Of a stretch of DNA of 51,795 nt, positions 1 to 51,795 are shown piece by piece (the stretch's first letter is position 1; every line of letters begins with the position of its first letter). This stretch comes from Ruminococcus sp. (GTDB lineage Bacteria; Bacillota; Clostridia; Oscillospirales; Acutalibacteraceae): contig JAFQNJ010000002.1 in assembly GCA_017395925.1 (NCBI GenBank), positions 1 to 51,795 of the forward strand. The letters are read 5' to 3'. The translations under genes were made by a program, and so were the position numbers. Under the pieces are notes generated by a model. The model did not search any database. It had not been told where the DNA came from and worked only from the letters and a program-made list of their open reading frames with translations.

Positions 1-93
1 TAATGGCCTTTTAACGATACCCCTATAATTAAACGATAGGTTTATTGTTTTTACCGGCAAAGGCATAAAACAGCATAAATAATCACAGCAAAA

Positions 94-146
94 AAGCGTT
101 GCGGATGAGGGGAGATGTCAATTAAATCCTTCAAACTGCAACGCTT
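94..146 (-). terminator. Long-loop hairpin, possible terminator
   Basis: A perfect 9-bp inverted repeat (AAGCGTTGC / GCAACGCTT) encloses a 35-nt loop. Read on the minus strand the right-hand arm is followed directly by a run of T, so it could end a minus-strand transcript; on the plus strand the tail is only GTATTTTATT. The loop is long for an intrinsic terminator. Apart from this hairpin I see no gene or site in positions 1-206, which are AT-rich. Confidence 0.35.
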
Positions 147-206
147 GTATTTTATTCCTGATTATTTACTTATCTTTTCGCAATAATTTAACGATAAAAC
201 GACGAA

Positions 207-238
207 ACCGCTATTGACACGATTGTATCAACAGCGGT
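207..238 (-). terminator. Hairpin at the end of the structured block
   Basis: An imperfect hairpin pairs ACCGCT and TTGA with TCAA and AGCGGT, with one A/C mismatch. On the minus strand it is followed by a T-rich tail (TTTCGTCGTTTT). It sits just downstream, on the minus strand, of the structured element at 245-480 and could terminate it. Confidence 0.45.
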
Positions 239-244
239 ATCTGA

Positions 245-480
245 TTTGGTTGCTTCGGTGCGATTTGAACCAACGTGTTTTTCAGAGAAAATCACTCTTT
301 ATCTTTAACTCGGTAACTGTTCAGACGTCGCCCCTCTTGCGGTACCCGAAAAAATCTTCGGGTGCTTTCGCACTCGTCCTTGATTTTTTCGACCGCTGCG
401 CCAAACCGCCCTCCCTGCATCCGCCCCCGGCGGCGGTCGGGCGCTTTCCCCATCGAGCTACGCTCGTCGGACTCACAATC
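245..480 (-). other. GC-rich structured element with a tRNA-like 3' end
   Basis: This block has no convincing gene although several frames are open. It is much richer in GC than its flanks and contains nested inverted repeats. The best is a stem at 339-396: GCGGT pairs with ACCGC, then CGAAAAAATC (347-356) with GATTTTTTCG (382-391), capped by GTGC/GCAC. On the minus strand that cap closes a GAAA (GNRA) tetraloop, which favours a minus-strand RNA. A second hairpin pairs CGAGC with GCTCG. The minus-strand 3' end (about 245-273) reads like a tRNA T-arm, acceptor strand and CCA. It matches the 3' part of the neighbouring initiator tRNA at 23 of 29 positions, including 14 in a row, but I find no matching tRNA 5' half. 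It could be a noncoding RNA, a dispersed repeat or a tRNA-derived mobile remnant. I do not recognise the family. Confidence 0.45.
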
Positions 481-513
481 TGAAAGGGACAGATTAAAAC
501 CCCATAGCAAAAG

Positions 514-545
514 AAAACTCCCACACCAATTGGTGTGGGAGTTTT
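514..545 (-). terminator. Terminator of the initiator tRNA gene
   Basis: A perfect 32-bp palindrome centred between 529 and 530 lies 5 bases beyond the CCA end of the tRNA. On the minus strand it runs into TTTTCTTTT. On the plus strand it also has a short T tail, so it may work in both directions. Confidence 0.75.
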
Positions 546-549
546 TCCT

Positions 550-627
550 TGGTTGCGGAGGAAGGATTTGAACCAACGACCTCCGGGTTATGAGCCCGAC
601 GAGCTAACCAGGCTGCTCTACTCCGCG
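550..627 (-). tRNA. Initiator tRNA-fMet (CAT anticodon)
   Basis: The minus strand folds as a complete 78-nt tRNA with an encoded CCA end and anticodon CAT. Two hallmarks identify it as the initiator rather than the elongator or Ile2 tRNA: the first acceptor position is an unpaired C1xA72, and the anticodon stem carries three consecutive G:C pairs (GGG/CCC) next to the loop. The D-arm GAGC/GCTC pairs perfectly and the T-loop is TTCAAAT. One oddity is the T-stem, GTTGG against CCTTC, where the two middle positions are T-T mismatches; the outer pair and the two pairs next to the loop are intact. A consensus-like promoter precedes it at 660-691 and a strong palindromic terminator follows. Confidence 0.95.
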
Positions 628-659
628 ATATATAATTGTGTGCTGTTTCATCAGCGGAT

Positions 660-691
660 ATTATACTAACATTTTTATATGGATTTGTCAA
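660..691 (-). promoter_or_regulatory. Promoter of tRNA-fMet
   Basis: On the minus strand a perfect TTGACA (686-691) is followed after 17 bp by TAGTAT (663-668), which merges into TATAAT (660-665) at a 20-bp spacing. Either register puts the start a few bases upstream of the tRNA leader. This is a typical strong sigma-A tRNA promoter. Confidence 0.75.
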
Positions 692-775
692 GAGGCTGAT
701 GAAGATTTTTTGAGATGAAGATATTTCGGCGTCGGAAGCAAGCCGATAACTTGCTTTGCCTATATACTTATTATA

Positions 776-803
776 TTGCATTTTGGGGAATTTATGCTAT
801 AAT
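776..803 (+). promoter_or_regulatory. Promoter of metG-tatD
   Basis: TTGCAT (776-781), a 16-bp spacer and a perfect TATAAT (798-803) form a sigma-A promoter. The spacer ends in TGC, giving an extended -10. The start would lie about 30 bases before the metG start codon, leaving no room for a T-box leader. Confidence 0.75.
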
Positions 804-842
804 ATATGATGTATAATTATTTTACTTTAAGGAGTGTAAGCT

Positions 843-2792
843 ATGTGTGATAAGAAAACCTTTTACATCACAACACCGATTTATTATCCTTCCGGAAATC
901 CACATATAGGCCACTGCTATACTACGGTTGCCTGCGATTCCATTGCCAGATACAAGCGAATGCAGGGTTATGACGTAATGTTCCTCACCGGTACCGATGA
1001 GCACGGTCAGAAAATTGAGGAGAAGGCTCGCGACAAGGGCATTACTCCCAAGCAGTATGTTGACGAAATCGTAGAGATTTTCAAGAAACTCTGGGACTAT
1101 ATGAACATCAACTACGACAGATATATCCGCACCACCGACGACTATCACGTTGAGACGGTGCAGAAGATTTTTAAGGAGCTCTATGACAGAGGCTATATCT
1201 ACAAGGGTGAGTATTCAGGCAAGTACTGTACTCCCTGCGAAAGCTTCTGGACCGAGAGCCAGCTTGTTGACGGCAAATGTCCCGAGTGCGGCAGAGAGGT
1301 TATCGAGGCTAAGGAGGAGGCATATTTCTTCAGAATGTCCGACTTTGCCGAGAGAATTGAAAAGCTCCTTACCGAGACCGATTTTCTCCAGCCGGGAACC
1401 CGTGCAGTTGAGCTTGTAAACAACTTCATCAAACCCGGTCTTGAGGACCTTTGTGTGTCCAGAACCAGCTTTACCTGGGGTGTGCCCGTTACCTTTGATG
1501 AGAAGCACGTTGTATATGTATGGATTGATGCTCTTTCCAACTATATCTCTGCTCTGGGCTATGAGAACGGAGCATTTGATGACTACGATAAGTACTGGCC
1601 TGCAGATACTCACATGGTAGCAAAGGATATTATGCGTTTCCATGCTATTATCTGGCCTGCAATGCTCATGGCACTTGACCTGCCCCTGCCCCGTCATCTG
1701 GCTGTTCACGGCTGGATTACCTTCAACGGACAGAAGATGAGTAAGTCACTTGGCAATGTTGTTGACCCCTTTGTTCTTGGCGAACGCTACGGTGCAGATG
1801 CTATCCGTTATCATATCCTCAGAGAGATGGCTCTTGGCGCAGACAGCTCCTTCTCCAATGAGATTATGATTAACCGCATCAACTCTGACCTTGCCAACGG
1901 TCTCGGAAACCTTGTTTCCCGTACTGTTGCGATGATAGACAAATACTTCGGCGGCACTCTCCCCACAGAGAGGGAGGCAGGCGAGTTTGACGACGACCTC
2001 ATAAATACCTCTTTGGCTCTGAAGAGTGCAGTTGACGGATATATCGAGAAGACCCAGATTAACAATGCTCTGGCAGAGATTTTCAAGGTTGTCTCCCGTG
2101 CTAACAAGTACATTGACGAGACAACTCCTTGGGTGCTGGGCAAAGACGAGACCAAACGTGCCCGCCTTGCCACAGTTCTCTACAATCTTCTGGAGAGTGT
2201 GCGTATTGCTTCCACACTTCTTTCAGCATTTATGCCCACCACAATGCCCAAGGTATTTGAGCAGATTGGTGCCGCAGCGTGTGCAACCTATGAGAATGCC
2301 GACAAGTGGAATGTTCTGCCCCTTGATGTTACAGTCAAGAGAGGCGAAGTACTCTTCCCCAGAATCGACGTTGATAAGGAAATTGAAGAGCTCAACGCAA
2401 TTATCGAGGAGAATGTGAAGAAGGCTCAGGCGGCTGAAAACAAGGAGAAGGTTGACTACACAGGTATTGCGAAAATCGGAATTGAGGACTTCGCAAAGGT
2501 TGACCTGCGAGTTGCCCAGATTGTGGAGTGTGAGCCTGTTAAGAAGGCAAAGAAGCTTCTGAAACTCACCCTGAATGACGGCAGCGGCGAAGCTCGCACA
2601 GTTGCATCGGGTATTGCCCTTTACTACAAGCCCGACGAACTTATCGGCAAAAAAGTTATCCTTGTGCAGAATCTCAGTCCTGCAACACTCTGCGGTGTTG
2701 AGAGCCATGGAATGATTCTTGCCGCTGACACCGATGATACTGTTAAGGTTATCTTCGTTGACGGTATGGAAAACGGCGCAAAGATTCACTGA
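843..2792 (+). CDS. metG: Methionyl-tRNA synthetase
   Basis: Cytoplasmic enzyme that charges tRNA-Met with methionine using ATP. The 649-residue product has the class I signatures: HIGH at residues 21-24 and KMSKS at 298-302. A zinc knuckle of the two-Cys-pair type (Cys129/Cys132 and Cys146/Cys149) lies in the connective-peptide insertion. The anticodon-binding helical domain follows KMSKS, and residues about 545-649 are a C-terminal tRNA-binding OB-fold of the Trbp111 type (FAKVDLRVAQI start). This is the usual long bacterial form. The ATG follows a good ribosome binding site (AAGGAG, 829-834), and the gene has its own promoter at 776-803. It starts a two-gene unit with tatD, 12 bases downstream, an arrangement common in Firmicutes. 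It lies next to the divergently read initiator tRNA. Confidence 0.98.
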   Translation: MCDKKTFYITTPIYYPSGNPHIGHCYTTVACDSIARYKRMQGYDVMFLTGTDEHGQKIEEKARDKGITPKQYVDEIVEIFKKLWDYMNINYDRYIRTTDDYHVETVQKIFKELYDRGYIYKGEYSGKYCTPCESFWTESQLVDGKCPECGREVIEAKEEAYFFRMSDFAERIEKLLTETDFLQPGTRAVELVNNFIKPGLEDLCVSRTSFTWGVPVTFDEKHVVYVWIDALSNYISALGYENGAFDDYDKYWPADTHMVAKDIMRFHAIIWPAMLMALDLPLPRHLAVHGWITFNGQKMSKSLGNVVDPFVLGERYGADAIRYHILREMALGADSSFSNEIMINRINSDLANGLGNLVSRTVAMIDKYFGGTLPTEREAGEFDDDLINTSLALKSAVDGYIEKTQINNALAEIFKVVSRANKYIDETTPWVLGKDETKRARLATVLYNLLESVRIASTLLSAFMPTTMPKVFEQIGAAACATYENADKWNVLPLDVTVKRGEVLFPRIDVDKEIEELNAIIEENVKKAQAAENKEKVDYTGIAKIGIEDFAKVDLRVAQIVECEPVKKAKKLLKLTLNDGSGEARTVASGIALYYKPDELIGKKVILVQNLSPATLCGVESHGMILAADTDDTVKVIFVDGMENGAKIH

Positions 2793-2804
2793 TTTACAAA
2801 GATT

Positions 2805-3578
2805 ATGAGTGAATTTTACAATATATTTGATGCTCACGCCCATTACGACGATGAGAAATTTTCCGAGGACAGGGAAGAGGTAATCGCCTCCCTTTCGGAG
2901 AATGGAGTCTGCGGTGTAGTGAATGCTTCCGTTGATATTCCTACCTCGGAGAGGGTAATTGAGTACACCAAAAAATATCCCATATTCTATGGCGCGGTGG
3001 GTATTCACCCCGAGAATATTGAGGGACTTCCCGAGGATTATCTTGAGAAGCTGGCAAAATATTACACCGAAAACGAAAAGATTGTGGCTATCGGTGAGAT
3101 AGGTCTTGACTACTACTGGGATATCCCAAAGGAGCCTCAGCAGAAGATTTTTGCAGAGCAGCTCGCCCTTGTGAATGACCTCGGCGCTCCTGTTGTAATT
3201 CACGACAGAGAGGCTCACGGAGATACTCTTGAGTTTCTGAGGAAGTACAGACCAAAGTCGGCGCTTCTTCATTGCTATTCGGGCAGTGCGGAGTTCCTCA
3301 AGGAGATACTGCGGCTTGACTGCTATATAAGCCTCGGCGGTACCGTAACCTTCAAGAATGCAAGGCACTCCGTTGAGGTGGCAGAGGCGGTCCCTCTTCA
3401 AAGACTTCTTCTGGAGACGGATGCGCCATACCTCTCTCCCGTACCTTTCAGAGGAAAGCGAAACAGAAGCGACTACATCATCTATGCGGCGCAGAAAATT
3501 GCAGAAATCAGAGGTATGAAAACTCAGGAGATTCTTGACATCACCTTTGAGAATGCAAAAAGATTTTACAGAATCTAA
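2805..3578 (+). CDS. tatD: TatD-family metal-dependent hydrolase/DNase
   Basis: Predicted metal-dependent DNase of the TatD (YabD/YcfH) family, an amidohydrolase-type TIM barrel of usual length (257 residues). The ordered metal-binding signatures are visible: the first-strand HAH motif near the N-terminus (FDAHAHYDD), GEIGLDYYWD in the middle, then VIHDREAH, the HCYSGS motif, and LLETDAPYLSP before the C-terminal Arg-rich segment. Family members are linked to DNA repair or DNA turnover; the cellular role in Firmicutes is less certain. The gene is 12 bases after metG with only a weak ribosome binding site, so it is probably translated from the metG message. A bidirectional terminator follows at 3600-3627. 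Confidence 0.95.
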   Translation: MSEFYNIFDAHAHYDDEKFSEDREEVIASLSENGVCGVVNASVDIPTSERVIEYTKKYPIFYGAVGIHPENIEGLPEDYLEKLAKYYTENEKIVAIGEIGLDYYWDIPKEPQQKIFAEQLALVNDLGAPVVIHDREAHGDTLEFLRKYRPKSALLHCYSGSAEFLKEILRLDCYISLGGTVTFKNARHSVEVAEAVPLQRLLLETDAPYLSPVPFRGKRNRSDYIIYAAQKIAEIRGMKTQEILDITFENAKRFYRI

Positions 3579-3599
3579 AGAGAATACAGTATAAAAAGA

Positions 3600-3627
3600 G
3601 CAGGTGCTGATTTGAGTCAGCACCTGC
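3600..3627. terminator. Bidirectional terminator between tatD and murF
   Basis: An 11-bp perfect stem (3600-3610 with 3617-3627) has a 6-base loop. On the plus strand it is followed by ATTTTGTGTTTT, on the minus strand by CTCTTTTTAT. It can therefore end both converging units, metG-tatD and the ddl-murF operon. Confidence 0.85.
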
Positions 3628-3640
3628 ATTTTGTGTTTTA

Positions 3641-4999
3641 TCAGAGTTCTTTTATGTATTCCACTATCTCGTCGAATTTCATAGAGTGGCTGGCTTTTAC
3701 CAGTACGGTGTCGCCGATGGTGAGCATCTCGTAAAGCTCAAGCTTTGCCTCCTCCAAAGTTTCGAACCATTCGCAGTCGATATGGGGCCTTGCCTCTTTA
3801 TAAATATCAAGGGAGAGGGGACCTACACAGATGAGCAGGTCGAGATTTTTCTCCACCGCGAATCTGCCGATTTCCCTATGGAGTTCTGCTTCGTTTTCGC
3901 CAAGCTCTTTCATATCGCCCACGATGGCAACGCGTCTGCCCTCAAAGCCTGCCAGAGTGTCCATAGAAGCCTTCATTGAGACGGGGTTTGCGTTGTAGCA
4001 GTCGTCAATAATGGTGAGGTTCGGGGTTTTGATAATATTCTGTCGGCTGCCTGCAGGCTTGTAAGAGGCAAGGCCTCTTGCAATTTCCTCATCGGTAAGT
4101 CCGAAGTGTTTTGCCACCGCGGTGGCACAGAGTGCATTTGTCACCATGTGCTTACCCAGAGCGCAGACGTATGCATCAAACTCGTTGCCCCCGTAGCAGA
4201 TGGTGAAATCTGTTCTGTCTGAGTTGTTGCTCTTTATGTTCTTTGCGGTGTACTCAGAGTTTTCGTCCAGTCCGAAGAAAACGGGAGCCTTTCCGTTTAC
4301 AGCTTCTATTTCACGAAGTTTTGCATCGTCTCCCGAGAGGAAAACTTTGCCCTCGCCATTTATGAAGTCAAACATCTCGGTTTTGGCTTTTTTGACACCG
4401 TCAAGGTCTTTGAGATTCTCCAGATGGCAGGAGCCCACATTGGTGAGTACGCAAACATCAGGACGCACCATAGAGGCAAGGAGACTCATCTCTCCGAAAT
4501 CGGAAATTCCCATTTCTACAACCGCAATTTCGTGGCTGTCTTCCAGAGTGAATAGGGTAATGGGAACACCAAGGTCGTTGTTGAAGTTACCCTGAGTTTT
4601 CATCACGCTGTACTTTTCTGAGAGTACGGCTGCTATCATTTCTTTGGTGGTGGTTTTGCCAACGCTGCCGGAAATTCCGATAAAGGGAATGTCAAACTTC
4701 TGTCTGTAAGCGGCAGCGATTTTTATGAGAGCTTCCTTTGTGCTTTTAACCAGAATGTGAGGAGAGTTGTCCGTGGGGGTCTTCTCGCAGATGGAGCAAA
4801 GGGTTCCCAGCTCGATACAGCGGGGGATAAAGTTGTGACCGTCCACCCGCTCGCCCTCAATAGCCGCAAAGATGCAGTCTTTTTTAATTTTTCTGCTGTC
4901 GGTGGTGATGTGGGAAATCTCTCTGCCAAGAATATCCTTTTCGCCGAAGAACTGTCCGCCGGAGGCTTCGAGGACTTCGTTTACTGTAAAGCTTTTCAT
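3641..4999 (-). CDS. murF: UDP-MurNAc-tripeptide--D-Ala-D-Ala ligase MurF
   Basis: Cytoplasmic Mur ligase that adds the D-Ala-D-Ala dipeptide to UDP-MurNAc-tripeptide, completing the peptidoglycan pentapeptide precursor. The 452-residue length is normal. The N-terminal uridine-binding domain is followed by the ATP P-loop SGSVGKTTTKE (GKTT at about residues 114-117), the FNNDLGVP segment, and DDCYNANPVSM near the start of the C-terminal domain; together these separate MurF from MurC/D/E. It is the last gene of a four-gene minus-strand operon, 8 bases after ddl, which makes its dipeptide substrate. The pairing ddl-murF is functionally coherent. Confidence 0.97.
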   Translation of the reverse strand: MKSFTVNEVLEASGGQFFGEKDILGREISHITTDSRKIKKDCIFAAIEGERVDGHNFIPRCIELGTLCSICEKTPTDNSPHILVKSTKEALIKIAAAYRQKFDIPFIGISGSVGKTTTKEMIAAVLSEKYSVMKTQGNFNNDLGVPITLFTLEDSHEIAVVEMGISDFGEMSLLASMVRPDVCVLTNVGSCHLENLKDLDGVKKAKTEMFDFINGEGKVFLSGDDAKLREIEAVNGKAPVFFGLDENSEYTAKNIKSNNSDRTDFTICYGGNEFDAYVCALGKHMVTNALCATAVAKHFGLTDEEIARGLASYKPAGSRQNIIKTPNLTIIDDCYNANPVSMKASMDTLAGFEGRRVAIVGDMKELGENEAELHREIGRFAVEKNLDLLICVGPLSLDIYKEARPHIDCEWFETLEEAKLELYEMLTIGDTVLVKASHSMKFDEIVEYIKEL

Positions 5000-5007
5000 A
5001 GTTTTAT

Positions 5008-6066
5008 TTACTCCTCAATGCCGTATTTCCTGAGGGACAAATCTACAATGGTGTCACACAGCCGGGGGTAGGATATGCCCACCGCCTGAGCCTCCTGAGG
5101 CAGAAGACTTGTGGGGGTCATACCGGGGAGGGTGTTTGCCTCGATACAGTAGAACCTGCCGTCCTCGGTGAGAATAAAGTCGATTCTGGAATATACCTCA
5201 AGGGACAAAGCACGGAAGGCTTTTTCTGCCTCCTGCTGAATGGATTTTGTCACATCCTCATCAATAGGTGCGGGGCAGACTTCCTCTGCGGCACCGCTCT
5301 GATATTTGTTCTTGTAATCGTAGAATCCCACCTTGGGGATAATCTCGATAATGGGCAGAGCCTTGCCGTCGATGATGCCCACGGAGAGCTCTCTGCCTTT
5401 GATGAACTCCTCCACCAGTACCTCGCTGTCATAGCGAAAAGCAAGGGATAGTGCATCCTCGTATTCTAAAGGGGAGTTAACAATGGAAACTCCGACACTG
5501 GAGCCGCCGGAGCAAGGCTTTACAACGCAGGGGAAATGCTCCCAGAGAGCACACTTGCCGCATTTGTAATCCTTCTCGGTATAGGCTTTGCCCTGAGGAG
5601 TGCTGACACCTTCGGTGAGGAAAATGGATTTTGCCACACGCTTGTTCATGGATACGGCACTTGAAAAGTATCCTGCACCTGTGTATCTGATTCCCATAAG
5701 GTCAAAGAGTGCCTGCAGCTGACCGTTTTCGCCTTCACCGCCGTGAAGTGCAAGGAAGGTGATATCCGCCGCGGAGCAGATATCAAGAACGTGCTCGCCC
5801 ACAAATCTGTGGGATTTGTCCACACGCATCTCCTTGATTTTCTGAAGGTCGGGCACCTCACCTTTTACGGTGGCGGCACTTTCGAATTCATACCCCTCCT
5901 CAAAGAGGGCATCTATGTCACAGATATCCTGCTCGTAGCCCATAAACACATCAATAAGCACAACCTTGTGGCCTTGGGTGCGAAGGGCGGCGGCTATTCT
6001 TTTTCCTGAGGAAAGGGACACATCTCGTTCCGAGCTGAGTCCTCCTGACAGTACTGCTATTTTCAT
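5008..6066 (-). CDS. ddl: D-alanine--D-alanine ligase
   Basis: ATP-grasp enzyme joining two D-alanines for peptidoglycan precursor synthesis. The 352-residue protein starts with the family motif VLSGGLSSERDVSL and carries the N-terminal LHGGEGENG signature, the ATP-binding VVKPCSGGSSVGVS segment, and the C-terminal EANTLPGMTPTSLLPQ motif that holds catalytic metal ligands and the substrate-binding region. Ordinary Ddl enzymes share this end. I see no van cluster around it, so a housekeeping Ddl is the simplest reading, not a D-Ala-D-Lac resistance ligase. It is 3 bases downstream of yjbQ and 8 bases upstream of murF. Confidence 0.96.
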   Translation of the reverse strand: MKIAVLSGGLSSERDVSLSSGKRIAAALRTQGHKVVLIDVFMGYEQDICDIDALFEEGYEFESAATVKGEVPDLQKIKEMRVDKSHRFVGEHVLDICSAADITFLALHGGEGENGQLQALFDLMGIRYTGAGYFSSAVSMNKRVAKSIFLTEGVSTPQGKAYTEKDYKCGKCALWEHFPCVVKPCSGGSSVGVSIVNSPLEYEDALSLAFRYDSEVLVEEFIKGRELSVGIIDGKALPIIEIIPKVGFYDYKNKYQSGAAEEVCPAPIDEDVTKSIQQEAEKAFRALSLEVYSRIDFILTEDGRFYCIEANTLPGMTPTSLLPQEAQAVGISYPRLCDTIVDLSLRKYGIEE

Positions 6067-6069
6067 ATC

Positions 6070-6486
6070 TTATTCTCCAATAATTTTGATGAGTGCGTGT
6101 TTTCTGCGGAGTCCGTCGAACTCATAGTAAAAAATCTGCTCCCATGTGCCGAAGTCAAGGCGTCCGTCGGTAATGGCACAGACAGCCTCTCTGCCCATAA
6201 TAGTTCTCTTTAAGTGGGCATCGGCATTGTCCTCAAAGCCGTTGTGGTCATACTGGGAGTAGGGCTTTTCGGGGGCAAGCTTCTCAAGCCACCTCTCCAA
6301 ATCTCTGTGAAGGCCCGACTCGTCGTCATTTATAAAAACCGAGGCGGTGATGTTCATGGCATTAATAAGGACAAGACCTTCCTTTATACCGCTTTCGTCA
6401 ATGGCGGACTGAACATCCCTTGTGATATTCACAAGACCGCGTCTTTTAGGGACATTGAACCAGAGTTCTTTTCTGAAACTTTTCAT
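6070..6486 (-). CDS. yjbQ: YjbQ family protein (UPF0047)
   Basis: A 138-residue protein of the YjbQ/UPF0047 family. The recognisable stretches are the opening strand with [15 protein letters not shown], the [12 protein letters not shown] segment, the [19 protein letters not shown] signature and the short C-terminal strand. Family members have been reported to have weak thiamine-phosphate synthase activity, but the physiological role is unsettled. It sits between the tautomerase gene and ddl in one operon with very short gaps, which suggests co-expression but does not show a cell-wall role. Confidence 0.9.
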
Positions 6487-6497
6487 TTTGCTACCTC

Positions 6498-6839
6498 TTA
6501 AAACATATAGCCTGCGTGACCCCAGTTTTCGGTTTCCTCAAATTTTACGTAGATTCTGTCGGGAGAGATAAGAAGCTCCTCCGAGATAATATTGCAGAGT
6601 TCTGCGGTGAGCTTCTCGTAGGATGCTCTGGGGGCTGTGTGGAGGATGCTTACATCCAGAAAGGCAGCCTCTCCGTTTTGGTTGCCTGCAAACCACATTC
6701 TCTGCTTATCCTCAAAGTTAAGCATCAGGTAAGCCTCGGGCTTGCCGATAAGTGCCAGAGCCTTGCCAAAACGTTCTTTAAGTACAGTTTCCTTTTCTTT
6801 TGAGATTTCGGTTGTTACTTTAGTATTGATAAAAGGCAT
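6498..6839 (-). CDS. MIF-like tautomerase
   Basis: A 113-residue protein of the macrophage migration inhibitory factor/tautomerase superfamily. It begins Met-Pro, so after removal of Met the conserved catalytic Pro1 would be exposed. The MIF-type core INTKV, the central [11 protein letters not shown] segment and the [14 protein letters not shown] strand align well with MIF by eye, and the length equals that of animal MIF. Known members catalyse keto-enol tautomerisation of phenylpyruvate-like compounds; the natural bacterial substrate is unknown. It is the first gene of the operon that continues with yjbQ, ddl and murF. It has a strong ribosome binding site (GGAGGAGATATT before ATG) and a near-consensus promoter at 6874-6902. 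Confidence 0.9.
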
Positions 6840-6873
6840 AATATCTCCTCCTTGAAAATCTTATATATCAAAG

Positions 6874-6902
6874 ATTATATCATTATATACCGTAAAGTGC
6901 AA
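6874..6902 (-). promoter_or_regulatory. Promoter of the tautomerase-yjbQ-ddl-murF operon
   Basis: On the minus strand TTGCAC (6897-6902), a 17-bp spacer and a perfect TATAAT (6874-6879) form a near-consensus sigma-A promoter about 35 bases from the first start codon. Confidence 0.8.
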
Positions 6903-6970
6903 GAAAAAAGCAAAACCTTGGCAATATAAAATGCCGTAGATTAATAGTTGATAGGAATAAGTGATATTGA

Positions 6971-7012
6971 ATAAGGTTATTAATCTGAAAACAGAGATTA
7001 TTCAACCTTTAT
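6971..7012 (+). other. Two-part inverted repeat upstream of the 7109 gene
   Basis: AAGGTT (6973-6978) pairs with AACCTT (7004-7009) and TAATCT (6981-6986) with AGATTA (6995-7000), around a small A-rich loop. It lies about 35 bases upstream of the predicted -35 element, so it would be outside the transcript and is better read as a possible operator than as a leader structure. No other feature is evident between 6903 and 7046. Confidence 0.3.
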
Positions 7013-7046
7013 CGGTTACAAAAATTAATACATCAGATAAAAAATA

Positions 7047-7075
7047 TTGCGTTGAGGTTGTGAGGATGTTATACT
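7047..7075 (+). promoter_or_regulatory. Promoter of the 7109 dockerin gene
   Basis: TTGCGT (7047-7052), a 17-bp spacer and TATACT (7070-7075) lie about 34 bases before the start codon, which also has a strong ribosome binding site (TTAGGAGG). Confidence 0.6.
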
Positions 7076-7108
7076 AAAGTCAGTACCTTTATTTAGGAGG
7101 TTTTTTGT

Positions 7109-10100
7109 ATGAAAAAATGCTTGAAAGCTATACTTGCATTTGTGCTGTGTGTGACACTCGTAGTGTGCTCCATACCTGCATTTGATGCAAATAACGAGAA
7201 GTTCTATATGGAGCTTGCTGACGCAGACGCGCTCTACGAGATGTATCTGAATCCCAATGAGCAGACTGTGTCCGAGTACCCGAATGGTGCTATGATTATT
7301 CCTGTCACAGCGGCAGATCTGGAGATGAAGAATCTCTATGCCGTTGATATTCTGCGACAGGGCGGAACCGCAGACGAGGTATCAATTACCCTGAAGACCA
7401 TTGACCTCTCGGCGGCATACGGCACAGACTATGAAATTTTCGAAACAAACCGCGTTGTAGAATCTCCTGTTAAGGGTGAGGCAAACCCGTACTATGCCAT
7501 AAGAGAGCATAGCTTTATTCCTCTCATTACAGAGAACGAGACTGTGTACGAGACAGAGAACAACAGCGAGAACACCCCTCAGATTCGTGAGGAGGTAAGT
7601 GAACTCAACGATGCGTACAATAAGCTAATGCCTACTTCATCCGAACTGGTGCTTCATTTTGCAGAGGGCGAGAATGCCAAGAGAGTCTTTGTTCAGACAT
7701 ATATGAATGAGGTTGTGACAGACGACCTGCAGTTTATGCTGACTCTCTCTGAACCGAAGGGCTGCAGTATCGGCACAAATGTTGCGTCGGTTTTCACCAT
7801 TAAAGAGCACAGAGAGAAGCCTGAGGCATACATTCAGATTACCGACGAGATAATCAGTCCCAAGTCCGAGATGGCATATGTAAAGGTGCAGCGTACAGGC
7901 AATCTGGGCGGATATACAAGCTTCAATGTTTCCACTCTTTCCGATACCGCAAAGGCGGGCAAGAACTACGATGCAGTGGATATCAATTTATCCTTCTCTC
8001 CAGGTATGACGGAGATAAAGGTGCCCGTAAGGGTGCTTGATGCCTCTGACGGCACAGCCTTCAGCGTGAATCTGGAGGATGTACAGAACGCTACAGTTAC
8101 CAAAAGCAGTGCAACTGTTGAGTTTGCGGAGGATGCAAAGGTTCAGCAGGAGATAGCACTCTTAGGTGCTGATTCAGAGCTTGTTTCCACTTCCGCAATG
8201 ACCTACAGGGAGAGCGGAAACAGAGGGCAAGAGTTTGTCAATCTTAAAAACTTCACAAAGTCAAAAAGTATCGGAAGTAACGGCAGTGTTTCTACGGATG
8301 CTTCGGGACTTGTGATGACATATAAAAATGGTGCAAGCTGTAAGGATCACGCAATTTCTGCGGTCTCCAAGGAGAAGATCAACTTTACAGGTGTTGACAG
8401 CATCACTACGCAGTTCAATATGTACACAGGCTCCTGTTCCTGGGACTACTGTGCAGTTTATGTGGGTGACAGCGACAAGCTCTCCGACGGAAAAGCAAAC
8501 TGCTCATGGATGGGAGAGGAGCTTGACGGCTTCGGTCTTTCATGGAATATGACCGAGGTTGGCAAGGACCCCAACTCCAGAAGTTTCAGCCTTGACTCAA
8601 GCGTCACCAACGGAAATCATAACCTTTACTTCGTATTGCAGAAGGGTGGTTTCTGGGGTGAATGCGGACTCAGATATTACGACAACAGTACAGGACATAC
8701 GGTACTTAATCTTACTAAATATACGGTGGAAATGCTTGCTCCTGACGAGGTTCAGGTGTATAAAAACGGAGTGTTGACTTCACAGAAAATTACAAGCAGT
8801 AATAAATTTGTTGACCCCGGCACAATGTCTGACGATGATTCTCACACAAAGGAAAGTGTAGAGATGTATCGTAACGAGACAGCAGCAATTGTATGTGAGC
8901 TTGTGGATGCCTATAAGGATGTTGCTACCTTCAAGGGTATCAAGTTCTGTAATCCCTCAAACAAAAAAGAATGTTCCGAGCTTATTTCTCTCACCAGCCA
9001 GCAGCTTACCTTGAGTATTGATTTGCTGGAAAAATACAGCAAATTTTTTGATGAAAAGAACAAGGTCTGCGTCATTCCCGTTTTTGAACTTGATGAGGTT
9101 GAATTTGATGCGGTAGGCGGAGTGGACAAGGTATCCGGTGCCAACTTTGTTGTGGACGAAAGTGCTTCAAAGGCAACTGCAACACTTGACGGCAAAACTA
9201 TAATGGAAATCACCTGGACCCCCTCTACCCGTAGTAGCGGTAAATACCTTGTTGGTGATGAAATTGTATTCACATACAAAGAGTACGATGCAGATAAGGT
9301 ATGGTTCCCCACATATACATACAGAGGTGCCGAGACAAAAGATTTGCTTAAAGTCGCAGATGCTACAGTTTATCACACAACTGTGTCTAATAAGATGATA
9401 AAACTTGGGGACGAGGCTGTTTCCATCGCCTTCGGCATGGAGGTGGCAAGCTCCACTACCCTGACGGTTACAAATCCCGATATGGGCGACTATAGCGGTA
9501 AGGGCGACGGATTTGAAAATTATGAGGGCTCAGCGGCCATTGTCAGCGGTTACAGACTTGCAAGCGGCGATGTGCTCCGATTCGAGGACAAAGAGGTCTC
9601 AAACCTCATAACCTTTACGGCTACTCCCAAAGCGGGCTATCGTGCGAAGTGGCAGTATACAAACACAGCCACCAAGGAAACGGAGACCTACTACGGAAAT
9701 GCCTTCTTCTATACTGTTCAGTCAGCACTTAACGCAGGGGATAATAATGTTACCCTGACTTTTGAAAAGGTTGACAGCAGTGCAAGGAAATCCGTAATTG
9801 TAACGGGTAATACATTCATTCAGCACGGCACTATCGTGTCTCCTCCCAAGGGCGACACCGAGGTTTACGACGTAGCTCCCAATGCTCTTGTGAATATAGG
9901 TGCAGGCTCTGCTCTTTCAAACGGTAGCGGAGAATTTGTGCTGCTGGAGGACCCCAACGCGGAAACTCCCGAGAATCTCCTTTTGGAAATCAGCCGCGAC
10001 GAGATTCATCAGGCGGCGGTGTACTTTAACGACCAATACTATATTGCCACTATTGATATGTCCGAGTACTATGATACTGCAGAGACTTCTGTTGAGGTGA

Positions 10101-13100
10101 AGCTGAATCTGCCATACAAGACATACGGTATCAAGCCGGAGAGTATTGTGGCAACGGATCTGAAGGGCACTACCTACACCGGAGACACCATTACCATGGT
10201 AGTGGGAGAGACAGTGAACTTCACAATGGATTTCAGCCGACAGGGTGAGAACAAAGAGTATCCTGTCAATATGGTGAGATGGTCCATAGAATCTGATAAC
10301 CATTTGAAATATTACTTTGACATAGAAGTGCCGGAGAACTCAAATGTAGCCAAGTGGGGAAGTGCTATTTCGGAGCTTATCTCCCCCGGAGAGAAACTAT
10401 ACGTAGAATTCTTCAATAGATATTATGACAGCGATGCAGACGAACAGTATTGGAGTTTCGGTAAATTTGACACAGGCTACAAGTTTATTACAACAGAAAC
10501 AGATGAAACCATTACATATATGCCGGATATCGGTGTTGACAGCGAAGCTTCTGTTAATTACCGTCTGGCTACTACCGAGGACGGTGAGGTGGTGGATGAA
10601 TCCGAGGGAACTGTTGAGACTGTAGCCCATCCGATTCCTTGTATCGGACCTATAAGCCCCACTATTTCCATCAAGGGATTTTCTCCTATCATTAATATAA
10701 GTACACAGAAAAACGAGGAGACAGGCAACTACGATTGTTCGCTGAATATTGGTCTTCAGATGGGTACCTTCGCTAATATGTTGGACGAAGACCCGGCGTT
10801 TAAGGCGGCGGGTGACGCCAAAGCCAAGGCAAAGGCTGCCATTGACAATCTGTGTGATTATGCAGATTACTTTATGGATGATAATTCTCCTATTGCAGGA
10901 AAGGGTAATCTGCTTAATCTGAAAACATCTATAAATGTTTCATTCTCGCTGACATTCTGTTTCCAGCTTAAGTTCTACATCGACGGAGAAACCGCTGAGT
11001 GGTGCTTTACTTCAGGTATATTTGTTGCAGGTGCCGCGGCATCTCTCAGAGTAAGTGTTCCCTTCGTACTCTTATACGTTCCCTGCTTTGTGTTCCTTGA
11101 AGCAAATATCAATCCTCAGCTTTGTATCGGAATGTTCCCTGCTGCACCTGAAGGCAGCGATAACACTTCGGTTTATCTGACGTTGGATGAATTGGACGAA
11201 GCAGGAAAATCATGGTTCCAGGGACTCTCATCGTGGAAAATGAAAATCAGCATCGGTGCAGGTGTCGGATATGATGCCCTTGTATCCGTACAGTGTAAGC
11301 TTATCAATGATTTCCTTTTGGAATTTAACGATTACAGCAAGGGCTTTGGACTCTATTCTCTTCAGGGTGGAGTTGCCATTGAGTTTTTATTCTTCAGGGC
11401 TGACTGGACGGGTACGTTGGTGGATTGCGAGCTGTTCAACAGCACAGGCAAGCCCATTCCCGCTGGTGCCACTGCCGCCGAGGTTTCACAGCATTTATCT
11501 GAAAACTTATCCTCGGATATTGCGGCGGCTATGACGGAAAGCCTCAATTCAGAAGATATTATGAATACCTGTTCTCTGGGAGATATGGTGATTAATATTG
11601 CTGAAAACAGCGATGCTCTTAATTCGGATATCATAGGTTCCGCCCAGATGAAAAATGAAAAATCTGTGAAATCCACAAACACTATAATCGACCCTGAAAT
11701 CATTGAGATTTCCGACGGAGTGTACTTTATTTCTTCGGTAGTTTCCTTTATGGATGAAGGCAGACACAATCGTCTTTGTTACGTAATTTATGATTCCAAT
11801 ACAGGTATTGCCACCGAGCCTCGTGAGGTTATGAAGCAGATTCAGGAGGATACAGCACTTCGTACAGGTACGCTTGCAGAGGAAATTGAAAAAACAGACT
11901 ATGCAGTAAACCTTGCTGACTGCGGTGAAGATGTGCTTCTTACATGGAACAAGTACAGCACCGAGGACGAGGCAGAGGGTAATCTGGAACTTCTCAAATC
12001 TCTTTCTGTTGCAAGTGTATACTACAACAAGGAAAGCGGAAAATTCCATGATTACAATATCCTGACTCCTGAAGAAAACACCATATATGTAAAGCCCACC
12101 GTAACATATAACGAGGCTTCAGGACTTGCACAGGTGTTCTATCAGACACTTGATATTTCCGAGGTAACACTTGATACAACACTTGCCGAGCTTCAGGCAC
12201 TTCCTACAGAACTCAGAACTGCAAGTGCAAATCCCAAGCAGGGTGAATACCGTTGGGGTGAGTCGCATACTATCGGTTTTAATGAACACACACTTTCGTA
12301 TTATGATTCTGTTGAGTACAAGGACGGTGTGCTTCTGAGTTATGTTGCTTCTGACACAACGGGCTTTACTCTGGAGGGTGCTGACGGAGTGGATGAAAGT
12401 CAGGGCTTCAATACTGTCAATGCTATGTATCTCCAGCACTTCACATTGGATGAAAACGGTAACCTTGTTTCCACTGACCCTGTGCAGATAACAGATACCG
12501 ACTATGTTGTGGCAAATCCCGAGTTTGCACGGATTAAAACCGACCTGGTGGACAACACTCTGCTTTTCTACAAATCAAACGGCAGGTACGCATACCAGAA
12601 TATTGACACATTGCTTACAAATGCGGTTTATACCGACACCGACGGCAATGAAAAAATATCAAAGGATTATATGGACCCTGTTTATATATCCGATGAACCC
12701 GACTATACGGTTAACGACGACTTTTCCGTATTTTATAACGAGGACGGTACTATCTATGCACTCTTTACTGTTACCGAGGGTGCACAGCAGCAGATTTGGG
12801 CAAAACACTTCTACATGGACGGAGTAGATGTCGTTTCCGAAACTCCCGTAAGAGACAGCGAGGGTAATGCACTCTATGATGCAGATGGCAATATTATCAC
12901 CGAACCTCTTGCAGACCCCATAACACTTATCCGCGGAACATGGGGTACAAAGACCTACCTCACCGAGGGCGGTATCGGTGCAAACGGCGACGAGGGCTTC
13001 TTCAAGAGCAACTTTACAGCAGATGTCTTGGACAATGGAAATATCGTTGTAGTATTCAATTCTCAGGACTTTGAGTATACAGAGGAAGGTACCAACATTA

Positions 13101-14383
13101 TAAACAACAGTTTTGTTGTGGCAGAGTATGACCCCTCTGATAAATACGAACTTCCCGAAGCAGGCGACGCAGTGGAATTCTCTGATAATTATCCAACCGT
13201 GGGTGAAACGGTAAGCGTTAAGATGAGAGCCAAGAACGTTGGAGTTAAAACCGGCAGAGACCTTGCTTTCAATCTGTATGTTGACGGTGAGCTTTACAGC
13301 CGAGTACCGGTAGAGCTCTGGTTTGCAGACGAGACAAAGGTTGTGAGTGCTGATTACACTCTTCCCGATGGCAAGAACCCCGCGGAAGTTGACATTTACT
13401 ACACTGTAACCGACAATTCAGGTGCTGTGGTGCTCACATCCCAAAGCTACAGTTTCAGAAACGATGCCGACCTTGTTATGACCGGTGCACAGGTTTCTCC
13501 TCTTAAACTCATCAAAGAGGATGGCGACACCGCAAAGTTTATGCTCTCCGTAAAGGTCAAGAACAATGGTAATATGCCTTATGATGGCGGAGACGTTGTG
13601 AAATTTGTAAACTCCGACCTCATGGCACAGACCGCCGCCATTGACCCTGACATCAGTGCTTCAACACCTCTCTATGAGTCCTTCGGCAATACGCTGATAC
13701 CTGCTCTGGGAGTAGGTGAGGAGACTACACTTTACTTCATCTCTGAAGAGGTGCCTCACGAAGTATTTAAAAACAGTGCAGGCGGCAACAGTGCGAATCT
13801 GGAGTTTGTAATAGAAGAAGCAGAGGATGCCGATTGGGAAACCATCGGTGAGAACGATGAGTATTCTTTCATCGGTGTTTATAATCCCGGACTCACACAG
13901 ACTCCTGCTCCCAGAAGGGTGAAGTCCCTTGAGTCTTCGGATATTACAGTAGCACAGGGCGAAATTGCTATGGTAATTACAGAGGTAACCCCCGCATTGG
14001 CGACACCTTTTGCAAACCTTACCTACGAGACCTCCGATGCTTCCATAGCCACCGTCAACGAACACGGACTTGTGACGGGTGTGTCGGCAGGTACTGCGGT
14101 AATTACAGTCAAAGCAGGGGACGCCATGACCACTCTCAATGTGACAGTAGGCGAACACAGCGGGCTAAGAGGCGACTCTGACGGAAACGGTACTGTCAAC
14201 ATCAAGGATGCAACTCTGATTCAGAAGTACGTCGCAGACCTTGCGAAGCTGAATGTGATGCAGTACAAGTGTGCCGATGCAAATGCTGACGGCAGCACTA
14301 ACATCAAGGATGCAACCGAGATTCAGAAATATATAGCCGATATCAAAACGAAAGCTCCTATCGGTGAAGCGGTGACTGTATAA
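7109..14383 (+). CDS. Giant secreted modular protein with Calx-beta, CARDB, BIG2 and dockerin
   Basis: A 2424-residue exported protein. Residues 1-24 are a signal peptide (MKKCLK then a hydrophobic core). Residues about 80-110 and 237-330 look like Calx-beta repeats (for example the AGKNYDAV segment). The middle, about 350-2000, is beta-rich; I recognise no catalytic motif in it. It includes an unusually hydrophobic stretch near 1284-1340 and a region of VYY/DxDG-type strands. Residues about 2018-2200 contain two CARDB-like adhesion modules (ETVSVKMRAKNVG; FMLSVKVKNNGNM). About 2267-2350 is a BIG2 Ig-like domain with the usual SIATVNEHGLVTGVSAGTAVI pattern split across two strands. The last 70 residues are a type I dockerin with two calcium repeats (GDSDGNGTVNIKDAT and ADANADGSTNIKDAT). 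It is probably a structural or binding component tethered through a cohesin. It is monocistronic, with its own promoter and terminator. Confidence 0.85.
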   Translation: MKKCLKAILAFVLCVTLVVCSIPAFDANNEKFYMELADADALYEMYLNPNEQTVSEYPNGAMIIPVTAADLEMKNLYAVDILRQGGTADEVSITLKTIDLSAAYGTDYEIFETNRVVESPVKGEANPYYAIREHSFIPLITENETVYETENNSENTPQIREEVSELNDAYNKLMPTSSELVLHFAEGENAKRVFVQTYMNEVVTDDLQFMLTLSEPKGCSIGTNVASVFTIKEHREKPEAYIQITDEIISPKSEMAYVKVQRTGNLGGYTSFNVSTLSDTAKAGKNYDAVDINLSFSPGMTEIKVPVRVLDASDGTAFSVNLEDVQNATVTKSSATVEFAEDAKVQQEIALLGADSELVSTSAMTYRESGNRGQEFVNLKNFTKSKSIGSNGSVSTDASGLVMTYKNGASCKDHAISAVSKEKINFTGVDSITTQFNMYTGSCSWDYCAVYVGDSDKLSDGKANCSWMGEELDGFGLSWNMTEVGKDPNSRSFSLDSSVTNGNHNLYFVLQKGGFWGECGLRYYDNSTGHTVLNLTKYTVEMLAPDEVQVYKNGVLTSQKITSSNKFVDPGTMSDDDSHTKESVEMYRNETAAIVCELVDAYKDVATFKGIKFCNPSNKKECSELISLTSQQLTLSIDLLEKYSKFFDEKNKVCVIPVFELDEVEFDAVGGVDKVSGANFVVDESASKATATLDGKTIMEITWTPSTRSSGKYLVGDEIVFTYKEYDADKVWFPTYTYRGAETKDLLKVADATVYHTTVSNKMIKLGDEAVSIAFGMEVASSTTLTVTNPDMGDYSGKGDGFENYEGSAAIVSGYRLASGDVLRFEDKEVSNLITFTATPKAGYRAKWQYTNTATKETETYYGNAFFYTVQSALNAGDNNVTLTFEKVDSSARKSVIVTGNTFIQHGTIVSPPKGDTEVYDVAPNALVNIGAGSALSNGSGEFVLLEDPNAETPENLLLEISRDEIHQAAVYFNDQYYIATIDMSEYYDTAETSVEVKLNLPYKTYGIKPESIVATDLKGTTYTGDTITMVVGETVNFTMDFSRQGENKEYPVNMVRWSIESDNHLKYYFDIEVPENSNVAKWGSAISELISPGEKLYVEFFNRYYDSDADEQYWSFGKFDTGYKFITTETDETITYMPDIGVDSEASVNYRLATTEDGEVVDESEGTVETVAHPIPCIGPISPTISIKGFSPIINISTQKNEETGNYDCSLNIGLQMGTFANMLDEDPAFKAAGDAKAKAKAAIDNLCDYADYFMDDNSPIAGKGNLLNLKTSINVSFSLTFCFQLKFYIDGETAEWCFTSGIFVAGAAASLRVSVPFVLLYVPCFVFLEANINPQLCIGMFPAAPEGSDNTSVYLTLDELDEAGKSWFQGLSSWKMKISIGAGVGYDALVSVQCKLINDFLLEFNDYSKGFGLYSLQGGVAIEFLFFRADWTGTLVDCELFNSTGKPIPAGATAAEVSQHLSENLSSDIAAAMTESLNSEDIMNTCSLGDMVINIAENSDALNSDIIGSAQMKNEKSVKSTNTIIDPEIIEISDGVYFISSVVSFMDEGRHNRLCYVIYDSNTGIATEPREVMKQIQEDTALRTGTLAEEIEKTDYAVNLADCGEDVLLTWNKYSTEDEAEGNLELLKSLSVASVYYNKESGKFHDYNILTPEENTIYVKPTVTYNEASGLAQVFYQTLDISEVTLDTTLAELQALPTELRTASANPKQGEYRWGESHTIGFNEHTLSYYDSVEYKDGVLLSYVASDTTGFTLEGADGVDESQGFNTVNAMYLQHFTLDENGNLVSTDPVQITDTDYVVANPEFARIKTDLVDNTLLFYKSNGRYAYQNIDTLLTNAVYTDTDGNEKISKDYMDPVYISDEPDYTVNDDFSVFYNEDGTIYALFTVTEGAQQQIWAKHFYMDGVDVVSETPVRDSEGNALYDADGNIITEPLADPITLIRGTWGTKTYLTEGGIGANGDEGFFKSNFTADVLDNGNIVVVFNSQDFEYTEEGTNIINNSFVVAEYDPSDKYELPEAGDAVEFSDNYPTVGETVSVKMRAKNVGVKTGRDLAFNLYVDGELYSRVPVELWFADETKVVSADYTLPDGKNPAEVDIYYTVTDNSGAVVLTSQSYSFRNDADLVMTGAQVSPLKLIKEDGDTAKFMLSVKVKNNGNMPYDGGDVVKFVNSDLMAQTAAIDPDISASTPLYESFGNTLIPALGVGEETTLYFISEEVPHEVFKNSAGGNSANLEFVIEEAEDADWETIGENDEYSFIGVYNPGLTQTPAPRRVKSLESSDITVAQGEIAMVITEVTPALATPFANLTYETSDASIATVNEHGLVTGVSAGTAVITVKAGDAMTTLNVTVGEHSGLRGDSDGNGTVNIKDATLIQKYVADLAKLNVMQYKCADANADGSTNIKDATEIQKYIADIKTKAPIGEAVTV

Positions 14384-14400
14384 AATTCAATAAAATGCCA

Positions 14401-14427
14401 AGGCTCCTGTTTTTCGGGAGCCTTTTT
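14401..14427 (+). terminator. Terminator of the 7109 gene
   Basis: A 7-bp stem AGGCTCC/GGAGCCT with a 9-base loop is followed by TTTTT. It lies 17 bases after the stop codon. Confidence 0.85.
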
Positions 14428-14449
14428 ATATGAGAGTGACGAGAGATTG

Positions 14450-14478
14450 TTGAGGTTTTTGACAGGGTGTGATATAAT
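14450..14478 (+). promoter_or_regulatory. Promoter of the DUF1349 gene
   Basis: TTGAGG (14450-14455), a 17-bp spacer and a perfect TATAAT (14473-14478) lie 32 bases before the start codon. Confidence 0.7.
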
Positions 14479-14510
14479 CAGCATAATAAATTTGTTTTGA
14501 GGGGATAAAT

Positions 14511-15101
14511 ATGAAATTTGACATAAATAAACTGATTTGGACAAGGGAGCCTGCGGATTTCAGCATCTCATCGCAGAAAATCGAGATTATAACGAAGCCT
14601 CACACAGATTTGTGGCAGAGAACGTACTACCATTTTCAAAATGATAATGCACCTGTACTGCAGATGGAGGCCGATGAAAAATTCTTCTCTTTTTCGGTGA
14701 AGACCGAATTTGAAAGCAAGCACAGATTTGACCAATGCGGAATCGTAATGTACCTTGACAGCGAAAACTGGCTCAAAGCCTCCATAGAATATGAAAATGA
14801 GGTTTTTCAGCATCTCGGCAGCGTAGTTACCAATAACGGCTATTCCGACTGGGCAACTACGGAAATAGATGCAGGTATCAAGTCGATGTGGTACCGACTG
14901 AGTCGCCGCGAGGATGACTATTGCATCGAGTGTTCGGAGGACGGTGTTGTGTTTAAGCAGATGCGTGTGTGCCATATGTTTGGCGGCGGAGGAAGAATTT
15001 GCTTCGGTATCTATGCCTGCAGTCCCGAGGACTCGTCCTTCAAAGCCACATTTACGGATATGGAAGTAACACAGTGCAAATGGCTTGCTCACGATGGTTA
15101 G
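14511..15101 (+). CDS. DUF1349 domain protein
   Basis: A 196-residue protein with no signal peptide, so cytoplasmic. The whole length fits the DUF1349 family, a concanavalin-like beta-sandwich related to yeast Ree1. Recognisable parts are the early TDLWQRTYYHF segment, the DQCGIVMYLDSENWLKASIEYE core, the WYRLSRREDDYCIECSEDG strand pair, and the FGIYACSPEDSSFKATFTD end. The family is thought to bind carbohydrate or a related ligand, but no reaction is established. It has its own promoter, a GGGG-type ribosome binding site before ATG, and a terminator at 15151-15185, so it is probably transcribed alone. Confidence 0.85.
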   Translation: MKFDINKLIWTREPADFSISSQKIEIITKPHTDLWQRTYYHFQNDNAPVLQMEADEKFFSFSVKTEFESKHRFDQCGIVMYLDSENWLKASIEYENEVFQHLGSVVTNNGYSDWATTEIDAGIKSMWYRLSRREDDYCIECSEDGVVFKQMRVCHMFGGGGRICFGIYACSPEDSSFKATFTDMEVTQCKWLAHDG

Positions 15102-15150
15102 CAGCCTGACTTCTGATGCTTTTTCAGAGTTAAAGATTAGAGTTAAAGAT

Positions 15151-15185
15151 AAGAGGTTGCCTCAACTTAAATGAGGCAACCTCTT
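15151..15185. terminator. Bidirectional terminator between DUF1349 gene and kinase gene
   Basis: A 14-bp perfect stem with a 7-base loop separates the convergent DUF1349 gene and the two-component operon. The plus-strand tail is TTAATTT; the minus-strand tail is less T-rich. Confidence 0.75.
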
Positions 15186-15232
15186 TAATTTATATCCTTT
15201 GCGTTTTCGTGAGTAGCGGAAGATGCTTTTCT

Positions 15233-16681
15233 TTAATACAATGCATCGTCGCTACTGTCGTAGTCTGCAAAATCAAACCAGAAGCACACGCCTCTTGTGG
15301 TATTGTTAAAGCCGCAACGAGTGTGTTCCATCAGGGCGATTTCCTTGACAATGTATAATCCCAGACCGCTGCTCTTTTTGCCTTCGGGGGAAGTGGTAAA
15401 GGTTTCTGTCCAGATTTTGTCCTTCATATCATCGGGTATCTGTCTGCCAATATTCTCAACCGATAAACGTATTTTCCCTGCACACTCCTTGAGGGATACG
15501 ATAATTGCGGATTTTTCTGCGGCATTCTGCACAGCATTGGCAAGGTAGTTTCTGAATACAAACTCCATATATTCCTTGATGGTTGTCAGTCTGAGATTCG
15601 GTGTGATATCCCTTACCAACTCCAGATCACAGGACTTTATGTATGCGCTGTTGTTGTCACACAGCTTTTCGATAGCATCGCTTGCATCAAAACTCTGGGC
15701 TTCTTTGTATGCTATGCGTCGCTCGTCTACGGTCATCCTGAGAACTTCGCTTATCATATGGCTCATTTTGCTTATCTCTTCCATGGCTGACTCGTAATAA
15801 TAATCTTTTTTCGCCTGTTCCTCGCAAGTGCGTATCATTTCAACCTGACTGGAGATAACCGCCAAGGGAGTTTTAAGGTCGTGAGTGATATTGCGAAGCA
15901 ATGTACGGCGTAACTGCTCATGCTCCATCAGATATCGGTGGTCTTCACGCAGAACGAAATTATAGTTTTCCAGATTGTTGATGTTTTCCTGAATGGTGTC
16001 TGCCATTTTGTTGACGCTGTGTGCAAGGTCGCCGATTTCATTATTATAGATTTTTCCCTGGTAACGGACAGAGAGGTTATTTTCCGAGATGTCCTTTGCT
16101 ACCTTGGTTACCTCCCTTACGGATTTGACCGAAGGAGAAATTGCAAGGAAGAGAATTACCGAGCAGATGATAATGTAGCCAAGCACTACATACCCCAGTA
16201 TCTGATTGGAAAAATCAAAGATGTCATCTACACCGTTTAGGTTGTTTTTGATATTGATGTAATACGTCTTGCCGTCAATAGAAAAACGAGTGTAGAGTCT
16301 GACAGCCGACTCGTCATCCAGCTTGTAGAATTGCGGCTTTGAGGTCTCCAGAAAGCGATCCATTTTGTCGCCAAAGAGCCTTTGAATGAATTTCTTGTTG
16401 TTTCCCAGTTCAAAGGAAGTGAAAACGGGTTCAAAATCTTCATCGAATACATATACTCGATATGATACTCCCGAGTTGTCAAAAAATTCTTTGAGAGAGT
16501 TGCTGTCAAAGGGCTCAACCGCTTTCAGCTTTTCAGAGAATTCAGAAACATTACGGGTTTCCTGATTTATGTACATTTTAGGCTGCAGATAAAAGTATAT
16601 CGGCGCCATAATGCCTGCGATAAGAGTGATTGAAACAACAATCACGATGATAAGTTTAAAGGTAAGTTTATTTTTCATCAT
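15233..16681 (-). CDS. Sensor histidine kinase (OmpR-type partner)
   Basis: Membrane histidine kinase of 482 residues. An N-terminal membrane segment (about 8-30) is followed by an extracytoplasmic sensor region (about 31-160) and a second membrane segment (about 162-184). Then come a HAMP linker, the dimerisation/phosphoacceptor helix NITHDLKTPLAV with His267, and a C-terminal ATPase domain with the N-box region and the G-box SSGLGLYIVKE. It overlaps the upstream response-regulator gene by 14 bases, a sign of translational coupling. The ligand is unknown. The operon is divergent from the 17563-25207 gene group, which is the obvious candidate target. Confidence 0.92.
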   Translation of the reverse strand: MMKNKLTFKLIIVIVVSITLIAGIMAPIYFYLQPKMYINQETRNVSEFSEKLKAVEPFDSNSLKEFFDNSGVSYRVYVFDEDFEPVFTSFELGNNKKFIQRLFGDKMDRFLETSKPQFYKLDDESAVRLYTRFSIDGKTYYINIKNNLNGVDDIFDFSNQILGYVVLGYIIICSVILFLAISPSVKSVREVTKVAKDISENNLSVRYQGKIYNNEIGDLAHSVNKMADTIQENINNLENYNFVLREDHRYLMEHEQLRRTLLRNITHDLKTPLAVISSQVEMIRTCEEQAKKDYYYESAMEEISKMSHMISEVLRMTVDERRIAYKEAQSFDASDAIEKLCDNNSAYIKSCDLELVRDITPNLRLTTIKEYMEFVFRNYLANAVQNAAEKSAIIVSLKECAGKIRLSVENIGRQIPDDMKDKIWTETFTTSPEGKKSSGLGLYIVKEIALMEHTRCGFNNTTRGVCFWFDFADYDSSDDALY

Positions 16682-17360
16682 TAACCTCGAATTTGTAGCC
16701 TATTCCATAGACGGATACAATATATCCGCTGAAGTCTCCCAGTTTTTTTCTCAGTTGCTTTACTATGGTGTCGACGGTGCGCAGATCTCCGAAGTAGCTG
16801 TCGCCCCATACGCGGTCAAGAATAGTATCACGGCTCATAACGACCCGCTCGTTGTTCATAAAAAAGAGAAGAAGGTCGTATTCCCGGGGAGTGGTGTTTA
16901 TCTCCGTCTCCTCGAGATAAACTTTACGTTCAATAGTGTTAAGACGCAGAGCACCTTTTGAAATATACGGATTGTGCTTGTCACCACCACCGCAACGAAG
17001 CAGGAGCGCACTGATATGCTCTTTCAGAACACTTAAGAGAAATGGTTTGGTTATGTAGTTGTCGGCTCCCAACCGAAACCCGCTGAGCTGGTCTCTTTCG
17101 GATTCTCTTGCGGACAGAATTATGACAGGGACATCGGATGTTTCTCTTATTCTTTTCAAAACGTCAAAGCCGTCAATGTCGGGCAGCATTCCGTCCAGAA
17201 GAATAATGTCAAAGGGCGATTCATTTTCGAAGCTGTGAATAGCAGAGCTGCCGTCGGCACACGCGGTCACAGAAAAGCTGTTCATTCCAAGATAGTCCTG
17301 TATTGTGTTGCGGAGCTTGTTGTCGTCTTCTACCAGAAGAATTTTGGTACAGTTACTCAT
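16668..17360 (-). CDS. OmpR/PhoB-type response regulator
   Basis: DNA-binding response regulator of 230 residues. The receiver domain has the acidic pair Glu11/Asp12/Asp13, phosphoacceptor Asp56 in DIILLDGMLPD, the conserved Ser of IILSA, and Lys in ITKPF. The C-terminal winged-helix domain shows the REYDLLLFFMNN helix and the VDTIVKQLRKKLG recognition helix typical of the OmpR family. It is the first gene of a two-gene minus-strand operon with the histidine kinase. A perfect -10 (TATAAT, 17393-17398) preceded by TGA, an extended -10, precedes it. Confidence 0.95.
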   Translation of the reverse strand: MSNCTKILLVEDDNKLRNTIQDYLGMNSFSVTACADGSSAIHSFENESPFDIILLDGMLPDIDGFDVLKRIRETSDVPVIILSARESERDQLSGFRLGADNYITKPFLLSVLKEHISALLLRCGGGDKHNPYISKGALRLNTIERKVYLEETEINTTPREYDLLLFFMNNERVVMSRDTILDRVWGDSYFGDLRTVDTIVKQLRKKLGDFSGYIVSVYGIGYKFEVNDEK

Positions 17361-17392
17361 AGTATATCGCCTCCGTAGTCTATAATACTTAT

Positions 17393-17449
17393 ATTATATC
17401 ACAAAATTTGATAGAAAAATGATAAATTAACACATTTATATCAAATTTT
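17393..17449. promoter_or_regulatory. Divergent control region with an 11-bp inverted repeat
   Basis: For the minus strand, an extended -10 (TGA then TATAAT, 17393-17398) would drive the two-component operon; I see no good -35. Next to it a perfect 11-bp inverted repeat (AAAATTTGATA 17403-17413; TATCAAATTTT 17439-17449) spans the middle of the intergenic region. For the plus strand only a TATACT (17479-17484) stands out. The inverted repeat is a reasonable operator for a dimeric regulator acting on both directions. Confidence 0.5.
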
Positions 17450-17490
17450 TATGTATAAATTAAATAAAATGGAATGAGTATACTTTGTTG

Positions 17491-17519
17491 TGCCCCATAA
17501 GGGTAACCCTGAAGGGGCA
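17491..17519 (+). other. GC-rich hairpin in the leader of the 17563 gene
   Basis: TGCCCC (17491-17496) pairs with GGGGCA (17514-17519) and, inside it, AGGG pairs with CCCT around TAA. It begins about 7 bases after a TATACT -10-like element, so it would sit at or near the 5' end of the message. There is no T run, so it is not a terminator. Confidence 0.5.
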
Positions 17520-17562
17520 GGGTTGAGTATTGTTTTATGAAAAAAAGAGGATGTGAGCATAG

Positions 17563-18486
17563 ATGAGCGATAAAATATCAGGCGAGATATCAACAAAATC
17601 AAAGGGCGGACTTATCAGCAAGCGCTTGGTGCTGATACTGATTCCCTTGTGTCTTATTTTACTTGTGGCAGGGGGGATAGGCATATCATACATTCTGCCG
17701 AAAAATATTTCGGGGGCATGGGAGCTGGTGGTGAATCCTGAGATAGCGGTGGCAACTGCCGATGAGATTCCCGAAGGGGACAGAGCCTACTATGTCTTCG
17801 ACAAGCCTGACCGATACGGCAGAGGAGAATATCGCACCTTCTATCAGGGCGGTGTTGAGTATTACAAGTACGAGCTTATGGAAGAAAACAAGGTGAAGAA
17901 GATAAACCTTGGCTCGGAGGATATGGAGTACAGTATCACAGGCTCAAAGCTTCTCGGCAACGCAAAGCTTACAATTATCTATCCCGGATATACCAATGAG
18001 TCTACCGGTGCGGTCTATGAAGCAGAGGAGTATATCTTTGAACAGTCAAAGGATCCTAAATATGAAAAGATGTCCTATGAGAGCTTTGAAACAGACAGCA
18101 GTATTATAGGAGAAAAGTACACAAGCAAACAGCGGACTCTTGCCTATTACTACTATGATATTCCTTATACCCAGACCGTGGAGTTTACCGATGACGGGGT
18201 AATGGTGATACGCTACGAGAGCAAGGATCTGGCTCTTGACAGGTATATGTACTATGCATATACCGCAAAGAACGGTGAGCTTACCTTCAGCCTTGTAACC
18301 GATATAGAGACAAAGTATACGGTGGGTTATGAGCTTGATGATGAAAGCAACCTGAAATTCACAGATGATAAAACTGCAAGTTCCATATTTGCAGATGCAT
18401 TTTTCGGTGACTTCACATTCTATACTCAGGAGAATGTCCCCGAGCCCACTGCGTCTTCCGCAGATGAGATGTATTTAGTCGAATAG
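17563..18486 (+). CDS. Membrane-anchored protein of unknown function
   Basis: A 307-residue protein with a short basic cytoplasmic N-terminus, one membrane segment (about residues 22-44, RLVLILIPLCLILLVAGG region) and an extracellular domain rich in Tyr and charged residues. The start of that domain (SGAWELV) and repeated short strands suggest a lipocalin-like or other beta-sandwich fold, but I do not recognise a family. The ATG at 17563 is preceded by an AGAGGA-type site. It is the first plus-strand gene after the divergent two-component operon and lies 47 bases before the UGSC-like gene, with only a short 7-bp hairpin (18480-18501) between, so it may belong to that unit. Candidates for its role are a sensor or anchor for the exported proteins downstream. 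Confidence 0.75.
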   Translation: MSDKISGEISTKSKGGLISKRLVLILIPLCLILLVAGGIGISYILPKNISGAWELVVNPEIAVATADEIPEGDRAYYVFDKPDRYGRGEYRTFYQGGVEYYKYELMEENKVKKINLGSEDMEYSITGSKLLGNAKLTIIYPGYTNESTGAVYEAEEYIFEQSKDPKYEKMSYESFETDSSIIGEKYTSKQRTLAYYYYDIPYTQTVEFTDDGVMVIRYESKDLALDRYMYYAYTAKNGELTFSLVTDIETKYTVGYELDDESNLKFTDDKTASSIFADAFFGDFTFYTQENVPEPTASSADEMYLVE

Positions 18487-18533
18487 AGACGATACTATTC
18501 GAGAGTATATAAATTTTACGAAAGGATGATTAT

Positions 18534-20549
18534 ATGAAATCAAACATCTTAAAGCGTGCATTATCATTACTGCTTGCTTTGATATGTATCATTGGTACAT
18601 TTACCGTTGGTATGTCATCAGCTTCTGCAGTTGATACCGATGTTGCACAGACTGCGGCGGCATCCAATGAGGCTCCCACCAAAAACGAATACCAAATTGT
18701 GTCTCCTGTTCCCATTGGTTCTTCCATTGAGAATATCACACAGCCTCAGAGACTTAATGGCACAGCGGCTCTGCGGGGTGCAACTATTGCACTTGTAGGC
18801 GGAAGCTTCTCTGCATCTGTAACACACAGAGTTCTTGCGGATATGCTTATAGCAGAATACGGTTGCAGAATCTACTTTATGGAAGAAATCGGTAAGGGCG
18901 GTACATTCAATCCCCTTAACCCCAGCGATAAATCCAAGGAGTTCCAGCAGAAGCTCAAGGATTACGGTGTTGATGCCGTAATTTCCGGTAACTGCGGTTG
19001 CGGTATCTGTACCGTAAAAGAAACCGGTAACGCACTTGCCGCAGAGTATATCGGTATTCCTGCAGTTGTTGTAGGTGCCGAGACCTTTATTCCTCAGATT
19101 GAGTCAACCGGCTTTAACCGTGGTGTTCCTGTTGTGAGAACTGCCGCATATCCCGGCGCATTTGCCAATGACGAAACTGCTGTTCAGCAGCAGAAGGCAA
19201 GAGACATCCTGTACGATCAGGTTGTAACAGGACTTACTACTCAGATTACACAGGAAGAAATCGACAGAATTGCGGGCACAGCAGGAAGTGCACAGTATGA
19301 TGATGTAATCTTTACAGGTTCATACCAGCGTGTTCAGGAATTCTACGAAGTAAACGAAATGAGTGACGGCCTTCCCGTTGTTCCTCCCACACAGGAGAAG
19401 ATAGAGTATTACCTTCAGTTTACAAATATGGCGGCTACCGATATCGTCAACGAAAAGGACGGCGAGATTATCGGTGTAAAGCCTGCTTATAAAACCATCA
19501 CTGCATATCAGGTAGCGGCAAACTGCATTATGGCAGGTTGTCCTGCGGAGTATATGCCTATTTGTATGGCTATTACCCGTTGCTTTGCAAACGGTAATTT
19601 CTACAAATCACTTGATAGTACACACGGATGGACTCCCTATGTACTTGTAAGCGGTCCCCTCGCCCGTCAGTCGGGTATTTCCTACGAGGACGGTATGATT
19701 AACGAAGAGGCAAATAAGCTCATAGGCAGATTCATTTCTCTTGCAATGCTCAACCTTGCAGGCTACAAGATTAAAGAAAACCGAATGGGTACATTTGGTT
19801 ATATGCAGCCCTTCTGCTTTGCAGAGGACGAGCAGACAACCGTGGATATCGGTTGGAATCCCTACCACGTTAACAATGGTTTTGACCTCAATGACAGCGT
19901 TGTTACCTGCGGCTCCACTCTTACATGGGGTAACCCCGTAACCGTTGGTACCACAGACCCCGAGAAAGCTATGCAGCTCCTTGCATGGGATTGTACCGAA
20001 AAACAGCAGAACGGTCTTGGTAACACAAACCCTGTTGAGTCCCGTACAATCTGGCTTACAAAGGATGCGGCTACTGTTATTGCAGAAGGCTATGGTACCA
20101 GAGATACTCTGGAGGATGCCCTTATCGCCACCGCACGCAGACCTCTCTGGATGCGTACTTACGCTCACTACTGGGCAAATACCGGTTCAAAAATTCATAT
20201 GAACACAACCTTTGATGAGCATTATCAGGATATCAAGGATGGTGCATCAACCGAAAACGTAGCCGCAGATAAGGTTGCATCCACAGCCGTTCCCCAGTGG
20301 CTGCAGGGCGTTGTTCCCTTTGATACCATCGACACAACACAGACCATCAACGCAAACACAGATGCCCTCAAGAGACAGAAGGTTGTCACCACGGGCTTTG
20401 TTGTAACAGGCGGCGATGTGTCCAGCCAGTTCCAGGTAATGCCCGGCGGCGACTGCTGTTCCTACGAAGCTTATCTGCCTTCCACCACAACATGGAACAG
20501 ACTGATGGATGAACTGGGATATGCCAGATTGTCAACTTTCTACCTCTAA
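18534..20549 (+). CDS. Secreted UGSC-like/DGLPVVPPT two-domain protein
   Basis: An exported 671-residue protein. Residues 1-32 are a signal peptide ending ASA. Residues about 78-235 resemble the UGSC (seleno)protein family: a start like GATIALVGGSFSA, then DAVISGNCGCGICTV with Cys154, Cys156 and Cys159, followed by a helix and the GIPAVVVGAE strand. Where family members have Sec-Gly-Ser-Cys, this protein reads Cys-Gly-Ile-Cys (156-159). Residues about 262-671 form a second domain starting with DGLPVVPPT (278-286) and including ITAYQVAANCIMAGC, SGPLARQSGI, FAEDEQTTVDIGWNPYHV, ARRPLWMRTYAHY and FQVMPGGDCC. I recall this domain as a genomic neighbour of UGSC proteins, so the gene seems to be a fusion of the pair. 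No enzymatic reaction is known to me; the Cys pair suggests redox or metal chemistry. Its downstream paralog at 20618 keeps only the second domain. Confidence 0.75.
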   Translation: MKSNILKRALSLLLALICIIGTFTVGMSSASAVDTDVAQTAAASNEAPTKNEYQIVSPVPIGSSIENITQPQRLNGTAALRGATIALVGGSFSASVTHRVLADMLIAEYGCRIYFMEEIGKGGTFNPLNPSDKSKEFQQKLKDYGVDAVISGNCGCGICTVKETGNALAAEYIGIPAVVVGAETFIPQIESTGFNRGVPVVRTAAYPGAFANDETAVQQQKARDILYDQVVTGLTTQITQEEIDRIAGTAGSAQYDDVIFTGSYQRVQEFYEVNEMSDGLPVVPPTQEKIEYYLQFTNMAATDIVNEKDGEIIGVKPAYKTITAYQVAANCIMAGCPAEYMPICMAITRCFANGNFYKSLDSTHGWTPYVLVSGPLARQSGISYEDGMINEEANKLIGRFISLAMLNLAGYKIKENRMGTFGYMQPFCFAEDEQTTVDIGWNPYHVNNGFDLNDSVVTCGSTLTWGNPVTVGTTDPEKAMQLLAWDCTEKQQNGLGNTNPVESRTIWLTKDAATVIAEGYGTRDTLEDALIATARRPLWMRTYAHYWANTGSKIHMNTTFDEHYQDIKDGASTENVAADKVASTAVPQWLQGVVPFDTIDTTQTINANTDALKRQKVVTTGFVVTGGDVSSQFQVMPGGDCCSYEAYLPSTTTWNRLMDELGYARLSTFYL

Positions 20550-20617
20550 ACTAAGTATTAACTGTTGTACTTATTAACTATTTTAGCTTACCATTAATAA
20601 AACGAAAGGATGGTACT

Positions 20618-23600
20618 ATGAAGTCAAAAGTTTTAAGACGTGCTATTGCGTTAATGCTTGGTTTGATGATTGCTGTCAGCATTATGTCAGTCCCTATGTC
20701 AGTAAGCGCAAGATACACGGATGAAGATATAGCGAACAAGATTTCATACGACTCCCTCAACTGTCGCGAGGACGACTGCGACTGTTTGGAGCCCGAAAAT
20801 AACAAATTTGCGGTTGTTTCCCCTGTAGGCGGAAACAACACATACAATGACTATGTTTTAGTCGATACCTATCAGAACGTACAGAAGTACTTTGATGAGC
20901 AGGGTTGGACAGACGGTCTGCCCATTGTTCCTCCCACATGGATCAAAGCAGAAAAGTTCATGAGATATACACCTTACACAGATAATCAGGTGGTGGCAAC
21001 TGTGAACGGCAGAAGCGTTACTGCATATCAGGTAGCAGTCAATGCTATAATGTCAGGTTGTTCTGCTGAATATTTGCCTGTGTGTATCGCTTTTGTAGAA
21101 GCATTGGGTGACACAAACTATCTCAACTCCTTAAGATCAGGCGAGCTTACACCTATGATGTATGTCAATGGTCCCATTGCCCGCCAGCTTGGTATTGACA
21201 ATGCTCAGGGTATGACAACAGAGGAGTGTAATATCGCTATTGCACGTTTTATGGAGCTTGCACTCATTAACCTTGCAGGTATAGAGCGTACTAATGCCTT
21301 TGGTAATGTTCAGCCTCTGGTTTTCTCCGAGGACGAGCAGACAGCCATCAATATCGGTTGGGACCCCCACCACGTTGAAGAAGGCTATGACCTTAACGAC
21401 AATGTTATTACAGCTACATCTTTCTCTATGTGGGGTAATAACGTTACTCCTGCTACAGACCTTCCTGAAGAGATTATGAAGGTTATTGCATGGGATATCA
21501 CCGAGAAAAACCTTGGCGGTCTTGGCGGAGCATCCATAGAGGATAATGCTGACACAAAGCGAACTATCCTCATTACTCCCTCTGTTGCACAGGCACTGGC
21601 TAAAAAGTACCAGAGCAAGGATGCCCTTGAAAATGCACTTGTAGAGAATGCCCGCAGACCCCTCTGGATGCGTACTTATGCTTATTATTACGCAAACACA
21701 GGCGGCGCACTGTCAAAGTCTTTCGCCGATGTTTATGACGAACTGAAAGAGAGCGCATCTGAGGATGCAAAGCTCACTGCTTCTCCCGCTTGGATGAACG
21801 GTATTACATACGCCAATATCGATACAGTTGCGACTATGACCAAAGGCAATACCGATATCGTTATTCAGGGCGATGCATCCCGTAACAAAACTCAGGTAAT
21901 GCCCGGAGGTGTCGCTGTCTCCAAGGAGATTCAGCTTGATACAAACTGGGATGACCTCCTTGCCAGCATGGTAATCAGCATTGTTTACCAGCCCCTCAGT
22001 GCACATTATATTACTGCGGTTGATAACTCTGTTAAACTTCCTGCCGGCGATACAATTCCTACAGTATTACAGGTAACAAAGCAGACAACATATCGTATTG
22101 CGGCTTCTGCTAACTATGCTAACGGCACAGGAAAGATTTATTATGATTCTTCCACATCAACACTCTACTACTGGGATGGCTCTGCTACTCAGTCGGTAGT
22201 GCTTGATACTGATACTTACAGCGACTTTATTGCATTTGTAACTGCATTGGGTGTCAACAGCTCCTTTACACTTAACAGAAACAATGCGGTAACTGCCGTA
22301 TATATTCGTTTCTCTTCCAACGCATCACTTCCTGATAAAAATACGGTAGAGTTAAGCAGTGATGCTTTCGGTACTCTTACACCGACCATTGCGGCTAATG
22401 TAACATCAGGCTCAAACGGTAATGCCTCCATCGATGGCTCCACCATCACTATGAACGATACTGTAACAACATTTACAGCTGACCTCGGCGGTGATATCAC
22501 CAAGGGTGACACAACCGACTCAGGCTTTGTCACAGTAAGCGGCACAACTGTTACTGTTGACCCCACAGCACCTGCAGGTGCAACTGCTGTTATCGGTGCA
22601 TCGGATGGTAGCGGTACATACAGAACAATGACTATTGTCAACGGTGGCGACGGCACATACAAGATTACCTATAACACCGCCAACACATTGACCCTCACCT
22701 CCTCCAGCTATTACCTGAAGGGTACCTTCAACAACTGGGAAGCAACAGACGCTTTTGTAAAGACCGACAATGAGGATATCCTCACAGTTGTTAAGGAGAT
22801 TCCTGCAGGTACATATACATTCAAGGTAAACAATACAGGTACCGACCAATGGTACGGTAACGGTGGTACCATCACCGACACCGCTTATCGCTGGACTATG
22901 GATTCGAGCTCTGACTGTACTTTCAAGTCTACAGGCGGCACATACGAGTTCAAGTATGAGATTTCCACCAACAAGCTTTCCGTATACGCCGCACAGGATG
23001 GCGTAGTGGAAACTCCTCCCACAACAAAGACTGTCTATGTGGGTGTAATCGAATATATCACAGATTTTGTTCCCACACTTCACTACTGGAATAATTCCAC
23101 AGGTCTTGCAGGAGATGCAACCCTCACCGCAACAGGCGAAACCGAAATGTACTCCGTAGGCTCTTCCTACTGGAGTGGCGCAAAACAGAAGTTCAACATC
23201 TATAAGACTACAATTCCTGCCGAAGCCACCAAGATGAAGACCTTTAAGGCAAGCGGAAATACCAACTGGGCGGCAGAAGAGGTAACTTATGATGGAGAGG
23301 ATACAATTATCCTTCTCTTCGAGTGGAGCGGCACATATCACAATCAGAAGAACACATACACCGAGCCGGTGCCTGTAGTGACCTATACCGTAACCTTCAA
23401 GAACTGGGATGGTACAGTGCTTTCCACCCAGACCGTAGAAGAAGGTAAGGCTGCAACTGCTCCCTCTACTCCTACAAAAGCCTCAACAGCACAGTATGTA
23501 TATACTTTCTCAGGTTGGGATGAGGATTTCTCCGCTGTTACATCTGATCTGACAGTAACTGCACAGTTTACAGAGAGTGCTCGTAAGTACACAGTAAAAT

Positions 23601-25207
23601 TTGTAAGCAACGGCACAGTAATTAATACCCAGCAGGTAGAGTACGGCAAATCGGCAACAGCTCCTGCTGATCCCACAAGACCTGCGGATGCACAGTATAC
23701 CTACACCTTCAAGTCATGGGACAAGGAATTCACAAACATTGTTGCGGATACAACTGTTACTGCACAGTATACAGCAACCTTAAACAAGTATTCTGTTGTG
23801 TTCCTTAACTGGGACGGCACAGAGATTGATAGCCAGACCGTTGAGTATGGCGAATCGGCAACAGCTCCCGCTGACCCCACAAGACCTGCCGATGCAAACT
23901 ACACTTACGTGTTCAGCGGTTGGGATAATGATTTCTCAAAAATTGTAGGCGACACAGTTGTTGTGGCAGAGTTTGATGAAATCCCCTTCATCACAGTATA
24001 CTTCACAAATACACTGGGTTGGGACAAGGTTTATTGCAACTCTGAAAACACCTATCCCGGCACAGAGATGACCTACTGTGAGACCAATACCTACGGCGTA
24101 GATATTTATTCCGTTAAGCTTCCCGGAAATGCTCTCAGCATTTCCTTTAACGGTGGAGAAGGAAGCGAACAGACTGTTAACATCACCACCGGTATCACAG
24201 ATGGTGCAGGCTTCTATCCCACAGAAAAATCAGGTAGCCGCTGGCTTGTGAACACCTATGTTCACGGCAGCGAGGAGATTCCTCCCGTAGGCGGCTTTGA
24301 GCTGAAGCTTGATGTGGATGCTCCCACTTCTGTTGAAGTAGGACAGCAGGTAACCATAAATGCAACAGCAATCTCTGAAACAACAGTTACCTACGAGCTC
24401 TTCACAAAAGCAGGAGAAAAGGTTGCGACCAATACTCACGGTGTGTTTGAAATCGAAACCACAGAGCAGCAGCTCGGCGACAGTTTCACATACTACATTG
24501 TTGCAAGCACAGTTGTAAACGAAGAGACCTATACCGCAACATCTGAAGACATCACATATACAGTCAGGTCAGCAGGTGATACATGGGCTGTTACCGTTTA
24601 CTTCAAGAGCTCCAGCTCTCTGGGTTACAGACCTACCATCACAACCACAGGAGCTATAGAGGACCTTAACCAGTTCGAAATGGTAAAGGACAGCTTCCTC
24701 GGTACCAACAGCACCGAAACAGGCTTCTACTATTGGTACAAGGCAGACATAGTTGTTTCCAAAGCATCTCCCGATGTAACTGTAAATCTTGTTTCACGTC
24801 GCTATGCTATGGAAGGAACAACAACAATTACCATTTCTGATAAGAAGACCAAGGTTTACCTGGGTATCGACAACCTCAATGCAGGTTCAGAGGTAGTTGA
24901 CCTTTCAGACCGCCCTGTTGCAGAGCGTAACTGGTATTCAAGTGCTGTGCATATGGTATACAACGAGACCTTTGACGGTCCTCTTGATCTTGCAGGTGTT
25001 AGTGCAAATGTAAACCTCAGACAGGTTGGTGACTCCAACGGCGACGGCAAGGTTAATATCAAGGACGCAACTGCTATTCAGAAGCATCTGGCGGAAATTA
25101 TTGTTATGGACAATGTCTCTGCAAATATCTCCGACACAGACAGCGATTATAAACTTACCATCAGAGATGCAACAGCTATCCAGAAGAAGATTGCAGGACT
25201 GATGTAA
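20618..25207 (+). CDS. Secreted DGLPIVPPT-domain protein with starch-binding-like modules, B-repeats and dockerin
   Basis: A 1529-residue exported protein paralogous to the one before it. A signal peptide (1-31) is followed by a short Cys-rich piece (NCREDDCDC). Residues about 75-460 are the DGLPIVPPT domain, sharing ITAYQ/VTAYQV, ARQLGI, EDEQTAINIGWDPHHV, ARRPLWMRTYAYY and QVMPGG with its neighbour but lacking the UGSC-like part. Then come a Thr/Ser-rich region, a module near 697-790 (YYLKGTFNNWEATDAF) like those in starch-debranching enzymes, another beta module (about 805-920), and three Listeria/Bacteroides B-repeats (about 921-1124). A module at about 1125-1205 resembles starch-binding CBM26 (VYFTNTLGWDKVY, YPGTEMTYC). 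After two further beta domains the dockerin occupies about 1470-1529. It is probably an amylosome-type component holding the DGLPIVPPT domain at starch or glycan. A strong terminator follows. Confidence 0.8.
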   Translation: MKSKVLRRAIALMLGLMIAVSIMSVPMSVSARYTDEDIANKISYDSLNCREDDCDCLEPENNKFAVVSPVGGNNTYNDYVLVDTYQNVQKYFDEQGWTDGLPIVPPTWIKAEKFMRYTPYTDNQVVATVNGRSVTAYQVAVNAIMSGCSAEYLPVCIAFVEALGDTNYLNSLRSGELTPMMYVNGPIARQLGIDNAQGMTTEECNIAIARFMELALINLAGIERTNAFGNVQPLVFSEDEQTAINIGWDPHHVEEGYDLNDNVITATSFSMWGNNVTPATDLPEEIMKVIAWDITEKNLGGLGGASIEDNADTKRTILITPSVAQALAKKYQSKDALENALVENARRPLWMRTYAYYYANTGGALSKSFADVYDELKESASEDAKLTASPAWMNGITYANIDTVATMTKGNTDIVIQGDASRNKTQVMPGGVAVSKEIQLDTNWDDLLASMVISIVYQPLSAHYITAVDNSVKLPAGDTIPTVLQVTKQTTYRIAASANYANGTGKIYYDSSTSTLYYWDGSATQSVVLDTDTYSDFIAFVTALGVNSSFTLNRNNAVTAVYIRFSSNASLPDKNTVELSSDAFGTLTPTIAANVTSGSNGNASIDGSTITMNDTVTTFTADLGGDITKGDTTDSGFVTVSGTTVTVDPTAPAGATAVIGASDGSGTYRTMTIVNGGDGTYKITYNTANTLTLTSSSYYLKGTFNNWEATDAFVKTDNEDILTVVKEIPAGTYTFKVNNTGTDQWYGNGGTITDTAYRWTMDSSSDCTFKSTGGTYEFKYEISTNKLSVYAAQDGVVETPPTTKTVYVGVIEYITDFVPTLHYWNNSTGLAGDATLTATGETEMYSVGSSYWSGAKQKFNIYKTTIPAEATKMKTFKASGNTNWAAEEVTYDGEDTIILLFEWSGTYHNQKNTYTEPVPVVTYTVTFKNWDGTVLSTQTVEEGKAATAPSTPTKASTAQYVYTFSGWDEDFSAVTSDLTVTAQFTESARKYTVKFVSNGTVINTQQVEYGKSATAPADPTRPADAQYTYTFKSWDKEFTNIVADTTVTAQYTATLNKYSVVFLNWDGTEIDSQTVEYGESATAPADPTRPADANYTYVFSGWDNDFSKIVGDTVVVAEFDEIPFITVYFTNTLGWDKVYCNSENTYPGTEMTYCETNTYGVDIYSVKLPGNALSISFNGGEGSEQTVNITTGITDGAGFYPTEKSGSRWLVNTYVHGSEEIPPVGGFELKLDVDAPTSVEVGQQVTINATAISETTVTYELFTKAGEKVATNTHGVFEIETTEQQLGDSFTYYIVASTVVNEETYTATSEDITYTVRSAGDTWAVTVYFKSSSSLGYRPTITTTGAIEDLNQFEMVKDSFLGTNSTETGFYYWYKADIVVSKASPDVTVNLVSRRYAMEGTTTITISDKKTKVYLGIDNLNAGSEVVDLSDRPVAERNWYSSAVHMVYNETFDGPLDLAGVSANVNLRQVGDSNGDGKVNIKDATAIQKHLAEIIVMDNVSANISDTDSDYKLTIRDATAIQKKIAGLM

Positions 25208-25220
25208 ACGATTAAAAACG

Positions 25221-25256
25221 AAATCCCCGACAGAACTTAAACTCTGTCGGGGATTT
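25221..25256 (+). terminator. Terminator of the 18534-20618 unit
   Basis: A 14-bp perfect stem (25221-25234 with 25243-25256) with an 8-base loop ends in a run of T. It lies 13 bases after the stop codon of the dockerin gene. Confidence 0.9.
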
Positions 25257-25295
25257 TTTATCAAAAACACCGCACAAGCTGATTCGGATAAAAAC

Positions 25296-25326
25296 AAAGC
25301 GTACCGAACTTACCTCGGTACGCTTT
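25296..25326 (-). terminator. Terminator of the LuxR-type gene
   Basis: A 12-bp perfect stem (AAAGCGTACCGA with TCGGTACGCTTT) with a 7-base loop. On the minus strand it is followed by GTTTTTATCC and lies just past the stop codon of the LuxR-type gene. Confidence 0.75.
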
Positions 25327-25329
25327 TCG

Positions 25330-26394
25330 TTATTCATTATCAAGTGCTTTTGCAATTTGCAGAAGCTGTTTTCTGGAGGATACTCCCAATTTGGAGTAGA
25401 TGTTTTTGTTGTGGTATTTCAAGGTGTTTTCCGTAATGTTGAGCTTTGCCATAATATCCTTGGTGCCCTTTCCTTCGAGGTAAAGATTGTAAACGGCTTT
25501 TTCGGTAGGGGTCAGGGTATGGATATTTTCCTTGAAATACTCGCATTGCTTGGCAAAAATCTCGGGGTCTTCCGCCGGCTTTGGAAGTGCCGTCTTCGGC
25601 GCAGGCTCGGCTTGGCTGATACTCGCCGAAATTGAGTTGAGGATGCTGTTATCCTGGATGATAAGGCTTATGCTCAAAAGGAAAATTTCGCTTACAATGT
25701 ATGAAACCGACAGAAATTCAAAATCGAATTTAATAAGCTGTTCCATAAGCCAGACACCGATATTGACAACAACTGCACCCAGAATGACTACTGCGTGGAC
25801 GCTGGACTTTATACGTGAGGTTACCCTTGCGTAAACTATCACTCCTATCATTGCCGAAAAATGGAGTATCAGATAGTAAAGATAAATGCTGTGCAAAGGT
25901 CCGTAAACCTTTTCAAGGACGGATACACCATTGACGGTAATCAGCGAAACTTCTTTGTAGTAAATATCAAGGTACCCGGGGCTTGCGGCAATTAAGAATA
26001 CCACAGCGCTTATGCCGAGTATGGATGCCAGTACCCATTTGTTCAGTTTGATTTTGCAGATGTGGAGTATGGTCATCAGCATTGACACAGGCAGGAATAC
26101 CGAGCCTAAATATGCTATGCGGTTAGAAAGCAGTGCTTCATTCAGAGTGCCTGACAGGGACAGGCACAGATAGCCGATGTTCACCACCATTACCGATGAG
26201 AACAAAACTAAAAGCCAAGGCTCTTTTTTCTTTATAAGAAATTGATAGCCTAAAAGCAGTATCAGCGAAAGTGAAGCTGTAACAATATATATTGAGGACA
26301 TATTTGCGGATTTGCTTCCCACATAGCTACAGCCAGAAAAAAGAATAAGCATGGGAAGTATTAATCCCGAAATGCTTAATTGTTTCTTTGTCAT
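25330..26394 (-). CDS. Membrane-bound LuxR-type transcriptional regulator
   Basis: A 354-residue protein with about eight hydrophobic segments in the first 250 residues, resembling the 7TM N-terminal sensor module of some histidine kinases. After a linker, residues about 290-350 are a LuxR/GerE helix-turn-helix: LTPTEKAVYNLYLEGKGTK, then DIMAKLNITENTLKYHNKNIYSKLGVSSR, with the typical spacing. It should sense a membrane or extracellular cue and control transcription directly from the membrane, as in the 7TM-LuxR proteins common in Clostridia. The first hydrophobic segment ends in FSGC, like a lipobox, but a multi-pass protein makes lipidation doubtful. The ribosome binding site (AAGGAGCTCC) fits the ATG. 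The target is unknown; it lies between two exported-protein clusters. Confidence 0.85.
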   Translation of the reverse strand: MTKKQLSISGLILPMLILFSGCSYVGSKSANMSSIYIVTASLSLILLLGYQFLIKKKEPWLLVLFSSVMVVNIGYLCLSLSGTLNEALLSNRIAYLGSVFLPVSMLMTILHICKIKLNKWVLASILGISAVVFLIAASPGYLDIYYKEVSLITVNGVSVLEKVYGPLHSIYLYYLILHFSAMIGVIVYARVTSRIKSSVHAVVILGAVVVNIGVWLMEQLIKFDFEFLSVSYIVSEIFLLSISLIIQDNSILNSISASISQAEPAPKTALPKPAEDPEIFAKQCEYFKENIHTLTPTEKAVYNLYLEGKGTKDIMAKLNITENTLKYHNKNIYSKLGVSSRKQLLQIAKALDNE

Positions 26395-26721
26395 AATGGA
26401 GCTCCTTGTGATTCTTGGTCTAAAAGCAGCCTACCCACACTTTTTCCCACACTTTTTTGAGGAAAATTTTGTTTTTCCCACACAAAAAAGTCTTTGGGGG
26501 TGGGGACAACGGAAATGTTTTTTATATAATTAAAATGCAGGAGTTCGAAGGAAGGTATAGACCTTGCTTTCTTAACTACCCAAGGGTACCCTATTCACAT
26601 CTTTGTGTGAAGTCTTTGCCAAGCGCCAACAAAAGCAAAGACCGCCCTTTATATTATTTTATTATACCTTAACAGAAGTTTTAAGTCAACACAATGAAAT
26701 TAGAAGATTGAGGGGGATGTG
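26395..26721. other. Intergenic region with two adjacent hairpins
   Basis: This 327-base gap between the LuxR-type gene and a lipoprotein gene has no convincing coding sequence. It holds the palindrome AGGGTACCCT (26583-26592), a hairpin TTCACA/TGTGAA (26594-26611), and directly after it an 8-bp stem GTCTTTGC/GCAAAGAC (26612-26619 with 26635-26642). A T- and A-rich stretch follows. A TATAAT-like sequence lies at about 26524-26530 without a good -35. The hairpins could belong to a leader RNA or a small RNA; I do not recognise a known riboswitch. Confidence 0.4.
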
Positions 26722-27228
26722 ATGAAAAAGATGGTATATATTCTGATTTCAGTTACAGGATTATTGGTTGCAGGATTGCTTATGTCGGGTTGCGGTTTTT
26801 CTGTTAATAAGGAGCCTTCCCCAAAACTTACAGGAATCAGTATTACTCAAAATCACATGAATTTCGGGCATTGCTACAGCTTTTACCTCAGAGCAGAAAA
26901 TGGTAAGGTGCTTTTTGATGCCGAGGTCAGATTTGATGAAGAGCCGTACACCATTATTCTGGAAGGCTGTGAGGTTGACCCCTCCTGTATTGATGAGATT
27001 TACAGCCTTGACAGAGAGAACGGAATTACCGATTATGTCAACGGTTATAAAGAAAAAACATCTTTATTCAGTGCAGATGATGCTACCGTTAACAAAACCA
27101 CGGTTTATTTTGAGGATGGCACAAGCAAAACCGCCCACAGTAAGGACGAACACATAGCTGTTCTTTATGAATATTTCTTTGAGCTTTCAAAAGAATACGC
27201 TGATAAGTCTGTTTATGTAAAGGAGTAA
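26722..27228 (+). CDS. Lipoprotein of unknown function
   Basis: A 168-residue exported lipoprotein. The lipobox is LMSGC with Cys24 as the lipidation site. The mature part is a small alpha/beta domain with no motif I recognise; features include a YxEDGTSKT strand turn and a C-terminal helix rich in Glu and Tyr. An upstream GTG at 26719 is in frame, but the ATG at 26722 fits better because AGGGGG lies 6 bases before it. It starts a tight group: the next gene begins 3 bases after its stop. Confidence 0.75.
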   Translation: MKKMVYILISVTGLLVAGLLMSGCGFSVNKEPSPKLTGISITQNHMNFGHCYSFYLRAENGKVLFDAEVRFDEEPYTIILEGCEVDPSCIDEIYSLDRENGITDYVNGYKEKTSLFSADDATVNKTTVYFEDGTSKTAHSKDEHIAVLYEYFFELSKEYADKSVYVKE

Positions 27229-27231
27229 ATT

Positions 27232-27798
27232 ATGGGAATTTTTGATAAATTAAGAAACAATGAAAATGCACAGCCGCAGAAGGTGGAAGAAAAGCCTTTA
27301 AGCGCTAAAGAGACCTTTGTTTTTTCCGCTTTGCCCGAGAGCCTTTTGGAGCTTCAGGCTTTGCCCGAGGCTAGTCTTGATTCGCCTTTTAAGACAGCGG
27401 CACTTTCGGTTTTAGCACTTTGTGCGTACGGTGCGGATAAGAATATAGGCATCGAGATGCTTAATTTCCTTAAAGGTCCCCGACCCCTGAGCCCTGCGGA
27501 AATACAGTTTTTGCACGATAGGTTCAGAGACGGACAGTGGTACGTTCCTTTTTCTTACTTCAAGGGTGCAACCCCTGAAAATGATTACAGACCCGCCGAG
27601 CCTTTTACATTGGAGATAGAAAGCAATTCCAATTCTGCTGTAAACGAAGGCTATATGACCTTGTGGCTCAAAAGCGGCGGCGCAGACAGTCCGAGACAAA
27701 TAACCCTGAGAAAAGCGGGAGACGGTCGGTGGTTCTTGTGGGAGCAGTTTATACTGGTAGGTATCCGTACTCCCAAATCAAAGGACCCATGGGCATAA
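27232..27798 (+). CDS. Cytoplasmic DUF6935-like protein
   Basis: A 188-residue protein without signal peptide. It starts MGIFDKLRNN, followed by a Gln/Glu-rich linker and a domain with the LPESLLELQALPEA, LSVLALCAYGAD, FLHDRF and SYFKGATPENDYRPAEPFTLEIE segments, ending in WFLWEQFILVGIRTPKSKDPWA. I believe this is the DUF6935 family found in Firmicutes, which has no known function; the family name is from memory. The C-terminal IR.PKS.DPWA ending is typical of the family as I recall it. It is 3 bases after the lipoprotein gene and 10 bases before the next, so all three are probably one transcript. Confidence 0.7.
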   Translation: MGIFDKLRNNENAQPQKVEEKPLSAKETFVFSALPESLLELQALPEASLDSPFKTAALSVLALCAYGADKNIGIEMLNFLKGPRPLSPAEIQFLHDRFRDGQWYVPFSYFKGATPENDYRPAEPFTLEIESNSNSAVNEGYMTLWLKSGGADSPRQITLRKAGDGRWFLWEQFILVGIRTPKSKDPWA

Positions 27799-27808
27799 AG
27801 TACAGGCG

Positions 27809-28159
27809 ATGATTTGTTTGCAGAATATTTTTTCTTCGCTTTCAGGAATTGGTAAAAAGCAGAAATATCCCTTTGATAAAGAAAAAGCTTACGTCTATTC
27901 CCGACAGGGAGTCATAGCAGGCGGTGCGTTTCGTTTGAGATTTAATCCTGAGGGAGTTGTTCGTTATTACAGCTATGCTCATGAAGCTCCCGAGTATGAA
28001 TCCGGCATGAAGGACAAAGGTGCCGATGTTTATTTCGAAGGATTGAAAGCGGGCAGGGTAGAAGTAACGGCGATTTATGACTTTCCAACCTGTGAAAGTG
28101 AAGAAGATACTTTTATACTCAACGTGGCTGAAGATTTGTCGGTTACAAGAATGGATTAA
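27809..28159 (+). CDS. Small protein of unknown function
   Basis: A 116-residue protein. It has no clear signal peptide, although the first 13 residues are mildly hydrophobic. From residue 20 it forms a beta-rich domain with GGAFRLRFNPEGVVRYYSY, YFEGLKAGRVEVTAIYDFPTCESEEDTFILNVAEDLSV, which resembles a small Ig-like or protease-inhibitor-like sandwich. I do not recognise a named family. The ribosome binding site is weak, in keeping with translation coupled to the gene 10 bases upstream. It ends 15 bases before a dockerin gene. Confidence 0.65.
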   Translation: MICLQNIFSSLSGIGKKQKYPFDKEKAYVYSRQGVIAGGAFRLRFNPEGVVRYYSYAHEAPEYESGMKDKGADVYFEGLKAGRVEVTAIYDFPTCESEEDTFILNVAEDLSVTRMD

Positions 28160-28174
28160 CAGGAGGCTTTCTGA

Positions 28175-29962
28175 ATGAAAAAACTAACAACCAAGACCAT
28201 ATGTATGGTGCTTTCGCTTCTTATGCTTTTGACTCTGGTGCCTTTTTCGGCATATGCCGCAAACAGCGAGGGTGCAACTATTATCAAAGAGGTTAGCATT
28301 TCCGGTGTTGCCACTCCTTATGCAGGTGAAACACCAAATTACGAAAGTAAGCTTGGCTTATCTGATGCATACACCTACGACGACCAGCTTGCCGACGACG
28401 TCGATGTTGTTGAGGGCAAGTGGTGGTATGACGAAACATCGAAGTCGGTTGTAAATCCCGATGATGCCTTTGCAGAGGGCCATGTTTATACTTTCGCTGT
28501 GCTTCTTGTTGCCAAAGAAGGCTATGAATTCCGGGTTGATAACTACAACACACCCTTTATCAGAGCTTATGTCAACGGTGCAGAGGCTACGGTACAAGAA
28601 GACCTCACAGGCAAAAAGAATACTATGATTAAGTATACCTTCGAGCCTTGTGAATATAACTACGAGGTTGCCACGGTTGAGGTTAATGTGGCAGAGCCTG
28701 TAGCAGGGGGATACCCCACCTATGACGTGGAGATTCTGACTGGCGGCGTTTCCAAGGATGACCCCGAATCCCCTTACTATATTGAGGGTGTCACCTGGTA
28801 TGATTGCAAGAATCAGACCTTCCTCGACCCCTCCCATACATTCAAAGAGGATGGTGTTTACGAGGTAAACATTATGCTTACTACCATTGGCGACTATTAC
28901 TTTGCAACAGAAAACGATAAAGCTGATGTCAAGGTAATAATCAATGGCAAGGAGGGAGAGGCAGGCACCGCAGGTAAAAATGACAAATACCACATCCACG
29001 TATCCTGTGTGGTATATGGAGATGTCAGACAAGAGGTCTCCTACGTTGAGGTAACCGATGTCACAGCACCTGTGGTAGGTGCAACTCCCGACTTTGATGT
29101 AAAAGCCGAAGATACCTTCTACATAAACGGTGTTTTCTGGACAGATATTACAGACTCCAAAAATCCCGTTGCCATGAAAGAGACAGATGCTTTCATAGCT
29201 GACCACAAGTATGAGCTTCAGGTGTGGATAAGGGCAAAGGATGGCTACAAGTTCTCGACCGATGAAGACGATTGTGTGGACATTGCGGCACTTTTAGGCG
29301 GACTTCAGGCAGATGTAGCCATTCCCGGTTCAGAGATTGCCGCAGAGCTTTCCGTTATATACACTCCTTTAAAGGGTAGTGTGGTTTCCTTTGTTGAGGT
29401 TATTGAGGTTAACGCTCCTGTAGCAGGCGAAACTCCCGATTATGATGCCTTCTGTGTAACCCGCGGATGCAATGTGTCAAAGGTTGAGTGGTATGATGTA
29501 ACCGAGGGAAGAGGCACTTTGATGAATGAGAGCGACACTTTCGAGGCGGGCGGAAAATACGAGGTAGTAGTCAGGGTTGAAGCCGAAGGCAACTATGTGT
29601 TTGAACTTGACGATATGGGTATCAATATTGCTGAAGGTACCGTAAACGGTGAAAAAGCTGTTGCATACAGCTCTTACGATGCTTCCTTCATTGAGTTAGG
29701 TTTTGAATTTGCAGAGCTTGAGATTGACCCTGTTCCTTCGCTCTATATGGGTGATGCTAATGCAGACGGCAAGGTTAATATCAAGGATGCCACTGCCATA
29801 CAGAAACACATCGCTTCTCTCATTATCCTCTCTGAAACAGGTTATGTGCTTGCAGATGTTGACGAAAACGGCAATGTGAATATCAAGGATGCCACAGCTA
29901 TCCAGAAACATGTGGCAGGTATGGACACAGGTTACAATATAGAAACAGACTATATTGTTTAA
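28175..29962 (+). CDS. Secreted dockerin protein with four beta repeats
   Basis: A 595-residue exported protein. A signal peptide (1-29, ending AYA) is followed by four copies of a module of about 100-130 residues. Each starts with a strand ending in V and then P(V/Y)(A/V)G-x-(T/Y)P-(D/N/T)(F/Y)(D/E), for example APVVGATPDFD and APVAGETPDYD. The third copy is nearly the same as the module in the 31611 protein (FYINGVFWTD, YKFSTDED). The C-terminus (about 525-582) is a type I dockerin, GDANADGKVNIKDATAIQKH and DVDENGNVNIKDATAIQKH. No catalytic motif is visible. It probably serves as a binding or spacer component of a dockerin-cohesin complex. It has a good AGGAGG site and is part of the plus-strand run beginning at 26722. 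Confidence 0.85.
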   Translation: MKKLTTKTICMVLSLLMLLTLVPFSAYAANSEGATIIKEVSISGVATPYAGETPNYESKLGLSDAYTYDDQLADDVDVVEGKWWYDETSKSVVNPDDAFAEGHVYTFAVLLVAKEGYEFRVDNYNTPFIRAYVNGAEATVQEDLTGKKNTMIKYTFEPCEYNYEVATVEVNVAEPVAGGYPTYDVEILTGGVSKDDPESPYYIEGVTWYDCKNQTFLDPSHTFKEDGVYEVNIMLTTIGDYYFATENDKADVKVIINGKEGEAGTAGKNDKYHIHVSCVVYGDVRQEVSYVEVTDVTAPVVGATPDFDVKAEDTFYINGVFWTDITDSKNPVAMKETDAFIADHKYELQVWIRAKDGYKFSTDEDDCVDIAALLGGLQADVAIPGSEIAAELSVIYTPLKGSVVSFVEVIEVNAPVAGETPDYDAFCVTRGCNVSKVEWYDVTEGRGTLMNESDTFEAGGKYEVVVRVEAEGNYVFELDDMGINIAEGTVNGEKAVAYSSYDASFIELGFEFAELEIDPVPSLYMGDANADGKVNIKDATAIQKHIASLIILSETGYVLADVDENGNVNIKDATAIQKHVAGMDTGYNIETDYIV

Positions 29963-29989
29963 AAATATATACATAAGAAAGGTGATATT

Positions 29990-31417
29990 ATGAAAAAAGT
30001 ACTCGCATTAATTCTTCTGACCGTATTGGTTCTCTCCTTGGCAGCTTGCGGCAACAAGCCTGAAAACAAGCCCACAGACCCAAATCAAGGTGCCGCAGAG
30101 GGTTCTGTGTTGGATGCCGCACTCTGGTCATTGAGATATGATGAATCTGTGTGGACATATGAAGAAGATGATTTCACAGACGACGAGGAATACTCCGGTA
30201 TAACCCTCACAATACCTGATGGTGAAGAATCGTATATTGTAAATGCGGAAATCAGTGCTGTTATTGATACTCCCGAAGACTTCAGAGGTTATCTCGACAG
30301 CTATGGCTTTGATGCTTATGAATATGCAGAGAACAATGCATACGAGCTGACAGCTATCGGCGGTGTGGATTGCCTTAAACAGGAGGGTAACTATTGGGGC
30401 GAGCCCTGTTTAAGATATTTCGGACGTGTTGAAAATGCTAATACAACAGTATTTATTGAGATTATAGGTGAGTATGAGGATCAGCGTGTGAATGACTTGC
30501 TCTCGGGACTCAGCTTTAAAATTACAGATATCGGAAACGTTGACTGCCCCTGGCCTTGGAATGGTGAAGCTTTCTCTGCAGAGGATGCAACTGTTTCGGT
30601 AGGTTCAAAGAAGATTAACAGCCAGTGGATTGCATTTGAGGAAAGCTTTGTTACAGCAGAGACATTTGACCATCAGGTTGCCGTTGTCGGAAATAACGTA
30701 TATATTCTCGGTGACGACGCGTTGAAGCAGTATTCAATGTCAAACAATAAGCTTACCTATGTGAAGGATATTGAGCTTGATGGTGATTATGAATATATTA
30801 CCTCTGCAAAGGACGGCAGCCTCTGGGTTTCTGGATTGAGCGAGGATCTGCTCAATGTGAAGGACGGCGCTGTTGTAAAAACCTTTGAGGATACAGACAA
30901 TGTGGCTATGAATTATGGTGGAACATGGGGTATAAACTGGTTCTCATCCTCCGAGTGCGAAAAAATCACGGTTTCAGGTGATGCTTTAACACGCGAAGCA
31001 ATTACTTTCCCCGAAGTAGACACCATATCGGAGCTTTTTGTTGATGATGATTATATCTATGTTTGCGGTAATGCTGTTGACGAAAGCGGACACAAGGTGT
31101 TTGTGTATGACACCGCAGGCACACTCAAGCTCACTCTTGCAGATGAAGAGGGCGAAAGCCTGGGTAGCATTACCTATGTCACAAAGACTTCCGATGGATT
31201 TATCGGTCTCGACGGTAATATGAGAGATGTTGTTCTTTGGAATAAAGACGGCACATTTGTAGGCACAGCAGAGGATGGAGATCTGTTCTCAACAAACTAT
31301 CCCTGGTTCTGCGACGGAACACTTACAAGCGACAACAGTCTGTTTGTGATTATGACCGAAGAAAGAGCGGATGAGTCTGCAATGGAGCTTGTTGCATTTA
31401 AGCTCAGCGGATTCTAA
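29990..31417 (+). CDS. Lipoprotein, possibly beta-propeller
   Basis: A 475-residue lipoprotein with lipobox LAAC (Cys20) and a charged linker rich in Lys, Asn and Pro. The first domain (about 40-185) has the pattern of a small lipid- or ligand-binding fold. The second (about 215-470) has repeated blade-like strands (VVGNNVYILGDDALKQY, SAKDGSLWVSGL, VDDDYIYVCGNA, VTKTSDGFIGLDGN) that fit a beta-propeller. No catalytic residues are evident. It starts 27 bases after the dockerin gene and may share its transcript. No strong terminator follows until the hairpin at 31540-31577. Confidence 0.75.
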   Translation: MKKVLALILLTVLVLSLAACGNKPENKPTDPNQGAAEGSVLDAALWSLRYDESVWTYEEDDFTDDEEYSGITLTIPDGEESYIVNAEISAVIDTPEDFRGYLDSYGFDAYEYAENNAYELTAIGGVDCLKQEGNYWGEPCLRYFGRVENANTTVFIEIIGEYEDQRVNDLLSGLSFKITDIGNVDCPWPWNGEAFSAEDATVSVGSKKINSQWIAFEESFVTAETFDHQVAVVGNNVYILGDDALKQYSMSNNKLTYVKDIELDGDYEYITSAKDGSLWVSGLSEDLLNVKDGAVVKTFEDTDNVAMNYGGTWGINWFSSSECEKITVSGDALTREAITFPEVDTISELFVDDDYIYVCGNAVDESGHKVFVYDTAGTLKLTLADEEGESLGSITYVTKTSDGFIGLDGNMRDVVLWNKDGTFVGTAEDGDLFSTNYPWFCDGTLTSDNSLFVIMTEERADESAMELVAFKLSGF

Positions 31418-31509
31418 ACGTAAGTTACTGCGATTCATGTCCAATGCAGCTCATAATATTAAAAACATTTGATAATTGTGCACTCTGATAAAAAGATGAG
31501 TTTATCGAC

Positions 31510-31538
31510 TTGTCACGGAAATGTTTTGATAGTATAAT
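31510..31538 (+). promoter_or_regulatory. Promoter of the 31611 dockerin gene
   Basis: TTGTCA (31510-31515), a 17-bp spacer and a perfect TATAAT (31533-31538) form a near-consensus promoter about 70 bases before the start codon. Confidence 0.7.
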
Positions 31539-31539
31539 A

Positions 31540-31577
31540 AAAACAGGCGGTGATATATACCTTTCACCGCCTGTTTT
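31540..31577 (+). terminator. Hairpin overlapping the predicted transcription start
   Basis: A 14-bp perfect stem (AAAACAGGCGGTGA with TCACCGCCTGTTTT) has a 10-base loop. It could end transcription from the upstream lipoprotein gene, since its right arm ends in TTTT. It also starts 2 bases after the -10 of the 31611 promoter, so RNA from that promoter would begin inside the left arm and carry most of the stem at its 5' end. Confidence 0.65.
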
Positions 31578-31610
31578 GCAAATAATATTCCCTTTTAAGG
31601 AGGAGTATCT

Positions 31611-33626
31611 ATGAAACTGAAACGCTTTTTCTGTATCATGATGTGTCTGGCTTTGATTATTTCCGCAGTACCCTTCTCGGTTTCTGCAAGGGAAACAGAG
31701 CTTGCACCTTCGGGGGAGGCACCGGTGTATTACATCGAGACCTACGAGCAGCTCAAAAATCATGCACAGACTGCTCAGGCAGACTGCAGATATATCCTAA
31801 ACGCGGATATTGAGCAGGTGGATAACCAGAACGAGAATGAGATTGTTGTCGCTTCGGGCGCAACCTTCAACCTTGACCTTAACGGCTACAGTATCAAGAG
31901 AAGTACCACGGGCAATGACTGCGCGCTGTTCCGCATAAGGTCAGACGGCAGAATGACTATCAAGGATACCTCCGATGCACAGACAGGTTACTGTTCCTTC
32001 TCCGAGGGCTACGCCTCATACAGAAAAGCGGTTTTCATCAATGAGGGTGGCGAGCTTGAGATTTATTCAGGATACTACGAGATTTTCTCTCCCTATGAGC
32101 AGGGCGACTGCAGTGTTGTCCGCACAGTGAGCGGATACACCAATATCTATGACGGTACCTTTGACGCAAGTGCTTCATGGGGCGCTCACACCATAACTGT
32201 CGGTCACAATGCGTATTTGTACGAGGTTCCGCTTGTAGTTATATTTGGCGGCGACTTCTACGGCAAGTATTCAAGTATCGAAGTAACACCTATGGGCAAT
32301 TATCTGGATGACGGATGCCTTTTCCCGAATGTATATGTGCTGGGCGGCAACTTCTATGTAACAAAAGAAAGTGAAGGCGGAGGCTTTGCTTACTGCAACA
32401 ACGGCTGGGGAAGAGTTATCGTAGCCGAAGGAGTTGTTCTCTCCAAGTGCCTTAATGCAAGAGACCAGAGATTCTTAAGCGGCACATTCAAAAAGTACTT
32501 TACCGAGACTATAGATGACTACACAGCAGGCTACTACGAGGTAACCGCACCGCCAATGATTATATCCGAAAGCCTTGACTATTATTACAGACTGATTGGT
32601 CTGTGTGATAAAGAAATGGTAAAGAGCTACGGCAATTCTGTGTATGAGCTTCACAAAGATAAATTTGATGAGATAATGGACAGAATGGACACAATTATGG
32701 TGTCAGAGACAGAGAAGGAAGCTCCCTACATTGAGCTTCATAACCGCACCAAAGACCATGTGTATATCAACTGGTATAAGTGTACTATGGACGAGTATAA
32801 GGGCGATAAAACACAGTGGACGTATCTGGGAGAGCTGGATAATATAAGCCAATGGCAGTTTGATGAGCGCCCCGAAGACGGTACAGACTTCATTATCCGC
32901 TGTGTTGTAACAAACTCCGACCTCAGCACCTATGAGGATGTTGTCCGTATTTCTTTTGCACCTCTCAAAAAGGATACCGAGATTTCATCAGTTGAGGTTA
33001 AGGATGTTGACACTCCCACAGTGGGACAAACTCCTGACTTTGATGTGACAGCAGAGGACAGCTTCTATATAAACGGCATTTACTGGACAGATGCAACCGA
33101 CCCCAAAAACAGATTTACAATGAAAGAGACCGATACTTTTGAGGCAGGTCACACCTATGAGCTGGAGGTCTGGATAAGGGCGAACGAAGGCTACAAATTC
33201 AGAACCGACTCTGACGGCTGGCTGGATATTGCGGCAACTGTAGGCGGAAAGGATGCCGAGGTAATCCTTCCCGGTTCTTCGATTTCAGCAGAGCTGCTCC
33301 TTACTTTTACGGTGAGCGAAAATGCCGACCTTCCCACTAACCCCTCAGAGCCTTCAGGACCGTCGGATTCCACTGAGCCGTCGGATTCTACCGAGCCTGC
33401 GGTAAAGGGCATACTCGGCGATGCAAATGAGGACACAAAGGTAAATATCAAGGATGCTACCGCCATTCAGAAGCACGTGGCTTCCCTTATCACCCTCTCC
33501 GAAACAGGTGCGGTTCTTGCGGATGTTGACGAAAACGGCAATGTGAACATCAAGGATGCCACCGCCATTCAGAAGCACGTGGCAGGTATGGAGACAAGCT
33601 ATCCCATTGCAAAGCCCGTTGCATAA
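31611..33626 (+). CDS. Secreted dockerin protein with beta-helix-like N-terminus
   Basis: A 671-residue exported protein. A signal peptide (1-25) precedes a region (about 45-300) of repeated short strands with G/N turns, such as DLNGYSIKR, RMTIKDTSD and GGELEIYSGYYEI, suggesting a right-handed beta-helix as in pectate-lyase-like folds; I see no catalytic residues I can assign. After a helical linker and an Ig-like piece, residues about 460-570 are the beta module shared with the 28175 protein (TPTVGQTPDFD, FYINGIYWTD). A Pro/Ser/Thr-rich linker (NPSEPSGPSDSTEP) leads to the dockerin at about 602-660. The ribosome binding site AAGGAGGAG is strong. The unit ends at the terminator 33659-33695. 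Confidence 0.85.
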   Translation: MKLKRFFCIMMCLALIISAVPFSVSARETELAPSGEAPVYYIETYEQLKNHAQTAQADCRYILNADIEQVDNQNENEIVVASGATFNLDLNGYSIKRSTTGNDCALFRIRSDGRMTIKDTSDAQTGYCSFSEGYASYRKAVFINEGGELEIYSGYYEIFSPYEQGDCSVVRTVSGYTNIYDGTFDASASWGAHTITVGHNAYLYEVPLVVIFGGDFYGKYSSIEVTPMGNYLDDGCLFPNVYVLGGNFYVTKESEGGGFAYCNNGWGRVIVAEGVVLSKCLNARDQRFLSGTFKKYFTETIDDYTAGYYEVTAPPMIISESLDYYYRLIGLCDKEMVKSYGNSVYELHKDKFDEIMDRMDTIMVSETEKEAPYIELHNRTKDHVYINWYKCTMDEYKGDKTQWTYLGELDNISQWQFDERPEDGTDFIIRCVVTNSDLSTYEDVVRISFAPLKKDTEISSVEVKDVDTPTVGQTPDFDVTAEDSFYINGIYWTDATDPKNRFTMKETDTFEAGHTYELEVWIRANEGYKFRTDSDGWLDIAATVGGKDAEVILPGSSISAELLLTFTVSENADLPTNPSEPSGPSDSTEPSDSTEPAVKGILGDANEDTKVNIKDATAIQKHVASLITLSETGAVLADVDENGNVNIKDATAIQKHVAGMETSYPIAKPVA

Positions 33627-33658
33627 TATATTTAATAATGTTTAAAACTTAATCTATC

Positions 33659-33695
33659 AAAATGCCTCTCCAAAAACAAAGCGGAGGGGCATTTT
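33659..33695 (+). terminator. Terminator of the 31611 gene
   Basis: AAAATGCC pairs with GGCATTTT and CTCC with GGAG across a T-G pair, around an 11-base loop. A T run completes it, 33 bases after the stop codon. Confidence 0.8.
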
Positions 33696-33723
33696 ATATC
33701 ATATTCCCTATTCGTTGAGAAAA

Positions 33724-33755
33724 TTCAATGATTTTTCAATCTTTTGTGATATAAT
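33724..33755 (+). promoter_or_regulatory. Promoter with TTCAAT direct repeats before the second two-component operon
   Basis: Two exact TTCAAT copies (33724-33729 and 33735-33740) lie 11 bp apart, one helical turn, as expected for an OmpR-family dimer. They sit where the -35 should be. The -10 is a perfect TATAAT (33750-33755) with an extended TGA, while no good -35 sequence exists, which fits an activator-dependent promoter. The same arrangement recurs at 35718-35750. Confidence 0.65.
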
Positions 33756-33777
33756 GAGTGTATCCGGAGGTGAGTCT

Positions 33778-34461
33778 GTGAGAATATTGCTGGTTGAAGA
33801 TGAAAAAAGAATGGCACAGGCACTATGTGAAATCCTGCGCCTTGAAAAATACGAGGTTGACCATTATGATAGTGGTACCGAAGGGCTGAATGCCGTTAAG
33901 AGTAATATTTATGACATTGCAATTCTCGATGTGATGCTCCCAGGAATGAACGGCTACGAAATTGCAAAGGAAGCTCGCCGATGCGGTATCACGACCCCGA
34001 TTCTGATGCTCACGGCAAAGGCTGAACTTGATGATAAGGTTACGGGACTTGACAGCGGTGCGGACGATTACCTCACGAAGCCCTTTATGACAAAGGAGTT
34101 GCTTGCGCGACTTCGGGCTCTCGGAAGAAGAAAACAGGGTGCTGCCTCGGGAGTTCTGACCTTTGGAGATATAACTCTTGACACGGGCACACTTACGCTC
34201 GGTTGTATAACGAACAACCAGACCGTGCGGTTGAGTGAAAAGGAATTCAGGATACTTGAGTATCTTATAACAAACAGCAACCAGATTCTCACCCGCGAAC
34301 AGCTTGCGGTTAAAATCTGGGGATATGAGAGCGAAGCTGAATACAATAACGTAGAAGTTTATATGTCCTTTACCCGCAAGAAGCTTGCCTTTGTTGAAGC
34401 GAAAACCGAAATTAAAGCGGTGCGCGGCATCGGATATGAATTGAGGTGTGACGATGTTTAA
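33778..34461 (+). CDS. OmpR/PhoB-type response regulator
   Basis: DNA-binding response regulator of 227 residues. The start is the GTG at 33778, because GGAGG lies 7 bases before it (33766-33770) and the receiver domain then begins at its usual place (RILLVEDE). A longer reading from 33715 would run through the promoter. The acidic pocket is Glu7/Asp8/Glu9, with phosphoacceptor Asp51 in IAILDVMLPG, conserved Thr/Ser in MLTAKA and Lys in LTKPF. The C-terminal winged helix has LSEKEFRILEYLI and VEVYMSFTRKKL. It overlaps the kinase gene by 8 bases. The TTCAAT repeats in its own promoter suggest autoregulation. Confidence 0.95.
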   Translation: MRILLVEDEKRMAQALCEILRLEKYEVDHYDSGTEGLNAVKSNIYDIAILDVMLPGMNGYEIAKEARRCGITTPILMLTAKAELDDKVTGLDSGADDYLTKPFMTKELLARLRALGRRKQGAASGVLTFGDITLDTGTLTLGCITNNQTVRLSEKEFRILEYLITNSNQILTREQLAVKIWGYESEAEYNNVEVYMSFTRKKLAFVEAKTEIKAVRGIGYELRCDDV

Positions 34462-35701
34462 GAAATCAAGAAGAAAAATCGTCGCCGCAATAATGTCAAT
34501 TCTTGTGCTTTTGTGGGTGGGAACGCTTGGAGTTATCTACACTTTCAGTTATGCTGAAATGAGAAGTCAGACCGAACAGATGCTGAAAGCTCACGCCGAG
34601 ATGTATGATATCCCTCAATCAGCGGATGGTATGAAGCCTCCGCTTAAACCCTTCCACAGCGGAGAGCATCGGTTTGACCGCGATTTTGAGGATTCTCCTC
34701 GTTTTCAGCTCACCACTTTTTACACAGTTGCGGTTTCCTACGATGGGGAAACTCTTGAAATTAAAAACGAGCAACAAGGGGTACACTCCGATGATGAACT
34801 GAAGGAGCTGACTCTGGAAATTATAAATAGTGGTAAAGAGTCGGGCACAAAGGATAACCTTGCTTTTTACAAAATGGAAAAATACGGATATATTCTTGTT
34901 GCCTTTGCTGACAATACCGTTATCAACGAGAGTGCAATGACTTTGTTTAGATATACTCTTGTTTTTGGCGGAGTAGCTCTTATACTGTTTTTCTTCCTGT
35001 CTGTATTCCTGGCAAGAAAGATTGTGAACCCCCTTGAAGAAAGCTATCAGAGGCAAAAACAATTTATCTCCGATGCAGGCCATGAACTGAAAACTCCTGT
35101 GTCTGTGGTAAGCGCAAATGCTGAACTCCTCGGTCGGGAAATAGGCGACAACACTTGGCTTCAGAATATTCAGTATGAAAATGAGCGAATGGGAATACTG
35201 GTCTCTCAGCTTCTTGAGCTTGCCCGTACCGAAAACATAACACCGCAGATGGAGCGTATTGATTTCAGTCGTTTGGCAGCAGGAGAGGCTCTGCCCTTTG
35301 AAAGCGTAGCCTTTGAGAAGGGACTTGTGCTCAATACCGACATTCAGGGTGATGTTATCATTGATGGCAACACTGACCAGATGAAGCAGCTTGTGTCAAT
35401 TCTCCTTGATAATGCTATCCGCCACAGTAAAAGTCAGGGTGAGGTGTATCTGTCTTTAACAAGGGAACACGGCTTTGCAAAGCTCTCTGTTATCAACAAG
35501 GGAGATGAGATTGAGCCGAAGCAACGTCAAAGGATTTTTGAGCGCTTTTATCGCACAGATACTGCCCGCAACAGTGAGGATAAGCATTACGGACTGGGAC
35601 TTGCCATTGCCAAGGCAATAGCCTCCTCTCACAAAGGACACATTGATGTTCTTTGCTATGATGGACTTGTGGAATTCAGGGTGAAAATCCCTGCTCAATA
35701 A
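34454..35701 (+). CDS. Sensor histidine kinase
   Basis: Membrane histidine kinase of 415 residues, partner of the preceding regulator. The ATG at 34454 fits best, with GAGG 7 bases before it; a GTG at 34448 is in frame but too close to that site. A membrane segment (about 10-30) precedes an extracellular region of about 130 residues and a second membrane segment (FRYTLVFGGVALILFFFLSVFL). There is no clear HAMP domain, only a short linker. The phosphoacceptor helix FISDAGHELKTPVSV has His210, and the ATPase domain shows the N-box (LDNAIRHS), an IFERFYRTD segment and the G-box HYGLGLAIAKAI. The stimulus is unknown. It is followed by a VTC-DUF4956-DUF4353 operon that seems to share a regulator site. 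Confidence 0.93.
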   Translation: MFKKSRRKIVAAIMSILVLLWVGTLGVIYTFSYAEMRSQTEQMLKAHAEMYDIPQSADGMKPPLKPFHSGEHRFDRDFEDSPRFQLTTFYTVAVSYDGETLEIKNEQQGVHSDDELKELTLEIINSGKESGTKDNLAFYKMEKYGYILVAFADNTVINESAMTLFRYTLVFGGVALILFFFLSVFLARKIVNPLEESYQRQKQFISDAGHELKTPVSVVSANAELLGREIGDNTWLQNIQYENERMGILVSQLLELARTENITPQMERIDFSRLAAGEALPFESVAFEKGLVLNTDIQGDVIIDGNTDQMKQLVSILLDNAIRHSKSQGEVYLSLTREHGFAKLSVINKGDEIEPKQRQRIFERFYRTDTARNSEDKHYGLGLAIAKAIASSHKGHIDVLCYDGLVEFRVKIPAQ

Positions 35702-35717
35702 AGTAATTCTTTAAAAA

Positions 35718-35750
35718 TTCAATAAAACTTCAATCTTCCTCCTGTACAAT
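35718..35750 (+). promoter_or_regulatory. Promoter with TTCAAT direct repeats before the VTC operon
   Basis: TTCAAT occurs at 35718-35723 and 35729-35734, again exactly 11 bp apart, followed after 10 bases by TACAAT (35745-35750) as the likely -10. This matches the site before the two-component operon (33724-33755), where the gap to the -10 is 9 bases. It is the best candidate binding site for the 33778 regulator. Confidence 0.65.
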
Positions 35751-35772
35751 TCTGATATCAGAGTACAGGAGG
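35738..35772 (+). other. Hairpin that contains the ribosome binding site of the VTC gene
   Basis: CCTCCTGTAC (35738-35747) pairs perfectly with GTACAGGAGG (35763-35772), and the inner TCTGATATCAGA (35751-35762) is itself self-complementary, leaving a 3-base bulge. The right arm is the AGGAGG ribosome binding site of the gene at 35779. The left arm covers the predicted -10, so it would be absent from RNA started at that promoter but present in read-through RNA. Confidence 0.6.
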
Positions 35773-35778
35773 TTTTTT

Positions 35779-36522
35779 ATGGCATTTCAGACCATATTCA
35801 AACGGTATGAGTTGAAATATATGCTGACTCAGAGTCAAAAAGAAAAAGTGATTGATGCTATGAAGCCGTATATGAGCCTTGACAAATACGGCAGAACTGT
35901 TATACGCAATCTTTATTTTGATACGGACACATATCTTCTGATTCGCCGTTCTATTGAAAAGCCTGCCTATAAGGAGAAGCTTCGGGTGCGAAGTTACAGC
36001 AGGGCAACTCCTGACAGCACGGTGTTTGTGGAGCTTAAAAAGAAGCATAAGCACATAGTGTACAAGCGGAGAATATCACTTGCGTGCAAAGAGGCGGAGG
36101 AGTGGCTTTCAAAAGATGCACATACCCGCAAAAATACGCAGATATCAGAGGAAATAGACTATTTTCTTCAGTTTTACGGCAGTCTGCACCCCACAGTTTT
36201 TCTTTCTTATGAGCGAGAGGCTTTTTATGCCGATGACGGCTCGGACTTTCGGGTGACTTTTGATGACAACATACTCTGCAGACAGGAGGACTTATCTCTG
36301 GAGTCTGAAGTGTACGGCACGTCAATTCTCCCGAAGGACCGCGTACTGATGGAAATTAAATGCAGCGGCGGTATTCCTCTTTGGATGACAGAGGTGCTGT
36401 CGAGGGAAAAGATATACAAAACCTCGTTTTCAAAATATGGAGAGGCCTACAGAAGACTGATTTTCCCCCAAACTCATCTGATGAACTCGTATAATATGCT
36501 GGAGGTAAATACAAATGCTTGA
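35779..36522 (+). CDS. VTC-domain (polyphosphate polymerase-like) protein
   Basis: A 247-residue cytoplasmic protein of the VTC/CYTH-type tunnel-fold family. Visible signatures are FKRYELKYMLT at the start, RNLYFDTDTYLLIRRSIEKPAYKEKLRVRSY (Arg/Lys-rich, in two adjoining strands), VFVELKKKHKHIVYKRR, FLSYEREAF and MEIKCSGGIP. In yeast Vtc4 this fold polymerises phosphate, but in Firmicutes it commonly occurs with DUF4956 and CotH or DUF4353 proteins, and its reaction there is not settled. It overlaps the DUF4956 gene by 8 bases. It has a very strong ribosome binding site that may be sequestered in read-through RNA. Confidence 0.92.
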   Translation: MAFQTIFKRYELKYMLTQSQKEKVIDAMKPYMSLDKYGRTVIRNLYFDTDTYLLIRRSIEKPAYKEKLRVRSYSRATPDSTVFVELKKKHKHIVYKRRISLACKEAEEWLSKDAHTRKNTQISEEIDYFLQFYGSLHPTVFLSYEREAFYADDGSDFRVTFDDNILCRQEDLSLESEVYGTSILPKDRVLMEIKCSGGIPLWMTEVLSREKIYKTSFSKYGEAYRRLIFPQTHLMNSYNMLEVNTNA

Positions 36523-37210
36523 AAATTTATTTAAAGGATTATTTGACTCGGATTTACAAACTGTAATTAGTGTGCCCGACTTTTTGTTGTGCCTTGGGGT
36601 ATCCTTGGTAATAGGCATATTGATGGCACTTGCCTATATGTACCGCACAAGATATACCAAGAGCTTTGTGATAACCCTTTCTCTGCTTCCTGCGGTGGTC
36701 TGTGTTGTTATTATGATGGTAAACGGCAATGTGGGTGCAGGTGTGGCAGTAGCGGGCGCATTCAGCCTTGTGCGCTTCAGAAGTGTACCCGGTACGGCCA
36801 AGGAAATCTGCACCCTGTTTCTGGCAATGGGTGCAGGTCTTGTTGCAGGTATGGGATACCTTGGCTATGCAGTATTGTTTACTTTGCTTATGTGCGTGAT
36901 ATTCGTTATCTATAATCACCTTGACTTCGGTACCAAAAAGAACTCAAAGCGCTTTAAGACCCTCACAATCACTATCCCCGAAGACCTTGATTATTCAGGT
37001 GTTTTTGATGATATTTTCTCCGAGTTTACGGTAAGTTGTGACCTTGTCCGTGTGAAGAGCACAAATATGGGAAGTATGTTCAAGCTTACATATAATGTAT
37101 TGCTCCGGGATACTGCCAGAGAAAAAGAAATGATTGACAAAATCCGTTGCAGAAACGGAAATCTTGAGATTTCGGTTTCCAATCAGGAAACTGTGGGCAC
37201 AGAGCTTTAA
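36515..37210 (+). CDS. DUF4956 membrane protein
   Basis: A 231-residue protein with four hydrophobic segments in the first 140 residues (for example LLCLGVSLVIGILMALAYMY and ITLSLLPAVVCVVIMMV) and the family signature VAGAFSLVRFRSVPGTAKEI, followed by a cytoplasmic domain of about 90 residues (FKTLTITIPEDLDYSGVFDDIF). This is DUF4956. Members regularly neighbour VTC-domain genes, and the two are presumed to act together at the membrane, possibly with the exported protein that follows. Its ATG lies within the end of the VTC gene and uses GGAGG there, so the two are translationally coupled. Confidence 0.92.
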   Translation: MLENLFKGLFDSDLQTVISVPDFLLCLGVSLVIGILMALAYMYRTRYTKSFVITLSLLPAVVCVVIMMVNGNVGAGVAVAGAFSLVRFRSVPGTAKEICTLFLAMGAGLVAGMGYLGYAVLFTLLMCVIFVIYNHLDFGTKKNSKRFKTLTITIPEDLDYSGVFDDIFSEFTVSCDLVRVKSTNMGSMFKLTYNVLLRDTAREKEMIDKIRCRNGNLEISVSNQETVGTEL

Positions 37211-37222
37211 GGAGAGATTTAT

Positions 37223-39028
37223 ATGAAAAAGACAGTTACTCTGTTTCTCGCTTTGGTGCTGGCTATATCCATTCTTTCAGGATGCGGTAAAGTCGGCAAT
37301 GCTCCTGCACAGAGCAGTCAGAGCAGTACTTCGGCTACGGAATCGGTAGTGATTCCCAATACGGATATGTTTACCGACAGAGATTTGGATTCAGAATATG
37401 ACGAAAGCACAGCAGTTTCCATCAAACTTGGCGGAACCTCGGCGACAGCAAGTTCTGACAGCGTTAAAATATCAGGCTCAACCGTAACAATTACCGAGGA
37501 AGCAACCTATATTATTTCAGGTGCGCTTACTGACGGAATGCTTGTTGTTAATGCTCCTGATACAGCAAAGCTCCAGCTTGTTTTCAGCGGAGTTGATATC
37601 ACAAGCAAAACCTCGGCGGCTCTTTATATACTGGAGGCGGATAAGGTGTTTCTGACCCTTGCAGAGGGCACCACCAACACCCTTGCAAACGGGGGCAGCT
37701 TTGCTTCAATAGACGATAACAACATCGACTCACCTCTTTTTTCAAAGCAGGACTTGACCATTAACGGAAAAGGCTCGCTGACAGTTACCTCACCTGCAGG
37801 ACACGGAATCGTCTGCAAGGATGATCTGGTGATTACAGGCGGAAGCTGCGTAATAAATTGCGCCTCTCACGGACTTGATGCCAATGACAGTGTAAGAGTT
37901 GTCGGTGCCTCAATTACCATCGACAGCGGCAAGGATGCTATCCACTGCGAAAACAACGAGGATACCTCAAAAGGATTCGTCTATATCGGCGGCGGAAGCA
38001 TTAAAGCTGAAGCTGAAGGTGACGGCATCTCCTCAGGGGCATATATGCAAATTGCAGACGGCGAGATAGAGTTGCTCACTGGCGGCGGAAGCGAAAATGG
38101 TTCGAAGGCATCTTCCGATTTCTACGGTGGATTTATGGGCGGAGGCAGACCCGGAGCAATGGGATACGGGGAGATGCCAACTTCTGAAACTCAAGAGGAC
38201 AGCACCAGTATGAAGGGGCTGAAATCTGTGGGGAGTATGGAGATATCAGGGGGTAAAATCACCATAGATTCTGCCGATGATGCCATTCATTCCGATGCAT
38301 CGCTTATGGTAAGCGGCGGAGTGTTTGCCATTGCTTCAGGGGACGATGCAATTCACGCAGAGGAAACTCTGACCATAACAGAGGGTGATATAGACATCAC
38401 CGAAAGTTACGAGGGGCTGGAAGCTCTCCATATTGACGTTCAGGGAGGCAATATAAAGCTTGTTGCAAGGGATGATGGTTTCAATGCTGCAGGAGGTAAT
38501 GACGAAAGCGGTGTGACAGGTGGACGTGACGGTGAATTCGGCGGTGGTCCCGGCGGCGGTCCGGGTGGACCGGGCGGCCCGGGAGGTATGTCCTCAAACT
38601 CCAACGGAAGCATTAAGATTTCAGGCGGCACTATCAGTATCAACGCCTCGGGCGACGGGCTGGATGCCAACGGTACATTGGAAATTTCAGGCGGACATAC
38701 CACTGTTACAGGTCCCACTCAGGGAGATACGGCAACCCTTGACTACGACAAAACAGGTATCATAACAGGAGGCACATTCATCGGCACAGGCTCCACTATG
38801 ATGGCACAGAGCTTCAGCGATTCCATGCAGGGTGTCATTGCGGTAAGTGCAGGGTATCAGCCTGCAGGAACCGAAATTACTCTGAAAGATTCACAGGGCA
38901 ATACGATTATTACTCATACCCCCGAGCTTGACTTTGCTGTAGTGATCCTCTCGACTCCCGAGCTTACAAAAGGCGAGGCGTACTCCCTCTCGGTAGGCTC
39001 ACAGTCAGGAGATTTTGAAGCAAGCTGA
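37223..39028 (+). CDS. DUF4353 carbohydrate-binding-like lipoprotein
   Basis: A 601-residue lipoprotein with lipobox ILSGC (Cys21) and a Ser/Thr/Gln-rich linker. The mature protein repeats short strands of the type I-x-I-x-S/G-G-x-D-A/G-I-x-A/S-x-D, for example ISGGKITIDSADDAIHSDASL and LTINGKGSLTVTSPAGHGIVCKDDL, as in the DUF4353 family annotated as carbohydrate-binding; a beta-helix is likely. Two Gly-rich inserts stand out, one near 305 (GGFMGGGRPGAMGYG) and one near 431-455 (Gly-Pro-rich, the most GC-rich spot of the region). It starts 12 bases after the DUF4956 gene with an AAGGAG site. It is the exported partner of the VTC/DUF4956 pair, in the slot often taken by CotH. Confidence 0.85.
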   Translation: MKKTVTLFLALVLAISILSGCGKVGNAPAQSSQSSTSATESVVIPNTDMFTDRDLDSEYDESTAVSIKLGGTSATASSDSVKISGSTVTITEEATYIISGALTDGMLVVNAPDTAKLQLVFSGVDITSKTSAALYILEADKVFLTLAEGTTNTLANGGSFASIDDNNIDSPLFSKQDLTINGKGSLTVTSPAGHGIVCKDDLVITGGSCVINCASHGLDANDSVRVVGASITIDSGKDAIHCENNEDTSKGFVYIGGGSIKAEAEGDGISSGAYMQIADGEIELLTGGGSENGSKASSDFYGGFMGGGRPGAMGYGEMPTSETQEDSTSMKGLKSVGSMEISGGKITIDSADDAIHSDASLMVSGGVFAIASGDDAIHAEETLTITEGDIDITESYEGLEALHIDVQGGNIKLVARDDGFNAAGGNDESGVTGGRDGEFGGGPGGGPGGPGGPGGMSSNSNGSIKISGGTISINASGDGLDANGTLEISGGHTTVTGPTQGDTATLDYDKTGIITGGTFIGTGSTMMAQSFSDSMQGVIAVSAGYQPAGTEITLKDSQGNTIITHTPELDFAVVILSTPELTKGEAYSLSVGSQSGDFEAS

Positions 39029-39069
39029 TGATGAAGCTAAATGCAGTTTGTAAAAAATTTAAAAACCCC

Positions 39070-39099
39070 CTTGAAAAGTATGCGTATGTTATGTAACAT
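39070..39099 (+). promoter_or_regulatory. Promoter and palindromic operator before the 39135 gene
   Basis: TTGAAA (39070-39075), a 17-bp spacer and TAACAT (39093-39098) form a moderate promoter. A palindrome TATGTTA-TG-TAACATA (39084-39099) covers the -10, an ideal place for a repressor. Confidence 0.5.
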
Positions 39100-39134
39100 A
39101 TAGATGTACAGTTAAGTTTAAGCGGGGTGCAACG

Positions 39135-39773
39135 ATGTTTAAAAAGATATTTTCGGTTGTTCTGATGGCTGTGATAGCAGCAGCCTGTATATCAGTAGTA
39201 TTTGCTTCAGGTGATGAACTGGAAATTCTCCCGGGTTCAGGATACAGCTTTGGCGATGTGAATATGGATCGCAAGGTGGATGTAAAGGACGCTACAGCTA
39301 TACAAAAGCATCTGGCGGCACTGGCTACATTAAGTAATGATCAACTTCTGCTTGCTGATGTGGATTTCAGCGGTGCAACAAACATCAAGGACGCTACATA
39401 TATTCAGAAGCAGATTGCAGGTCTTGTGAAGCCCATGAGACCTACTACTCCTCCGATTCAGGAAACCGAGGACGTCACGGAATCAGAGGCGACAGCTTCC
39501 AAGACGGAAAGCACCACTATAGCTCATGAGAGCACAGCGCCTTTGACTGACCCCACGGAAGCAACTGTGCCAAGTACGTCTGTAGCAACGGACCCCACAG
39601 AGGTTACAGAGCCCACAAAAGCAACAGATGCTACAGAAGTTACTGACCCGACAGAGGCAACAGAAGCTACTGAAGCCACAAAGGTAACGGAAATTACAGA
39701 GTCCACAGAACCCACAAAAGAAACAAGGGACCCCAACAAACCCATTGAGCTTCCCTTCATACCTGCGTTTTAA
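39135..39773 (+). CDS. Small secreted protein: N-terminal dockerin plus Thr/Glu/Pro-rich tail
   Basis: A 212-residue exported protein. The signal peptide (1-24) is followed almost at once by a type I dockerin (about 40-98) with two calcium repeats, GDVNMDRKVDVKDATAIQKH and ADVDFSGATNIKDATYIQKQ. The rest, about 100-205, is a low-complexity tail built from TEATxPTE-type repeats, ending DPNKPIELPFIPAF. There is no room for a catalytic or binding module. Dockerins are usually C-terminal, so this order is uncommon. It could be an extended spacer, an adaptor held by a cohesin with the tail reaching into the wall, or the stub of a larger protein, although a perfect terminator follows soon after the stop, arguing against truncation. 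It has its own promoter with a palindromic operator. Confidence 0.8.
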   Translation: MFKKIFSVVLMAVIAAACISVVFASGDELEILPGSGYSFGDVNMDRKVDVKDATAIQKHLAALATLSNDQLLLADVDFSGATNIKDATYIQKQIAGLVKPMRPTTPPIQETEDVTESEATASKTESTTIAHESTAPLTDPTEATVPSTSVATDPTEVTEPTKATDATEVTDPTEATEATEATKVTEITESTEPTKETRDPNKPIELPFIPAF

Positions 39774-39789
39774 TACGAAAAGTTTACTC

Positions 39790-39822
39790 ACTCCCGACAG
39801 ATTGTTTCTGTCGGGAGTTTTT
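39790..39822 (+). terminator. Terminator of the 39135 gene
   Basis: A 12-bp stem (ACTCCCGACAGA with TCTGTCGGGAGT) with a 5-base loop is followed by TTTT. Confidence 0.9.
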
Positions 39823-39845
39823 GATGCGAACTTTGTGCTTTTAGT

Positions 39846-39873
39846 TTGAAAGATAAATAAAATATTGTATAAT
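39846..39873 (+). promoter_or_regulatory. Promoter of the sigma factor operon
   Basis: TTGAAA (39846-39851), a 16-bp spacer and a perfect TATAAT (39868-39873). This reads as a housekeeping promoter; I see no separate ECF-type promoter that would show autoregulation. Confidence 0.6.
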
Positions 39874-39928
39874 TTATTTGTAACGTTTTTTGTGTTTTCT
39901 TATCTTATAGTTGAAAGGCGGTGAAAAT

Positions 39929-40405
39929 GTGGTCGATTTTGAGAAGCTTTTTGAAGAGAATCGCGGTTTTATATTTAAATATCTTTTGAAGATGTGCAGA
40001 AATCAGACACTTGCAGAGGAACTGACCCAAGAGACTTTTTACAGAGCTTATATGAATATATCAAGTCTTAAGAAAGAAGAGAAGGCATCTGTCTGGCTTT
40101 GCAGTATAGCCAGGAATGCTTATTTCGCTTGGTATAATGAGCAGAAAAAGCTGGAGCCGCTTCAAGATGATACAGACGCGGAAAGTCTCTTTGATGCCGA
40201 AAACTATCTTGAAAACAAGGAGCTTGCTCAAAAAGCTTTTTCGGTTTTACATTTCTTGGAAGAACCTTACAAGGAAGTGTTTATGCTTTCGGTTTTTGCA
40301 GGGCTTTCTCTCAAAGAAGTCAGCGCTCTTTTCGGGAAGAGCGAAAGCTGGGCAAGGGTCACATTTTACCGAGCAAAACAAAAAATGACAGAAAGACTGA
40401 GGTAA
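39929..40405 (+). CDS. ECF-type RNA polymerase sigma factor
   Basis: A 158-residue sigma-70 family factor of the extracytoplasmic function type. Region 2 includes the core-binding segment FKYLLKMCRNQTLAEELTQETFYRAY and the WLCSIARN helix; region 4 includes YKEVFMLSVFAGLSLKEVSALFGKSESWARVTFYRAKQKM, with the usual helix-turn-helix. The preferred start is the GTG at 39929 because AAAGGCGGTGA lies just before it; an in-frame TTG at 39911 would overlap that site. The gene is followed 5 bases later by a zinc anti-sigma factor, the standard arrangement for a membrane-controlled sigma factor. Confidence 0.92.
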   Translation: MVDFEKLFEENRGFIFKYLLKMCRNQTLAEELTQETFYRAYMNISSLKKEEKASVWLCSIARNAYFAWYNEQKKLEPLQDDTDAESLFDAENYLENKELAQKAFSVLHFLEEPYKEVFMLSVFAGLSLKEVSALFGKSESWARVTFYRAKQKMTERLR

Positions 40406-40410
40406 GAATT

Positions 40411-40992
40411 ATGGATTGTAATGTTATTATGGATTTGCTTCCGCTCTATGCTGACGGATGTTGCTCTGAACAAAGTAAAGAGTTGGTGGAGACACACCTT
40501 AAAAGTTGTAAGATGTGCAAGCAGGCTTATGCGGATATGAACGAAGGGGGATTCTGTGATTCGGTGAATATAAAACCTCCTGCTCGGATAGGTAAAATCA
40601 GTCAGTTCAAGGCATCTGTCCTGCAGTCTGTGCTTTTGTTTTTATCTTTTGCGGCAATTACCTTGGGTGTAACCTTTGAGGCAATGACTCCTATGGGTAG
40701 GGACAATGGTAATTGGGCATATATGCTTATTGTGCCTGCTACTGCATTTATGCTTTCTCTTGTGAATTGGTACTTCGTCAGATTTTATAAGAACAGAAGT
40801 GTTTTTTCCACTTGTTCTGCGGTAATTACTTTTGCTTTAGCCCTGTGCGGATATGTGTGGGCGGTGCTTCATTACGGCGATTTTACATCATATTATGCAG
40901 CTTTCGGAATAGGACTTGCAGTTTCGGTCGCTTTGTCTGCTGTGTCCAAGGTTTTATCTCTCTTGTATGCCAAGGCAATCGGAAAGGAATGA
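40411..40992 (+). CDS. Zinc-finger anti-sigma factor, membrane-bound
   Basis: A 193-residue protein. The N-terminus carries a zinc anti-sigma motif, Cys3 followed by His29-x3-Cys33-x2-Cys36 (THLKSCKMC), as in zf-HC2 proteins. Four hydrophobic segments follow (for example SVLLFLSFAAITLGVTF and MLIVPATAFMLSLVNWYFV), so it is a polytopic membrane protein. It should hold the sigma factor inactive at the membrane until a signal arrives. Its last bases form an ATGA overlap with the next gene, so the two are coupled. Confidence 0.9.
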   Translation: MDCNVIMDLLPLYADGCCSEQSKELVETHLKSCKMCKQAYADMNEGGFCDSVNIKPPARIGKISQFKASVLQSVLLFLSFAAITLGVTFEAMTPMGRDNGNWAYMLIVPATAFMLSLVNWYFVRFYKNRSVFSTCSAVITFALALCGYVWAVLHYGDFTSYYAAFGIGLAVSVALSAVSKVLSLLYAKAIGKE

Positions 40993-41450
40993 GAACATTG
41001 AAAAAGGCAGTGTGTATATTATCTGTAGTGTTGATTTTGCTTTCTTTTACAGCTTTTAGTGCGTTGGCTTTTTTCGGTATGATAATGGCATCTGATGACA
41101 GTGTTCCTAAAGATGAAATTATAGAGTTTGTGAATGAGCATAAAGATGAGCTTGAAGAATGTGCTGAAAATTATGATTTTTCCGAGTTTGAAGGACGTGG
41201 CATAGTAAAAAGTGTTTATGAATCAGGAACATGCACGGAATTTTCTTGTGGCGGAAGAGGATTAGCAGGAGGTTCTTCATATTATTGTGGCTTTTTCTAT
41301 TCACCTTATGACAGCAGATCTGCAAAGTGGAATGGTTTGCCTATGCATTCGTATGGTGATGGTTTTTTATATGAGGAAGAATTTGGCGATAACAAATTCT
41401 ATTGCGAGAAAATATTCGACTGCTTTTACTACTATGAAGAATCATACTGA
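40989..41450 (+). CDS. Small exported protein of the sigma operon
   Basis: A 153-residue protein starting at the ATG of an ATGA overlap with the anti-sigma gene, with GGAAAGGA before it. An N-terminal hydrophobic segment (LKKAVCILSVVLILLSFTAFSALAFFG region) is either a signal peptide or a membrane anchor. The outer part is acidic, with several Cys (in TCTEFSCGG, YYCGFF and EKIFDCFYYYEE) and many Tyr and Phe. I do not recognise a family. An upstream in-frame extension to 40812 would overlap the anti-sigma gene and is not supported. The position suggests a role in signal sensing or as a target of the sigma factor. Confidence 0.75.
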   Translation: MRTLKKAVCILSVVLILLSFTAFSALAFFGMIMASDDSVPKDEIIEFVNEHKDELEECAENYDFSEFEGRGIVKSVYESGTCTEFSCGGRGLAGGSSYYCGFFYSPYDSRSAKWNGLPMHSYGDGFLYEEEFGDNKFYCEKIFDCFYYYEESY

Positions 41451-41468
41451 TGAAGATAAGAGGAGTTT

Positions 41469-41936
41469 ATGAAAAAGTTAGTTGTTTTTTCAATACTGAA
41501 CGGTTTTATCGGTGCATTTCTTTTAAAATTGATGGTAGATTATTTCGTATCTGAAAGGTTTATGAAAGTCGAATCTTCTGATGTGTTTTTTACAGGCAAT
41601 ATTGTTTTATTGGCAATTCTCAGCTCCATAGGCTTTGTGGTTGTGTCAAGAAATCAGTCGGTAGCAAAAATCTGGGGCGCTTTTGGGATAGAAATCGCTT
41701 CTGCTATACTGTTTGTGATTACAGACCTTGTACTGTTAATCTTTGGGATTTCACCCAGATTTTTTGCTGTGTCGGCTGATGACAACCCTGCTTTAGGTTT
41801 GGTGATAATCTTTTTTGGACTGATGTTTATAGCGTTAAGTTTATTGCTACACATTGTTATCGGTGTAGTGTTATCAATACTATCGGTAATAAGAAAGCGC
41901 AAAGAGAAAAAGGTTAAGGATTTATATTGTGATTGA
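41469..41936 (+). CDS. Small four-helix membrane protein
   Basis: A 155-residue protein with four hydrophobic segments (about 4-24, 40-60, 68-92 and 110-140) and a basic C-terminal tail (RKRKEKKVKD). It has a good AGAGGAG site. I do not recognise a family. It lies 18 bases after the preceding gene and before a terminator, so it is the likely last gene of the sigma factor operon. Confidence 0.7.
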   Translation: MKKLVVFSILNGFIGAFLLKLMVDYFVSERFMKVESSDVFFTGNIVLLAILSSIGFVVVSRNQSVAKIWGAFGIEIASAILFVITDLVLLIFGISPRFFAVSADDNPALGLVIIFFGLMFIALSLLLHIVIGVVLSILSVIRKRKEKKVKDLYCD

Positions 41937-41951
41937 AGTTTGGTCAGTACC

Positions 41952-41986
41952 CCCCTCTGTGAGCCACAGAGGGGATTTGTTTTTTG
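41952..41986 (+). terminator. Terminator of the sigma factor operon
   Basis: A 10-bp perfect stem (CCCCTCTGTG with CACAGAGGGG) with a 3-base loop is followed by ATTTGTTTTTT. Beyond it, to 42231, I see no gene or clear site. Confidence 0.9.
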
Positions 41987-42231
41987 CCTGATGCCGGATG
42001 TAAAGTTGATTTTTTACAGTATTGGTGCTTATTAAAACCAAAGGTTCTTTTCATTATATATTTATACTTGATTTTATTGCCGGCTGAACATATAATAATT
42101 AGCGGTAGATTTATCCTGAAAATGGCTGGGATAAAAGGGGAGTTCTGTTTTCGGTTTGCGCCAAGCTGCTTGTGAATTCTCCTTTGCCTAACGATTTCTG
42201 GTTTTATGATTCTTACAAACAGGTGAAAACT

Positions 42232-42711
42232 ATGTATAAGGTTATTTCTGTCGCCCTTGAGAAAATGGGCAACTGGTTTGGTGTGATATTTAAGATTCTG
42301 ATACCGCTTTTGGTTATGTACCGTCCCATAAAAACTTTCATTTTTACCTTTGTGTTGCTGGGAACTATGAATGGCGGTGACTCATATCTGTCAAGTGATT
42401 TGGGCGTAATTGTGTTCGGAATTCTGTATGCGATTTTTACCTTGCTGTTGATTTTTCTTCCCAAGGTGGCATCTGTCACGGAGTTCGTTTTGATTGGCTG
42501 GTATTTTGTTTTCCTCATAATTACTTATTCGGGTGCTTACAGCACACTTTTCCCCGACGTTACGCATATTATGAATACATATTCCAAGGAGTTGCCCTTG
42601 GTCATAGCTTTTCTGGCAGGTAAGATATTCTTCTTCGTTTTCATCAAGGTCAATGGTAAAGAATACGAAAAGAAGAAGAATCGCAAGGATCAGTTGGTCC
42701 TGCGTTCCTGA
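42232..42711 (+). CDS. Membrane protein of unknown function
   Basis: A 159-residue protein with four hydrophobic segments (VIFKILIPLLVMY, LGVIVFGILYAIFTLLLIFLP in two parts, FVLIGWYFVFLIITY, LPLVIAFLAGKIFFFVFI) and a strongly basic tail (KEYEKKKNRKD). The ATG at 42232 is preferred because AGGTGA lies 5 bases before it; a GTG 60 bases upstream is in frame but lacks a site. I do not recognise a family. It has no visible partner and is followed by a terminator. Confidence 0.65.
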   Translation: MYKVISVALEKMGNWFGVIFKILIPLLVMYRPIKTFIFTFVLLGTMNGGDSYLSSDLGVIVFGILYAIFTLLLIFLPKVASVTEFVLIGWYFVFLIITYSGAYSTLFPDVTHIMNTYSKELPLVIAFLAGKIFFFVFIKVNGKEYEKKKNRKDQLVLRS

Positions 42712-42786
42712 TTCAGCAATTTACGAATTTTGGGTCTGTATGAAGGGAAAGATACGTCAGCAACCCTGTTTGGATATCAGTTTATT

Positions 42787-42818
42787 AAAGACTAATGCGA
42801 AAGTGTTAGTCTTTTTTT
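42787..42818 (+). terminator. Terminator after the 42232 gene
   Basis: AAAGACTAA pairs with TTAGTCTTT, with further T-G and C-G pairs closing a GAAA tetraloop. A run of seven T follows. Confidence 0.9.
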
Positions 42819-42899
42819 GTTTTGTGTCAAAAAATAATGCAATATATATGTAAAAAAACGACATAGTTGTTTGCTTTTTATGCACATTCTTATAAATAA

Positions 42900-42957
42900 T
42901 TGACAAATTATTAACAGATATATATACTAAAAATGTATATTGTGGGGTAATGCCCCA
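42900..42957 (+). promoter_or_regulatory. Promoter and 5' hairpin of the 43003 gene
   Basis: A perfect TTGACA (42900-42905), a 17-bp spacer and TATACT (42923-42928) form a strong promoter. Shortly after the expected start lies a small hairpin, TGGGG/CCCCA (42943-42947 with 42953-42957); a second CCCCA at 42961-42965 gives an alternative pairing. The rest of 42819-43002 is AT-rich and shows nothing else. Confidence 0.75.
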
Positions 42958-43002
42958 TTGCCCCATTAATATTCTGTATTTTTTTAGCGGAGATGAAAAA
43001 TT

Positions 43003-46000
43003 ATGAAAGGTTTATTCAACAGAGTGTGTGCAATGGTTTGTGCGGTTTTGCTGACTGTTTCATCAATTCCGGTTACAGCTTTTGCCGTAGATAGTGAAAT
43101 GTTGAATTTTTCACCGGCGGAGTTAGCGGGTGCTGTCAGCGGAGTTGCGGGAGACAGCGGTCTTTTCAACGAGCACGTTGCTACAAACACTATTGCCGTT
43201 GATAAAAACTCTTATACAATAGGAGAGTCTGTCTGTGTTACCACAGATGTAGATATCGCCAAGTATCCCAATGCCTGGGTTGGCGTGTACGGAAGTGATG
43301 TAACTCCCACAGCGGACAAGTACATATATTGGTATGGCTTCAAGGGCGGATTGAGTCCTTTGGGTACATACGATTTATTTGCTGTGGGCAATTATGAGCC
43401 TTCAAATAATTCCTATGCACAGCCCGAACTTTACGGCGGTACCTTTAAGGTTGTGCTTTTTGGCACAAATGATGCCTCTACTGTACTTGACAGCGCTACC
43501 TTTACCATGAATAATCAGAGCTCTGATATCAATGGTACAGAATCCATCGCGGCAAGCAAGTCTGAATATGTGTATGGTGAGGCAGTTACCGTAACTGCAT
43601 CTTCTGCAACCTCAGGCGCCTGGGTCGGTTTGTACCAGAAAGGTGCAATTCCCACATACGCCGGCGGTAATGCAATTTCTCTCGCATACTATTATATTGA
43701 TTCTTACAACGGCGCTGCAGTTGTTTCCAATAATCTTTTCATAAAGAATGATGGGTCAAATTCCCGATATGGTTCAATTCCTGTTGGTGAGTATGATCTT
43801 TATCTCATTACAGGCAGAAATACCGTAGGAGCCATGACCTCCATCAAAGTCTCCAATGCTACCATAAATCTTAACAAAAATGAGTATAACTATGGCGACA
43901 ATGTTATTGTCAGCGCCAAGTCTGCCACTGCATCAAGCAATGCATGGGTAGGTCTTTATAATACAAACCAGCTTGGCGGCGGTACTCCCAATTCGCAGAT
44001 TATTTCACTGGCATGGTACTATATCTCCGCCTACAGCGGCAAGACCATGACATTCCAGGATCTGGCAACCAATGCATACGGCACAGGCTTACAGAATCCT
44101 CTGGAGCCCGGTGACTATATAATATACGTCTTTGGTGACGGCGGCTATGGCAATGTGCAGGCTACAAAAACCTTCACCGTTTATGATGATGTTGTAGCAC
44201 GCTTTGACAGTGCGGCATATCAGATAGATAATGTTGCAGATGGCTTTGCAAACGGTAAGGTTGCAGTTAAGCTTGAAAGTGACAGCTATCACATGATAAA
44301 CAGAGCGGATGTAAGCCTTTACTGGGCGGATGTCGACGGTAATATCCTTCAGGATTACACCTCTCTTGCAAAGTTCAGAATTACAGGTCTTGTATCTGAA
44401 GGTGAGTTATACAGCCACACAATTATTCCCGAAGGTGCAGAAACTCTCATGGCTTATGTAAACTTCAACGGAGTTGACAGCGCATATGGTTATATGATGA
44501 ACTTACCCGGTAATTGTGCTACCTTCGATGGACTTGACGAGAATATCCTTTCAGAGTTCCAGATGGTATCAGACCTTCACATTACCGATGATGTAGTCAG
44601 CGGTATGGACGGCGATGACCATATCTATGACAACGAGCATTTCAGGATGATGCTCAGGGATATCGCTATTAACAGCAAAAACAGCCAGGGTATCTTTGTC
44701 AACGGTGATATTGCAAACAACGGTTTACAGACAGAGTATGCTTATGCAAAGTCTATCTATAATACCGTTAACAGCATGAACGGCAGAAGCCTTCCCAAGA
44801 TGTATGTTTCTCTCGGTAACCACGACTCATATCCCGGCAACATCAATGAGTTTATCTCCTACGCACAGAGCCTTGGTGCGGATATGGATACAAACAAGCC
44901 TTATTACGCACAGAATGTCAACGGCTATAACTATATTTTCCTCGGCGGTGACAACGCCGATTACTACGGACTTGATTCTGCCCCCGTTAACAGTAACGAC
45001 GCAGAGCTCTCTGCAACTCAGCTTGAGTGGCTGGATGCACAGCTTGCTGACAATGAGCAGAACAATGACGGAAAACCTGTATTCGTAATGCTTCATCAGG
45101 CAATTGCCAATACAGTTGCAGGTAGCTTTGATGGTCAGGACTGGGACGGTGTTGTAAACATCGATGCTCTGAAGGCAGTCCTCAACAAGTACAACAATGT
45201 AATTCTTCTCGGCGGACACAGCCATTGGGAAATCAACTCTCCCAATAATATGTACGCAGGTTCCTCGGACCTTCCCGTAGCTGTTAATACAGCATCTGTA
45301 GGCTACCTCTGGTCTGACTATAATTCAGATGACGGCTATTATATTCCCGGAACACAGGGCTTCTATGTCCGTGTTTATGAGGATAAGGTAGTATTCCTTG
45401 GCAGAGATTTTGAGAATAGCAAGTGGATTCCCTCTGCTTGCTATGTGATCTACAACGAGGATGTATCTGTAGAGGTTCCTTCAGTTATACTGAATGTGGA
45501 CGAAACAACAGATGTTACATCCTGCATTAATAATCCCAAGGGCAGAACTCTCAGTTTTGTAACAACAGACAAAAACATTGTTCAGGTTGATGAAAACGGT
45601 ATAGTTACTGCAACAGGTATTGGTACAGCTGAGATTATTGTTACAGCAGAGCCTACCGACACCGAGGTTGTAACAAGAGAAAAGATTAAGTTTATGGTTT
45701 CAAACGAAACTGTTTCTGAAGAAGTTGAGAATTTACTCTCAGGACCTCTCAATATAGGTGAGAATTTTAGTGCGTATATCGGATATGTTGTTGATGGCAC
45801 AGAGTATGTGCTTACAATACCCGGTGACGGTGTTACAACTGACAGAACAAGTGACGAGTATTCAAATTCTCAGGGCTTTATTTCGGCTAATGGTATGACA
45901 GTTTACTATCCCGAGTTTATGCAGAAGAATAACAAGGGATTCTCTGTCCGTCAGTTCTGGGATTTTGAGCGTCAGGATGACGGCTCTTATGTAATCCTTA

Positions 46001-49000
46001 ACACCTGGACAAACGCAACTCATACTGCAACTGATCCCAAGGTACCCTATGCTCTTGACGGTGGCTCATACAGTTACTATAAAGAGACCATTCCTACTGA
46101 TGATAACGATGTACCGAAGGCTCTCACAGCAACAAGATATTACTATGACAACCCTGATTATACAGATGGTGAATATGCATCATATTACCGCTGGTATATC
46201 TACAAGGACGGCAATGGTAATTACTATCTGAAGTCCCAGCATACAGGATACATCCTCGCTCTTAACGAGTTTAATGACCTGCATTGGTTCGGAAAACTTG
46301 ACAGACTGATGACCGCAGACGATATGACTGCTGCAGCAGCAAATCTTGACCGAATTGCAAAGCAGGACAACATCAAGATGTCTCTGTTTGACTATGGTAA
46401 ATATATCAACAACAACAGCTATATTGCAAAAGAAGCAAGAAAGCTGAGAGAAACAGGTGTCAACACCTTCGATGCCTCAAAGAACGACAATATCCTCTGG
46501 TTCAATCAGGATGCGTGGAATGAAAACTATGTTGTTGACGGTGTCGCTACCCTCAACGAAGCAGATAAGGCATCAAATAAGATTACCGTTGATAATATCG
46601 GAAATCCCAGCCAGTATGATTCAACTCCTCTTATGCTCAACTCTCTTGATTCATCAGGCTATCCCTATGTAAATAACATTACATACCACGATTGGGACCG
46701 TCGTTACGGTGATTTTACAAATTCTCCTGCTTTCGGTTCTGACTCAGGCAGCCTTAAATACCTGTTCGACAATGATATGACCTATGTAACTGGCGACTCC
46801 AACAGTACATTGACAGCAGAAAATTATGCAAACGGTTACTATCAGAGTGTACGCTATGATGTAGGTGACAGCTTTGGTACAGGTATGTTCAAGGAAGCAG
46901 CAAACGGCGGTATGGTATACAGCTCATATATGAACGCAGCTTACTTTGATACATCTGAGTTCTTTGAAACAGGTGCTTATCAGCCGCTTGAGGGACAGCG
47001 CTTCCAGATCTATGACTATGTTATCCGTCCTTTCTATCATTACTATTACAGTGAGAACGTAAGCTTTACCGATTCAAATACAGGTACTACATACAATGAT
47101 ATTTACGATACACTTATCAAGAGTACCCGTCTTGATACATTCGGTGAGAATTCTCTCTTCAATAACAGATATCTGAGAAAATCTCTCCGTGACTATAACT
47201 CCTACAACAGAAACTTCCTTCCCTTTAACTATGGTCACAATATGAAGAGCGAGTATATCTCGGGCGAATACATTACAGACAGCCTTTTCGGCTCACCTGT
47301 AGACCCTGTTTATCCCGATGAGTATACAACAGTGGACAGAACAGGCCACAGCTCTGTTCAGCAGGATACACCTCAGCTTCCTGCATATTTCAATGATACC
47401 TATGCTGATTCACGCGGTGCAAGCTACACCAACAGCCAGGAGACAAACCTGTGGTTTGGCATGAGCATGGAGTTTGACTTTGAAATTGCAAACAACGGTC
47501 AGATCCGCGATATGAACGGCGACTTACAGGATATGGTGTTCAATTTCACCGGAGACGATGATGTGCTTGTTTACATCGACAATGTTCTGGTGCTTAATGT
47601 TGCAGGTACTCACGGTGCACAGATGGCAACTATCAACTTTGCCACAGGTAACGTTGCTCATCCCACAGATGAATCCTGTTATCCCTCTGTAGGTATTGAT
47701 ACTTCCGAGTCATCTACTATCAGAAAAAAATTCGAAACAGCTTATGCCGAGGCAGCTGCCGAGGACAGCAACAGTATTCTTGCGGGTTCAACTCTCAACG
47801 AGGATATGTTTGAGGGTAACACCTTTGCAAACGGCACAAGACATACTCTCAAGTTCTTCTATCTTGAGCGTGGCGGTTCCCGTTCCTTCTGTGATATTTA
47901 CTTCAATATGGAAACACTTCCTTCAAGTGGATTTGAGGTAGAGAAGAAGTCAGTAGATGCACAGGGCAACGACGTAACAGCCGAGGATAATTCTGATTAT
48001 ACTTTTGTAATTACCGGTTATACAGACGATGGTGAGGCTCTTACAAGCGGTACTTATACCTATGATGTAGTTGATACAGCAACTAATGCTATTGTGGCTT
48101 CTAACCTTAAGGTTGAGCAGGGCGATACCATTACCATCAAGAGCGGTCAGAAGGCTGTTTTCAAGGATCTGCGTGTTGACTATCAGTACACAGTTACAGA
48201 GATTATTGATCCTTGCTGTGTTAAGGGTGTAAGAACATATCTTGACAACACAGAAATAGGAAATATGCCTGTGCAGCAGGACCACTTGATTTCCTGTACT
48301 GCATCTTCATACATTCCCGTTGTAGAGAGTGGCATTTCCAATGTTACCTTTGTAAACACAGTAGAATGTGTATCAGTAAGCATCAAGTATTATGACCGAG
48401 AGGTTGTAAGCGGTATGCCTGCTGATATCGGCAAGGACCCCCAGACTTATGTTCACAAGTTCTATGCTGCAGACATCAAGTTTGTTGATGACACCCATGC
48501 AGAGATGGACACAGAGGCTATGATAGCCGAGGCAGGTAATGCTCTGGCAAGCGGTGAGTTCGGCGGTGTAAACAACATCCTTGATGAATACTACCTCTGG
48601 CTCAGCCAGGAAAAGGCTGAAGAGGCTATACAGAAGCTTACCAATCTGCACACAGGTGAGCTTTACGAGAAAACCTCTTATCACACCAATCAGTACGGAC
48701 AGGTTCAGACAAGTGGTGAAAAGTGGGTTGATATATCCGAGGATGGCAAAGAGATTACCACTTGGATGTATAATAGACCCCGCGAGTATAAAGTAATAGT
48801 TTATGGCTCAGAAAACGGTGACGCAAGTGTGCTGAATCCCGTTGAAGGAACTGATTATTTTGTAGCATCAGGTTCCTCTGAAATCCTGACAGGTTACTAC
48901 AACCAGCGCTTCGGTACAGTTGATACAGAAAACGATGATCAGGGCGTCAACGATGGCACCAATTATCTGAAGGCATACAATATTCCTGCTTTAAACGGTG

Positions 49001-49794
49001 CAACGATAACCACGGCTGAAACTATTGTAAATAACGGTACAACACTCAAATTCCTGTATTGGGCATTTGATGCAAAGGGCAAAGAGATTGCCTCCACAGA
49101 CATCAACTACAGCTACAGAATCACAGGTAATACCAAGCTTTATGCAATTTACGGTGAGAACGAAATCGAAAGCGGCGTCACCGTCAGCATGAATGATCCT
49201 GACGTATTCTCATTGGCAGACCAAAACGGCAACAGCGTGGAGTATGTACGACTCAATACTGTTTTGAATCCTTACGGTTATGATGATAATTTCCATATTG
49301 GCGGAGATTATGCCGAAGGTGATGACGGTATCAAGGATGTAGCAGTTGTCTATGTCAATGTTAAGAACAATGCTTTTGATGCAGACAATCTCAGCGATGC
49401 ACAGCTTCAGCAATTAAGAGCAGGAGTTGAGCAAATCGTTAAGAACGCACAGAGCTACGGTATGATTACAGGTAAGGCTATTGAGGTTACGGTTGAGAAG
49501 ACTTCTGTAGATGGTGAGAGTGTTGAAACAACCGACGAAAGCATCACACTCATTGCAAACGGCTTCAAATATAAGGTTGTTGCAAAGCAGGATAGTGCTT
49601 CGGATTACGGTAATAACGAAGTCTACCTTACAACAAAGAACCGTGTTCAGTTCACAACTACGTTCGCAAAAGCCCAGCTTGTCAAGCTTCGTTTGTTTGC
49701 TTTTGCGGCAATGAGAGTGGTTGAAAATGGCGAAAGCAACTGGGTAGTCAGCGATAACTATGTTGACTATAATCTCGGTGAAAGCCTTAATTGA
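43003..49794 (+). CDS. Giant secreted metallophosphoesterase with fibro-slime domain
   Basis: A 2263-residue exported protein. A signal peptide (1-28, ending AFA) precedes three Ig-like repeats (about 63-395), each starting like KNSYTIGESV, KSEYVYGEAV or KNEYNYGDNV and followed by WVGLY. Residues about 515-760 are a calcineurin-like metallophosphoesterase with the metal ligands in order: SDLHIT, VNGDI, LGNHDS, MLHQ and GGHSHWE. A BIG2-like domain (about 824-900) follows, then a long region without a family I know. A fibro-slime/PA14-like domain (about 1476-1645; FNFTGDDDVLVYIDNVLVL, LKFFYLERGGSRSFCDIYF) precedes a SpaA/Cna-B-like domain (about 1652-1786). The C-terminus shows neither dockerin nor LPxTG anchor. 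Substrate unknown; a phosphoester, nucleotide or phosphorylated glycan is possible. It has its own strong promoter and is followed 53 bases later by a small peptide gene. Confidence 0.85.
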   Translation: MKGLFNRVCAMVCAVLLTVSSIPVTAFAVDSEMLNFSPAELAGAVSGVAGDSGLFNEHVATNTIAVDKNSYTIGESVCVTTDVDIAKYPNAWVGVYGSDVTPTADKYIYWYGFKGGLSPLGTYDLFAVGNYEPSNNSYAQPELYGGTFKVVLFGTNDASTVLDSATFTMNNQSSDINGTESIAASKSEYVYGEAVTVTASSATSGAWVGLYQKGAIPTYAGGNAISLAYYYIDSYNGAAVVSNNLFIKNDGSNSRYGSIPVGEYDLYLITGRNTVGAMTSIKVSNATINLNKNEYNYGDNVIVSAKSATASSNAWVGLYNTNQLGGGTPNSQIISLAWYYISAYSGKTMTFQDLATNAYGTGLQNPLEPGDYIIYVFGDGGYGNVQATKTFTVYDDVVARFDSAAYQIDNVADGFANGKVAVKLESDSYHMINRADVSLYWADVDGNILQDYTSLAKFRITGLVSEGELYSHTIIPEGAETLMAYVNFNGVDSAYGYMMNLPGNCATFDGLDENILSEFQMVSDLHITDDVVSGMDGDDHIYDNEHFRMMLRDIAINSKNSQGIFVNGDIANNGLQTEYAYAKSIYNTVNSMNGRSLPKMYVSLGNHDSYPGNINEFISYAQSLGADMDTNKPYYAQNVNGYNYIFLGGDNADYYGLDSAPVNSNDAELSATQLEWLDAQLADNEQNNDGKPVFVMLHQAIANTVAGSFDGQDWDGVVNIDALKAVLNKYNNVILLGGHSHWEINSPNNMYAGSSDLPVAVNTASVGYLWSDYNSDDGYYIPGTQGFYVRVYEDKVVFLGRDFENSKWIPSACYVIYNEDVSVEVPSVILNVDETTDVTSCINNPKGRTLSFVTTDKNIVQVDENGIVTATGIGTAEIIVTAEPTDTEVVTREKIKFMVSNETVSEEVENLLSGPLNIGENFSAYIGYVVDGTEYVLTIPGDGVTTDRTSDEYSNSQGFISANGMTVYYPEFMQKNNKGFSVRQFWDFERQDDGSYVILNTWTNATHTATDPKVPYALDGGSYSYYKETIPTDDNDVPKALTATRYYYDNPDYTDGEYASYYRWYIYKDGNGNYYLKSQHTGYILALNEFNDLHWFGKLDRLMTADDMTAAAANLDRIAKQDNIKMSLFDYGKYINNNSYIAKEARKLRETGVNTFDASKNDNILWFNQDAWNENYVVDGVATLNEADKASNKITVDNIGNPSQYDSTPLMLNSLDSSGYPYVNNITYHDWDRRYGDFTNSPAFGSDSGSLKYLFDNDMTYVTGDSNSTLTAENYANGYYQSVRYDVGDSFGTGMFKEAANGGMVYSSYMNAAYFDTSEFFETGAYQPLEGQRFQIYDYVIRPFYHYYYSENVSFTDSNTGTTYNDIYDTLIKSTRLDTFGENSLFNNRYLRKSLRDYNSYNRNFLPFNYGHNMKSEYISGEYITDSLFGSPVDPVYPDEYTTVDRTGHSSVQQDTPQLPAYFNDTYADSRGASYTNSQETNLWFGMSMEFDFEIANNGQIRDMNGDLQDMVFNFTGDDDVLVYIDNVLVLNVAGTHGAQMATINFATGNVAHPTDESCYPSVGIDTSESSTIRKKFETAYAEAAAEDSNSILAGSTLNEDMFEGNTFANGTRHTLKFFYLERGGSRSFCDIYFNMETLPSSGFEVEKKSVDAQGNDVTAEDNSDYTFVITGYTDDGEALTSGTYTYDVVDTATNAIVASNLKVEQGDTITIKSGQKAVFKDLRVDYQYTVTEIIDPCCVKGVRTYLDNTEIGNMPVQQDHLISCTASSYIPVVESGISNVTFVNTVECVSVSIKYYDREVVSGMPADIGKDPQTYVHKFYAADIKFVDDTHAEMDTEAMIAEAGNALASGEFGGVNNILDEYYLWLSQEKAEEAIQKLTNLHTGELYEKTSYHTNQYGQVQTSGEKWVDISEDGKEITTWMYNRPREYKVIVYGSENGDASVLNPVEGTDYFVASGSSEILTGYYNQRFGTVDTENDDQGVNDGTNYLKAYNIPALNGATITTAETIVNNGTTLKFLYWAFDAKGKEIASTDINYSYRITGNTKLYAIYGENEIESGVTVSMNDPDVFSLADQNGNSVEYVRLNTVLNPYGYDDNFHIGGDYAEGDDGIKDVAVVYVNVKNNAFDADNLSDAQLQQLRAGVEQIVKNAQSYGMITGKAIEVTVEKTSVDGESVETTDESITLIANGFKYKVVAKQDSASDYGNNEVYLTTKNRVQFTTTFAKAQLVKLRLFAFAAMRVVENGESNWVVSDNYVDYNLGESLN

Positions 49795-49847
49795 TTACAG
49801 TATTTACAAATTGATATTATGAGTATTAATGTGAGAAGGTGTTATTA

Positions 49848-50003
49848 ATGAAGATGACTTATGAAGAGCCTGTGATTGAAGTATTTGTGTTCGAAAAACA
49901 GGATCAGATTAAAGCTTCCTCAGTAGCTGAGAGTAAAAAGACAATGGATGAAGACCAGGTTGCAGTCGCACAAGGTATAGCTGACGGCTTTTTCTGGTAT
50001 TAA
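49848..50003 (+). CDS. 51-residue peptide of unknown function
   Basis: A short open frame with an AGAAGG site 9 bases before its ATG. The product begins with a strand-like segment YEEPVIEVFVFEKQD, has an acidic middle (KKTMDEDQV) and ends in the aromatic tail GFFWY. It has no signal peptide, no membrane segment and no Cys. It follows the giant 43003 gene by 53 bases and is closed by the terminator at 50033, so it should be on the same transcript. Short peptides with a YxxPxIEVxxFE opening seem familiar to me from Clostridia, but I cannot assign a function. A peptide precursor, a chaperone-like partner or a regulator are all possible. Confidence 0.6.
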   Translation: MKMTYEEPVIEVFVFEKQDQIKASSVAESKKTMDEDQVAVAQGIADGFFWY

Positions 50004-50032
50004 TTCATCGGTATAGTGAGCATTTAAAATTG

Positions 50033-50066
50033 AAAAGAGCAACAGCGAGCCCTCTGTTGCTCTTTT
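50033..50066 (+). terminator. Terminator after the 51-residue peptide
   Basis: AAAAGAGCAACAG pairs with CTGTTGCTCTTTT around a 7-base loop and runs into T. Confidence 0.9.
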
Positions 50067-50130
50067 TAAAAATGAAAACATATTGCGTTTCAGGTGAATC
50101 TGAAGCCTAAAGCTCAAAGGAGTGACACTT

Positions 50131-51795
50131 ATGAAAAAGAAGATCACTAGAATTCTATCCCTTGTTTTGTCGGTGATGATAATTGCATCCTGCCTTTCCG
50201 TCCTTTCGGTATCGGTCTCGGCAGCGGATTACAGAAACGGTGCCCAGTCGGGTCCCTCTGCGTCTTATGCAGGTAGCAGATATTACAGAAACTTTCTGCG
50301 TGTACCCATTACAGGCGATAACAGAACCGACCTCATAGCTGTTGCACTTTCTCAGCTCGGCTATCAGGAAGGTGCCGCAAACGGTGCTTTTTCCGGTGAG
50401 GTATCGGGTGGAGCAAACTACGTTGAAATGAGTTACAATATGGGTGATCTGGGCCTTGGTTATGGCGGTTCGGACTATCCTTGGTGTGCATCCTTTGTGT
50501 CCTGGTGTCTTTATCAGTCCAGATGCACAAATCACGCTACATACAGCTCACTTTGCCGAAATCATTCGGGCGATTATAACTATATCTGGAAAGAAATAAG
50601 CTGTGCAATGTGGGTTAATCAGCTCAAGGGTGCAGGCTATTTCTCATATAGTGCAGGAATGGGCGGAAGCTATGTTCCCAAGTATGGCGATCTTGTATTC
50701 TTCAAGAGTTCCTCATCCCCTTCTCATATAGGTATCTGCCTCTATGTAAAGGACGGTGTGCTTTATACAGTAGAGGGTAACACAAGTGATGCCTCCGGTC
50801 TTGAAACCAACGGCGGTGGTGTTTATTTCAAGAGCTACTCTCTCTCAAGCTCATACCTCTACGGCTTCGGCAGATTGCCCTATGTTTCCAATAGTGCAGT
50901 CACCAAGATAGACTACTCAGGTGCTAATCCTACCCCCGGTCTGTACGTTGCCAATGCGGCAAAGTATATCTACGGCTCCGAGTATTCTACTTCTGCTGTT
51001 ACCGTAATCCCCAGATTCTCTATGTTTGAGATTACAAGGGTTGGTGCAAACAACAGACTTTACGGTGCTTTTACAGATGTAAACGGAAATGCTGTAACAG
51101 GTTGGATTGAAAACAACTCAAGCCGTATTATTCAGTTGTCTTCCTCAGGTGTGATGTCTGGCTCATGGGAGTATGACGGTACAGGATTCAAATATAAGTA
51201 TTCTGACGGTACATACGCTACAAAGGGCTGGTTGCAGGACCCTGAAAATATGGCATGGTATTATATCGGTGCAAATGGCTACGCTCAGAACGGCTGGCTG
51301 TATCTTGACACCGGTACCTTCTACCTTGACACAAATTCCAATGCAATGCTTACAGGCCACAGATTCATTGATGGCAGATGGTACTATTTCAATAATGACG
51401 GTTATCTCTGTGACGGTGCATGGGAATATGACGGTGTAGGCTACAGATATCGCTATGTAGATGGCACCTACGGTGCAAATTGTTGGCTTGATGATGCAAC
51501 AAACAATTATGTAAGATATTATCTTGATGCAAACGGATACTCTGTCAGAGGTTGGCAGAAGATTGGTGACGCATGGTATTACTTTGATCCAAACAGTGGT
51601 GCATTGCTGTCAGGTTGGCTCTATATTGATGATAAATGGTATTATACTGACTCAACCGGTGCTATGCAGACGGGCTGGGTAGAGCAGGACGGACATTATT
51701 TCTATTTTGACTCAAGCGGTGCAAGAGTAGAGAATACCACAGTGGATATTAACGGTTCTACTTGTACCTTTGATAAAAATGGTGTGCTTGTAGAA
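50131..51795 (+). CDS. Secreted CHAP-domain protein with cell-wall-binding repeats (partial)
   Basis: Open at the right edge after 555 codons. The signal peptide is about residues 1-31 (ending SVSAAD). Residues about 65-250 form a CHAP-type cysteine amidase domain: YPWCASFVSWC with catalytic Cys119, PSHIG with His199, and VEGNT with Glu215 are the expected triad positions, and YGDLVFF precedes the His as usual. A short SH3-like stretch follows (about 270-335). From about 345 come choline/glucan-binding-type repeats, for example GWLYIDDKWYYTDSTGAMQ and GWVEQDGHYFYFDSSGA. It probably cleaves peptidoglycan amide bonds while bound to the wall. The AAAGGAG site fits the ATG. I cannot see whether a dockerin or other module closes the protein. 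Between 50067 and 50130 I see no clear promoter. Confidence 0.9.
   Translation, partial: MKKKITRILSLVLSVMIIASCLSVLSVSVSAADYRNGAQSGPSASYAGSRYYRNFLRVPITGDNRTDLIAVALSQLGYQEGAANGAFSGEVSGGANYVEMSYNMGDLGLGYGGSDYPWCASFVSWCLYQSRCTNHATYSSLCRNHSGDYNYIWKEISCAMWVNQLKGAGYFSYSAGMGGSYVPKYGDLVFFKSSSSPSHIGICLYVKDGVLYTVEGNTSDASGLETNGGGVYFKSYSLSSSYLYGFGRLPYVSNSAVTKIDYSGANPTPGLYVANAAKYIYGSEYSTSAVTVIPRFSMFEITRVGANNRLYGAFTDVNGNAVTGWIENNSSRIIQLSSSGVMSGSWEYDGTGFKYKYSDGTYATKGWLQDPENMAWYYIGANGYAQNGWLYLDTGTFYLDTNSNAMLTGHRFIDGRWYYFNNDGYLCDGAWEYDGVGYRYRYVDGTYGANCWLDDATNNYVRYYLDANGYSVRGWQKIGDAWYYFDPNSGALLSGWLYIDDKWYYTDSTGAMQTGWVEQDGHYFYFDSSGARVENTTVDINGSTCTFDKNGVLVE

Follow-up and report, generated by a model that had tools for sequence, protein, structure and literature searches.

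A selenium-free, exported UGSC-DGLP protein and its dockerin-bearing paralog as a candidate extracytoplasmic thiol enzyme and partner in a ruminococcal genus

Two neighbouring genes of a Ruminococcus sp. draft genome raise a question: what does a domain of the selenium-linked UGSC family do outside the cell, next to a paralog that carries a dockerin and no such domain? Both genes lie in the window, the stretch of 51,795 nucleotides of contig JAFQNJ010000002.1 that was analysed as a whole (Table 1). As judged from its sequence, the first product, p1, is an exported protein in which a UGSC domain is joined to a second domain, named DGLP here after the motif DGLPVVPPT; the second product, p2, carries DGLP at the head of a much longer chain. 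An earlier note on this DNA had described two neighbouring exported paralogs, and so they are: residues 246-671 of p1 share 40% identity with residues 67-465 of p2 (E 9e-94), and the two signal regions resemble each other as well. The UGSC-like domain that the same note read in p1 is found by the Pfam model PF24696 (42.4 bits, E 1.1e-10, cut-off 25), though the NCBIfam equivalog model NF041046 gives 27.8 bits, under its cut-off of 125; p1 very probably belongs to the UGSC family. In Pfam searches p1 has no dockerin match, and all models stay below their cut-offs on its DGLP domain. A PDB sequence search with p1 and the alignments A3 and A1 gives no match (best E 0.32).

Table 1. Features of the p1-p2 locus; positions are those of the window
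Feature	Position	Strand	Basis
Divergent histidine kinase and response regulator	15233..17360	-	Pfam; neighbours of p1 within the genus
307-aa protein with a single hydrophobic segment at its N-terminus, immediately upstream of p1	17563..18486	+	no Pfam match
p1, exported UGSC-DGLP fusion, 671 aa	18534..20549	+	ORF; Pfam UGSC; kept within the genus
p1 predicted signal peptide, about residues 1-32, boundary approximate	18534..18629	+	Lys/Arg n-region and hydrophobic core read from sequence
p1 UGSC domain, residues 75-235	18756..19238	+	PF24696; sub-threshold GrdB/PrdB family matches
p1 C156-G-I-C159, position of Sec-Gly-Ser-Cys	18999..19010	+	Cys/Sec in 51/51 aligned fusions; aligns with GrdB TGA/Sec
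p1 DGLP domain, residues 256-671; motif DGLPVVPPT at 19365-19391	19299..20546	+	alignments A1, A3
p2, exported paralog with DGLP and a dockerin, without UGSC, 1529 aa	20618..25207	+	ORF; Pfam; p1-p2 comparison
p2 DGLP domain, residues 67-465; motif DGLPIVPPT at 20912-20938	20816..22012	+	40% identity to p1
p2 possible CBM26-like starch-binding module	23996..24187	+	17.2 bits, below cut-off
p2 type I dockerin, residues 1471-1525	25028..25192	+	Pfam

Is the union of the two domains itself new? From at least 591 stretches found by a scan of species genomes with the DGLP alignment, at least 579 of which encode a relative, the best 80 loci were taken; these are the loci closest to the DGLP domain of the window, a sample in which less similar relatives are underrepresented. 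With TGA read through, UGSC and DGLP share one frame in 76 of the 80 (best 80 of at least 579); the exceptions are L051, L062, L067 and L094, the last with a weak UGSC match. The fusion, which the earlier note had described in p1, is therefore the usual form and already known, a selenoprotein with UGSC fused to "Unknown_1" having been reported in 2008 from aquatic samples of the Global Ocean Sampling survey (PMC2398784). Set side by side by description, Unknown_1 may be DGLP. Like p1, the ocean proteins fuse UGSC to another conserved domain; they are aquatic selenoproteins, and the passages of PMC2398784 that describe them mention neither export nor a dockerin, whereas p1 is exported and p2 bears a dockerin. 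DGLP as the usual genomic neighbour of UGSC is borne out by haloarchaeal plasmids, where the genes are separate and a DGLP-type gene lies directly beside one annotated "UGSC family (seleno)protein", on both sides of it in two plasmids and on one side in a third.

In sequence, the non-exported relatives resemble selenoproteins. Of their fusions, 50 of 52 have TGA and two have Cys at the first position of the motif, and in the exported group all 31 have Cys there: 30 fusions and the UGSC frame of L062, whose DGLP lies in other frames (best 80 of at least 579 loci). These counts cover rows with an aligned motif, with L051 and L067 (UGSC match absent) and L094 (below threshold) left out. When TGA is read as a stop, 32 long fusions are left among the best 80 of at least 579 loci, the 30 exported ones and two others. 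The description of UGSC proteins as cytoplasmic and selenium-linked thus fits the non-exported relatives. In p1 the motif reads Cys-Gly-Ile-Cys in place of Sec-Gly-Ser-Cys, as had been noticed, and the columns of C156 and C159 are the only ones with Cys or Sec in all 51 aligned fusions (Sec counted as Cys). With the family described by PF24696 and NF041046, p1 shares the domain, the U/C-G-x-C position and the DGLP partner; it differs in having Cys and not Sec, in being exported, in the Lys, Glu and Gly at positions +6, +7 and +9, and in its score under the NF041046 cut-off.

What chemistry could such a domain perform? On p1 the NCBIfam models TIGR01918 and TIGR04483 for GrdB/PrdB reductases reach 28.6 and 20.7, far below their cut-offs of 65.45 and 300. 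When E up to 0.1 is allowed, PF24696 and NF041046 match all 51 aligned fusions, the PrdB model 36 and TIGR01918 15. A profile built from the 51 UGSC domains recovers the grdB products of eight out of eight loci when TGA is read (E 2e-10 to 1.8e-6); with TGA as a stop, their broken pieces reach at best 0.0002. All eight grdB TGA codons belong to a U-G-T-C motif; the five products that were aligned place the TGA on C156. The placement of C156 and C159 in a putative active site rests on alignment. The selenocysteine of Clostridium sticklandii GrdB is given as residue 350 of 436 (PMC3091704). For D-proline reductase the proposal is described that the selenolate of PrdB attacks the alpha carbon of a substrate bound to the pyruvoyl group of PrdA, and that a Cys of PrdB then resolves the adduct (PMC3091704). 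p1 is distantly similar to GrdB, GrdF, GrdH and PrdB round the active site; GrdB and PrdB have the pyruvoyl partners GrdE and PrdA, whereas p1 has a DGLP domain instead. By analogy with D-proline reductase, DGLP would take the substrate-holding role. GrdB-type reductases are not known to be exported. Neither a pyruvoyl-type partner nor a kinship of DGLP to a product of the grd operon showed itself: the DGLP profile finds nothing in the same eight grdB loci, which hold only part of the operon, and the UGSC profile finds its match in all of them.

The exported fusions form one side of a long branch in the tree of 51 fusions (support 100/100, 31 of 51 rows, from the best 80 of at least 579 loci). 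The exported and non-exported sets were drawn first by hit rank and N-termini and were later tested by this tree. Among fusions with a nearly complete UGSC match, a simple rule recognises a signal peptide in 26 of 30 exported proteins versus none of the 43 others (best 80 of at least 579 loci). The misses are L036 and L044, whose frames start at the contig start, L054, with an N-terminus that is hydrophobic by eye, and L040, in which a signal-like start lies farther upstream, ahead of an extra N-terminal region that has no Pfam match. Among the matches listed, the record names of the branch cover seven phyla: Bacillota, Spirochaetota (Treponema, including T. zioleckii), Bacteroidota, Lentisphaerota, Verrucomicrobiota, Kiritimatiellota and Planctomycetota, the last two with one MAG contig each; the phylum names are those of the records, and the placement of single-contig MAGs is fallible. 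Since the phyla stand in mixed order within the branch, the tree suggests transfer between them. A ruminant gut site is named in 7 of 33 exported record titles (best 80 of at least 579 loci), some members come from other anaerobic settings, and further records of the branch carry what we take to be rumen-survey codes.

The exported branch is also set apart by the surroundings of the motif. Lys at +6, Glu at +7 and Gly at +9 are found in 31 of 31 exported rows, whereas the non-exported ones have Ala at +6 in 50 of 55 and, at +9, Arg in 51 and His in 4 of 55 (55 of 56 rows, one contig-edge row being left out; both sets from the best 80 of at least 579 loci). The two non-exported Cys forms, L103 and L112, retain the Arg; therefore its loss in the exported branch is not explained by the change from Sec to Cys alone. 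We take the altered motif to be the strongest sign that chemistry or substrate may have shifted alongside export. What is new, then, is the exported, Cys-only branch with its changed motif, together with the docked twin that lacks UGSC; the UGSC-DGLP core is known and uncharacterised. In the open-licence literature we found a description of neither the branch nor the twin. The earlier note had seen in this locus an extracellular, docked UGSC protein as a new setting for the family. Export stands; docking does not hold for p1, the UGSC-bearing protein, and export is no peculiarity of this organism, being shared by a branch whose record names cover seven phyla (among the matches listed). Thus its observation is confirmed and its interpretation partly supported.

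We favour the reading, at a probability of roughly 40%, that p1 works outside the cytoplasm as a thiol enzyme of the GrdB/PrdB superfamily, reducing or cleaving a substrate held by DGLP, and that p2 is an accessory docked partner. Against it weigh the low p1 scores with the GrdB and PrdB models, the missing sign of a pyruvoyl-type partner in the eight partial grdB loci, the patchy presence of CcdA, and a p1 in genome G004 that lacks UGSC and keeps DGLP. In the scheme that we infer for the redox chemistry, the substrate, the electron source and the cooperation of p1 with p2, the substrate would be held by the DGLP domain in the same chain as UGSC. The thiolate of Cys156, at the position of the selenocysteine of GrdB and of non-exported UGSC proteins, would attack it, and Cys159 would resolve the adduct as a disulfide, with the outcome that the substrate either has a bond broken by reductive cleavage or is itself reduced. 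Small thiols or, in certain hosts, a TlpA/CcdA pair would then reduce the disulfide again outside the cytoplasm. p2 would have arisen later by duplication, losing the thiol domain and acquiring a dockerin; its most likely role is to bind the substrate of p1 or one like it, or to act together with p1, on a cellulosome-like complex. A very improbable alternative is that the exported branch scavenges metals or thiols, its CGxC pair binding soft metals or thiols with no turnover. Many exported members do have extra Cys; column 154, for instance, has one in 17 of 31 and column 436 in 19 of 31 (best 80 of at least 579 loci), and a heavy-metal P-type ATPase gene follows the exported fusion at the Treponema locus L041. 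However, in the 51-row alignment no fixed Cys column beyond the motif pair was found in the exported set, the ATPase is seen at that one locus only among the scanned neighbours, and the DGLP domain is still strongly constrained.

Where does p2 come from? In a tree of 76 DGLP domains, for which every third non-exported fusion was used (19 rows), it adjoins p1 within the exported branch (SH-aLRT 88 for the fork of p1 and p2, 99 for the set that includes Treponema), and its N-terminus has a Cys-rich stretch and then VVSPVG, the same as in exported proteins that bear UGSC. Given this tree position and this shared stretch, p2 is best read as a duplicate that arose inside the exported branch and lost UGSC. 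That p2 is instead kin to the free-standing DGLP genes at non-exported loci was rejected, as it adjoins p1. Its signal peptide is read from the sequence; Pfam finds Flg_new repeats in three stretches (51 bits, cut-off 27) and no UGSC domain. Of the starch-binding, dockerin-bearing scaffold that had been ascribed to p2, the dockerin is borne out (26.5 bits, cut-off 22.9), and the starch-binding module is the weaker part: in p2 of the window CBM26 falls short of its cut-off of 28.1, and in the ortholog L034 it passes with 30.6 bits. Dockerins exceed the cut-off in six of eight p2-type proteins scanned, that of the window included, and the Pfam scan found none in L037 and L040. p2 resembles ruminococcal cellulosomal dockerin proteins in its export signal, its C-terminal type I dockerin and the cohesins of its genome, and it differs from them in having DGLP in place of a catalytic module known to Pfam.

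The DGLP domain of p2 is under purifying selection (dN/dS 0.03-0.12) and retains 28 of the 33 near-invariant residues, the DGLP motif among them; C336 is Cys in 7 of 7 p2 rows. Such constraint on a copy with no UGSC argues for a reading that we nevertheless hold to be rather unlikely, in which DGLP is catalytic, UGSC assists it as a thiol switch or by binding or stabilising, and p2 by itself is the full docked enzyme. Likewise, in genome G004 p1 (L015) lacks about residues 92-254 and the frame continues into DGLP; therefore UGSC is dispensable in some cases. Free-standing DGLP genes exist as well, and DGLP domains outnumber UGSC domains at some loci. On the other hand, the UGSC domain of p1 is constrained as strongly as its DGLP domain (dN/dS 0.055-0.109 versus 0.053-0.118), all of these ratios being simple Nei-Gojobori counts over 15 pairs from 6 genomes with several dS above 1. 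Moreover, a TGA at the motif in nearly all non-exported fusions (50 of 52; best 80 of at least 579 loci) is typical of a catalytic residue, a role that our preferred reading gives to the UGSC domain of p1.

How widely is the pair kept? The draft genome of the window comprises 1,536,211 bases and is 75% complete. Its link to cellulosomes, claimed earlier, is supported: there are 50 dockerin matches, 43 of them over the cut-off, and six cohesin matches, of which five are over the cut-off and five lie on one contig. A search with p1 gave a match in 23 of 148 related genomes, the window's own included. A UGSC-bearing p1 is present in 13 of the 148, all in one of 44 genera (12 complete copies and one, in G011, cut by the contig end); the other matches are the p1 of G004 without UGSC, DGLP only in G036, and eight that come from the signal region only. 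CGIC is identical in all 13 genomes that retain UGSC. In 12 of these 13, and in G004, a p2-type second copy adjoins p1, and the pair is thus conserved within the genus. Of 300 sampled genomes of the family, two have UGSC over the cut-off and both belong to this genus; another has one short match under the cut-off. SelB over the cut-off was found in none of 12 genomes of the genus, that of the window included; the weaker matches of this search, present in all 12, have as we judge the length and score of other translation GTPases. The Cys form of p1 fits a genus that lacks Sec insertion. Among the matches listed, the closest named relatives are MAGs that their records call Clostridia, Clostridiales or Ruminococcus; the one nearest to the window comes from a sheep rectum, and the bacterium probably originates from a ruminant gut.

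Neighbouring genes bear on the substrate and the supply of electrons. Five annotated plasmid loci with non-exported relatives, out of 24 matching records, encode CoA transferases, a CoA ester lyase, acyl-CoA dehydrogenases, an amidase and TRAP/TTT receptors. These neighbours suggest small-molecule catabolism and point to small organic acids or amides as substrates, and not to proteins. As to electrons, a TlpA-like redoxin gene, a CcdA gene or both lie directly downstream at 3 of 25 exported loci outside the genus (L044, L046 and L047) and nearby at none of the eight loci of the genus and none of 47 non-exported loci (best 80 of at least 579); this search covered all called ORFs of the 80 loci, and the Pfam scan covered twenty chosen neighbour proteins of exported loci. 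Such neighbours, together with the CxxC motif and export, would suit an exported disulfide reductase or isomerase that acts on secreted proteins, DGLP only binding the clients. We consider this unlikely, as the domain is of the GrdB/PrdB/UGSC kind and thioredoxin-family models give no match at E up to 0.1, as the plasmid neighbours speak for small-molecule catabolism, and as the patchy presence of p1, in one genus out of 44, would be odd for a general folding helper.

For the favoured thiol enzyme, too, the redoxin route would be an option of some hosts. CcdA is present in 5 of the 11 p1-bearing genomes of the genus that were searched. In G016, G044, G073 and G055 both CcdA and AhpC-TSA occur, on contigs other than that of p1. 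CcdA was not found in G056 (completeness 100), G025, G030 and G071, and neither CcdA nor AhpC-TSA was found in G038 (completeness 100), G077 (90) and the window's own 75% complete draft. An obligatory supply of electrons by CcdA/TlpA in the genus was rejected, on the patchy presence of CcdA and its absence near p1.

A broader proposal, which we regard as distinctly doubtful, is that the exported branch forms a new reductase class at work outside the cytoplasm. Its members would be nucleophilic thiol enzymes of the GrdB/PrdB type acting on plant-released substrates, spread across anaerobe phyla after the active site was remodelled once (Sec to Cys, Arg to Gly, with Lys-Glu added), and brought onto the cellulosome in one ruminococcal genus by way of a docked twin that has no thiol domain. 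Cellulosomes are known mainly for hydrolases, lyases and esterases; if the proposal is true, they gain a redox step. Being selenium-free and partly docked, the exported branch can be produced in ordinary E. coli without the selenocysteine machinery, and such production, along with a substrate outside the cell, makes the function of the whole UGSC family easier to test. The pair of p1 and p2, with and without the thiol domain, offers a natural comparison.

The histidine kinase and response regulator that diverge from the locus are possible regulators of p1. Their clusters, c7 and c8, lie beside the gene in six loci (best 80 of at least 579). The pair is conserved beside p1 within the genus. A two-component partner conserved across phyla was rejected, since the sensor region of the window matches those of L034 and L038 well and not those of L039, L041, L042 and L047. 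Relatives of the 307-aa protein encoded between this pair and p1 (cluster c11) occur at 4 of the 80 named loci (best 80 of at least 579), all of this genus.

DGLP domains, the partners of UGSC, outnumber the UGSC domains themselves in six of eight loci of the window's genus, one of the six being cut at a contig start, and by domain count in 7 of 47 loci of the non-exported group, where one of the seven is a short fragment. On two haloarchaeal plasmids (L157 and L158) the gene order is DGLP-UGSC-DGLP. A homolog of the exported UGSC-DGLP fusion protein in a genome of the window's genus (G004, locus L015) retains the signal peptide and DGLP; its UGSC domain is absent, about residues 92-254 being gone. 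Because this genome is a draft in about 210 contigs, the absence may be an assembly artefact.

Among the exported relatives, the L040 protein has a signal-like start followed by an extra N-terminal region of ~150 residues, for which Pfam gave no match, and then the UGSC-DGLP unit. At L062, from a Porphyromonadaceae MAG, UGSC and DGLP of the exported kind lie on separate frames within one stretch, which means either a broken gene or a contig error. In one Treponema (L041), a heavy-metal P-type ATPase gene lies directly 3' of the exported fusion.

Besides the exported dockerin-bearing DGLP paralog, the 52-kb contig carries four dockerin-bearing genes, one with a product of 2424 aa; counting the paralog, the window holds 5 of the genome's 50 dockerin matches. 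Just 3' of the paralog, a 7TM histidine-kinase-type sensor region is fused to a LuxR-type DNA-binding domain, and by its Pfam domain matches the product is a predicted one-protein membrane regulator. Closely spaced genes, an anti-sigma-like one among them, come after a VTC-domain gene.

Coordinates of the features discussed
Feature	Location	Strand	Detail
Dockerin-bearing gene	window 7109-14383		dockerin match at 14171
HisKA_7TM + GerE protein	window 25330-26394	-	
Dockerin-bearing gene	window 28175-29962		dockerin match at 29750
Dockerin-bearing gene	window 31611-33626		dockerin match at 33414
VTC-domain protein	window 35779-36522		147.9 bits
Dockerin-bearing gene	window 39135-39773		dockerin match at 39252
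zf-HC2 anti-sigma-like protein	window 40411-40992		
Exported fusion, extra N-terminal region	L040:4703-7051		
Heavy-metal P-type ATPase gene, Treponema	L041:7482-10025		
UGSC and DGLP on separate frames	L062:158-2258		
DGLP-UGSC-DGLP genes	L157:7983-10645		
DGLP-UGSC-DGLP genes	L158:6648-9347
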